Shown here in pieces: positions 1-41,105 of a stretch of DNA of 41,105 bases. A program made the translations under genes and the position numbers. Every line of letters begins with the position of its first letter. The stretch's first letter is position 1. The notes under the pieces were generated by a model that made no database searches, had not been told where the DNA came from, and was given only the letters and a program-made list of their open reading frames with translations. This stretch comes from Lachnoanaerobaculum sp. ICM7 (GTDB lineage Bacteria; Bacillota; Clostridia; Lachnospirales; Lachnospiraceae), in assembly GCF_000287675.1 (NCBI RefSeq), contig NZ_ALJL01000032.1:1-41105 (forward strand). The letters are read 5' to 3'.

Positions 1-1
1 T

Positions 2-217
2 CCAAGTATGGGAGAAACAGTGCCAAGTTATATTATTTTCGAGGATATATCAGGTAGAGAAAGACTTTTGTTGGAATTTTTTCGTAGATATTTTAAGCTT
101 TTTCCTGAGGATGTATTTATGGAGGAGTACTTTTATACAAAGGATGATATAGATAAGTTATATGCAAAACTACCTTGGAATGAATTATGGGCGTATGAGG
201 ATCCTAAAACATTCTAA
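2..217 (+). CDS. Type-A small protein, 3' end only (putative immunity protein)
   Basis: The frame is open from the left edge, so the true start lies outside the window; 71 codons are visible. They match the C-terminal half of the type-A genes at 1454-1945 and 3627-4118 almost residue for residue. Against the 3627 copy I count four differences in the last 69 residues (R/H, L/I, A/V and Y/F). The shared core is GRERLLLEFF followed by RYFKLFPEDVF, YTKDDIDKLYAK and a W-x-Y-EDPKTF end. The ATG at position 8 is an internal methionine, since the same Met is internal in the full copies. I do not recognise the family by name. A role as an immunity protein is inferred from the array it sits in. Confidence 0.75.
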   Translation, partial: PSMGETVPSYIIFEDISGRERLLLEFFRRYFKLFPEDVFMEEYFYTKDDIDKLYAKLPWNELWAYEDPKTF

Positions 218-240
218 ATTATACTATTGATATTTTTTAA

Positions 241-275
241 GAGGAGCTGTTTTATATCTAACAGCTCTTCTTTAC
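241..275 (+). terminator. Hairpin after the first type-A gene
   Basis: Arms GAGCTGTT (244-251) and AACAGCTC (260-267) pair perfectly around an 8-base loop. A short T-rich stretch with one C follows. It sits 24 bases after the stop codon at 217. It looks like a weak intrinsic terminator, and nothing else in the spacer explains it. Confidence 0.55.
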
Positions 276-278
276 TAA

Positions 279-401
279 AAAGTTGATAAACTTATAGATT
301 GGTTTAGAGAAGCTATAGACAAGATGATAGAAGAAGGGGAATACATGGAAATGAAAAAGTATGGCCGGCAGACAAAATACCTTGCTATATCAGGGAATTA
401 A
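279..401 (+). pseudogene. Headless 3' gene remnant (possible toxin tail 1)
   Basis: An open frame of 40 codons follows an in-frame stop at 276-278 and has no good start or ribosome site. It reads KVDKLIDWFREAIDKMIEEG, then EYMEMKKYGRQTKYLAISGN, then TAA. The composition is protein-like: an amphipathic helix followed by a basic strand-like end. It lies 41 bases upstream of the type-B gene at 443. In polymorphic-toxin loci the immunity gene directly follows the toxin's C-terminal end, and displaced cassettes leave such tails. I cannot name the toxin family, so the reading is inference. Confidence 0.35.
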
Positions 402-442
402 ATTGATAAATAGATTTGAGGAGATAAAGGAGATTTTTTATA

Positions 443-907
443 ATGTGGCGCACAGGTATATTAAGAAAAAGAATAACAGCTGATAAAAAAGACATGGAAA
501 AGGTCATAAACATTTTAATGTCAATAGGATATACACATTGTTCGATTCATGACTCAAAGGATTATTACGGGTTGTCCGCAAGTATACTTGAAGATGATGA
601 TGAAAGTAATATAAAAAAAAGAGTCTACAACATGTATTTAAGTATGTTACTGGTGGAGATAGATATAGAAGGGAGGTATAAGTTTTTTTATCCAAGAGAA
701 AATTGCTATTATTATGCATATATTTACTTTGATGACATTAAAGGAACAGAATTGATAATATCGGAGTTTTTATACAGATATTTTAAACTCTTTCCTGAGG
801 ATATTTTCTTAAGCGCGTCAGGATATGTTTATAGAAAAGAAGACATTGAAAAAGTATACTGTAATAAAGACTCAAATTGGATATATTACAGTCCGGATGC
901 TTTGTAA
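443..907 (+). CDS. Type-B small protein, copy 1 (putative immunity protein)
   Basis: Encodes 154 residues with no signal peptide or membrane segment, so it is probably cytoplasmic. The N-terminal third carries a helix of the form K-x-M-E-K-V-I-N-I-L-x-S-I-G-Y. The middle is acidic, and the C-terminal third carries the signature of the whole array: an E-F-L-Y-RYFKLFPEDIF stretch, then Y-R-K-E-D-I-E-K-V-Y, then a W-I-Y-x-S-P-D end. It aligns with the gene at 2641 along its length but is clearly diverged from it. An AAGGAG-like site lies upstream of the ATG. Its function is not recognised. Because it follows a headless tail, I infer an immunity role. Confidence 0.7.
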   Translation: MWRTGILRKRITADKKDMEKVINILMSIGYTHCSIHDSKDYYGLSASILEDDDESNIKKRVYNMYLSMLLVEIDIEGRYKFFYPRENCYYYAYIYFDDIKGTELIISEFLYRYFKLFPEDIFLSASGYVYRKEDIEKVYCNKDSNWIYYSPDAL

Positions 908-949
908 AAAAGCTCTCTTGTGGCAGCAGTATAAGAAGGGGATGTATAT

Positions 950-1425
950 ATGATATGTGAGGGAAGAATATTAGAAAAATTTAAGGAAAGAAATATATTT
1001 GTTGATACCAGGATGCGAGAAATCCTTGATGCTATGAACTACCATAGAATAGTGATGATACGTAAAAGAGATGGTAGTCTTATACTGTCTAAGGAAGATA
1101 ATGAATACGATTTTTTTGATGAAGAAGATCCTGCGCCAATGATTCAAATTTATGCTTATGTAGATATAAAGGAGGTTTTCACAAGAAAATCAAAAAAAAT
1201 GAGCTTGTTACCTTCTTTCGCTTTCCTGATATGATTGGAAAAGAACTTATCATATTGGAAATAGTACACAGATATATGGAAGAATACCCAAATAGCACAT
1301 TCTATGTTGATAACGGTTACACATTCAGGAAACATCATATTGATGCAATATATAATATGCCTGAGCCTGATGCAGAGTGGATTTACAAAAATCCTGATAA
1401 ATACAAAAAGGAGAGTAAACACTAA
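950..1425 (+). pseudogene. Type-C small protein, copy 1, split by a -1 shift at an A8 run
   Basis: Two frames together rebuild a homologue of the intact type-C gene at 3123-3596. The first frame (950-1234) matches its N-terminal part up to ...IYAYVDIKEVFTRKSKK and then runs into unrelated codons and a TGA. The second frame covers K-N-E-L-V-T-F-F-R-F-P-D-M-I-G-K-E-L through the usual end DAEWIYKNPDKYKKESK and stops at 1425. The switch point is C followed by eight A (1192-1199), where moving back one base, or adding one A, restores the frame. It may be a broken gene, a sequencing length error in the A run, or a product made by slippage. The intact copy has no such run. The start has a good SD (AAGGGGATG) upstream. 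Confidence 0.7.
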
Positions 1426-1453
1426 AAAATAATTTAGGGAGAACATTAAGATA

Positions 1454-1945
1454 ATGGGAGTATCAGCGTCGTTATTTAGAAAAGGTGAATATCCAACAGA
1501 AAAAGACTTGGATATAATAATTGATATATTTACAAAGATGAAGTTTTATGGAGGTGGTAAAGAAAAAGATAAATTAAGTACAGGCGAAAGTTTCAGTATC
1601 AGCTTTACTAATGATCATTGGAGAAGAAGATGGGATGATGACGATTATCAATGGGATTCGCTGGATGATAATGATCATATTATAATTTATTTTTTTCCGA
1701 AGCCGAAGGAATCACATGAATACTATATTCCAAGTATGGGAGAAACAGTGCCAAGTTTTATTATTTTTGATGATATATCAGGTAGAGAAAGACTTTTGCT
1801 GGAATTTTTTCATAGATATTTTAAGCTGTTTCCTGAGGATGTATTTATGGAGGAGTACCTTTATACAAAGGATGATATAGATAAGTTATATGCAAAAGTA
1901 CCATGGAATGAGATATGGGTGTATGAGGATCCTAAAACATTCTAA
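1454..1945 (+). CDS. Type-A small protein, copy 1 (putative immunity protein)
   Basis: Encodes 163 residues, highly acidic in the middle (W-D-D-D-D-Y-Q-W-D-S-L-D-D-N-D), with no signal peptide. The order is an N-terminal helix (T-E-K-D-L-D-I-I-I-D-I-F-T-K-M-K-F), a strand region ending in I-I-I-Y-F-F, then the array signature with LLLEFFHRYFKLFPEDVF, YTKDDIDKLYAK and EDPKTF. By eye it differs from the copy at 3627 at about 14 of 163 positions, much closer than the B or C pairs. An AGGGAG site (1434-1439) serves the ATG. Family name unknown; the role is inferred from the array. Confidence 0.75.
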   Translation: MGVSASLFRKGEYPTEKDLDIIIDIFTKMKFYGGGKEKDKLSTGESFSISFTNDHWRRRWDDDDYQWDSLDDNDHIIIYFFPKPKESHEYYIPSMGETVPSFIIFDDISGRERLLLEFFHRYFKLFPEDVFMEEYLYTKDDIDKLYAKVPWNEIWVYEDPKTF

Positions 1946-1958
1946 GTTAAATGCTTAA

Positions 1959-2117
1959 CGGTACTGTTTTGAGGGAGAGTTATTTCAAAGCAAATATCTC
2001 TTCCTTATTCCAGCACCAAGTGCAGAAACGGAAAAATTGGAGGAGATTGAGAAAATCAAAGATTTAGGTGTTACAGTAATTACAGATTTAAATGAATTAG
2101 AAAGATTATTAAAATAA
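1959..2117 (+). pseudogene. Headless 3' gene remnant (possible toxin tail 2)
   Basis: The frame is open from the stop at 1956-1958 to a TAA at 2115-2117. The convincing part starts near 1992 and reads KYLFLIPAPSAETEKLEEIE, then KIKDLGVTVITDLNELERLL and a final K. This looks like a strand, a helix, a strand (LGVTVIT) and a last helix, the usual end of a compact enzyme domain such as a nuclease-fold toxin. There is no start codon with a ribosome site. The stop overlaps the start of the next gene as TAATG, exactly the tight junction expected between a toxin and its immunity gene. The toxin class is not identifiable from this piece. Confidence 0.4.
1973..2004 (+). terminator. Imperfect hairpin after type-A copy 1
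   Basis: Arms 1973-1985 and 1992-2004 pair with two mismatches around a 6-base loop, and TTATT follows. The position matches the hairpin after the first type-A gene. It also overlaps the upstream end of the next headless reading frame. Weak evidence for a terminator. Confidence 0.35.
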
Positions 2118-2605
2118 TGAGTGAATCAGCAGCTATATTTAGAAAAGGTAGATATGTAACAGAAAAAGACTTAGATATAATCATAAACATATTTAAGGAT
2201 ATGAATTTTGTTGCCCATGGGAAAAGTGAGTTAGATGAAAAAGATAGTGGTTGGGTTTTAAGTTTTATAAATGATGACTGGATAAAAAGATGGGAAGGAG
2301 ACTATTATCAGGAAAATTGTATGGATGACAACGATCATATAATAATTTATTTTTATAAAAATGCAAGGGGTTCATTTTTTGAATATATTCCAAGTATGAA
2401 ACAATATACACCATATTATCTTTTGGTTGACAATATGCTCAGAAGAGAAAAAACATTGTTAGAGTTTTTGCATAGATATTTCATACTGTTTCCTGAAGAT
2501 GTATTTTGGGGAGATTATTTTTATACAAAGGATGATATAGATAAGGTATATGCAAAATTACCATGGAATGAGACTTGGATGTATGAGGATCCTAGTACAT
2601 TTTAG
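2117..2605 (+). CDS. Type-A' small protein (putative immunity protein)
   Basis: Encodes 162 residues. It follows the type-A plan from end to end (FRKGRYVTEKDLDIIINIF, an acidic centre, I-I-I-Y-F-Y, LLEFLHRYFILFPEDVFW, YTKDDIDKVYAKLPWNE, M-Y-EDPSTF) but differs from the three near-identical A copies at many positions. Its ATG overlaps the stop of the headless frame before it (TAATG), and no strong SD stands directly upstream, so it was probably translated by coupling to the lost upstream gene. This makes it the best candidate for the cognate partner of that lost gene. Confidence 0.72.
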   Translation: MSESAAIFRKGRYVTEKDLDIIINIFKDMNFVAHGKSELDEKDSGWVLSFINDDWIKRWEGDYYQENCMDDNDHIIIYFYKNARGSFFEYIPSMKQYTPYYLLVDNMLRREKTLLEFLHRYFILFPEDVFWGDYFYTKDDIDKVYAKLPWNETWMYEDPSTF

Positions 2606-2640
2606 ATTGTTTTTGAAGAACTTGAGGAGACGTAAAATCG

Positions 2641-3105
2641 ATGGCAACAGCAATGAGACTTTTAAGAAGTGAAATTCACCCTGATCATACAAGAATAGAA
2701 GAGATAATAAATATTTTTATATCGTTAGGTTTTACAAGATTTAGTATATATGATGAAACAGATGTTTATATGTTAACAATAGCTATGCCGATTACTGATG
2801 ATGAGTTGGTTAATTCGGAGAACTTGAAAAAGAGTACAATTATTTATATCGATTTAATAGAGAACAATGAGGAAATGTTTTATTGTCCCAAAACTTGTAA
2901 AAAATATTACTCGTATTTGTTTTTTGAGAATGTTAGCTCTAGAGAAAGAATAATATTTGATTTTTTACATAGATATTTTGAACTTTATCCGGATGATATA
3001 TTTTGGGACTGTGATAAGTTTTTTTATACTAAAAAATACATAGATAAAATATATTCAAAAACTTATGATCCTAACTGGTTATATATCAGTCCGGATAGTT
3101 TTTAA
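2641..3105 (+). CDS. Type-B small protein, copy 2 (putative immunity protein)
   Basis: Encodes 154 residues, the same length as the type-B gene at 443, with clear alignment over the whole length but perhaps only about a third identical residues. Signature segments are IEEIINIFISLGFTRFSIYD near the N-terminus, then RERIIFDFLHRYFELYPDDIF, YTKKYIDKIYSK and W-L-Y-I-S-P-D-S-F. The SD GAGGAGA lies 10 bases before the ATG. It is the first gene of the second B-C-A block. No signal peptide or membrane helix. Function not recognised. Confidence 0.7.
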   Translation: MATAMRLLRSEIHPDHTRIEEIINIFISLGFTRFSIYDETDVYMLTIAMPITDDELVNSENLKKSTIIYIDLIENNEEMFYCPKTCKKYYSYLFFENVSSRERIIFDFLHRYFELYPDDIFWDCDKFFYTKKYIDKIYSKTYDPNWLYISPDSF

Positions 3106-3122
3106 GTTAGAGGGAGCAGATA

Positions 3123-3596
3123 ATGATATATGAGGGTAGAATATTAAATAAAAGCTGTATAGAGAAGAGATTTATTGCGTATAAATTTGTAGATATATTG
3201 AGAGAACTTGGATATATTAAATATATAGTTCTTGAAAAGGAAACTACAGACCTGATATACATAAAGAAAGGAAATGATAAATTACTTTTTGATAAGAATG
3301 ATACTTTATCTTTATTAAATGTATATGCATATAAAGAATGTAAAGAGATTCCGACTAAAAAAGCAGAGAGTGCAGGACTTGAAACTTTTTTCAGATTTAC
3401 AGATATACTTGGCAGAGAGCTGGTTATACTTGAAATATTACATAAATATATGGAAAAGTATAGCGATTCTATATTTTATATAGATAACGGACTTTATTTT
3501 ACAAAGCAAGATATAGATAGAATTTATAATTTAAAAGAACCTGATGCAGAGTGGATTTATAAAAATCCGGATACATATAAAAAGAAGAGTAAATAA
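3123..3596 (+). CDS. Type-C small protein, intact copy (putative immunity protein)
   Basis: Encodes 157 residues. It starts MIYEGRIL, has a helix FVDILRELGYIKYIVLE, an acidic middle, and the array signature in a variant form: GRELVILEILHKYMEKY, FTKQDIDRIYNL, then EPDAEWIYKNPDTYKKKSK. It is the intact reference for the split gene at 950-1425. The SD AGGGAG stands 7 bases before the ATG, and the gene follows the type-B gene by 17 bases, so the two are co-transcribed. Function not recognised. Confidence 0.72.
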   Translation: MIYEGRILNKSCIEKRFIAYKFVDILRELGYIKYIVLEKETTDLIYIKKGNDKLLFDKNDTLSLLNVYAYKECKEIPTKKAESAGLETFFRFTDILGRELVILEILHKYMEKYSDSIFYIDNGLYFTKQDIDRIYNLKEPDAEWIYKNPDTYKKKSK

Positions 3597-3626
3597 TAAA
3601 ATATTAATTTAGGGAGTACTAAGATA

Positions 3627-4118
3627 ATGGGAGTACCGGCATCGTTATTTAGAAAAGGTGAATATCCAACAGAAAAAGACTTGGATATAATAATTGATAT
3701 ATTTACAAAGATGAAGTTTTATGCAGGTGGTAAAGAAAAAGATAAATTAATTACAGGCGAAAGTTTTAGTATTAGTTTTATCAATGATCATTGGAGCAGA
3801 AAATGGGATGATGACGAGTATCAATGGGATTCACTGGATGATAATGATAACATTATAATTTATTTTTATCCGAAGCCGAAGGAATCACATGAATACTATA
3901 TTCCAAGTATGGGAGAAACAGTGCCAAGTTATATTATTTTTGAGGATATATCAGGTAGAGAAAGACTTTTGTTGGAATTCTTTCATAGATATTTTAAGCT
4001 TTTTCCTGAGGATGTATTTATGGAGGAGTACTTTTATACAAAGGATGATATAGATAAGTTATATGCAAAACTACCGTGGAATGAAATATGGGTATTTGAG
4101 GATCCTAAAACTTTTTAA
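3627..4118 (+). CDS. Type-A small protein, copy 2 (putative immunity protein)
   Basis: Encodes 163 residues, nearly the same as the 1454 copy, including the bases around the start (TTTAGGGAG...AAGATAATGGGAGTA). It ends the second B-C-A block. Segments are as in the other A copies: an N-terminal helix from residue 14, an acidic W-D-D-D-E-Y-Q-W-D region near 60-70, a strand at I-I-I-Y-F-Y, then the FFHRYFKLFPEDVF and YTKDDIDKLYAK signature and EDPKTF at the end. The near identity of the A copies against the divergence of the B and C pairs suggests recent copying or gene conversion of A. Confidence 0.75.
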   Translation: MGVPASLFRKGEYPTEKDLDIIIDIFTKMKFYAGGKEKDKLITGESFSISFINDHWSRKWDDDEYQWDSLDDNDNIIIYFYPKPKESHEYYIPSMGETVPSYIIFEDISGRERLLLEFFHRYFKLFPEDVFMEEYFYTKDDIDKLYAKLPWNEIWVFEDPKTF

Positions 4119-4149
4119 TTTATAAAAGGTATGAGGTATAGAAAGTATT

Positions 4150-4566
4150 ATGAATTTGAAAATTATTAATATCTGTACATTCGGTTATGATAGATTTGTT
4201 GATGCTGAAATGGAGGACAAAAGTAAGATTATAGTACATTTTATAGAATATGATGAATATATAGATGATGGCAAGAACTCAGAGCTAAGATTTGTTGGAA
4301 ATATAATAAAAGGTAAATTAAGAATAGATTTAGTAACAGGCTCTTATATTAAAAACGGTGAACTTATGTTTGAACAGCCACATAGACATTCCTCACATAT
4401 AATAGCGACAGTAGAAGTAAAAAGAATTGTAGATGAATTTTCACTTTATGCCAAAACAAGTATATGTGATGAGGAAATATTGGTCGAGTTTGAAAGTAAA
4501 GTAAAATATGGTATTAATGATAGGATATACGTTGTCGGATCTTTGGAGTTTGATATTATATCTTAA
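4150..4566 (+). CDS. Small protein of unknown function, last gene of the array
   Basis: Encodes 138 residues and does not share the RYFKLFPEDVF signature of the seven upstream genes. It looks mostly beta: alternating hydrophobic stretches (IINICTFGYDRFVDAEM, KIIVHFIEY, LRFVGNIIKGKLRIDLV, HIIATVEVKRIVDEFSLYAK, IYVVGSLEFDII), as in a small barrel or OB-like fold. An H-R-H-S-S-H segment lies near residue 80. It is 31 bases after the last type-A gene with a GAGGTAT site, so it is probably in the same transcript. It could be an unrelated immunity protein. I cannot assign it. Confidence 0.55.
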   Translation: MNLKIINICTFGYDRFVDAEMEDKSKIIVHFIEYDEYIDDGKNSELRFVGNIIKGKLRIDLVTGSYIKNGELMFEQPHRHSSHIIATVEVKRIVDEFSLYAKTSICDEEILVEFESKVKYGINDRIYVVGSLEFDIIS

Positions 4567-4594
4567 ATCAAAGAGTAAAGAGTAAATTACACTC

Positions 4595-4623
4595 TTGCAA
4601 TTTATCCTCATTTATGCTATCCT
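4595..4623 (+). promoter_or_regulatory. Promoter of rpmE
   Basis: A -35 box TTGCAA (4595-4600) and a -10 box TATCCT (4618-4623) are 17 bases apart. Transcription would start near 4630 and leave a leader of about 55 bases before the L31 start codon. Confidence 0.6.
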
Positions 4624-4684
4624 AAGATGTACTTTGTAACGAGTCTACTTTATGTAACCGTTAAATTTTTAAAAGAGGTGAATT

Positions 4685-4891
4685 ATGAAACAGGGAATAC
4701 ATCCAAATTATTATCAGGCAACAGTAACTTGCAACTGTGGTAACACATTTGTTACAGGTTCAACAAAGGAAGATATCCACGTAGAAATTTGTTCTAAGTG
4801 CCATTCTTTCTATACAGGTCAGCAGAAATCAGCTCAGGCACGTGGTCGTATCGAGCAGTTTAACCGTAGATATGGTGTTAAGGCTGAATAA
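4685..4891 (+). CDS. rpmE: Ribosomal protein L31
   Basis: A component of the large ribosomal subunit, 68 residues, the usual length. It begins MKQGIHPNY and has the zinc-binding form with C16-x-C18 and C36-x-x-C39, then the basic tail ending [10 protein letters not shown]. This is the zinc-containing L31 type; the zinc-independent paralogue lacks these cysteines. A good SD (AGAGGTG) precedes the ATG. It has its own promoter and is closed by a hairpin terminator, so it is probably a single-gene unit. Confidence 0.97.
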
Positions 4892-4920
4892 TAAGATAAA
4901 GAAATACTATTTATTAGGGG

Positions 4921-4947
4921 GAGTCAGGCAGGTGTCTGGCTCTTTTT
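4921..4947 (+). terminator. Intrinsic terminator after rpmE
   Basis: GAGTCAG (4921-4927) pairs with CTGGCTC (4936-4942), with one G-T pair, and TTTTT follows at 4943-4947. It ends 20 bases before the next start codon. Confidence 0.75.
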
Positions 4948-4967
4948 AAATAGATTACGGAGTAAAT

Positions 4968-5894
4968 ATGAAATATTCAGGAATAGGCGGACAGGCTGTT
5001 ATAGAAGGCATCATGATGAAAAACGGTGACAGATATTCTACAGCTGTTAGAAAGCCGGATAAAACAATTGCGGTAATGGAAGATAAATATGAGAGCTTGA
5101 CTACAAGAATGCCGATATTGGGACTTCCGTTTCTTAGAGGTATATTTTCATTTATAGACTCATTGGTTTTGGGAATGAAAACATTGTCATATTCAGCAAG
5201 CTTTTTTGAAGACGATGAGGATTCAAAACCTTCAAAGTTTGAAGAAAAGCTGATAGCGATTTTTGGAGATAAGCTGGATAAAGTGATAATGGGTGTTACG
5301 ATGTTTATTTCAGTAATAGCATCCATAGCTATATTTATGGTCCTGCCGATGCTTCTCAGCAATATTATTAAGTTGAAAGTTGATAATTACTATGTAATTG
5401 CAATTTTTGAGGGAATAATAAGAATAGCAATATTTATCTTCTATATAAAAATGATATCAAGAATGGAAGATATTAAAAGAACATTTATGTATCATGGAGC
5501 GGAGCATAAATGTATAAACTGTATTGAACATGGTCTTGAGCTTAATGTGGAAAATGTTATGAAGAGCTCAAAGGAGCATAAGAGATGCGGTACAAGCTTT
5601 ATTATCATTGTAATGATGATAAGTATACTATTCTTTATGGTAATCAGAGTTGATACCATATGGCTTAGAGCGGTATCAAGAATTGTTCTGGTACCAGTTA
5701 TAGCCGGAGTAAGCTACGAGTTTTTAAGAATTGCAGGAAGAAGCGATTTTTGGCTTGTAAATCTTATAAGTAAGCCGGGACTTTGGATGCAGGGACTTAC
5801 CACAAAGGAGCCTACACCTGATATGGTTGAGGTAGCTATTGCGGCAGTTGAAAGGGTATTTGACTGGAGAGAATACCTTGAGGAAAACTTCTGA
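4968..5894 (+). CDS. yqhQ: DUF1385 family membrane protein (YqhQ-like)
   Basis: Encodes 308 residues of the DUF1385 family, of which Bacillus YqhQ is a member; the molecular function is not settled. The N-terminus has the family hallmark G-I-G-G-Q-A-V-I-E-G-I-M-M-K-N. Hydrophobic segments suggest membrane helices near residues 105-135, 140-160, 205-225 and 230-250. Between them is the conserved cytoplasmic motif YHGAEHKCINCIEHG with several cysteines and histidines. The SD is ACGGAG. The stop is two bases before the prmC start, so translation is likely coupled. This gene commonly stands next to prmC-prfA in Clostridia, as it does here. Confidence 0.9.
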   Translation: MKYSGIGGQAVIEGIMMKNGDRYSTAVRKPDKTIAVMEDKYESLTTRMPILGLPFLRGIFSFIDSLVLGMKTLSYSASFFEDDEDSKPSKFEEKLIAIFGDKLDKVIMGVTMFISVIASIAIFMVLPMLLSNIIKLKVDNYYVIAIFEGIIRIAIFIFYIKMISRMEDIKRTFMYHGAEHKCINCIEHGLELNVENVMKSSKEHKRCGTSFIIIVMMISILFFMVIRVDTIWLRAVSRIVLVPVIAGVSYEFLRIAGRSDFWLVNLISKPGLWMQGLTTKEPTPDMVEVAIAAVERVFDWREYLEENF

Positions 5895-5895
5895 T

Positions 5896-6729
5896 ATGAA
5901 ATATATTGAAGCTTTTGATAAATATGTAAAGCTGTTGGAAGAAAAAAACTTCAAGGATGCAAAAAGTGACATACTCCTGCTTATATATGAGATATTCGAT
6001 TTTGATTTTTCAAAATGGACGATGTATAAGTATGATGAAATAGAGGATATATCAAAGCTTGATACATTGAATAAATATGTAAAAAAAAGGCTTGGTCATA
6101 TGCCTATACAGTATATTTTAAATAAGGCATATTTTTGCGGACTTCCACTCTATGTCAATGAGAATGTACTTATTCCGAGATTTGATACGGAAGTGCTGGT
6201 TGAAGAAGTTTTAAAGATTTCAAAAAAAGATAAGAGTAAAAGAATACTTGATATTTGTACAGGTTCGGGAGCCATAGCCATTGCATTAAAAAAGCTTGGA
6301 GGATTTGAAAGAGTTGATGCTCTGGATATATCGGATAAGGCACTTGAAGTTGCAAAAAGAAATGCAAATGAGCTTGATTTGAATATCAATTTTTTAAAGA
6401 GTGATATGTTTTCAAGCTTAACATGTGAAAATAAATATGATATCATAGTATCCAATCCGCCTTATATACAGAGCGATGTTGTAGATACTTTGGAAAGTGA
6501 AGTTAAGGATTTTGAGCCGAGACTGGCACTTGACGGAGATGCTGACGGCATGAAATTTTATAAAATAATTGCCGAAAATTATGAGGACTATTTGGTAGAC
6601 AACGGTGTATTGGCTCTTGAAATAGGCTATGATGAAGCAAATGATATAAGAGCTTTGTTTGAAGGCAAAAATGTAGTTATAAAAAAGGACCTGGCAAACT
6701 TAGACAGAGTTGCAATAATATACAGTTAA
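5896..6729 (+). CDS. prmC: Release factor glutamine methyltransferase
   Basis: Transfers a methyl group from S-adenosylmethionine to the glutamine of the GGQ motif in release factors. Encodes 277 residues, with an N-terminal helical domain (1-85) and a Rossmann methyltransferase domain. The SAM-binding motif is DICTGSG (119-125) and the catalytic NPPY is at 187-190. I chose the ATG at 5896 because it has a GAGG site and follows the upstream stop; an in-frame ATG at 5839 would overlap the DUF1385 gene by 56 bases and add residues that do not look like the family. Its substrate prfA is the next gene. Confidence 0.95.
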   Translation: MKYIEAFDKYVKLLEEKNFKDAKSDILLLIYEIFDFDFSKWTMYKYDEIEDISKLDTLNKYVKKRLGHMPIQYILNKAYFCGLPLYVNENVLIPRFDTEVLVEEVLKISKKDKSKRILDICTGSGAIAIALKKLGGFERVDALDISDKALEVAKRNANELDLNINFLKSDMFSSLTCENKYDIIVSNPPYIQSDVVDTLESEVKDFEPRLALDGDADGMKFYKIIAENYEDYLVDNGVLALEIGYDEANDIRALFEGKNVVIKKDLANLDRVAIIYS

Positions 6730-6753
6730 ATAAAAAAATCATAAGAGGAAAAG

Positions 6754-7824
6754 ATGTTTGATAATTTAGAAGATATAGTAGTACATTATGATGAAATCAT
6801 GGCAGAGCTTGCCAGTGGTGATGTGGCTAATGATCAAAATAGATTCAGAAAGCTGATGAAAGAGCAGTCAGATCTTGCCCCATTAGTGGAAACTTACGGA
6901 GAATATAAAAAAGCAAAGCAATTACAGGTGGATGCACTTGAAATGCTTGAGATGAACGATGAAGAAATGAGGGAGATGGCAAAGGAAGAGCTTGCCGAGG
7001 GTAAGAGACTGGAAGAGGAACTTTCAGAAAAGCTAAAGATTTTACTTTTACCAAAAGATCCTAATGATGATAAGAATATAATGCTGGAAGTCAGAGCCGG
7101 AGCAGGCGGTGACGAGGCGGCACTTTTTGCTATGCAGCTGTATCGTATGTACACTCATTATGCGGAGTCTCAAAACTGGAAGGTTGAGATGATTGATGTT
7201 AATGAGAACGGTATAGGCGGATACAAGGAAGTTGTGGCAATGGTAAGCGGTAAGGGTGCTTATTCAAAACTTAAGTATGAGTCGGGAGTTCACAGAGTAC
7301 AAAGAGTACCTGAGACTGAGTCGGGCGGAAGAATACATACTTCTACAGCATCTGTTGCAGTAATGCCCGAGGCTGAGGAAGTTGATGTACAGATTGATAT
7401 GAATGATGTCAGAATAGACGTTATGAGAGCCAGCGGAAACGGTGGACAGTGTGTCAATACTACAGACTCTGCAGTTCGTCTTACTCACTATCCTACAGGC
7501 ATTGTTATCTATTCTCAGACAGAAAAGAGTCAGTTGCAAAACAAGGAAAAGGCATTTGCACTTCTTAGATCAAAGCTTTATGAAATAGAGCTTGAGAAAA
7601 AGCAAAGTGCTGAGGCGGCAGACAGAAGAAGCCAGATCGGTACAGGTGACAGATCTGAAAAAATCAGAACTTACAACTTCCCACAGGGAAGGGTAACCGA
7701 TCACAGAATAAATCTTACCTTATATAAACTTGATAAGATAATGAATGGTGATATTCAGGAGCTTATAGACGGATGTATTGCGGCGGATCAGGCTGCAAAA
7801 CTTGCCAAACTTAATGAACAATAG
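6754..7824 (+). CDS. prfA: Peptide chain release factor 1
   Basis: Ends translation at UAA and UAG codons. Encodes 356 residues, normal for RF1. The codon-reading tripeptide is P186-E187-T188 (the P-x-T class that marks RF1 rather than RF2), and the catalytic loop is G230-G231-Q232 followed by [10 protein letters not shown]. The N-terminal coiled, acidic domain covers about 1-105. The SD is AAGAGGAA. It stands 24 bases after prmC, whose product modifies Q232, and 9 bases before ilvE, all in one direction. Confidence 0.97.
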
Positions 7825-7833
7825 GAGGCTATC

Positions 7834-8859
7834 ATGGAAATAAAGGATTTAGATTGGGGAAATATAGGTTTCAACTACAGAATTACTGATTACAGATATG
7901 TCAGCAATTTTAAAGACGGAAAGTGGGATGATGGAGAGCTTTTGACAGACTCAAATGTTACGATAAATGAGTCGGCAGGTATTTTACAGTATTGCCAGGA
8001 AGTTTTTGAGGGTTTAAAGGCATACAGAACAAAGGACGGACATATAGTTACATTCAGACCTGATCTAAATGCAAAGAGAATGCATGATTCAGCTAAAAGA
8101 CTTGAGATGCCGCCGTTTGATGAGGAGAGATTCCTTGAAGCGGTGGACAAGGTAGTACTTGCAAATGAAGCGTGGGTACCGCCTTTCGGTTCGAGAGCAA
8201 CACTTTATATAAGACCTTATATGTTTGCTTCATCGCCTGTAATCGGAGTTAAGCCGGCTGCAGAGTATCAGTTCAGAATGTTTGTAACACCTGTAGGTCC
8301 TTATTTTAAGGGCGGCGCAAAGCCTATCACAATTACTGTAAGTGAGTTTGACAGAGCAGCACCGAGAGGTACGGGACATATAAAGGCAGGACTTAATTAT
8401 GCTATGAGTATACATCCTCTTATGGAAGCTCATAGAAACGGATTTGATGAGAATATGTATCTGGATGCGGCTACAAGAACTTATGTCGAAGAGACAGGAG
8501 GCGCAAACTTTATCTTTATTACAAAAGATAATACGGTAGTTACACCGAAGTCAAATTCAATATTGCCTTCAATTACAAGAAGATCACTTCTTTATGTTGC
8601 AGAGCATTATCTTGGACTTAAGACAGAGGAAAGACCGGTTGCCTTTGATGAAATAAAGGAATTCAAAGAGGCGGGACTTTGCGGTACTGCAGCAGTTATT
8701 TCACCTGTAGGAAGAATCTACAGAGGAGAAGAAGTGATAAGCTTACCTGCCGGTATGGAAGGAATGGGTGAGATTACAAAGAAACTCTATGACACCCTTA
8801 CAGGAATACAGATGGGCGAAATAGAAGCACCACAGGGATGGATCAGAAAAATAAAATAA
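7834..8859 (+). CDS. ilvE: Branched-chain amino acid aminotransferase
   Basis: A fold-type IV PLP enzyme that moves the amino group between glutamate and the keto acids of leucine, isoleucine and valine, in the cytoplasm. Encodes 341 residues, closer in length and motifs to the eukaryote/Firmicute BCAT class than to E. coli IlvE (about 309). The motif EVFEGLKAYR is at 56-65, and the PLP lysine is K184 in GTGHIKAGLNYA. The cofactor-binding part continues with EETGGANFIFI and SITRRSLL. The SD AGGAGG is 6 bases before the ATG. The stop overlaps the next ATG (TAATG). Confidence 0.94.
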   Translation: MEIKDLDWGNIGFNYRITDYRYVSNFKDGKWDDGELLTDSNVTINESAGILQYCQEVFEGLKAYRTKDGHIVTFRPDLNAKRMHDSAKRLEMPPFDEERFLEAVDKVVLANEAWVPPFGSRATLYIRPYMFASSPVIGVKPAAEYQFRMFVTPVGPYFKGGAKPITITVSEFDRAAPRGTGHIKAGLNYAMSIHPLMEAHRNGFDENMYLDAATRTYVEETGGANFIFITKDNTVVTPKSNSILPSITRRSLLYVAEHYLGLKTEERPVAFDEIKEFKEAGLCGTAAVISPVGRIYRGEEVISLPAGMEGMGEITKKLYDTLTGIQMGEIEAPQGWIRKIK

Positions 8860-10493
8860 TGAAAAAGTTTAAAGTAAATATAAACAACGAAGTATTTGAA
8901 TATGAAGAGAATACAAGTTATTTTGATATAGTAACGGAGCATAAGAAAAGGGCACTTTTAGTCAAGGTAGATGGTAAGTTGCAGGAGCTGCATAAGACTT
9001 TAAAATCCGATATAAAACTTGAATTTGTTACTTTAAGTGATGCTATCGGGCGTTCTACATATGAAAGAAGTGCCGTACTCATACTTTTAAAGTCTATTAA
9101 AGATATATATGGTGAGAATATAAAACCTATTGTGGAATTTTCCACCGGAAACGGACTGTTTATCAGAATGAACGGTGAATCTGAGTTTGATATTGATAAA
9201 ATAGACGGCAGGATGAGAGAAATTGTCGATGAAAATATCAGAATAGAGAAGATGAGTGTTCATACCGATACTGCGATAAAGATGTTTCATGATGCAGGCT
9301 TTTTTGAAAAGGAAAAACTTTTTAAGTTTAGAAGAGTGTCCAGAGTAAATATATATAAGCTTGAGGACTATATAGACTATAATTACGGCTACATTGTTTA
9401 TTCGACAGGATTTGTAAATAAATTCAGCCTGACAAAATACAAGGACGGACTTGTTCTTATTATACCTAAGAAGGATAACCCCGAAGTGGTGGAAGAGTTT
9501 GTTCCTGAAGAAAAAATCTTTAATGAGCTTAATAATGCCAGTAAGAATGCCGAAGATATGGGAGTTGCCGATGTAGGTTCTCTAAATGAGATGATTGCAA
9601 ACGGTATGACAAATGAAATGATCCTTATTTCTGAAGCATATATGGAAAAGAAGATTGGAGATATTGCGGATGATATCGTAAAAAGAGGTAATGTAAAGCT
9701 GGTTATGATTGCAGGTCCGTCTTCATCAGGAAAGACTTCATTTTCACACAGACTCAGTATACAATTAAGATCTCACGGATTAAAACCTCACCCGCTTGAG
9801 GTAGACAATTACTTTAAGAACAGAGAAGATACACCGAGAGATGAACATGGTGAGCTTGACTTTGAATGTCTGGGTGCAATGGATATTGAAAAGTTTAATG
9901 AAGATATGTTGGCTCTTTTGAACGGGGAAGAAGTGGAGATTCCAAGCTTTAATTTTAAAATCGGGCAGAGAGAATACAACGGAAACTTCTTAAAGCTTGG
10001 TAAGGATGATATTCTTGTTATAGAGGGTATACACTGTTTGAATGATGAACTTTCATACAGATTGCCTAAGGACAGCAGATATAAGATATATATAAGTGCA
10101 CTGACTCAATTAAATATAGATGAGCACAATCGTATACCTACTACAGACGGCAGATTACTTAGAAGAATGATAAGAGATGTCAGAAAGAGAGGCACTTCAC
10201 CTACAAAGACAATTTCAATGTGGGATTCTGTAAGAAGAGGGGAAGAAAAGTATATATTCCCATATCAAAGCAGCGCGGATGCAACTTTCAACTCGGCTCT
10301 AAACTACGAGATTGCGGTTATAAAGCAATATGTTGAGCCGGTATTATTCAGTGTACAAAAAGACAGCAAGGAATATCCCGAGGCAAAGAGACTTTTAAAG
10401 TTCCTTGACTATTTCCTCGGTATACCAAGTGATAATGTGCCTTCAAATTCTATTTTAAGAGAATTTATAGGTGGAAGTACATTTAATGTATAA
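8859..10493 (+). CDS. Nucleoside (uridine-type) kinase with ThrRS-like N-terminus
   Basis: Encodes 544 residues when started at the ATG that overlaps the ilvE stop; a possible upstream start at 8838 would lie within ilvE. Domains in order: a TGS-like beta domain (1-60), a region resembling the second additional domain of threonyl-tRNA synthetase (65-215), and a uridine kinase/phosphoribulokinase-type P-loop domain with GPSSSGKTS at 286-294. Proteins of this layout are known in Clostridia and Thermotoga and are called nucleoside or uridine kinases. The exact substrate is uncertain. It is the last gene of the run, followed by a strong terminator. Confidence 0.88.
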   Translation: MKKFKVNINNEVFEYEENTSYFDIVTEHKKRALLVKVDGKLQELHKTLKSDIKLEFVTLSDAIGRSTYERSAVLILLKSIKDIYGENIKPIVEFSTGNGLFIRMNGESEFDIDKIDGRMREIVDENIRIEKMSVHTDTAIKMFHDAGFFEKEKLFKFRRVSRVNIYKLEDYIDYNYGYIVYSTGFVNKFSLTKYKDGLVLIIPKKDNPEVVEEFVPEEKIFNELNNASKNAEDMGVADVGSLNEMIANGMTNEMILISEAYMEKKIGDIADDIVKRGNVKLVMIAGPSSSGKTSFSHRLSIQLRSHGLKPHPLEVDNYFKNREDTPRDEHGELDFECLGAMDIEKFNEDMLALLNGEEVEIPSFNFKIGQREYNGNFLKLGKDDILVIEGIHCLNDELSYRLPKDSRYKIYISALTQLNIDEHNRIPTTDGRLLRRMIRDVRKRGTSPTKTISMWDSVRRGEEKYIFPYQSSADATFNSALNYEIAVIKQYVEPVLFSVQKDSKEYPEAKRLLKFLDYFLGIPSDNVPSNSILREFIGGSTFNV

Positions 10494-10505
10494 ACCTTAA
10501 TAATC

Positions 10506-10545
10506 TCCCGACATATCTTTAATAAAGTTATGTCGGGATTTTTTA
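10506..10545 (+). terminator. Strong intrinsic terminator after the nucleoside kinase
   Basis: TCCCGACATA (10506-10515) and TATGTCGGGA (10529-10538) form a perfect 10-base stem, followed by a run of T. It closes the DUF1385-to-kinase run. Confidence 0.92.
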
Positions 10546-10554
10546 TTGATAAAG

Positions 10555-10583
10555 TTGACTGTTTAATAACTTTTAAGTATAAT
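10555..10583 (+). promoter_or_regulatory. Consensus promoter of the HigBA-like pair
   Basis: TTGACT (10555-10560), a 17-base spacer, then a perfect TATAAT (10578-10583). A G-rich ribosome site starting AGGAGG (10591-10596) follows almost at once, giving a very short leader. No clear operator palindrome is visible to me here. Confidence 0.85.
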
Positions 10584-10603
10584 TGATTTAAGGAGGGGGG
10601 AAC

Positions 10604-10966
10604 TTGTACAATATATATTTTTATAAAGATAAAGATGGGAAAGAGCCTGTAGCTGAGTATATAATTGGATTGTCCGATAAAAAAGATAAAGACAGTCGTA
10701 TTAAACTGAATAAAATAAGGGATTATATAAAAGTTTTAAGTGAGTATGGAACAAAAGCGGGTGAGCCGTATTTAAAACATTTAGATGGGGATATATGGGA
10801 GCTAAGACCGTTAAGAGATCGAATACTTTTTGTAGGATGGAAAAACGGAAGCTTTGTACTATTACATCAGTTTATGAAAAAAACTCAGAAAACTCCAAAG
10901 AGAGAAATTGAAAAAGCAAAGCGTGAACTTTCAGATTTAATAGAAAGGGGAATGAATTATGAATAG
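10604..10966 (+). CDS. higB: RelE/HigB-family toxin (Gp49-like)
   Basis: Encodes 120 residues of the phage Gp49-like branch of RelE/HigB mRNA interferases. Members cut mRNA on the ribosome. Seen here are the typical start ([18 protein letters not shown]), the core [22 protein letters not shown], and the end [16 protein letters not shown]. The start is TTG at 10604, 7 bases after AGGAGG; no ATG fits the N-terminus. The toxin comes first and its end overlaps the antitoxin start by 8 bases, the HigBA order. Confidence 0.9.
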
Positions 10967-11243
10967 TGCGATTGGACAGAATGCTTTAGAATTTATAGAT
11001 TCGCTTTTAACACCTGAAGAAATATTGGAAAGTGACTTAAGAGTTGCTCTGATAGGAGAACTTATTAAAGCCAGACAAGAAAGGGGATTGAGCCAAAAGA
11101 AATTAGAAGAATTAAGTGGTGTAAAACAGCCTGTAATAGCAAGGATGGAAAAAGGACAAACAAGTCCACAACTTGATACGATATTAAAAGTATTGGCACC
11201 ATTGGGAAAAACACTTGCGATTGTACCATTAAACAGCAAATAA
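10959..11243 (+). CDS. higA: HigA/Xre-family antitoxin
   Basis: Encodes 94 residues with an Xre/Cro helix-turn-helix at about 40-92: [20 protein letters not shown] then [12 protein letters not shown]. It binds and silences the upstream toxin and, by family habit, represses its own promoter. The N-terminal 35 residues are a helical segment that could contact the toxin. AGAAAGGGG lies before the ATG inside the toxin gene. A small hairpin follows the stop. Confidence 0.9.
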
Positions 11244-11247
11244 TAGG

Positions 11248-11275
11248 GATGCCGTATTCGGCATCTATCTTTTCA
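11248..11275 (+). terminator. Hairpin terminator after the antitoxin
   Basis: GATGCCG (11248-11254), loop TATT, CGGCATC (11259-11265), then a T-rich stretch with interruptions. It ends the toxin-antitoxin unit. Confidence 0.7.
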
Positions 11276-11341
11276 AGATAAATTATTAAAGATATTACAA
11301 TTAGAATGTAAAGAGTATTGGAAGTTGGATTAAATAACTAG

Positions 11342-11440
11342 TGGAAAAATTACATATCTGATACTGTCATTAAAAATACTATTAATAGTATGTTGGAACA
11401 TGGACATTCAGTAAGCGTGCTGGGAGAAAGTAAAATATGA
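11342..11440 (+). pseudogene. Possible headless 3' remnant before the small membrane protein
   Basis: A 32-codon frame opens after a TAG at 11339-11341 and ends W-K-N-Y-I-S-D-T-V-I-K-N-T-I-N-S-M-L-E-H-G-H-S-V-S-V-L-G-E-S-K-I, TGA. It has no evident start at its beginning, and its stop overlaps the next ATG (ATGA). It looks like a protein end, but a chance frame of this length is common in AT-rich DNA. Confidence 0.22.
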
Positions 11441-11661
11441 AGGAGTTTTTGAAACAGGAGATATTATGGGCGCTATTTATTCTGGTAGTGCAAATAATAG
11501 CCGGATTTTTGGTTGCACATTTTATACTCCATACTACATGGGACTTGAAAAGCACTATATTTGATTATTCGTTTATAGTATTTTGGGGACTTTATTTAAT
11601 CATTAAAATATGTATTGCGCTTTTCAAGAGAGCTAAATCCAAAAAAGATGGAAATATTTAA
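11437..11661 (+). CDS. Small two-helix membrane protein, unknown
   Basis: Encodes 74 residues with two hydrophobic stretches suited to membrane helices, about 9-31 (I-L-W-A-L-F-I-L-V-V-Q-I-I-A-G-F-L-V) and 42-63 (Y-S-F-I-V-F-W-G-L-Y-L-I-I-K-I-C-I-A-L-F). They are followed by a short basic tail K-R-A-K-S-K-K. The positive tail suggests a cytoplasmic C-terminus. GGGAGA lies a few bases before the ATG. I do not recognise the family. It stands between the toxin-antitoxin pair and the shared terminator with prs. Confidence 0.55.
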   Translation: MKEFLKQEILWALFILVVQIIAGFLVAHFILHTTWDLKSTIFDYSFIVFWGLYLIIKICIALFKRAKSKKDGNI

Positions 11662-11667
11662 TTTCAA

Positions 11668-11713
11668 AAGGGGATGTCCGTAAGTAAAATCACTTATTTC
11701 CGAGCGTCCCCTT
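11668..11713. terminator. Bidirectional terminator between the membrane protein and prs
   Basis: AAGGGGATGTCCG (11668-11680) pairs with CGAGCGTCCCCTT (11701-11713), with two G-T pairs and one mismatch. An inner AAGT/ACTT adds to the stem. A runs precede it and T-rich sequence follows, so it can act for the rightward gene and for the leftward prs. Confidence 0.7.
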
Positions 11714-11717
11714 ATTC

Positions 11718-12893
11718 TTATTTAAATTTTGATACAAAATTTTGTATTTTCATTGTCGGTGAGAGACTCTTTCCTATTGAAACATCATGGTTATATGAGT
11801 TTATAATAGCGGCAAGGTACTTTGTCATATCTGCTTCCAGATACCATGGCTTTGTAAGAAGCTCAGGGTTTCTGTAATGCACATTTGTAGTACAAACATA
11901 ATCTATAAGTCCTAGATTATGGAACTCATCAAATTTATCAAGACCGTTTGTGAAAAGTCCGAATGTAGCACAGATAATAATTCTCTTTGCATTTCTCTTC
12001 TTAAGCTCTTTTGCTGTATCAAGCATACTTTCACCGGAAGAAATCATATCATCCATGATAATAACATCCTTGCCGTCCACACTGCTTCCAAGGAATTCAT
12101 GAGCAACTATAGGGTTTCTGCCGTCGATTACCTTTGAATAATCACGTCTCTTATAGAACATACCCATATCTACACCAAGGTTATTTGCCAGATATACAGC
12201 TCTGTTCATAGCACCCTCATCCGGGCTTATGATCATCATATCGTCTTTATTTACCTTTAAATCCGGTACATTTGTAAATAATGCTTTTACAAACTGATAT
12301 GTAGGCATGAAGTTGTCAAATCCTGTAAGAGGAATAGAGTTTTGTACTCTCGGATCATGTGCATCAAATGTGATGATATTGCTTACACCCATATCCACAA
12401 GTTCCGCAAGTGCCAGAGCACAGTCAAGGGATTCTCTTTTTGTCTTTTTGTGCTGTCTGCTCTCATATAAGAAAGGCATGATAACATTGACTCTTTTTGC
12501 ATTGGCAATACTTGCACTGATAATTCTCTTAAGATCCTGATAGTGATCGTCAGGTGACATATAATTTGTAAAACCGTTAAGCTTATAGCTGAGAGAGTGG
12601 TTTAATACATCCACCATTACAAATACATCTGTACCACGAACTGATTCTTTTATTATGCCCTTGGCCTCACCTGAACCGAATCTCGGACAGGCAATATCAA
12701 GAAGATAATTATCACAGTCATAGCCTCTGTAATGCAAGTCCATTTTACTGTTCATAAGCTCAGTAGTATCATTTCTTCTGAACTCAACAATATAATCATT
12801 GACTTTCTTGGCAAAATCATAGCAGCTTTCAAGAGCGGCAATCTTTAGAGGCGCTATAGGCAATTGATCTCTAAAAACAAAATCGTTTGGCAT
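11718..12893 (-). CDS. prs: Ribose-phosphate pyrophosphokinase (long form)
   Basis: Makes PRPP from ribose 5-phosphate and ATP in the cytoplasm, feeding purine, pyrimidine, histidine and tryptophan synthesis. Encodes 391 residues, longer than the common form of about 315, with an extended N-terminus and a longer C-terminal tail; such long forms are known in Clostridia. Visible motifs are the catalytic flexible region N-V-I-M-P-F-L-Y-E-S-R-Q-H-K-K-T, the F-D-A-H-D-P motif, and the PRPP loop VIIMDDMISSGESM. The SD AGGAGA is on the minus strand just before the ATG. It is a single-gene unit with its own promoter. Confidence 0.92.
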   Translation of the reverse strand: MPNDFVFRDQLPIAPLKIAALESCYDFAKKVNDYIVEFRRNDTTELMNSKMDLHYRGYDCDNYLLDIACPRFGSGEAKGIIKESVRGTDVFVMVDVLNHSLSYKLNGFTNYMSPDDHYQDLKRIISASIANAKRVNVIMPFLYESRQHKKTKRESLDCALALAELVDMGVSNIITFDAHDPRVQNSIPLTGFDNFMPTYQFVKALFTNVPDLKVNKDDMMIISPDEGAMNRAVYLANNLGVDMGMFYKRRDYSKVIDGRNPIVAHEFLGSSVDGKDVIIMDDMISSGESMLDTAKELKKRNAKRIIICATFGLFTNGLDKFDEFHNLGLIDYVCTTNVHYRNPELLTKPWYLEADMTKYLAAIINSYNHDVSIGKSLSPTMKIQNFVSKFK

Positions 12894-12973
12894 TTCTTTC
12901 TCCTAGGTACTTAAGATTTGTAAGAGTTATAAAAAATAAACTATTACAAATATAATTATTCATTTACGAAGAT

Positions 12974-13002
12974 ACTATACACTATTAAAAATATGAAGTC
13001 AA
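12974..13002 (-). promoter_or_regulatory. Promoter of prs
   Basis: On the minus strand TTGACT (plus coordinates 12997-13002) and TATAGT (12974-12979) are 17 bases apart. The start would lie near 12967, giving a leader of about 74 bases. The rest of the 305-base gap (12894-13198) is AT-rich and holds only the GH2 promoter region. Confidence 0.75.
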
Positions 13003-13148
13003 CAATATAACTTTCAATCTCTTGACTATAAAAATTTGACTTTTAAATAGAAATTGTTTAAAAACTAACAATGTTATGTATACAATTTATTTCAAAAATT
13101 GAAAGAATGATTTCTTGCTAAAAGACAGTATTTTTTAATGAATTTTCT

Positions 13149-13157
13149 TGTTATAAT
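13149..13157 (+). promoter_or_regulatory. Possible extended -10 promoter of the GH2 gene
   Basis: TGTTATAAT gives a TGn extension and a perfect TATAAT (13152-13157), with no good -35 at the right distance. Transcription would start near 13164, shortly before the SD AGGAGGG at 13186-13192. Confidence 0.4.
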
Positions 13158-13198
13158 TCATCTATAAAATAATGATACTATAATTAGGAGGGAAATAT

Positions 13199-15253
13199 AT
13201 GAGAGTCATAGATGATTTAAATAAGGACTGGCTTTTCAAAAAGAATATTGAAGTCACCGACAAACTCATAATAGATGAGAGCTTTGATATGATCAATGTT
13301 CCCCATACCTATAACGGTTTTGACGGTCAGGATGGTGGAAATGACTATTATAAGGGTAAAGCAGTATATATAAAGAAGCTTATCAGACCGCTTGTATCAC
13401 CTGAGAGTGATTTTATCTTGAATTTTGAAGGCGTAAATTCTATAGCAAGAATATATATCGACGGTGAGTTTGTACAGGAGCATAGAGGTGGATACTCAAG
13501 ATTCAGAGTTAATATCACAAGATTCTTTGAGAAAAAAGACGCTCTTATGCTGGCTGTAGAAGTGGATAATGCCAATCATTCCAATGTATATCCTCAGATG
13601 GCTGATTTTACATTCTATGGTGGTATATACAGAAATGTAAGTCTTATATCGGTATCTAAGACAAGATTTGATATAGAGTATTATGCAGGAAGCGGAGTGG
13701 CTGTTACTTCAAAGATAGACGGTGATGATGCAATAATTGACATTACCGCCTATGTAAAAGATCCGGACGAATCGGATATGGTAATGGCCAGGGTAAAAGA
13801 CGGTGACAGTTATGAGGATGTAGGTTTTGTTGTTGCACCTGCAAAGAAGATAACAAAGCTGAGCCTGAAGGTAGATGATGCCCATCTTTGGAACGGTGTA
13901 GAAGATCCGTTCCTCTATAAATTGAGTGTAAAGCTTGTAAGACATAATGAAGTACTTGACAATGTAGAAGTAAATCATGGTATCAGAGAGTATTATGTAG
14001 ACCCTGACAAGGGATTTTTCTTAAATGGAAAGAGTCTACCTCTTAGAGGTGTGAGCAGACATCAGGACAGACTTGGAAAGGGTAATGCACTTGCAGAGCT
14101 TGACCATTTTGACGATTATGACTTGATAATGGACGTAGGTGCAAATAGTGTAAGACTGGCACATTATCAGCAGGATGATTATTTCTATGAGCTTTGTGAC
14201 AGATACGGACTTGTAGTATGGGCTGAGATTCCTTTTATATCGAGAATGAATAAGGATCCAAAGGCACATGAGAATGCTATGGAGCAGATGAAAGAGCTTA
14301 TTTATCAAAACTACAATCATAGCAGTATATGCTTTTGGGGAATTTCAAATGAGATAACGATTGCGGGAGATATTCCCGGACTTACAGATAATTTAAGAGA
14401 GCTGGATGAGCTTGTAAAGAGTATTGATAAAACAAGACTTACAACAATGGCTCAGGTGTCAATGCTTCCAATGGATTCTGATCACAATCAGATTACAGAT
14501 ATACTGGCATACAATCTATACTTTGGATGGTATGGCGGACAGTATACAGATAACGAAGTATGGTTTGATAAGTTTAGAGCCATGCATCCAAACAGAGCGG
14601 TAGGACTTTCAGAGTATGGTTGTGAGGGTATTATAAGCTGGCATTCCAATACACCTGAATGTAAGGATTATACAGAGGAGTATCAGGCACAGTATCATGA
14701 GCATATGGCAAAGCTTCTTGCTGAAAGACCTGAGATATGGAGCTCATATGTTTGGAATATGTTTGACTTCGGCTGTGATATGAGAGATGAAGGAGGTGTT
14801 AAGGGCAGAAACAATAAAGGTCTTGTAACCATAGACAGAAAAATAAAAAAAGACGCTTTCTATGTATATAAGGCATATTGGTCAGATGAGAAATTTGTTC
14901 ACATCGCAAGCAAGAGATTTGCCATCAGAAGTGATGAAAAGATAAATATAAAGATCTATTCAAATATGGAAAAGGTAAGATTGTTTGTAAACGGCGAATA
15001 TATTGGAGAAAAAGAAGGAAAAAAGATTTTTATATTTGAGAATGTAAGCCTTGATATGGGTGCAAATTATATAAAGGCGGTAGGCATAAGTGATGATGAA
15101 GAAATATCAGACAGAACCACATTTGTCAGAGAAAAGAAGCCTTTTGCCGGATATGTAAGACCTGCGGATGAAGAGGAAGCTGAAGGGGTTAAGAACCGGT
15201 TTGATGATATGGATACGGAGAATGTATTTACACTTATAAATAATAAGTTATAG
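13199..15253 (+). CDS. Glycoside hydrolase family 2 (beta-galactosidase/glucuronidase-like)
   Basis: Encodes 684 residues without a signal peptide, so it acts on imported sugars in the cytoplasm. Order: an N-terminal sugar-binding jelly roll (about 1-155), an Ig-like domain (160-262), a TIM barrel (270-560) and a C-terminal beta domain (570-650) like those appended to short GH2 beta-galactosidases. The acid/base is E385 in F-W-G-I-S-N-E, and the likely nucleophile is E472 in G-L-S-E-Y-G. Beta-galactosidase is the best guess; beta-glucuronidase or another GH2 activity is possible. It ends at its own terminator, so it is transcribed separately from the ABC operon to its right. Confidence 0.85.
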   Translation: MRVIDDLNKDWLFKKNIEVTDKLIIDESFDMINVPHTYNGFDGQDGGNDYYKGKAVYIKKLIRPLVSPESDFILNFEGVNSIARIYIDGEFVQEHRGGYSRFRVNITRFFEKKDALMLAVEVDNANHSNVYPQMADFTFYGGIYRNVSLISVSKTRFDIEYYAGSGVAVTSKIDGDDAIIDITAYVKDPDESDMVMARVKDGDSYEDVGFVVAPAKKITKLSLKVDDAHLWNGVEDPFLYKLSVKLVRHNEVLDNVEVNHGIREYYVDPDKGFFLNGKSLPLRGVSRHQDRLGKGNALAELDHFDDYDLIMDVGANSVRLAHYQQDDYFYELCDRYGLVVWAEIPFISRMNKDPKAHENAMEQMKELIYQNYNHSSICFWGISNEITIAGDIPGLTDNLRELDELVKSIDKTRLTTMAQVSMLPMDSDHNQITDILAYNLYFGWYGGQYTDNEVWFDKFRAMHPNRAVGLSEYGCEGIISWHSNTPECKDYTEEYQAQYHEHMAKLLAERPEIWSSYVWNMFDFGCDMRDEGGVKGRNNKGLVTIDRKIKKDAFYVYKAYWSDEKFVHIASKRFAIRSDEKINIKIYSNMEKVRLFVNGEYIGEKEGKKIFIFENVSLDMGANYIKAVGISDDEEISDRTTFVREKKPFAGYVRPADEEEAEGVKNRFDDMDTENVFTLINNKL

Positions 15254-15311
15254 GAAATTAAGAAATAAGATATTAAGTAAAATTATGATTATTTAAAAGA
15301 TAATCTATTTA

Positions 15312-15337
15312 AAAGCCTCAAACCGGGGCTTTTTTTA
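15312..15337 (+). terminator. Intrinsic terminator after the GH2 gene
   Basis: AAAGCC (15312-15317) and GGCTTT (15327-15332), followed by a run of T to 15337. Confidence 0.85.
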
Positions 15338-15442
15338 TTTGCATTATATTCGAATGAAGTGTTGGTTTATAGCTGTAGATTACTAAGTTTATTAAGGACG
15401 CATAAGCGAATATTATAATGTTTTTATAGAAGTAAAAAAATA

Positions 15443-15456
15443 TTGACACGTTTCAA
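15443..15456 (+). promoter_or_regulatory. LacI-type operator over the -35 box
   Basis: TTGACACGTTTCAA is a 7+7 palindrome with a central CG (15449-15450) and one mismatch, the form bound by many LacI-family repressors. It covers the -35 box. A weaker second palindrome, TTTAAACGTTATAA (15457-15470), is centred on CG 14 bases downstream and covers most of the -10 box. The likely ligand is the LacI/solute-binding fusion encoded at 21292, inside the same operon. Confidence 0.7.
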
Positions 15457-15471
15457 TTTAAACGTTATAAT
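15443..15471 (+). promoter_or_regulatory. Full-consensus promoter of ABC operon 1
   Basis: TTGACA (15443-15448), exactly 17 bases, TATAAT (15466-15471): both boxes are perfect. The start would be near 15478, giving a leader of about 37 bases. A promoter this strong needs a repressor, and a LacI-type palindrome lies over it. Confidence 0.93.
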
Positions 15472-15514
15472 AAAGTTACTAAAAAGAGAACCTTGATTTT
15501 ATAGGAGGAAAATT

Positions 15515-16840
15515 ATGAGAAAAGTGTTGGCAGCTGCATTATCGGTAGCAATGGGAATGTCACTGGTAGCTTGTGGTGGTGGATCATCTAAGCCTGCAGA
15601 GGAGACTACAAAGTCTGCAGAATCCGTTGCAGATAATGCAAAGAGTGGTGATGCAAATCTAAGTGCAGACATTGAGTATTGGTCAAGTTGGAGTGAAACT
15701 GAAGCTCAAGCAGATGCATTAAGGGAAGCAGCAGATGAATTTATGAAGGCTAATCCGGGTGTCAAAATTAATTTTACATTTAACGGTCGTGATAACAGAA
15801 ACCTGGTTGGCTCAGCAGTATCGGCAGGAACAAAGGTTACAATGATGGATGCTAATGCTGATAATATTAAGTCTATGTGGTCTGAAATGACAATGGATCT
15901 TACACCATATTTTGAAGAGTCATACGAATCAACCGGTGGAGAGAAGTATGTTGATAGAATTATGCCGAGTATGTCAGGATTGTCCGCAAAACTGTTTGAT
16001 GGAAAGTATTCATATTTTCCTTACGCACCGCAGGCATTTATGATTTTCTGCAATAAAAACATATTTGATGATTGCGGGATAACAAAATATCCTGAAACCT
16101 GGACAGAATTTATGGATGCTTGTGAAAAAATCAAAGCAAAAGGATATACTCCGGTTACTACAGACAGCAATTATGCTACAAGCTGGGTTGGATATTATAT
16201 GAGCCGCTTAATGGGTAATGATGAGGTCGCAAAATTGAGCAATGATCCGTCAGCATGGAGTAATCCGAAGGTGTTAGAGGCGGCTAAAGCTATTGAGGAT
16301 ATGGCAAAGAAGGGATACTTTGATCCGGTTATAGAAACCAATACATATCCGAATGCACAGCAAAGTATGGTTATAAATGAAAAAATAGCAATGTACATCA
16401 ATGGAACATGGCTTCCTAACGAAGTAAAAGACTCAACACCGGATGATTTCAAATGGGGATCTTTCGCATTCCCAACTGTAGAAGGCGGAGTTGATGATCA
16501 GACATCAGGATGCTACAGCAGCTATGGTATTGCAATCAATAAGGATGCAACAGAGGAAGAAGCTAAGGCGGCAGCAGCTTTTGGAGTTTATGTAACTACA
16601 GCGTTTGACCAGAAATTTTCAGATATGGCAAATGCTATTCCGGTTGGTGTTGACGGTGTATGGCCGGATAGTTTAAAAGATGCACAACAAGTTATATCAA
16701 AATATACAAACAGATATCCGTCACAGACAGCGATTATCTTAAATAGTAACAGTAAGCAGATTATTGCGGATGCTTGTTTAAAGCTGATGGGTGGAAGCAT
16801 TACAGCAGAAGAATTTGTTGATATGGCATCCAAGTTCTAG
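15515..16840 (+). CDS. ABC sugar-type solute-binding lipoprotein 1
   Basis: Captures the substrate outside the membrane and hands it to the permease pair that follows. Encodes 441 residues with a lipoprotein signal peptide: basic start, hydrophobic core, L-V-A-C lipobox with the lipid cysteine at 20, then a Ser/Glu-rich linker to about 50. The mature part follows the family 1 (MalE/UgpB/MsmE) plan: I-E-Y-W-S-S-W-S-E-T at the first strand and N-P-G-V-K-I-N-F-T-F-N-G-R-D. A central P-Y-A-P-Q-A-F-M-I-F-C-N-K segment and I-A-M-Y-I-N-G-T-W-L-P follow. It resembles the second lipoprotein at 26472 along its whole length. The ligand is unknown. Confidence 0.92.
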   Translation: MRKVLAAALSVAMGMSLVACGGGSSKPAEETTKSAESVADNAKSGDANLSADIEYWSSWSETEAQADALREAADEFMKANPGVKINFTFNGRDNRNLVGSAVSAGTKVTMMDANADNIKSMWSEMTMDLTPYFEESYESTGGEKYVDRIMPSMSGLSAKLFDGKYSYFPYAPQAFMIFCNKNIFDDCGITKYPETWTEFMDACEKIKAKGYTPVTTDSNYATSWVGYYMSRLMGNDEVAKLSNDPSAWSNPKVLEAAKAIEDMAKKGYFDPVIETNTYPNAQQSMVINEKIAMYINGTWLPNEVKDSTPDDFKWGSFAFPTVEGGVDDQTSGCYSSYGIAINKDATEEEAKAAAAFGVYVTTAFDQKFSDMANAIPVGVDGVWPDSLKDAQQVISKYTNRYPSQTAIILNSNSKQIIADACLKLMGGSITAEEFVDMASKF

Positions 16841-16867
16841 TATATATCAGTGATAAAATCATTGCTA

Positions 16868-16896
16868 AAATGTAAAGGCATTTTGCCTTTACATTT
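16868..16896 (+). terminator. Hairpin between lipoprotein 1 and its permease
   Basis: AAATGTAAAGGC (16868-16879) and GCCTTTACATTT (16885-16896) form a perfect 12-base stem with a T run at its end. It stands inside the operon, so it probably ends part of the transcripts and keeps the lipoprotein more abundant than the permeases. It may also protect the upstream mRNA. Confidence 0.75.
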
Positions 16897-16914
16897 TTTC
16901 ATAAGGAGGATTTT

Positions 16915-17808
16915 ATGAAGCAGACGAAAAGGTCGATTATTATATTTATGTTACCGGCCGTAGTACTTATGGTAGTTATATTTTTATATCCGACATTAAG
17001 AACTATTACTATGAGCTTGTTTAAGGTAAAGAGTGTTACTACTCCGTTAGTGGACTGGAAATTTGTCGGTTTTGGAAATTTTTTAAAGTTATTTAAAACA
17101 CCTTTATTTGTCAGATCCATGGTAAATATTCTTAAAATATGGATTTACAACGGTATTGCTACAATGGTTTTATCTATGTTGTTTGCACTGGCTTTTACAA
17201 AGGATATCCGATTTAAAAAGTTTTTTAGAACCATAGTTTACCTTCCAAATGTAATTGCAGCGATTGCAGTAGGTTATATGTGGTTACTGTATGTATACAA
17301 TAGCAGATTTGGATTACTTACAACTATGTTTGCAAAACTTGGATTAAAAGCTTTAGCAGATTATCAATGGTTAAATTCAGATCATATGTTTTTCTCGATG
17401 TGTATTGCAAATGTGTTCGGTAATGTAGGGTACTTTATGATGATGTTCATAGCCGGAATTGAAAAGATACCGAAAGATTACTTTGAAGCTGCATCATTAG
17501 AGGGAATCACAGGATTTCAACGCTTTAGACATATTATTTTCCCATTGACAAAAGGTGTTTTAAGAACTGCGATAGTGTTATGGACAACAAGGACTATGGG
17601 ATTCTTTGCCTTATCACAAGTTTTCTCCGGTGTAAATACATATACACCTATGTTATTTACATATCAGACTTTGTTTGGAACTGAAGTAGCATCAGAGTCG
17701 GTAAATGCAGGAATGGCTGCCGCTGCGGCAGTGCTTATGACAGTTATTGTAGTAATTGTGTCAATGATTTTAAATCATACAATTAAAGATGATAACTATG
17801 AGATATAG
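16915..17808 (+). CDS. ABC sugar permease 1a (MalF/UgpA type)
   Basis: Encodes 297 residues with about six membrane helices, the first at 9-29. The cytoplasmic EAA loop that contacts the ATPase is clear: E-A-A-S-L-E-G-I-T-G-F-Q-R-F-R-H-I-I-F-P-L, near residues 193-213. The ATG follows AAGGAGG. It forms the membrane channel together with the next gene. No ATP-binding subunit is encoded in this window, so a shared MsmK/UgpC-type ATPase from elsewhere is required. Confidence 0.92.
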   Translation: MKQTKRSIIIFMLPAVVLMVVIFLYPTLRTITMSLFKVKSVTTPLVDWKFVGFGNFLKLFKTPLFVRSMVNILKIWIYNGIATMVLSMLFALAFTKDIRFKKFFRTIVYLPNVIAAIAVGYMWLLYVYNSRFGLLTTMFAKLGLKALADYQWLNSDHMFFSMCIANVFGNVGYFMMMFIAGIEKIPKDYFEAASLEGITGFQRFRHIIFPLTKGVLRTAIVLWTTRTMGFFALSQVFSGVNTYTPMLFTYQTLFGTEVASESVNAGMAAAAAVLMTVIVVIVSMILNHTIKDDNYEI

Positions 17809-17819
17809 GAGGTGAAGTG

Positions 17820-18680
17820 ATGAAGAAAAATAAAAGAAAGTCCGATTTCAGATGGAGAAAAGAAGTTACTTTATTACCTAGTTATATTATTGGAATCATT
17901 TGGGCCTTTTTTACAATATTTATGATTGGCTGGATTATTGCAGCTTCACTGTCATCAACTAAAGAGGTTTTTACAGGAAATGTATTATCTACCGGGTTAC
18001 ATTTTGAAAATTATACTAAAGCTTTCTTTAGAAATAAAGCATTGATGAATCTTTTAAATTCAGTGATTTATACAGTGCCTTCATGTATTCTTACAATTAT
18101 AGTGAGCGCACCTGCAGCATATTGCCTTACCAGGTTTAAATTTAAATTTAACGGTTTGATTAAAAAGAGTATTATTACAGCTCTTGGAATTCCGGGTATT
18201 ATGATTGTTATGCCGCTGTTTTCAATTGTCAGTACATTAAAATTGAGTGGAACACATTTGACTTTGATCTTTATATATACGGCAACTTCAGTACCATACA
18301 CAACTTTCTTTCTAATGGCATTTTTTCAAGGAATATCTGATGTTTATGAAGAGGCTGCGGCAATAGACGGATGTGGTCCGATACAATGCTTTTGGAGAAT
18401 TATGTTTCCATTGGCACAACCTGCGATTATGACAGTAACAATTTTTAACTTTATAAGCAGATGGAATGAATATTTTATGGCATTGATTTTTGCCAATAAA
18501 TCTGAACTTCGCCCTGTAGGTGTAGGTCTTTATCAGACTGTACAATCAATGATGCAATCGGGTGATTGGGCCGGAATGTTTGCATCTGTAGTAATTGTAT
18601 TTATGCCAACTGTAATTATATACCTTTTCCTTTCCGATAAAATTGTGGCAGGAGTAACATCAGGTGGTGTCAAGGGTTAA
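17820..18680 (+). CDS. ABC sugar permease 1b (MalG/UgpE type)
   Basis: Encodes 286 residues with about six membrane helices. Its EAA loop reads E-E-A-A-A-I-D-G-C-G-P-I-Q-C-F-W-R-I-M-F-P-L, the form typical of MalG-side subunits, and the end is V-A-G-V-T-S-G-G-V-K-G. I chose the ATG at 17820, seven bases after AGGAGG, over the GTG at 17817, which stands too close. It pairs with the permease at 16915, whose stop is 11 bases upstream. Confidence 0.92.
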   Translation: MKKNKRKSDFRWRKEVTLLPSYIIGIIWAFFTIFMIGWIIAASLSSTKEVFTGNVLSTGLHFENYTKAFFRNKALMNLLNSVIYTVPSCILTIIVSAPAAYCLTRFKFKFNGLIKKSIITALGIPGIMIVMPLFSIVSTLKLSGTHLTLIFIYTATSVPYTTFFLMAFFQGISDVYEEAAAIDGCGPIQCFWRIMFPLAQPAIMTVTIFNFISRWNEYFMALIFANKSELRPVGVGLYQTVQSMMQSGDWAGMFASVVIVFMPTVIIYLFLSDKIVAGVTSGGVKG

Positions 18681-18704
18681 TTTAATAATAATTGAGGTGG
18701 CAAA

Positions 18705-19676
18705 ATGCATTATAGTAATGTAAAATTTGGAATTTTTACTGATTTACATCTGGATATTATGCATGATGGAAGAATACGACTGGATACATTCATAGAACAA
18801 ATGAAGAAAGAAGATGTTGACTTTATCATTCAACTGGGAGATTTTTGTTACCCTGAGGATACAAGTAAATGCCTATGTTCAGAAAAGAATATGCCTATAA
18901 ATCTTAAAAATGCAATGAGAGTACCGGCTGATGTACCGAAAATTGAACTGTTGGAGAAATTTAATAAGTTTTTGAAACCACATTATCATGTACTTGGAAA
19001 TCATGAGTTCGATTTTTGCTCAAAGGAACAGGCGATGAAGCTCTATGGAATGGATAAGAGATATTACTCTTTCATATGTAAAGGTTGGAAATTCTTAGTG
19101 GTTGACGGTAATAATTTTAAAACAAAGACCGGAGAACTTAAAGATTATTATTATGGGGATTATTTTGATTCTGAAGATTTACCATATATTGATTCTGAAC
19201 AAATGGATTGGATTGAAAAAGAACTGTTGGAATCTGATATGCCTATAATAATATTTTCACATCAACCTCTAAATGAAAGCCCTAGGGGTATAAAAAATGC
19301 TGATGAACTTTCAAATTTATTCATAAAGGCCAATAGAAGCGGTAAAAAAGTTAGACTTTGTATAAACGGACATACACATGTAGATAGATTGGAATGTGAT
19401 AAAGGAGTGTATTACTATACTCTAAACAGTATGTCAAATCATTGGATCGGAACAAAGTTTGCAAAACATAGATTTTCAGATGAAATAGAAGAGGCTTTCC
19501 CAAATCTTCAGTATACATTTCCATATAAGAGCCCGTTGTATGCAGTAGTAGAATTAAATAGCAAAGGGGCTTATATTAAAGGGAAATCGGGAGAGTTTAT
19601 AAAGCCAAGTCCGTTGGATATGGGGTGTGATGAGGATTTGAGCGCATCTATAAAAGATAGAGAAATCTTATGGTGA
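18705..19676 (+). CDS. Calcineurin-like metallophosphoesterase
   Basis: Encodes 323 residues without a signal peptide, so it is cytoplasmic. All five family blocks are visible: D13-x-H15 (F-T-D-L-H-L-D), G-D46 (I-I-Q-L-G-D-F), G-N99-H100-E (V-L-G-N-H-E-F-D), S-H-Q-P, and N-G-H-T-H-V-D-R. These bind two metal ions and hydrolyse phosphomonoesters or diesters; the substrate cannot be read from the sequence. The SD GAGGTGG is before the ATG and it is 24 bases after the permease gene. Its place between permeases and GDPD suggests that it acts on the imported compound. Confidence 0.88.
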   Translation: MHYSNVKFGIFTDLHLDIMHDGRIRLDTFIEQMKKEDVDFIIQLGDFCYPEDTSKCLCSEKNMPINLKNAMRVPADVPKIELLEKFNKFLKPHYHVLGNHEFDFCSKEQAMKLYGMDKRYYSFICKGWKFLVVDGNNFKTKTGELKDYYYGDYFDSEDLPYIDSEQMDWIEKELLESDMPIIIFSHQPLNESPRGIKNADELSNLFIKANRSGKKVRLCINGHTHVDRLECDKGVYYYTLNSMSNHWIGTKFAKHRFSDEIEEAFPNLQYTFPYKSPLYAVVELNSKGAYIKGKSGEFIKPSPLDMGCDEDLSASIKDREILW

Positions 19677-19716
19677 TTTATATAAAAATTTTATTATAGG
19701 AAAATAAGGAGATAAA

Positions 19717-20406
19717 ATGGAATTAAAATTCACCGGAATAGGAGCGGCATATTACCCGGTACTGGGAAGTAATTGTGCATTTTTTGAGCATGATAACTGT
19801 CTATACTTAATAGACTGTGGAGAGAGTACTTTTAAAGCTATGTTTTCACGTAATGAAATATATGATTATGATAATATAGTTGTACTGCTTACACACCTTC
19901 ATGCTGATCATATAGGTAGTCTGGGATCTTTTCTTTCTTTTTGTAAAAATGTACTTGATAAAAAAGTATTATTGGCAGCTGAGGAAGATACTATTGTAAA
20001 TATATTGGATCAAAGTGGAGTTCACACTGATAAATATAATTTCACAACAGACTTCAAAGAATGCGAAGCGGACGGATTATCTATTTATGTGAAGAGAGAA
20101 AGCCATGCTACAGATATGTTATGTTGCGGATTTGTTTTTGAATGTAATGGAGAAAAAATATACTACAGTGGTGATACAAGCAATGTTCCGTCAGATATTC
20201 TAAACGCCTTTCTATCAGGAGAAATAAAGACTATGTATCAAGAATGTACATTCCTGGATACAGACAGTACATCACATTATTCTCTTAAGAAATTATGTGA
20301 GATTATTCCGTATGAAGAAAGACAACGTGTTTATTGCATGCATTTAGGAGATGATATTGAAGATGATATTGTTAAAGCAGGATTTCGTGTTCCGAAAATA
20401 GTATAA
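19717..20406 (+). CDS. Metallo-beta-lactamase-fold hydrolase
   Basis: Encodes 229 residues of the MBL superfamily, RNase Z/PhnP-like in outline. The zinc motif is T-H60-L-H62-A-D64-H65-I-G-S. Later ligands are probably E-S-H-A-T-D near 127, Y-S-G-D-T-S-N near 150, and Y-C-M-H-L-G-D near 207. RNase Z itself is longer and has a flexible arm that is missing here, so tRNA processing is unlikely. A cyclic-phosphodiesterase or other phosphodiesterase activity would fit the neighbours but is inference. The SD is AAGGAGA. Confidence 0.85.
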   Translation: MELKFTGIGAAYYPVLGSNCAFFEHDNCLYLIDCGESTFKAMFSRNEIYDYDNIVVLLTHLHADHIGSLGSFLSFCKNVLDKKVLLAAEEDTIVNILDQSGVHTDKYNFTTDFKECEADGLSIYVKRESHATDMLCCGFVFECNGEKIYYSGDTSNVPSDILNAFLSGEIKTMYQECTFLDTDSTSHYSLKKLCEIIPYEERQRVYCMHLGDDIEDDIVKAGFRVPKIV

Positions 20407-20431
20407 ATTGGAATGCCGGAGGTAAGTTAGA

Positions 20432-21262
20432 ATGAAAAATACACTTCATTTATACAATAATGATAATGTACAGGTTGTGGCTCATCGTGGAGCGGCAGGT
20501 TCCAATATTCCCTGTAATACAATACCTGCATTTGATATAGCTCTAAAAGGCGGTGCTTCAATTTTAGAGATGGATCTTTTTAAAAGTACTGATGGTAAAA
20601 TATTTATTTTTCATACAGGTAAAGAACCGTATCAACTTAATAAAAACATTGATCTTACAAAACTGGACAGTGAAGAGATAAAAAAACTTCGACTTATCAA
20701 TGTTGATTTTTATCCTACACAATGGGGAATAAATTCTTTTGATGACGTATTAGAGCATTTTAAAGGTCGTTGTATTTTAAATCTTGATCGTATTGGGGAC
20801 TGTATACCCGATGTCATAAAAGCAGTTGAAAGGCATAACATGAAAGATCAGGTTTTACTTAAACATGCCCCGATTCCAAGTGTTTTAAAGATAATTGAAG
20901 ATGTGGCACATGATTATATGTTTATGCCGATATATATGGAAGAAGATAATGCTTCTGAAATAATTGAAAAAATGAATATAAATTATATCGGTGCTGAACT
21001 TGTGTTTAAAACAGAAGAGTCCCCCGTGATACAACCTGAATATATAGAGAGTATGAAGAAGAGGGGCAAGACTTTATGGGGGAATGCAGTATTATACAAT
21101 TATAAAGTACCTCTTTCAGCCGGGCATACGGATGATGTCTCAATGATTGATGATCCGGATAAAGGATGGGGGTGGTTAGTTGACCATGGCTTTGATATAA
21201 TTCAAACTGATTGGACATATCAATGCTGTAAGTATTTAAAGGATAGAGGAATAAACCATTAA
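20432..21262 (+). CDS. Glycerophosphodiester phosphodiesterase family protein
   Basis: Encodes 276 residues of the GDPD (TIM-barrel) family, cytoplasmic. Family members split glycerophosphodiesters into an alcohol and glycerol 3-phosphate. H18-R19-G (V-A-H-R-G-A-A-G), E46-x-D48 (I-L-E-M-D-L) and H61 are in place. Two usual residues differ: the ENT motif reads CNT, and the Asp after H61 is missing (H-T-G instead of H-D-G). The third metal ligand, usually the Glu in N-I-E-I-K, appears as Asp in L-N-L-D-R. So it may use a relative of the common substrate. GGAGGT precedes the ATG. Confidence 0.85.
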   Translation: MKNTLHLYNNDNVQVVAHRGAAGSNIPCNTIPAFDIALKGGASILEMDLFKSTDGKIFIFHTGKEPYQLNKNIDLTKLDSEEIKKLRLINVDFYPTQWGINSFDDVLEHFKGRCILNLDRIGDCIPDVIKAVERHNMKDQVLLKHAPIPSVLKIIEDVAHDYMFMPIYMEEDNASEIIEKMNINYIGAELVFKTEESPVIQPEYIESMKKRGKTLWGNAVLYNYKVPLSAGHTDDVSMIDDPDKGWGWLVDHGFDIIQTDWTYQCCKYLKDRGINH

Positions 21263-21291
21263 TACTTACAAATCAGATTGGAGTATAGAAA

Positions 21292-23475
21292 ATGGCAACT
21301 ATAAAAGATATAGCCAAGGTGGCAAAAGTATCGCAGGCAACCGTTTCAAATGTTTTAAACGGGAAAGATAATGTAAGCAGTGATAAAATACGTAGAGTAA
21401 TGAAAGCAGTTGAGGATATGGGCTATGTTATAAATGAAAAGGCTCAAAACCTCAGAAAGGGTACTGCAAAGATTTTAGCAGTTGTAGTTCCAAATTTATA
21501 TGATAAAACATACATAGATTTTTTTTCCAGTTTTAAAGATTATGCGGAAAGAAAAGAATATACAGTAGATTTATATATTACAAATGACGATGATGATTAT
21601 GAGAGGAAGCAGATTCAGAAAATTAAATCCAGAATGACGGAGGGAGTAGCTGTTTTTACATCCATATCAGATGGAAGTGAGGCTTACTATGAAGCAGGAT
21701 TTTCAAATGAAGATGTTGTTTTTATATCTAATAAACAGCCATATAATTGTAAGTTTATCGGATATGATAATATAGAGGCCGGAAAAGAGATTGCAAAAAA
21801 AATATTGCAAGGCAATTATGAAAAAGTCGCTCTTTTAACAGGACCTCTTACATATTCAGGGAAAATGGACTTTCGTAATTCATTTTTAGAGAGTATTGTA
21901 AAATCAGATAAGATCTCAGAAGTATATGAGAGAGTTACTACTGAGCAGTGCAAATATCAGAATGTAGTGAGAGTTTTTACTCATATGCAACCTGATGCAG
22001 TCGTTACTGACAGTATATCATTGGCTCAAACGGTAAAAAGTGTATATCAAAACTTCTATAGAAATAAGCCGGTAGATATCGTTTCACTTTCTCCTGTATA
22101 TACTATTCCTGAAAGAGATATTATTAGGTATGAAATAGACTATAGAAAAATGGGTATAGATGCCGCTTCATATCTAATAAACCGTAACTGGGAAAATAGA
22201 AATGAACTGATTATAGAATCAAAAGGGTTTTCAGATTGGCCAAAAATAAATTCAAAAAATGAAGAAAGTATATTGAATATTTTATCTATTGCAAGCCCTA
22301 CTACACGAGCACTTAAGACAGTGGTAAATTTGTATGAATTTAATACCGGAATAAAGATACGAATAACAGAATCAGACTATGAAAGTATGTATAAACTGGT
22401 AAAAAACCGGGGGGCGGAACTTCCATATGATATAGTTCGTATGGATAAAGATTGGTTTCCGGTTTTAGCTAAATCAGTATTTGAGCCACTTACAAATATA
22501 GAATCCAATATCGGTAACAGCTTAGACGGTTTTTTGCCTAATGCACTAAAAAATTATTCTTATCTTGATGGTGATATTTATGCATTACCGGGAACACCAA
22601 GTATTCAATTACTGTTTTATAGAAAAGATTTGTTCGAGGATACAAGATTAAAAAGATTATACTATGAGATGTACAAGAAATCATTAGAGGTTCCAAAGAC
22701 CTTTGAAGAGTATAATCGTATTGCATATTTTTTTACAAATGAATTTAACAATGAATCTCCGATTAAGTATGGTTGCAGCTTTACATCAGGAGAGCCCGGA
22801 ACTGTCGGTGTTGAATTTTTGATGAGATATTTTAGTCATTCAAAAAGATTATTTGATGAAAATGGAAATATTCTTTTAAATACTGAGGCAGCAAGAGATG
22901 CATTAAGAGAAACGAAAGACTCTTGGAATTATTCCTCAAAAATAGAGCACAATTGGTGGACAGATTCAGCTCAGGAGTTTGCGGAAGGTGATACGGCAAT
23001 GGGTATTTATATGATAAATCATGTTAGTGGATTTGTCGGACCTGACTCAAAGATTAGAGGGAAAATAGGGTGGTCTATCGTACCCGGAGATAATCCTATG
23101 CTTGGTGGTAGTGTTCTTGGTATTTCTAAATATTCAAAAAATAAGGATATTGCTTTAGACTTTTTGAAATGGATTAGTCGAGATGATATAGGTACAGCTA
23201 CAGTATTACTTGGCGGTATGTCTGCAAAAAAATCGGCATATGATGACACTGAGGTAAATGATGCTTACCCATGGCTTGATTATGCGAAAAAATGTTTTGA
23301 AAATGTTCAGACCAACTCCTATCCGATAGTAGATGGAGATAATATTGGATTAAAAGAGTTGCAGAATTTATTAGGTGTGGCAGTAAAAAAAGGTATAATG
23401 GAGAATTTAGATATTGATGAAATACTTGAAGCTGCTATGACTGATTATAAAAATTTAAAAAAGAAAAAACTTTGA
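21292..23475 (+). CDS. LacI repressor fused to a cytoplasmic solute-binding domain
   Basis: Encodes 727 residues, about twice a normal LacI protein. Order: a LacI helix-turn-helix and hinge (1-60; ATIKDIAKVAKVSQATVSNV, then GKDNVSS and A-Q-N-L-R-K-G-T), a LacI periplasmic-binding-like sensor (about 61-320), and then a second ligand-binding domain (about 325-727) of the family 1 ABC solute-binding type (Y-A-L-P-G-T-P-S-I-Q-L-L-F-Y-R-K-D-L-F-E-D, G-D-T-A-M-G-I-Y-M, G-K-I-G-W-S-I-V-P-G). There is no signal peptide, so the second domain stays in the cytoplasm as a sensor. I infer that it controls the operator at 15443. The SD (GGAG) is weak. It is the seventh gene of operon 1. Confidence 0.9.
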   Translation: MATIKDIAKVAKVSQATVSNVLNGKDNVSSDKIRRVMKAVEDMGYVINEKAQNLRKGTAKILAVVVPNLYDKTYIDFFSSFKDYAERKEYTVDLYITNDDDDYERKQIQKIKSRMTEGVAVFTSISDGSEAYYEAGFSNEDVVFISNKQPYNCKFIGYDNIEAGKEIAKKILQGNYEKVALLTGPLTYSGKMDFRNSFLESIVKSDKISEVYERVTTEQCKYQNVVRVFTHMQPDAVVTDSISLAQTVKSVYQNFYRNKPVDIVSLSPVYTIPERDIIRYEIDYRKMGIDAASYLINRNWENRNELIIESKGFSDWPKINSKNEESILNILSIASPTTRALKTVVNLYEFNTGIKIRITESDYESMYKLVKNRGAELPYDIVRMDKDWFPVLAKSVFEPLTNIESNIGNSLDGFLPNALKNYSYLDGDIYALPGTPSIQLLFYRKDLFEDTRLKRLYYEMYKKSLEVPKTFEEYNRIAYFFTNEFNNESPIKYGCSFTSGEPGTVGVEFLMRYFSHSKRLFDENGNILLNTEAARDALRETKDSWNYSSKIEHNWWTDSAQEFAEGDTAMGIYMINHVSGFVGPDSKIRGKIGWSIVPGDNPMLGGSVLGISKYSKNKDIALDFLKWISRDDIGTATVLLGGMSAKKSAYDDTEVNDAYPWLDYAKKCFENVQTNSYPIVDGDNIGLKELQNLLGVAVKKGIMENLDIDEILEAAMTDYKNLKKKKL

Positions 23476-23494
23476 CAGATAGAGGAGGCTTTAA

Positions 23495-24556
23495 ATGTCG
23501 GATTTTCCTTATAAATCAAGCAAATATAGATATACAGCAATAAGATTTATTAAAAGTAAAAAAGGTATATTTGGAATACCGAAGATTAATATAAGTGCAG
23601 ATTTTGAATGTGAGATTACAAAAGAAAACGGTTTATACTACGAAACGGACGGGGAAATTGTAATTTATATAAAGCATTTTATCTTAAAAGATGCTTGCTT
23701 GATTTCTATAGACGTAGAGGACAGTGCAGAATATGAAATAAAACATATATTATGTGAAGGCAAATATATAGCATTTGATCACAGTAATAACAAATATATA
23801 TTTCAAATTGAAATTAGTGGACTTCTTGGTCCGACAAGAACATTATATGCACATAGTATTTTAAGAGAAGACGGCATTACTCTTAGAGTTGAAGAGAACG
23901 ATATTGGAAGGTGTGCGGGAAAATATGATAAAGATACATATCCGCAAACTCAAATCGATGCTTCGGTTCACTATACATTTGCGGCAAGAGAAGTCTTAAG
24001 GCATATGGGTATAGGAAAATATTTGCATGACAATCATCTCGGATATATATTGCTTCTTGGATTTGAAACTTGTAATGAGTTACACACTGATTATCCACCG
24101 CATTGGCATTTGATATTCAGATGGCCATATTTTTGTGGCTCACAGGCACCTCATATATACATTGATAAAGAAGGCAAGATGGAGTCAAATGTAACTTATA
24201 TTGACGGAATAAGTGGAGTATGCAGAAAGTATCAGACATTAGAATGGTGCAAGATGGTTGATATGTACGGTGCGGATGTAATTGCTTTTAGACTGGTAGA
24301 AGATGGAGGTATGGAGCTTACTTCTCCAGGTGGAAATACCTATAAAATTGCCCCTTATATTAGGGAAGACGGTGTAAAAGTATATTGTGATGAAAGGTAT
24401 ATTGGTAATATTACTGTAAAAAATGACACTGATAACGGACAGATTAAGTTATTATGGAATAACATCGATTGTATTCAAGATTCTTATAAAGAGATTATCG
24501 AATATGATCAATATACGGGAAACATCAAAAAAGTTGAATGTATCGATAGTATATAA
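23495..24556 (+). CDS. Unrecognised family with HxDYPPHWH motif, paralogue 1
   Basis: Encodes 353 residues with no signal peptide or membrane helix. Residues 20-140 look like a beta sandwich of alternating strands. A helical stretch (A-A-R-E-V-L-R-H-M) follows, then G-Y-I-L-L-L-G-F-E-T, NELHTDYPPHWHL (194-206), and G-S-Q-A-P-H-I-Y. The His/Asp cluster could bind a metal or form an active site. It aligns with the protein at 25303 throughout, and the motif is nearly the same in both. The SD GAGGAGG is before the ATG. I do not know the family. Its place suggests an enzyme or binding protein for the imported substrate. Confidence 0.6.
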   Translation: MSDFPYKSSKYRYTAIRFIKSKKGIFGIPKINISADFECEITKENGLYYETDGEIVIYIKHFILKDACLISIDVEDSAEYEIKHILCEGKYIAFDHSNNKYIFQIEISGLLGPTRTLYAHSILREDGITLRVEENDIGRCAGKYDKDTYPQTQIDASVHYTFAAREVLRHMGIGKYLHDNHLGYILLLGFETCNELHTDYPPHWHLIFRWPYFCGSQAPHIYIDKEGKMESNVTYIDGISGVCRKYQTLEWCKMVDMYGADVIAFRLVEDGGMELTSPGGNTYKIAPYIREDGVKVYCDERYIGNITVKNDTDNGQIKLLWNNIDCIQDSYKEIIEYDQYTGNIKKVECIDSI

Positions 24557-24573
24557 ATATAAGGAGATGATAA

Positions 24574-25251
24574 ATGGAAAGGTATGTAGTGAATGACAGT
24601 ATATTTTTATTTCAGCTTATATGTGCCGGACTTTGTGGTACAGCTTTAGGAGTGGAACGACAGAGTAGAATGAAGTCTGCCGGAGTAAGAACACATTTCA
24701 TAGTATCCGTAGCATCTGCACTTATGATGATTGTATCAAAATACGGTTTTTTAGATGTTATCTCGATTGAAGGTGCAAGTGTGGATATATCCAGAGTTGC
24801 AGCAGGAATTATATCAGGTATAGGTATACTTGGAGGAGGATTGATTTTCATCAGCAAACAAGGGCTTGTTCGAGGTATGACAACTGCTGCCGGAATATGG
24901 ATGACAGTAGGCATTGGTATGGCTATAGGTGCAAGAATGTATATACTTGGTTTTGAAGGTACAATCCTTATACTTCTTATGCAGTGTTTATTCCATAGAA
25001 AACTCGAAATACTAAAAGATCCTTTACGAGCAAAGGTAATGTTTTTGGTTGGAGACAGAAAAGAAGATGTAGAAACAGTAGTTCAAAAGCTTGAGGATAT
25101 TGGTATTGAAGTAAGTATGATAAAGGTTGAAAGAAAGGGAGAAAAAAACTTTCAGATGAAATGTGAAACTGTGCTTCCAAGAAATATGGAAAGAGACGAT
25201 TTTACAGAAAAAATTGTGGGAATAGAAAATTTATTATCTTATGAGGTTTAA
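24574..25251 (+). CDS. MgtC/SapB family membrane protein
   Basis: Encodes 225 residues. The N-terminal part has four or more membrane helices and the MgtC signature: A-G-L-C-G-T-A-L-G-V-E-R-Q, K-S-A-G-V-R-T-H, G-I-G-I-L-G-G-G-L-I-F and R-G-M-T-T-A-A-G-I-W. The C-terminal 75 residues form a soluble ACT-like domain. In pathogens MgtC proteins help growth in low magnesium and modulate ATP synthase; in most Firmicutes the role is unsettled. It sits between the two HxDYPPHWH paralogues, in the same direction, with AAGGAGATGAT before the ATG, and so is part of operon 1. Confidence 0.9.
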   Translation: MERYVVNDSIFLFQLICAGLCGTALGVERQSRMKSAGVRTHFIVSVASALMMIVSKYGFLDVISIEGASVDISRVAAGIISGIGILGGGLIFISKQGLVRGMTTAAGIWMTVGIGMAIGARMYILGFEGTILILLMQCLFHRKLEILKDPLRAKVMFLVGDRKEDVETVVQKLEDIGIEVSMIKVERKGEKNFQMKCETVLPRNMERDDFTEKIVGIENLLSYEV

Positions 25252-25302
25252 ACCTCATATTTAGATAATTACAATGTAAATAGATATAGAATGGTGGGAG
25301 AA

Positions 25303-26373
25303 ATGATTTCTTTTAATGATGTATATCTTAATAATTCAATTAGGAAAACAGCAATACGTATAATAAAAAAATGTCCCGGTATATATGGGATGATTAAAGT
25401 GGGTATAAAGGCAAATTTTGAAGTTGGAATTTCAAATGAACCTAATTTATGCTATGAAGTACCAAATGAATTTGTTTTTTATATTGAACATGAAAAAAAA
25501 TATGATAAAGGGGATGTACATGTTTCGTTTGAACTTAAAAACGAATTAGATATAGAAGCAATATTGGTAGAAAAAGATTACATACAGTTTGAAAAAAATG
25601 GAAATCAAATATTATTTAAATTTGATATTAGTGGGTTTACAGGAAGTACTACAACGCTTAGTATACATACTCGGATTGAAGAGCCGGGTTTAAAAATTAG
25701 ATTAGAACATAATCATATTGGAAGAAAAGCGGGAATGTACAGAAATATCAATTATCCCGGAACGCAGATTATTGCCGCACACCATTATATAATGGGTATG
25801 AGAGAAATTATAAGGATGCTAAATTTGCCATCATATCTAGCAAATAATAATTTAGGATATATGTATATTTTGGGGTTTGAAACAAATAATGAAATTCATA
25901 CTGATTATCCTCCACATTGGCATCTTATATATCGTTGGGAAACATTTGTCGGTTCTCAAGCTCCTCACTTATATTTAGGAGAAAATGGAGAAACATTATA
26001 TAATAAATGTTATATCGACGGTATAGAAGGTGTTTGTAGAACTTTTGAAAATGGAGAATGGTGTAAGTTTGTTGACTATTTAGGAACGGATGTATGTGCT
26101 TTGTGTGTTAAAGATGATGGCGTTTTTGTAACTAAACCATATGGCGATGTCTACCATATGAGTAATTTTGAAGAAAATAAGGTTGTGATTAAAAAAAATG
26201 ATGTAAAAATTGGGGAAATAGAAGTAGCAGATGATGTTAAAAAAGGAATATATGAAATAAAATGGACAAAGTTATCCGGTATAGAAACACCTGGGAGTTA
26301 TGTTCAAAAAATAATATATGATCCGTTAACAGGTGTATTTTGTGAAAGTCATGTACACAATTTTGGTTTATAA
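25303..26373 (+). CDS. Unrecognised family with HxDYPPHWH motif, paralogue 2
   Basis: Encodes 356 residues from the ATG at 25303; an in-frame ATG at 25291 adds four residues. Neither start has an ideal ribosome site (GGGAG is only 2 bases before 25303), but 25303 gives a length closer to paralogue 1. The same plan is seen: a beta-rich N-terminal half, then M-Y-I-L-G-F-E-T-N, NEIHTDYPPHWHL (196-208), W-x-x-F-V-G-S-Q-A-P-H-L-Y and Y-I-D-G-I-E-G-V-C-R-T. The two copies agree best around this block and least at the C-terminal ends. Function unknown. It is the last gene before the second ABC cassette. Confidence 0.58.
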   Translation: MISFNDVYLNNSIRKTAIRIIKKCPGIYGMIKVGIKANFEVGISNEPNLCYEVPNEFVFYIEHEKKYDKGDVHVSFELKNELDIEAILVEKDYIQFEKNGNQILFKFDISGFTGSTTTLSIHTRIEEPGLKIRLEHNHIGRKAGMYRNINYPGTQIIAAHHYIMGMREIIRMLNLPSYLANNNLGYMYILGFETNNEIHTDYPPHWHLIYRWETFVGSQAPHLYLGENGETLYNKCYIDGIEGVCRTFENGEWCKFVDYLGTDVCALCVKDDGVFVTKPYGDVYHMSNFEENKVVIKKNDVKIGEIEVADDVKKGIYEIKWTKLSGIETPGSYVQKIIYDPLTGVFCESHVHNFGL

Positions 26374-26421
26374 TTTTTATTCACTATGAACTTTAATAAA
26401 AAGTAATTAAATGAAACAGAG

Positions 26422-26438
26422 TCTTTAATAGTTAAAGA
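26422..26438 (+). promoter_or_regulatory. Short inverted repeat before lipoprotein 2
   Basis: TCTTTAA-TAG-TTAAAGA, a perfect 7-base inverted repeat, lies 34 bases before the start of the second lipoprotein gene. It could be an operator. It does not resemble the CG-centred site at 15443, and I see no convincing promoter boxes here. Confidence 0.25.
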
Positions 26439-26471
26439 TTCACATAAAAATATTTCTTTAAGGAGGAAAAA

Positions 26472-27848
26472 ATGAAGAAGGTTGTAAATTTATTTTCGAC
26501 AGTTGCATTATCTCTATGCTTTTTGTGTGCATGTGGTGGGAACAGTGCGACAACAAGTGGAGGTGATGGTTCTGTAAAATCGGGAAGTGGAAATGAGAGC
26601 TCTGAAAACGCTACTCCGGAAGTCAAGCAAGCAGATGCAGATAGCAAATTAAACGCAGACATAGTATATTGGTCGTCATATACAGAGAGTTCTAATTATG
26701 GTCAAAGTATTAAAGCGGCAGCAGATGCATTTATGAAGGAGAATCCAGGAGTAAAGATTTCAATTTCTTTCCAGGGAACTGATATTTCATCTACACTTAC
26801 TCCGGCACTTCAGGCAGGTAATAATATAACAATGTTTGAGGCAAATAGCGATAATGTTGTTCGCCTATGGAAAGACTATCTAATGGATTTGGGTGAGTTT
26901 TACGAAAAAACTTATCCTCAAACAGGTGGAAAGTCTTATGCTGACAGTATTCTCCCTGCGTATGAAAATCTGGCAAAGACACAAGGAGATGGGAAATATG
27001 TATACTTTCCTTATACTCCACAGTTCTTAAATGTATGGTATAACAAAGATATTTTTGAGGAATGTGGCATAACCGAAAAACCAAAAACTTGGGATGAAAT
27101 GATGGAAGTATGCGCTACGCTTAAAAAGAATGGTTATACTCCATTTACTTCTGATCAAAATCATATTGATTATAATTTGAGTCTTTATTTGGAACGTCTT
27201 TTAGGTGCTGAGGGAACTAATGAGTTAGCGAATGGTGATGGTTCAGCATGGGATAATCCGGAGGTTTTAAAAGCTGTAAAGAAATTCGAGGATGCTGCAA
27301 GTAAGGGGTATTGGGCAGAGAATATTATGACAGTTGTTACTCCGGAAGCACAGCAAGAGATGGTTCTTGATAAGAAAATTGCTATGTATGTATGTGGTTC
27401 TTGGATGCCTAATAATGTACGTGAATCAGCAGGGGATGATTTTAGATGGGGTAGCTTTACATATCCACTTGTTGAGAATGGTGCTGATGATGGCTCTTCT
27501 CTATGTTATGGATGTTATGGTATAGCAATAAATAAAAATGCTACAGCTGAAGAAGCTGAGGCTTGTGCAGCTTTTGCTACATATTTAACACTTGGTGAAT
27601 GGGGAGATTATATGGTTAAGAATTGTAATGCAATCCCTATTACTAATGATCCTAATGTTAAATGGCCGAAGATGATTGCTGACGCTGAGCATATTTATGA
27701 TGGAATTACTAATAGGTGGCCTGCACATGGACATATGAGAACTAATGGTGATTTTTTACCTGTTTTTCAGTCTGCATGTACTAAGCTTTATGGTGGTAAA
27801 ATGACAGCAGAAGAATTTATTGCTGAATGTAAAGCGTATTTTAAGTAA
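26472..27848 (+). CDS. ABC sugar-type solute-binding lipoprotein 2
   Basis: Encodes 458 residues with a lipoprotein signal (lipobox L-C-A-C, lipid cysteine 21) and a Gly/Ser-rich linker to about 55. The mature part matches lipoprotein 1: I-V-Y-W-S-S-Y-T-E-S, A-A-A-D-A-F-M-K-E-N-P-G-V-K-I, P-Y-T-P-Q-F-L-N-V-W-Y-N-K-D, K-I-A-M-Y-V-C-G-S-W-M-P-N and a C-terminal Y-G-G-K-M-T-A-E-E-F. The linker and several loops differ, so it may bind a related but different ligand. The ATG follows AAGGAGG. It starts the second cassette, probably from its own promoter or by read-through from operon 1. Confidence 0.92.
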   Translation: MKKVVNLFSTVALSLCFLCACGGNSATTSGGDGSVKSGSGNESSENATPEVKQADADSKLNADIVYWSSYTESSNYGQSIKAAADAFMKENPGVKISISFQGTDISSTLTPALQAGNNITMFEANSDNVVRLWKDYLMDLGEFYEKTYPQTGGKSYADSILPAYENLAKTQGDGKYVYFPYTPQFLNVWYNKDIFEECGITEKPKTWDEMMEVCATLKKNGYTPFTSDQNHIDYNLSLYLERLLGAEGTNELANGDGSAWDNPEVLKAVKKFEDAASKGYWAENIMTVVTPEAQQEMVLDKKIAMYVCGSWMPNNVRESAGDDFRWGSFTYPLVENGADDGSSLCYGCYGIAINKNATAEEAEACAAFATYLTLGEWGDYMVKNCNAIPITNDPNVKWPKMIADAEHIYDGITNRWPAHGHMRTNGDFLPVFQSACTKLYGGKMTAEEFIAECKAYFK

Positions 27849-27876
27849 AGCACACATAGACTGTTAATTATTTAAA

Positions 27877-27914
27877 ATAAAAGTTGGTATCTAATTTTAG
27901 GTACCAACTTTTAT
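27877..27914 (+). terminator. Hairpin between lipoprotein 2 and its permease
   Basis: ATAAAAGTTGGTA (27877-27889) and TACCAACTTTTAT (27902-27914) form a perfect 13-base stem. The T run is inside the stem. It has the same position as the hairpin in cassette 1 but a different sequence, so it probably serves partial termination or mRNA protection. Confidence 0.65.
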
Positions 27915-27948
27915 AGAATATGAATTAATTGTATATAGGAAGTGAGAG

Positions 27949-28842
27949 GTGATTAGATTGAGACAAAAAAAAACCACAATATTTATATTTATTGCTCCTG
28001 CTATAATTCCTTTTCTTGCTTTTTTTTGTTATCCGGTTCTAAGAACTTTTTTGATGAGCTTTTTTGATGTTGAGCAAATTAGTAGTAAGATTGTGACTTG
28101 GAAGTTCGTAGGTCTAGATAATTATTTTACATTAAAGGCAACAAGTTTTCCTAATTCATTGATGATGTTATTTAAAGTTTGGCTCTGCTGTGGTATTGTT
28201 GTTTTTATACTTTCATTATTATTTGCAACTATGTTAACATCAGGAGTATATGGAAAAGGCTTTTTTCGCTCAATGTTATATTTGACAAATGTTATTCCAC
28301 AAATTGCACTTGGATATATGTGGACATTATATGTATTTAGTTCACGCTTTGGAATGCTAAAAAAGCTATTTAATTCTGTTGGACTAGAAAAGGCTGCAAG
28401 TTTTGCTTGGACATCTCCCGATAATATGTTTATTTCTATGTGTATTGCGTATGTATTTAGTTGTACAGGATATTTTATGCTTCAATATATGGCCGCAATT
28501 GAAGCTATTCCTAAAAGTCTCTATGAGGCAGCTGAAATAGATGGTGCTACAAAGTTTTCACAATTTTTGAATATTACTTTTCCTCTAATTCGCAATACGT
28601 TAGTTACTTCATTAACTTTGTGGACTAGTCGTGTATGTGCTTTCTTTGCCCTGTCAAGAGTTTTTATATCTTCAAAGACGGTTTCACCATTGATGTATAT
28701 ATATAATGTTTTATTTGGTACAGATTCAAGTAATACGGCAGTTGGAGTAGGAGCAGCAGCATCAGTTATAGTTGCACTCATTGTTGTAGCAGTATTTATG
28801 ATTTCCAATCTTATTCCAAAGAATAAGGATATTGAACTTTAG
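27949..28842 (+). CDS. ABC sugar permease 2a (MalF/UgpA type)
   Basis: Encodes 297 residues, the same length as the permease at 16915 and similar throughout. About six membrane helices are present, with the EAA loop E-A-A-E-I-D-G-A-T-K-F-S-Q-F-L-N-I-T-F-P-L. The start is GTG at 27949, eight bases after AGGA; the first ATG is far inside, and a TTG at 27958 is less well placed. It works with the next gene as the channel of the second importer. Confidence 0.9.
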   Translation: MIRLRQKKTTIFIFIAPAIIPFLAFFCYPVLRTFLMSFFDVEQISSKIVTWKFVGLDNYFTLKATSFPNSLMMLFKVWLCCGIVVFILSLLFATMLTSGVYGKGFFRSMLYLTNVIPQIALGYMWTLYVFSSRFGMLKKLFNSVGLEKAASFAWTSPDNMFISMCIAYVFSCTGYFMLQYMAAIEAIPKSLYEAAEIDGATKFSQFLNITFPLIRNTLVTSLTLWTSRVCAFFALSRVFISSKTVSPLMYIYNVLFGTDSSNTAVGVGAAASVIVALIVVAVFMISNLIPKNKDIEL

Positions 28843-28851
28843 GAGGGGATT

Positions 28852-29712
28852 ATGAATAATAATATAAAGACGAATAATATACGACTACGTCAACAAGTAA
28901 GGTTAATTCCGGGATATATCCTGCTTATACTTTGGTGTTTATTTATAGTTGTAATGTTAGGTTGGATAGTTATAGCAAGTTTATCAACAACTAAAGAAAT
29001 ATTTTCAGATAATCTACTCAGAAGCGGACCACATTGGGATAATTATACACATGTAATAAAAAATGGACATTTAGTTACTGCATTTTTGAATTCACTTTTA
29101 TATAGCGCATCATCAGTATTCTTTAGTATATTGATTTGTGCTCCGGCCGCATATGGGCTGGCAAGATTTAAATTTAAATTTAGTGAAGCGATAAAGCGTT
29201 TGTTAGTAATAGGTTTAGGTGTGCCGGGAGTTATGATTATAATGCCGCTATTTTCGCTTGTAAGTGCACTAAATGTAAGTAATTCAAAAATTACACTCAT
29301 AGTAATTTATGTTGTTACATCTATTCCGTTCTCTACATTTTATCTTCTTCCGGCCTTTACTGATATATCAGATAGTTATGAAGAGGCGGCTGCAATTGAT
29401 GGATGCGGCCCACTACGAACTTTTTGGACCATTGTGTTTCCACTTGCCGGTAATAGTATTACAACGTTGGTAATTTTCCAGTTTATTGGAAAATGGAATG
29501 AATATTTTATGGCACTTATATTTGCCGGAAGTACAGAAAATATGTCGTTAAGTGTTGCACTTTATCAACTTATCGTTGCTATGACAAGAGAAGGAGGATG
29601 GAGTGGAATGTTTGCTGCTGTTACATTTGTTTCAGCACCTACGATAATTATTTACATTTTATTGTCTAAAAGATTAATTGGAGGAGCTACAGCCGGAGGA
29701 TTAAAAGGCTAA
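28852..29712 (+). CDS. ABC sugar permease 2b (MalG/UgpE type)
   Basis: Encodes 286 residues, with about six membrane helices. The EAA loop is E-E-A-A-A-I-D-G-C-G-P-L-R-T-F-W-T-I-V-F-P-L, nearly the same as in permease 1b, and the end is I-G-G-A-T-A-G-G-L-K-G. AGGAGGGG lies before the ATG, and the gene is 9 bases after permease 2a. As in cassette 1, no ATPase gene follows. Confidence 0.92.
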   Translation: MNNNIKTNNIRLRQQVRLIPGYILLILWCLFIVVMLGWIVIASLSTTKEIFSDNLLRSGPHWDNYTHVIKNGHLVTAFLNSLLYSASSVFFSILICAPAAYGLARFKFKFSEAIKRLLVIGLGVPGVMIIMPLFSLVSALNVSNSKITLIVIYVVTSIPFSTFYLLPAFTDISDSYEEAAAIDGCGPLRTFWTIVFPLAGNSITTLVIFQFIGKWNEYFMALIFAGSTENMSLSVALYQLIVAMTREGGWSGMFAAVTFVSAPTIIIYILLSKRLIGGATAGGLKG

Positions 29713-29739
29713 TAAAAATTCAATTGAAATGAGGTTAAT

Positions 29740-30480
29740 ATGAAAGATATAATGGATTTGCATACACATACAGTTGCTAGTGGGCATGCCTATAATACGA
29801 TATATGAAATGGCAAGAAGTGCTTCAGAAAGGGGATTATCTTTACTTGGTATAACTGATCATGGACCGGCTATGAAATCAGGTGTTCCGGCAAATTATTT
29901 TAATAATTTTAAGATGCTTCCAAGAGAGTTGTATGGAATCAAATTAATGTTTGGATGTGAACTGAATATTTTAGATTACGATGGTAAAATCGATTTACCA
30001 CAATCTATGTTGGAAAAACAAGATTTTACTGTAGCGAGTATTCATAAACCTCTTTACACTATTGGAACAGTATCACAAAATACAAAGGCATATATAAGTG
30101 CTATGCAAAATCCATATATTCAGATTATTGGGCATCCTGATGATGCAGACATTCCTGTGGATTATGAAGAACTTGTTTGTGCTGCAAAAGAAAATCATGT
30201 TTTGTTAGAAGTAAATAGCGAATCTCTTAATCCTAGATGTGTGAGAAATAGTGGAGCAACTAAGAATTACATGAAAATGTTAGATTATTGTAAGACATAT
30301 AAGGTTTCTATTGTATTAGATAGTGATGCTCATTGCGAAATAGATGTAGGAAATCATGAAAAATCAATTGCTTTACTTGAGAGCATAAGTTTTCCGGAAG
30401 AGTTGGTTGTGAATCGTTCTATTGAGGCTTTATCAGAATATATTATGTTACCAACACAAAAAATCGGCAATAAAAAATAA
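29740..30480 (+). CDS. PHP-domain phosphoesterase (YcdX-like)
   Basis: Encodes 246 residues. The PHP metal-binding blocks are in order: D-L-H8-T-H10-T, S-G-H-A-Y, T-D-H-G-P, G-C-E-L-N-I, S-I-H-K-P, I-I-G-H-P-D-D and D-S-D-A-H. The layout is that of the YcdX group, which binds three metal ions and includes sugar-phosphate phosphatases. It lies 27 bases after permease 2b with a GAGG site, so it belongs to cassette 2. It probably removes phosphate from, or splits, the compound brought in by this importer; the substrate is not known. A strong terminator follows. Confidence 0.88.
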   Translation: MKDIMDLHTHTVASGHAYNTIYEMARSASERGLSLLGITDHGPAMKSGVPANYFNNFKMLPRELYGIKLMFGCELNILDYDGKIDLPQSMLEKQDFTVASIHKPLYTIGTVSQNTKAYISAMQNPYIQIIGHPDDADIPVDYEELVCAAKENHVLLEVNSESLNPRCVRNSGATKNYMKMLDYCKTYKVSIVLDSDAHCEIDVGNHEKSIALLESISFPEELVVNRSIEALSEYIMLPTQKIGNKK

Positions 30481-30563
30481 GATGTTGAAATCTAAAATTT
30501 AATATGTTAGACTGAAAGAGGCAAATGAAGTTAAGATATGTAGTCGGATAGTGCTACAATAAG

Positions 30564-30595
30564 AAAGCCACGAGCTCGTATCTCGTGGCTTTTTC
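30564..30595 (+). terminator. Strong intrinsic terminator closing ABC cassette 2
   Basis: AGCCACGAG (30566-30574) and CTCGTGGCT (30582-30590), then TTTTC. This marks the right end of the import region. Confidence 0.92.
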
Positions 30596-30643
30596 TGTTA
30601 TAGTAGTAGATGTCATTTGCTATTTACAAATGAATGGAGTAAA

Positions 30644-32014
30644 ATGAATTTTCATATAATAAAAAGCATTGCCAAAGGGTCTATAGCCGAGGAGCTTGAA
30701 ATAGAGCCGGGAGATAAGCTTATATCTATCGACGGCAATGAAATAAAAGATGTATTAGATTATAGATATTATATAAATGCCGAAGAGTTCACCATGGTGA
30801 TTGAAAAGGCAAATGGTGAAGAGTGGGAGCTGGATATTGAAAATGACTATGAAGATATAGGACTTGAGTTTGAAGAGGGACTTATGAGTGATTATAAATC
30901 CTGTACAAACAACTGTATATTCTGCTTTATAGATCAGATGCCACAGGGAATGAGAGAGACGCTTTATTTTAAAGATGATGATTCCAGACTTTCCTTTTTA
31001 CAGGGTAATTATGTAACACTCACAAATATGAAGGATGCGGATATAGACAGAATAATAAGATTTAATCTGGCCCCTATAAATATATCCGTACATACTACAA
31101 ATCCTGAACTTAGAAAAAAAATGCTTCACAATCGCTTTGCCGGAGAGTCACTTAGATATATAGATAAGTTATATGAGAAAAATGTTCCTATGAATGGACA
31201 GGTGGTTATGTGTCCGGGTTATAATGACGGCGAAGAGCTAAAGCGCACATTAAACGATTTATTAAAATATGCTCCTACAATGGAGAGTGTATCTGTAGTG
31301 CCGGTAGGTATTACAAAGTTTAGAGACGATTTGCCAAGACTTTCACTTGTTGATAAAGCAAAAGCAATAGAGACTATAGAAATCATAGAGGATATTCAAA
31401 GAAAGGCCATGGAAAAATGCAATATGCATTTTGCGCAGGCAAGTGATGAATTTTATCTGATTGCAGAAAGAGAGATGCCGGGTGAAGATACCTATGACGG
31501 ATATATTCAGCTGGAAAACGGTGTTGGAATGCTCAGACTTCTCAGTGAAGAAGTGGCAGATGCAATAGAAACTCTCGAAATAGATAAAGAGGATATTGAA
31601 AAAGAAGAAACTATAAGTATTGCAACAGCTATTTTGCCCGCACATTCCATGAAGGAGCTTGCAAAAAAGATTGAAAAAAGGTTCCCTGCAAAGAAGATAA
31701 ATTTCTATACCATAAGAAATGATTTCTTTGGAGAAAGAATCACGGTGGCAGGACTTTTAACCGGAGTTGATATAATAAATCAGTTAAAGGGTAAGGAACT
31801 TGGTGACAGATTATTATTGTCGGTAAATATGTTTAGAAGCGGAGAAGAGGTATTGCTGGATGATCTGACAAGAACCGATATTGAAAGAGAATTAAATGTC
31901 AAAACTGTTATTGTCGGTCAGTCAGGTTATGATCTGGTTAATGCAATAGTTTCTGATAAGTATATAGAAGAAAATGCCTATAAGGCATATGAAAAAGGAG
32001 TTAATAATGAGTAA
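30644..32014 (+). CDS. DUF512 protein with PDZ and radical-SAM-like cysteines
   Basis: Encodes 456 residues. The N-terminal 60 residues are PDZ-like ([23 protein letters not shown]). Then comes C87-T-N-N-C91-I-F-C94, a C-x3-C-x2-C cluster of the radical-SAM kind, and the DUF512 domain at the C-terminal side (from about 270). The family is widespread in Clostridia and cyanobacteria next to der; the reaction is not known. I chose the ATG at 30644 after a GGAG site; a TTG at 30617 would add nine residues that do not fit. It overlaps der by 8 bases. Confidence 0.88.
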
Positions 32015-33338
32015 ACCCGTAGTTGCCATTATAGGCAGGCCGAATGTAGGAAAGTCTACATTGTTTAACGCCATAGCAGGGGAGCCTATTTCCATAGTAA
32101 AGGATACCCCGGGAGTGACAAGAGACAGAATATATGCTGATTGTACATGGCTGAATATGAATTTTACACTTATAGATACAGGAGGTATAGAGCCGGACAG
32201 CAGTGATATTATACTTTCACAGATGAGAGAACAGGCTGAGATAGCTATAGAGACGGCAGATGTAATTGTGTTTATTACAGATGTGCGTCAAGGACTGGTG
32301 GATTCCGACTCTAAGGTTTGTGACATGCTCAGAAAATCAAGAAAGCCTGTTGTACTTGCCGTAAACAAGGTTGACTCAATGGCTAAATTCGGAAATGATG
32401 TATATGAGTTTTACAATCTTGGAATAGGAGATCCGATACCGGTATCAGCCGCATCCAGACTTGGAATAGGTGATTTGCTTGAGGCTGTGGCGGCACATTT
32501 TAAACATAAGGACACTGAGGATGAGGAGGATGATGACAGACCTAGAATTGCCATAGTCGGAAAGCCGAATGTAGGTAAATCATCTATTATAAACAGACTT
32601 ACAGGTCAAAACAGAGTAATCGTATCGGATATTGCGGGCACTACCAGAGATGCTATAGATACTGTGGTTGTAAACAATAAACAGGAGTATGTTTTTATTG
32701 ATACAGCAGGTCTTAGAAGAAAATCAAAGGTAAAAGAGGATATTGAAAGATATTCAATAATCAGAACTGTAACAGCTGTAGACAGAGCTGATGTGGTAAT
32801 ACTTGTTATTGATGCAAATGAGGGTGTCACAGAACAGGATGCAAAGATTGCAGGCATTGCACATGACAAGGGTAAGGGTATTATTGTTGCTGTAAATAAA
32901 TGGGATCTTGTTGAAAAGGATAATAAGACTATTTATGAGTATACAAATAATATAAAGAGAATACTTTCATTTATGCCATATGCGGAGTTTGTCTTTATAT
33001 CGGCGCTAAGCGGTCAGAGACTTCAAAAGCTCTTTGAAATGATAGATATTGTCAGAGAGAATCAGACACTTAGAATACAGACAGGTGTATTAAATGAGAT
33101 TATTTCAGAAGCTACAGTAATGCAGCAGCCGCCGTCTGATAAGGGTAAGAGACTTAAGATCTTCTATACCACACAGGTAGCGGTAAAGCCGCCTACATTT
33201 GTTATTTTTGTAAATATAAAGCAACTTATGCATTTCTCCTATCAAAGATATTTGGAGAACAAGATTAGAGAGGCCTTCGGATTTAAGGGTACATCTATAA
33301 GATTTATTATCAGAGAAAGAGGAGAGGACGCCAAATAA
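32007..33338 (+). CDS. der: Ribosome-associated GTPase Der (EngA)
   Basis: Needed for maturation of the large ribosomal subunit. Encodes 443 residues with two GTPase domains in tandem: the first P-loop is GRPNVGKST (10-18), with D-T-P-G-V-T-R-D and N-K-V-D. The second is GKPNVGKSS near 180, with [12 protein letters not shown] and N-K-W-D. A C-terminal KH-like domain follows from about 350. I chose the ATG at 32007 because it begins the conserved [10 protein letters not shown]; it follows AAGGAG and overlaps the upstream stop. The stop overlaps the plsY start (TAATG). Confidence 0.97.
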
Positions 33339-33970
33339 TGCTTAGAATTCTTCTGTTAATAATAGGTTATTTTATCGGAAATATTGAGACGGGATATATA
33401 TTTGGAAAGCTCAATAAGATGGATATAAGAAATTACGGTTCAGGAAATGCAGGTGCTACAAATACTCTCAGAGTACTTGGTCCAAAAGCGGGACTTATAG
33501 TTTTTTTTGGAGATTTTTGTAAATCTTTGATCCCATGTTTGGTTGTAAGATATATTTTTAGAGATAATGTCAGCCTTAGCTATGTGTACATGCTTTATAT
33601 TGGACTTGGTGTGGTACTTGGTCACAACTTCCCGTTCTATCTTGGATTTAAGGGCGGAAAGGGAGTTGCTTCCACAGCAGGTATAATAATGGCTCTTGAC
33701 TATAGAATTGCTTTTGTTTGTCTGGCTATATTTATCTTGATAGTTGCTATAACAAGATATGTATCACTTGCATCAATAGTTGTAATGATTATTTTTATAG
33801 GTATGTCACATATGTTGGTAAAAACAAATTACGGATTTACAGATGGAAGTTCTCCTATGGAGTTTAGACTTTTGATAGTTATTATCGGATTTTTATCAAT
33901 ATTTATGCATAGGGCAAATATTAAAAGATTACTTAGCGGGACTGAGAATAAAATAGGGAAAAAGGTGTGA
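33338..33970 (+). CDS. plsY: Acyl-phosphate glycerol-3-phosphate acyltransferase
   Basis: A membrane enzyme that makes lysophosphatidic acid from acyl phosphate and glycerol 3-phosphate, the first step of phospholipid synthesis. Encodes 210 residues with about five membrane helices and the three family motifs: G-S-G-N-A-G-A-T-N-T-L-R (37-48), G-H-N-F-P-F-Y-L-G-F-K-G-G-K-G (about 94-108), and R-Y-V-S-L-A-S-I near 150. It stands between der and gpsA; gpsA makes its substrate. Confidence 0.96.
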   Translation: MLRILLLIIGYFIGNIETGYIFGKLNKMDIRNYGSGNAGATNTLRVLGPKAGLIVFFGDFCKSLIPCLVVRYIFRDNVSLSYVYMLYIGLGVVLGHNFPFYLGFKGGKGVASTAGIIMALDYRIAFVCLAIFILIVAITRYVSLASIVVMIIFIGMSHMLVKTNYGFTDGSSPMEFRLLIVIIGFLSIFMHRANIKRLLSGTENKIGKKV

Positions 33971-33972
33971 AA

Positions 33973-34971
33973 ATGAATATTTCAGTTATTGGTTCAGGTA
34001 CTTGGGGTATGGCACTTGCAAGACTCCTATTTGATAACGGGCATAGTATAAAGGTATGGTCTGCAATTGAAAGCGAGATAAAGGAACTTAGAGAAACCCG
34101 TACACATAAAAATCTTCCGGGTGTTGTATTTGATGAAGCGATTCGATTTGAGACTGATTTGGAAGTTGCTATGGAAGGCTCCAAGATTTGTGTGCTTTCA
34201 GTACCTTCAATTTTCACAAGAAGTACTGCGAAAAGAATGGCACCGTTTTATGAAGAAGGACAAATCATTGTAAATGTTGCAAAGGGTATTGAAGAAAATA
34301 CTCTTGAAATACTTACAGAGCAGATTTTGGATGAAATAAAGAATGCAAATGTAGCAGTACTTTCAGGGCCAAGCCATGCTGAAGAGGTGGTAAGACTTCT
34401 GCCTACTACATGTGTAGCCGGAGCAAATGATTTAAAGACTGCTGAGCTGATTCAGTCTGTATTTATGAGTCCGGTATTCAGAGTATATACTTCTACAGAT
34501 ATGCTTGGTATTGAGCTTGGCGGCTCGCTAAAAAATGTTATAGCATTGGCGGCAGGTATCTCAGACGGACTTGGCTATGGTGACAATGCCAAGGCTGCTC
34601 TTATTACCAGAGGAATTGTTGAAATAAGCAGACTCGGTACAGCTATGGGAGCCAGAATAGAGACATTCTACGGGTTGTCAGGTATCGGTGATCTGATAGT
34701 TACCTGTGCAAGTAAGCACAGCAGAAACAGAAAAGCCGGTATGCTTATGGGACAGGGAAAGACCATGGATGAGGCTATGAAAGAAGTGGCAATGGTGGTG
34801 GAAGGCGTATATTCCGCAAAAGCTGCCAAGGCTTTGGCAGATAAATATAATATCTGTATGCCTATTGTTGATGAGGTAAATGCCGTACTTTTTGAAAATA
34901 AGGATCCTAAGCAGGCGGTGGATGCACTGATGCTTAGAGACAGGATATCGGAGAGTATCAAGGGGATGTAA
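33973..34971 (+). CDS. gpsA: Glycerol-3-phosphate dehydrogenase [NAD(P)+]
   Basis: Reduces dihydroxyacetone phosphate to glycerol 3-phosphate for lipid synthesis. Encodes 332 residues. The N-terminal Rossmann motif is [10 protein letters not shown]; then S-G-P-S-H-A-E-E-V and the C-terminal catalytic [28 protein letters not shown]. The ATG at 33973 stands 5 bases after AAGGTG and fits the family start M-N-I-S-V-I-G; a GTG at 33967 is also possible. One base separates its stop from the next ATG. Confidence 0.96.
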
Positions 34972-34972
34972 G

Positions 34973-37666
34973 ATGAATAAAAATATAGATTACATGGCAA
35001 CCAACTCGCTTGAGGATATAAAATCCTACCTTGGTACGGATTTAGAAGGACTCAGTGAAGAAGCTGTTCAAAAAAACAGGGAGAAGTATGGAGCAAATAA
35101 GGTAAAAAAGGAAAAGAAAAAGTCACTTGCCAAAAAGCTTGAGGAAGCTTTTATAAATCCTTTTACAGTCGTACTTGTTTGTTTAGCTGTTGTATCTACA
35201 GTAACGGATATTGTATTTCCTTTACTGCATATGTTCGGAAATACAAAAAAGGATTTTAATCCTATTACCGTAATTATTATTTTAACAATGGTATTTGTGT
35301 CCGGTGTACTCAGGTTCATTCAGGAGGGCAGAAGCGGTGATGCCGCAGAGAAGCTGCTTGCTATGATTAAAACCACATGTACCGTGACAAGAAAGGATAA
35401 AAATCATATAGAAATTCCTTTGGATGAAGCTGTAGTAGGTGATATAGTTTATCTTTCGGCAGGTGATATGATTCCCGCCGATGTAAGGATAATAGAAGCA
35501 AAGGATCTTTTTGTAAGTCAATCAAGCTTAAGTGGTGAGAGCGAACCTATAGAAAAGCTTGCCGGTGTCTGTGAAAAGAAGGACAATATCACGGAATATA
35601 CAAATATAGCTTTTATGGGAAGCAGTGTTATATCGGGAAGTGCCGCTGCAGTTGTTATAGCGGTCGGAGACAATACGCTTTTCGGTTCAATGACTTTGGC
35701 AATATCCGGTGAGTCTGTAGAAACAAACTTTACAAAGGGAGTCAATGCGGTTTCATGGGTACTTATCAGGTTTATGCTTGTAATGGTACCCTTAGTCTTT
35801 GTTATCAACGGAGTGACAAAGGGCAACTGGATATCGGCATTTTTATTTGCCATATCGGTTGCGGTAGGATTGACACCTGAAATGCTTCCTATGATTGTAA
35901 CAAGTTGCCTTGCAAAAGGTGCTGTATCAATGAGTAAAAAGAAGACTATTGTAAAGAATCTGAATTCTATACAAAACTTCGGAGCTATGGATATTCTGTG
36001 TACAGACAAAACAGGCACATTGACTCAGGACAGAGTAGTACTTGAGTATCATTTGAATATAAAGGGAGATGAGGATTCAAGAGTACTCAGATACGGATAT
36101 CTTAACAGCTACTTTCAGACAGGTTATAAGAATCTTATGGACCTTGCCATAATTCAAAGGACTGAGGAAGAAGAGGAAAACGACTCACAACTTATTGATT
36201 TGTCGGAAAACTACAAAAAAATTGATGAGATACCTTTTGACTTTAATAGAAGAAGATTAACTACTGTAGTACAAAATAATGCAGGTACTATAAAAATGGT
36301 TACAAAGGGAGCGTTTGAAGAAATGCTTTCTATATGTTCTTTTGCGGAATACAACGGAAATGTTCAACCTATAACAAATGACTTTAGACAAAGAATTCTG
36401 GAAACTGCCGATACACTTAATGAAAAAGGGTTTAGAGTGCTTGCAATCGCCAGAAAAGATATAGAAAAGCAAAGTTGTAATGTTGAAGATGAATCTGAAA
36501 TGATTCTTATGGGCTATCTGGCATTCCTTGATCCGCCTAAAGAGTCGGCCGCAAATGCCATAAAAGCGCTGAAAGAGCATGGTGTCAGAACGAAGATTCT
36601 TACAGGTGATAATGAAAAAGTTACAAAAACAATATGTAAGCAGGTCGGTCTTGAAGTAAGAAATATGCTGCTTGGCAGTGATATTGAAAATATGGACGAT
36701 GAAGAGCTTAAGAAAACGGCAGAGATAACAGATGTATTTGCAAAGCTTACTCCAAGTCAGAAATCAAGAGTGGTATCGGTACTTAGAGATAACGGACATA
36801 CTGTAGGCTTTATGGGTGACGGAATAAATGATGCGGCGGCAATGAAGGTTGCGGATATCGGAATTTCTGTGGATACGGCTGTGGATGTGGCAAAGGAGTC
36901 TGCAGATATTATACTTCTTGAAAAGGATCTTATGGTTTTAGAGTCCGGAATCATAGAAGGACGAAAGACATTTGCAAACATGATAAAGTACATTAAGATG
37001 ACGGCTTCATCAAACTTCGGAAATATGTTCTCAGTTTTGGGTGCCAGTGCACTTTTGCCTTTCCTGCCTATGGAGAGCATGCATCTTATTTTGTTGAATC
37101 TGATTTATGACTCATGTTGCAGTGCTATTCCATGGGATAATGTTGATGAAGAATTTATTAAGTTACCGAAAAAATGGGACGCTTCAAGTATTGGCAAATT
37201 TATGGTATGGATAGGGCCTACAAGTTCAATCTTTGACTTTGCAACATTTGCATTTATGTATTTTGTTTTCTGCCCGCATTTTGTAAGCAATGGAGTAACA
37301 TATAATAATCTTGCAAGTCATTTTACCGGTGATAAGCTTAATATGATAAGAGCTTCTTATGTTGCAATGTTTCAGGCAGGATGGTTTGTAGAGTCGATGT
37401 GGAGTCAGTCATTGGTTATACATATGATTCGTACTGTGAAGCTGCCGTTTATACAAAGTCGTGCATCAGCACAGCTTACATTACTGAATTTCTTCGGAAT
37501 AATATTTATTACAATTATTCCGTTTACACTGCTTGGTAAAGTACTGGGATTTTCATCATTGCCTTTATCATTCTTTTTATTTCTTTTGCCATGTGTACTG
37601 GCATATATGATACTTGTAACAGCAGTAAAAAAGGCTTATATTCGCTATCACAAAGAATGGTTGTAA
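34973..37666 (+). CDS. mgtA: Magnesium-transporting P-type ATPase (MgtA type)
   Basis: Encodes 897 residues of the P3B ATPases, which import Mg2+ at the cost of ATP. Order: N-terminal cytoplasmic segment, helices M1-M2 (about 60-120), the actuator with S-L-S-G-E-S-E-P, M4 with [13 protein letters not shown], and the phosphorylation site C-T-D-K-T-G-T-L-T near 345. The hinge G-D-G-I-N-D-A-A follows, then M5-M10. The [11 protein letters not shown] segment separates it from calcium ATPases. It is the last gene of the der-plsY-gpsA run. No magnesium-sensing leader is visible, since only one base separates it from gpsA. Confidence 0.93.
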
Positions 37667-37688
37667 CAGTGAACAAAGCCCTTAAAAA

Positions 37689-39431
37689 TTATTTTTGTTG
37701 TAGATCCGCCTTCGGTGTGGCTACCATTGACCAGTTGGAATGGTAAATCACAAAGCCGGGAGCGGCACCTGCAACTTTTTTTATGTTTTTCTTTTGAATA
37801 TAGTCTACTTCCACTTTATCCGCATCTTTTGCCTTTGAATAAAAAGCGGCAAGTGCGGCAGCTTCTTCATAAGCTCTGTCAGGAAGTTCCTCTTCATTGT
37901 TTGATTTTAAAATTACATGTGAACCGGGTATTCCTTTGGCATGAAACCACCAGTCATTTCCTGTAGCTACTTTAAAAGTAAGCTCTTCATTCTGATAATT
38001 ATTTTTACCCACATATATATCATAACCGTCAGTTGAAATATAGTGATATGGATGAGATGTACTCTTTTTTTGTTTACCGGAAGAATGCTTTTTTATATAA
38101 CCGAAGTCTACAAGCTCCTGACGAATCTGTGAAAGGCTCTCATCATCACTTGAAACATCAAGTGCGGTCTGTATGGAGAGAAGATGCTCAATATCATTTT
38201 TTGTATTTAAAATCTCTTCGCTGAGCGCCTTTGTAGTCCTGCTAAGCTTTGCATACTTATCATAGTATTTCTTTGCATTTTCCTTTGCCGATTTGTTTTT
38301 ATCAAGCGGAATAGTGATTTCTTTGTTATCATCGTAGAAATTCTCTGTTGTAAAGGAGCTCTCTCCTCCTTTAAGGCTGTATCCGTAAGTATTTAAAAGG
38401 TCTCCATATACTCTGTAGATATCCTTTTTATCTGCATCTTGAAGCTGTTTTTCCTGTAAATCATACTTTTTACTTGCTCTTTCCAGTGCGGTATTTACAA
38501 TACGTCGCAAATCCGAACTCTTTTGCCTGTTAAGTACAAAGGCTTCTCTGGAAGAGTAGAAATCATATAGCATCTTGCTGACAGAATCATATGATTCCTT
38601 TTTATATTCCTCACTGTTATATGAATACAGCTCAACGCAAGAAAACTCAAGCGCTTCTTCTTTTCTGTATACTATATTCGGTGAGAAATTGTGAGAGCTT
38701 ATATCATCAAGTAAATTCCTTATTGTATGAAAAAGATGAGTATACTCAAGTTCACTAAGAGATGTGGAAGGAGCCTGTGAGGGGAGAGAAGCTCTTAAAA
38801 CTATTTCCTCAGCTATAAGCGGACTGATACCTGCAAAGTTCATATAAATTGACTTTGACAGAGCATATTCCTTTGATTTTAAAATCTCTATAAACTCCTC
38901 AAGTTCCGTGTTTAATAAATCTTTTTTCTTTAATTCATCAGGCAGGAAATATTCCCTTCCCGGAAGTACTTCTCGTAAAGAACTCATATTTGCGGAGATT
39001 CGTTTAATAGAATCAATTATTTTATTGTTTTCATCGGTAAAGATTATATTGGAATGCTTACCCATTATCTCAACATACATGCATTTATGACTCAGATCAC
39101 CCAGTTCATTTAAATGTTCCAGCTTAAAGCAGAGTATTCTCTCAAGACCCATCTGAAATATATCGGTTATTTTTGCCGTTCCGATATATTTTCTAAGTAA
39201 CATTAAAAAAGCCGGAGCAACCTTTGGGGCCGGTTTATTTACATCGGTAAGATAAACCAGCGGAAGTGAAGCACTTGCAGATATCAAAAGTCTGTATGTC
39301 TTTGCATTGTTCTTTATTGTAAAAATAAGCTCATTTTCTTCAGGCATGGATATTTTTGATATTCTTCCGCCTACAAGCTTTGTATTCAATTCATATGATA
39401 AATTTGATATTACTATGCCGTCAAAAGCCAT
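37689..39431 (-). CDS. rqcH: Ribosome quality control protein RqcH (NFACT family)
   Basis: Binds the obstructed large subunit and guides alanine tailing of stalled peptides. Encodes 580 residues, the usual size, once annotated as fibronectin-binding protein (FbpA). Seen are the NFACT-N start M-A-F-D-G-I-V-I-S-N-L and the K-x-V-G-G-R-I-S-K-I segment. Next come a long coiled coil (about 280-440) and the NFACT-R domain with I-Y-V-G-K-N-N-Y-Q-N-E and W-W-F-H-A-K-G-I-P-G-S-H-V-I-L. The minus-strand SD (AGAGGTAA) is before the ATG. It converges with mgtA across 22 bases. Confidence 0.95.
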   Translation of the reverse strand: MAFDGIVISNLSYELNTKLVGGRISKISMPEENELIFTIKNNAKTYRLLISASASLPLVYLTDVNKPAPKVAPAFLMLLRKYIGTAKITDIFQMGLERILCFKLEHLNELGDLSHKCMYVEIMGKHSNIIFTDENNKIIDSIKRISANMSSLREVLPGREYFLPDELKKKDLLNTELEEFIEILKSKEYALSKSIYMNFAGISPLIAEEIVLRASLPSQAPSTSLSELEYTHLFHTIRNLLDDISSHNFSPNIVYRKEEALEFSCVELYSYNSEEYKKESYDSVSKMLYDFYSSREAFVLNRQKSSDLRRIVNTALERASKKYDLQEKQLQDADKKDIYRVYGDLLNTYGYSLKGGESSFTTENFYDDNKEITIPLDKNKSAKENAKKYYDKYAKLSRTTKALSEEILNTKNDIEHLLSIQTALDVSSDDESLSQIRQELVDFGYIKKHSSGKQKKSTSHPYHYISTDGYDIYVGKNNYQNEELTFKVATGNDWWFHAKGIPGSHVILKSNNEEELPDRAYEEAAALAAFYSKAKDADKVEVDYIQKKNIKKVAGAAPGFVIYHSNWSMVATPKADLQQK

Positions 39432-40053
39432 TTTATTACCTCTATCCTAAACTTAAATCTTAATAGTAATTTTAAAAATACATTATACCACAGTATATCT
39501 ATATATACTGCATTATTTAGAGAAATAAATGAAACTGAAATTTATAGATATTATGTTTTAATAATAATTATGCAACAAAAATATTGAATGTGATTTTCAT
39601 CACCTTGTTAAAAACTTAAACAAAGTTATTTTAGGATATTACAAAATTTATATTGATGTAGAAAAATTGTATGTATTCATAATAAAACACAAAAATCCTT
39701 TATTATTTATATTCACTATGATAGAATAACAAGCATGATGGATGAAAAAATACACAAAAAATACAAGAATCAATGTATATTCTCATTTATTATTGTCTGA
39801 AAATATAAGAAAAATGCTAAATAAGTCTGTAGTAAGGGTTTGAAAACTCTTTTTTTACATCTTTGAGTTAGGCAATACTTACTAATTAAAGCAATTATCA
39901 TCAATGCATAAATTTGCAGAAAGTAATTTGGAAGGAATATCAAATTGATTGTTTTTAGAAAGGAGGAATTAAAAGTATAGTTTACTAAGATTATTTTTCA
40001 TTCCATATAATATTAGATGTTACTAAACTTATACTAGAGGGGGTACTTATTTT
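39432..40053. other. Long AT-rich gap without a convincing gene
   Basis: Some 620 bases between rqcH and the surface-protein gene. It holds the rqcH promoter at its left end. A near-perfect ribosome site, AGAAAGGAGG (39957-39966), has no start codon at the right distance. A perfect TATAAT (40006-40011) about 40 bases before the surface-protein start is its likely -10, with TTTACT (39981-39986) as a weak -35 at a 19-base distance. I see no tRNA, no repeat and only tiny chance frames. Confidence 0.55.
39482..39510 (-). promoter_or_regulatory. Promoter of rqcH with an adjoining inverted repeat
   Basis: On the minus strand TATAAT (plus 39482-39487) has a TG extension one base upstream. Next to it CAGTATAT (39491-39498) and ATATACTG (39503-39510) form a perfect 8-base inverted repeat, where the spacer and -35 would be. 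A repressor or activator could bind there. I see no good -35 box. Confidence 0.5.
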
Positions 40054-41105
40054 GTGAAAAGAACATTCAATAGAATAGCTGCATTGATGTTTGCTTCTAC
40101 ATTAGCATTCATGAATACATTTCCAAGCCAAGGGGCTGTTACAAAGGGAAAGTGGGAATTATCAGGTGATACCTGGAAGTTTTATAATGAAAAGAATGAA
40201 GTCCATAAGGGCTGGGTTGAAACTTCTTCAGGGTGGTATTATCTAGATCCTGAAACAGGAGACATGAAGACCGGATGGCAAAATATAAATGGAGTAGATT
40301 ATTATTTTGACTCTGACAAGGATGGGGTATCGGGACATATGCATACCGGATGGTATAAAAATCCGGAAGGCAAATGGTATTTTTTCAATCCTGATTCTGC
40401 AACAGGTGGAGAAATGCTTACCGGATGGCAGTGGATAGACGGATATTGCTATTATTTTGATCCTACACCGGGAAAAGATTGTGGAGTAATGGTTGTCGGT
40501 AAGACCACACCTGACGGATTTAAAATTAATGAAAACGGTCAATGGACTGATGACTCAGGGAAAGTACAGTATGTTGCAGGAAAGGGGTTCTCAACAAGTA
40601 ATTCCGGAACTACCGGAGGAGGTTCCAATACTTCTACCGATACATCAAAAGATTCCAAATCAAGGAGAGAAAAATCATCAGGGCAGAGACGAAGCCATGG
40701 TGGAAGCAGTTCGGGTGGATCATCAGGAGGAGCAGGGCAGTCAAGCAATCCAAATGAAAAGCCGAAGGCACCTGAAAACAAGGAAGAGAGTAAGCCAAGC
40801 GAGAAGCCAAAGGCACCTGAAAAACAGGAAGAGAGTAAGCCAAGCGAGAAGCCGAAGGCACCTGAAAAACAGGAAGAGAGTAAGCCAAGCGAGAGCGAAA
40901 AGCCTAAAGCACCTGAAAAACAGGAAGAGAGTAAGCCAAACGAGAGCGAAAAGCCAAAGACACCTGAAAATAAGGAAGAGAATAAGCCAAGCGAGAGCGA
41001 GAATGCTCTTACAGACGGTGAATGGTATGGAACAGCTACATGGAGCAGATATAAGCTTCAAAGAGGTTCAAATATCGTTAAGGTAACTATAAAGGACGGA
41101 AAAAT
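40054..41105 (+). CDS. Secreted cell-wall-binding-repeat surface protein, 5' part
   Basis: Open from a GTG at 40054 (SD GAGGGGG) to the right edge, 350 codons. Residues 1-29 form a signal peptide (K-R, then A-A-L-M-F-A-S-T-L-A-F-M, cleavage likely near S-Q-G-A). Residues about 33-160 hold aromatic cell-wall/choline-binding repeats (G-W-V-E-T-S-S-G-W-Y-Y-L-D-P, T-G-W-Q-N-I-N-G-V-D-Y-Y-F-D, T-G-W-Y-K-N-P-E-G-K-W-Y-F-F). A Ser/Gly-rich linker and a charged Pro/Glu/Lys repeat (235-313) follow. The last visible residues, D-G-E-W-Y-G-T-A-T-W...V-K-V-T-I-K-D-G-K, resemble the start of an FMN-binding-like domain. The role is probably on the cell wall; the end is not in view. Confidence 0.85.
   Translation, partial: MKRTFNRIAALMFASTLAFMNTFPSQGAVTKGKWELSGDTWKFYNEKNEVHKGWVETSSGWYYLDPETGDMKTGWQNINGVDYYFDSDKDGVSGHMHTGWYKNPEGKWYFFNPDSATGGEMLTGWQWIDGYCYYFDPTPGKDCGVMVVGKTTPDGFKINENGQWTDDSGKVQYVAGKGFSTSNSGTTGGGSNTSTDTSKDSKSRREKSSGQRRSHGGSSSGGSSGGAGQSSNPNEKPKAPENKEESKPSEKPKAPEKQEESKPSEKPKAPEKQEESKPSESEKPKAPEKQEESKPNESEKPKTPENKEENKPSESENALTDGEWYGTATWSRYKLQRGSNIVKVTIKDGK
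40756..40992 (+). repeat. Tandem 45/51-base coding repeat in the surface protein
   Basis: Five units run end to end: three of 45 bases (40756, 40801, 40846) and two of 51 bases (40891, 40942) that add the codons for Ser-Glu. A partial unit follows. The unit reads E-K-P-K-A-P-E-K-Q-E-E-S-K-P-S. The units are nearly identical in DNA, so copy number can change by slippage or recombination. It probably forms an extended wall-spanning stalk. Confidence 0.92.

Follow-up and report, generated by a model that had tools for sequence, protein, structure and literature searches.

What does a repressor of the LacI family gain from a complete ABC-type solute-binding domain attached behind its own sensor core, and which of the two domains reads the inducer? 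The question is raised by a gene of Lachnoanaerobaculum sp. ICM7 (21292..23475, forward strand) lying in a stretch of 41,105 nucleotides, referred to here as the window. A first-pass annotation of this DNA described a LacI repressor fused to an unexported solute-binding protein (SBP) domain, and proposed that the two sugar-binding domains may sense two ligands.

Architecture of the fusion gene

The fusion itself is confirmed. A single intact gene of 727 codons encodes a protein of 727 aa in which a LacI helix-turn-helix (HTH) with its hinge (residues 1-58, 21292..21465), a divergent LacI core (residues 59-322, 21466..22257) and a full SBP_bac_1-type solute-binding domain (residues 327-727, 22270..23472) follow one another, all on the forward strand. 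Both outer domains score above their Pfam cut-offs (PF00356, 51.8 bits against 27, for the HTH; SBP_bac_1, 82.9 bits against 26, for the SBP domain). The core falls below Pfam cut-offs; phmmer identifies the region following the HTH as type I PBP-like through its similarity to chains of the LacI family, among them 3jy6 (276 aa; residues 58-230, E 1.7e-4). The Pfam matches of the SBP half are SBP_bac_1 and SBP_bac_8, and no SBP_bac_5 domain of the SgrR type was found after the HTH of the window protein. Neither an export signal nor a lipobox was found on this protein, which begins with its HTH and reaches a maximum hydropathy of 1.04 over 19 residues; judged by its sequence, the SBP domain of the regulator is predicted to be cytoplasmic.

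A frame error or faulty assembly that had joined two genes in this strain alone could mimic such an architecture. Among the 331 confirmed relatives from a species collection, the best 80 were analysed: 77 of these loci have a full-length fusion ORF, and of the rest two are truncated by contig ends and one is broken into two frames. A 728-codon LacI frame is likewise found in five of the six genomes of the genus. Because the fusion is conserved to this extent, a strain-specific join is refuted; we found no point in favour of an artefact and consider its probability negligible.

Distribution and inheritance of the fusion

The best 80 of the 331 relatives come from Bacillota (among them Lachnospiraceae, Oscillospiraceae and Paenibacillus), Spirochaetes (Spirochaetota), Calditrichales (Calditrichota), Proteus and others. 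Within the host's order, 16 of 392 genomes (counting the host itself) match with E values of 1e-30 or lower. The fusion also travels on plasmids, with 52 plasmid records matching at E 1e-20, 48 of them from Escherichia; it is carried by 46 of 5426 E. coli genomes, on plasmids in 44 and on the chromosome in two. Like the window protein, the E. coli copy has an SBP_bac_1 domain (63.6 bits) and no detected export signal, as the protein opens with a LacI HTH beginning at residue 3. Among the matches listed, "extracellular solute-binding protein" is nevertheless the name given to 18 of the 20 plasmid rows and to all 10 E. coli rows, a name under which automatic annotation conceals these regulators. 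Both E. coli copies whose records were read (L146:12001-14172 and L221:8001-10175) lie near insertion elements.

In a tree of SBP domains, 58 fused SBPs occupy one side of a branch with an SH-aLRT support of 99, with 32 free SBPs, including both receptor lipoproteins of the window, on the other. The rows of this tree were gathered by fusion-seeded and SBP-profile searches, by which unfused relatives could be missed, and near-duplicates (8 of 66 alignment rows and 7 named neighbour receptors) were removed. Trees of the LacI part and of the SBP domain have 23 supported splits in common (of 28 and 30, respectively) and none in conflict, which speaks against shuffling of the domains. As the fused SBPs form a separate branch and the two trees do not conflict, the fusion probably arose once and was then inherited whole. 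An SBP-only profile run over 398 genomes of the phylum, with at most four candidates scored per genome, recovered one further fusion beyond the window's own (398 bits, in a 796-codon frame); the remaining matches scored no higher than 236 bits, and their frames were no longer than 565 codons.

Gene neighbourhood

In the window, the genes from 15515 to 26373 are co-directional and closely spaced, and the fusion regulator therefore probably belongs to an operon under its own control. This forward-strand series opens with an SBP_bac_1 receptor lipoprotein of a CUT1-type ABC transporter (15515..16840) and its two permease genes (16915..18680, comprising 16915-17808 and 17817-18680), the latter named through a cluster relative (L070:12809-13723) that matches UgpA at E 1e-37. 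A calcineurin-like metallophosphoesterase (18705..19676; PF00149, 63.8 bits) comes next, followed by an MBL-fold hydrolase (19717..20406; PF12706, 52.7 bits) that sub-threshold NCBIfam matches liken remotely to RNase Z, PhnP and cyclic-nucleotide phosphodiesterases. A glycerophosphodiester-phosphodiesterase family protein (GDPD plus DUF4996, 20432..21262; PF16387, 87.8 bits; PF03009, 38.4 bits) directly precedes the fusion. Beyond it lie two copies of a rare unannotated family, 44% identical to each other (23495..24556 and 25291..26373), on either side of an MgtC/SapB family membrane protein (24574..25251) that clusters with L111:3324-3941, a PF02308 match.

The unannotated pair carries the motif HTDYPPHWH and gave no match in Pfam or NCBIfam. 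Its family was found in one of 246 genomes of the order, the window's own, and loci L057-L061 and L064 have relatives of the pair close to the fusion. A second receptor-permease-permease set is located directly downstream (26472-29712), its receptor 44% identical to that at 15515.

Comparison of the 80 best fusion loci with ordinary LacI loci of the same order (39 of 40 sampled, L202 being without a called LacI) reveals a distinctive set of partners. Within 7 kb of the fusion, MgtC was found at 33 loci, GDPD at 25, MBL-fold proteins of type a at 20 and type b at 14, a NupG-like MFS carrier at 13 and the metallophosphoesterase at 6, along with two permease types (48 and 29) and an ABC ATPase (32). 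Of these, ordinary LacI loci have the permease types at 19 and 17 of 39 loci, the ATPase at 11 and MgtC at one; GDPD, MBL, metallophosphoesterase and NupG-like MFS genes were found at none of the 39. After dereplication (16 of 80 loci removed), a phosphodiesterase-type gene is present within 7 kb at 34/64 fusion loci against 0/39 ordinary ones (Fisher p 9e-10, relatedness uncorrected), effect sizes that are approximate, given that the fusion loci also supplied the training set of the neighbour HMMs, that relatedness was removed only in part and that every control comes from Lachnospirales. The proportion is 21/33 for loci flanked by 6 kb or more on each side; many of the 30 loci (of 64) where the HMMs detect no such neighbour are on short contigs.

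The partners are exchangeable. GDPD and MBL genes often replace one another across fusion loci. MBL type a remotely resembles RNase Z and PhnP, and type b resembles PhnP, with every match under the curated cut-off. The transporter class varies as well, between CUT1, a PhnS-like ABC system, a NupG-like MFS carrier and RbsABC. The window and the phosphodiesterase-linked loci belong to clade A of the fusions. In clade B, four of seven rows were readable, and an RbsABC-type transporter is found in all four, RbsD in three and phosphodiesterase neighbours in none.

The simplest reading of these partners is a pathway of phosphodiester import followed by cytoplasmic cleavage. The claim that the fused domain and the receptor of the transporter belong to one class holds at the level of the superfamily only: the fused SBPs are a branch apart, and at the E. 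coli and Proteus loci the adjacent operon has an MFS carrier and lacks an ABC transporter. The tree, within the fusion-seeded and SBP-profile rows that it compares, and these MFS-only loci also lead us to reject the idea that the fused SBP is a copy of a local receptor.

A palindrome shared by fusion loci

Sites of the type TTGAMACGTKTCAA were found by a palindrome search of intergenic regions, and the predicted operator of the fusion family is WTTGNNACGTNNCAAW, an even CG-centred palindrome, which is the usual operator type of LacI regulators as described in PMC4052901. In the window, the predicted operator is TTGACACGTTTCAA (ATTGACACGTTTCAAT with flanks; 15443..15456, no strand assigned), 72 bp before the receptor gene; nowhere else does the window match TTGNNACGTNNCAA exactly or with one mismatch. 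The operator that the first-pass annotation had placed at 15443 gains support from the recurrence of its palindrome near fusions. No exact or one-mismatch copy was found at the second transporter set (26472-29712).

Exact matches to TTGNNACGTNNCAA occur within 8 kb at 47 of 79 fusion loci (51 sites, 43 of them called intergenic) and at none of 40 control loci. Removal of 14 of the 79 loci as duplicates leaves an exact operator near 41 of 65 fusion loci, with 45 sites where a first-order Markov model gives a mean of 0.6 and a maximum of 3 in 20 runs. At 21 of the other 24 loci a one-mismatch operator lies at most 500 bp upstream of the fusion gene; such a site is upstream of one in 39 control LacI genes. 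In E. coli, the site is 60 bp from the MBL gene of a divergent MBL-MFS-MgtC operon and is exact in L146. Locus L064 has three sites, one before a permease-adjacent gene, one between GDPD and the fusion, and one before its relative of the unannotated pair.

The common palindrome and the recurrent partners point to a phosphodiester-catabolic regulon present in gut and oral bacteria, in Spirochaetota and on E. coli plasmids.

Divergence of the LacI core

Among 19 Lachnospirales fusions, mean pairwise identity is 54% in the HTH and hinge (1-58), 20% in the core (59-320) and 30% in the SBP domain (330-727). In 2135 of 2145 sequence pairs, identity is higher over the SBP domain than over the LacI core, which makes the former the better conserved of the two. 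Alignment with the 39 ordinary LacI controls, after removal of near-duplicates (11 of 77 rows), shows that the fusions keep the HTH pattern of ordinary LacI (67 fusions against 39 controls) and lack three residues usual in the core. R at window position 194 is present in 32/39 controls and 0/67 fusion cores, D at 267 in 32/39 and 0/67, and D at 242, in a loosely aligned stretch where the window protein carries a D two residues earlier, in 34/39 and 0/67. The window protein has F194, I242 and S267. A more diverse alignment (A4) gives the same picture (R194, D242 and D267 in 0/66 rows), and the three residues are also missing from both E. coli copies examined. The counterparts of positions 194 and 267 in PurR are R196 and D275, which we take, with a numbering offset of +1, to be residues with a role in corepressor binding.

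The core has not been released from constraint. Most fusions share F194, Y280, Y284, P67 and E104, positions 194, 280 and 284 being conserved within clades and E104 and P67 invariant, and pN/pS values of 0.06-0.20 indicate purifying selection. Because of this conservation and selection, the core of the fusion may still bind something. At 45-55% HTH identity, core identity is 0.182 in the fusions against 0.220 in ordinary LacI, which is only suggestive of a faster evolving core at equal HTH identity, since no bin above 55% contains more than 7 control pairs.

The pocket of the SBP domain

One solved SBP, a receptor for alpha-glycosides presumably from Thermus, allows putative ligand-contact positions of the fused domain to be located. 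The titles of its PDB entries name mutants of R49, D118, W287 and R356. By alignment, these residues correspond to window positions 366, 437, 607 and approximately 675. At 437, 607, 383 and 576, the two fusion clades have fixed different residues: clade A (51 rows) has S in 46, G in 47, R in 50 and N in 48, respectively, clade B (7 rows) has S in one, G in none (W in all 7), R in none and N in none, a contrast that represents a single phylogenetic split. Position 366 is mostly hydrophobic across the fusion family; near 675 the window has N, clade B R in 7/7 and clade A R in 22/51. As positions equivalent to ligand contacts are fixed differently in the two clades, the pocket looks live and tuned, like that of a sensor.

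In the predicted structure, the SBP domain is part of a confident single-body model, and a fold search with this model returned a whole-domain SBP match, the 50 matches listed all being SBPs. Among solved SBPs, the closest to the fused domain are receptors for sugars, sulfosugars or polyols. The model has an rmsd of 2.3 to maltose-bound 6dtq and of 4.3 to apo 6dtr, so that the prediction is closer to the liganded form of MalE3; this is weak evidence, and predicted models lean to the closed state regardless of function.

A model of regulation and its alternatives

The reading we favour, at about even odds, is that the fusion protein is a repressor of a phosphodiester-uptake regulon in which inducer sensing has largely shifted to the cytoplasmic SBP domain. 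Points against it are the continuing constraint on the core, the family residues at 366 and near 675, the loci without phosphodiesterase-type neighbours, the clade B loci with RbsABC among them, and the non-phosphodiester ligands of the closest solved SBPs. In the cycle that we infer, in all its steps, from these data, the repressor would act by repression rather than activation: without ligand, a dimer would sit on the palindrome at 15443 through its HTH domains and keep expression low. As this palindrome precedes the transporter and phosphodiesterase operon that encodes the repressor, the latter would control its own level. The imported compound, possibly a phosphodiester, or a close derivative would bind to the C-terminal SBP domain in the cytoplasm, and closure of this Venus-flytrap would be transmitted through the LacI core and hinge to the DNA-binding domain, freeing the operator. 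Cytoplasmic enzymes of the GDPD and MBL types would consume the compound, and repression would return. The LacI core, its ordinary residues lost, would mainly dimerise and transmit. Storage or sequestration of ligand by the SBP domain, also proposed earlier, seems unlikely for a DNA-binding protein that is inherited as one unit and accompanied by a conserved operator.

A modified form of the two-ligand proposal would have the core bind a second, non-canonical effector in a redesigned pocket and the SBP domain the imported compound, with both signals integrated. It draws support from the clade-conserved positions 194, 280 and 284, the invariant E104 and P67 and the purifying selection on the core, and it is weakened by the absence of the three usual residues from 67 of 67 cores and by the core being the least conserved part of the fusion; we consider it rather unlikely, though deserving of serious weight. 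The SBP domain could also have ceased to bind ligand and serve only to stabilise or oligomerise the repressor, as the tetramerisation tail of LacI does. Its C-terminal placement and the confident single-body model would suit such a role, but ligand-contact-equivalent positions that are conserved within clades and differ between them, and, weakly, the greater proximity of the model to the liganded form, make it improbable.

Lastly, the SBP domain might dock from the cytoplasm on a protein of the regulon and report transport activity rather than free ligand. Transport genes are frequent near the fusion, but permease-type genes are also found at 19 of 39 ordinary LacI loci; moreover, the fusion stays while the transporter is swapped between classes, and the docking surface that a transporter offers to its SBP is the outer one. 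We regard this arrangement as very improbable, and return to the sensing of inducer by the SBP domain as the preferred reading.

Relation to known regulators

The fusion resembles LacI, PurR, CcpA and RbsR in its LacI HTH, its even CG-centred palindrome and its transport and catabolic neighbours. It differs from the LacI/GalR family in its extra SBP_bac_1 domain of about 400 residues, and in a core that is below Pfam cut-offs and without the usual R, D and D. PMC4052901 ascribes to LacI regulators two characteristic domains and a "rigid domain structure".

Recruitment of ABC receptor domains as cytoplasmic sensors is a principle already known. Btr/YbbB of Bacillus couples an AraC HTH to a siderophore-binding domain, an ABC receptor-type cytoplasmic sensor, and thus differs from the fusion in both its HTH and its siderophore-type receptor fold. 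SgrR and DsvR are not known to have a LacI HTH or a LacI core. Like the fusion, they are cytoplasmic regulators with an ABC solute-binding domain, here SBP_bac_5 rather than SBP_bac_1, and are described as HTH plus SBP_bac_5 one-component regulators (PMC13060122). The solved sugar and polyol receptors 5iai, MalE3 (6dtq), SmoF (7yzs) and TMBP (1eu8), which are 21-22% identical to the fused SBP, are secreted proteins, whereas the fused SBPs form their own clade (in a tree without these PDB proteins). Neither a LacI-SBP fusion nor such a regulon is described in the titles and abstract beginnings that searches of an open library for them brought up, and what is apparently new is the plan of LacI core plus SBP_bac_1 with the usual core residues lost, in a widespread and apparently unstudied family.

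We are tentatively inclined, somewhat short of an even judgement, to see here a multi-phylum branch of LacI whose core gave up sugar sensing, whose inducer is read by an appended Venus-flytrap, and which controls phosphodiester uptake and breakdown with an exchangeable transporter. LacI is the textbook allosteric repressor, and a second Venus-flytrap stacked on an altered first shows that sensing may move between domains; the branch would be a natural design for building sensors. Such a hand-over, if true, is testable in E. coli, where the same system is found on plasmids.

Other observations

An unrelated LacI architecture with tandem sensors (HTH, Peripla_BP_3 and Peripla_BP_4, as scanned in L215 and L218) is present in four further genomes of the genus and in a few elsewhere in the order, whereas the window's genome gave no match. 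Its frames of 671-717 codons include L215:2951-5026, L216:2514-4652, L217:2818-4968 and L218:1864-3909, and others are in L225, L226, L227 and L234. In the first core of eight such proteins, which exclude L224 and L233 because wrong ORFs had been taken there, D242 is absent from all and D267 is kept in two; position 194 is K in two, and in two the R is displaced by an alignment gap and may be present. As an independent case of residue loss this is mixed, and it was not used as support.

Rfam gave no matches over the window at gathering thresholds. Near the start of the window (443-4118), several similar ORFs of about 160 aa lie in tandem, five of which cluster by BLAST. The L064 relative of the unannotated pair has the operator upstream.
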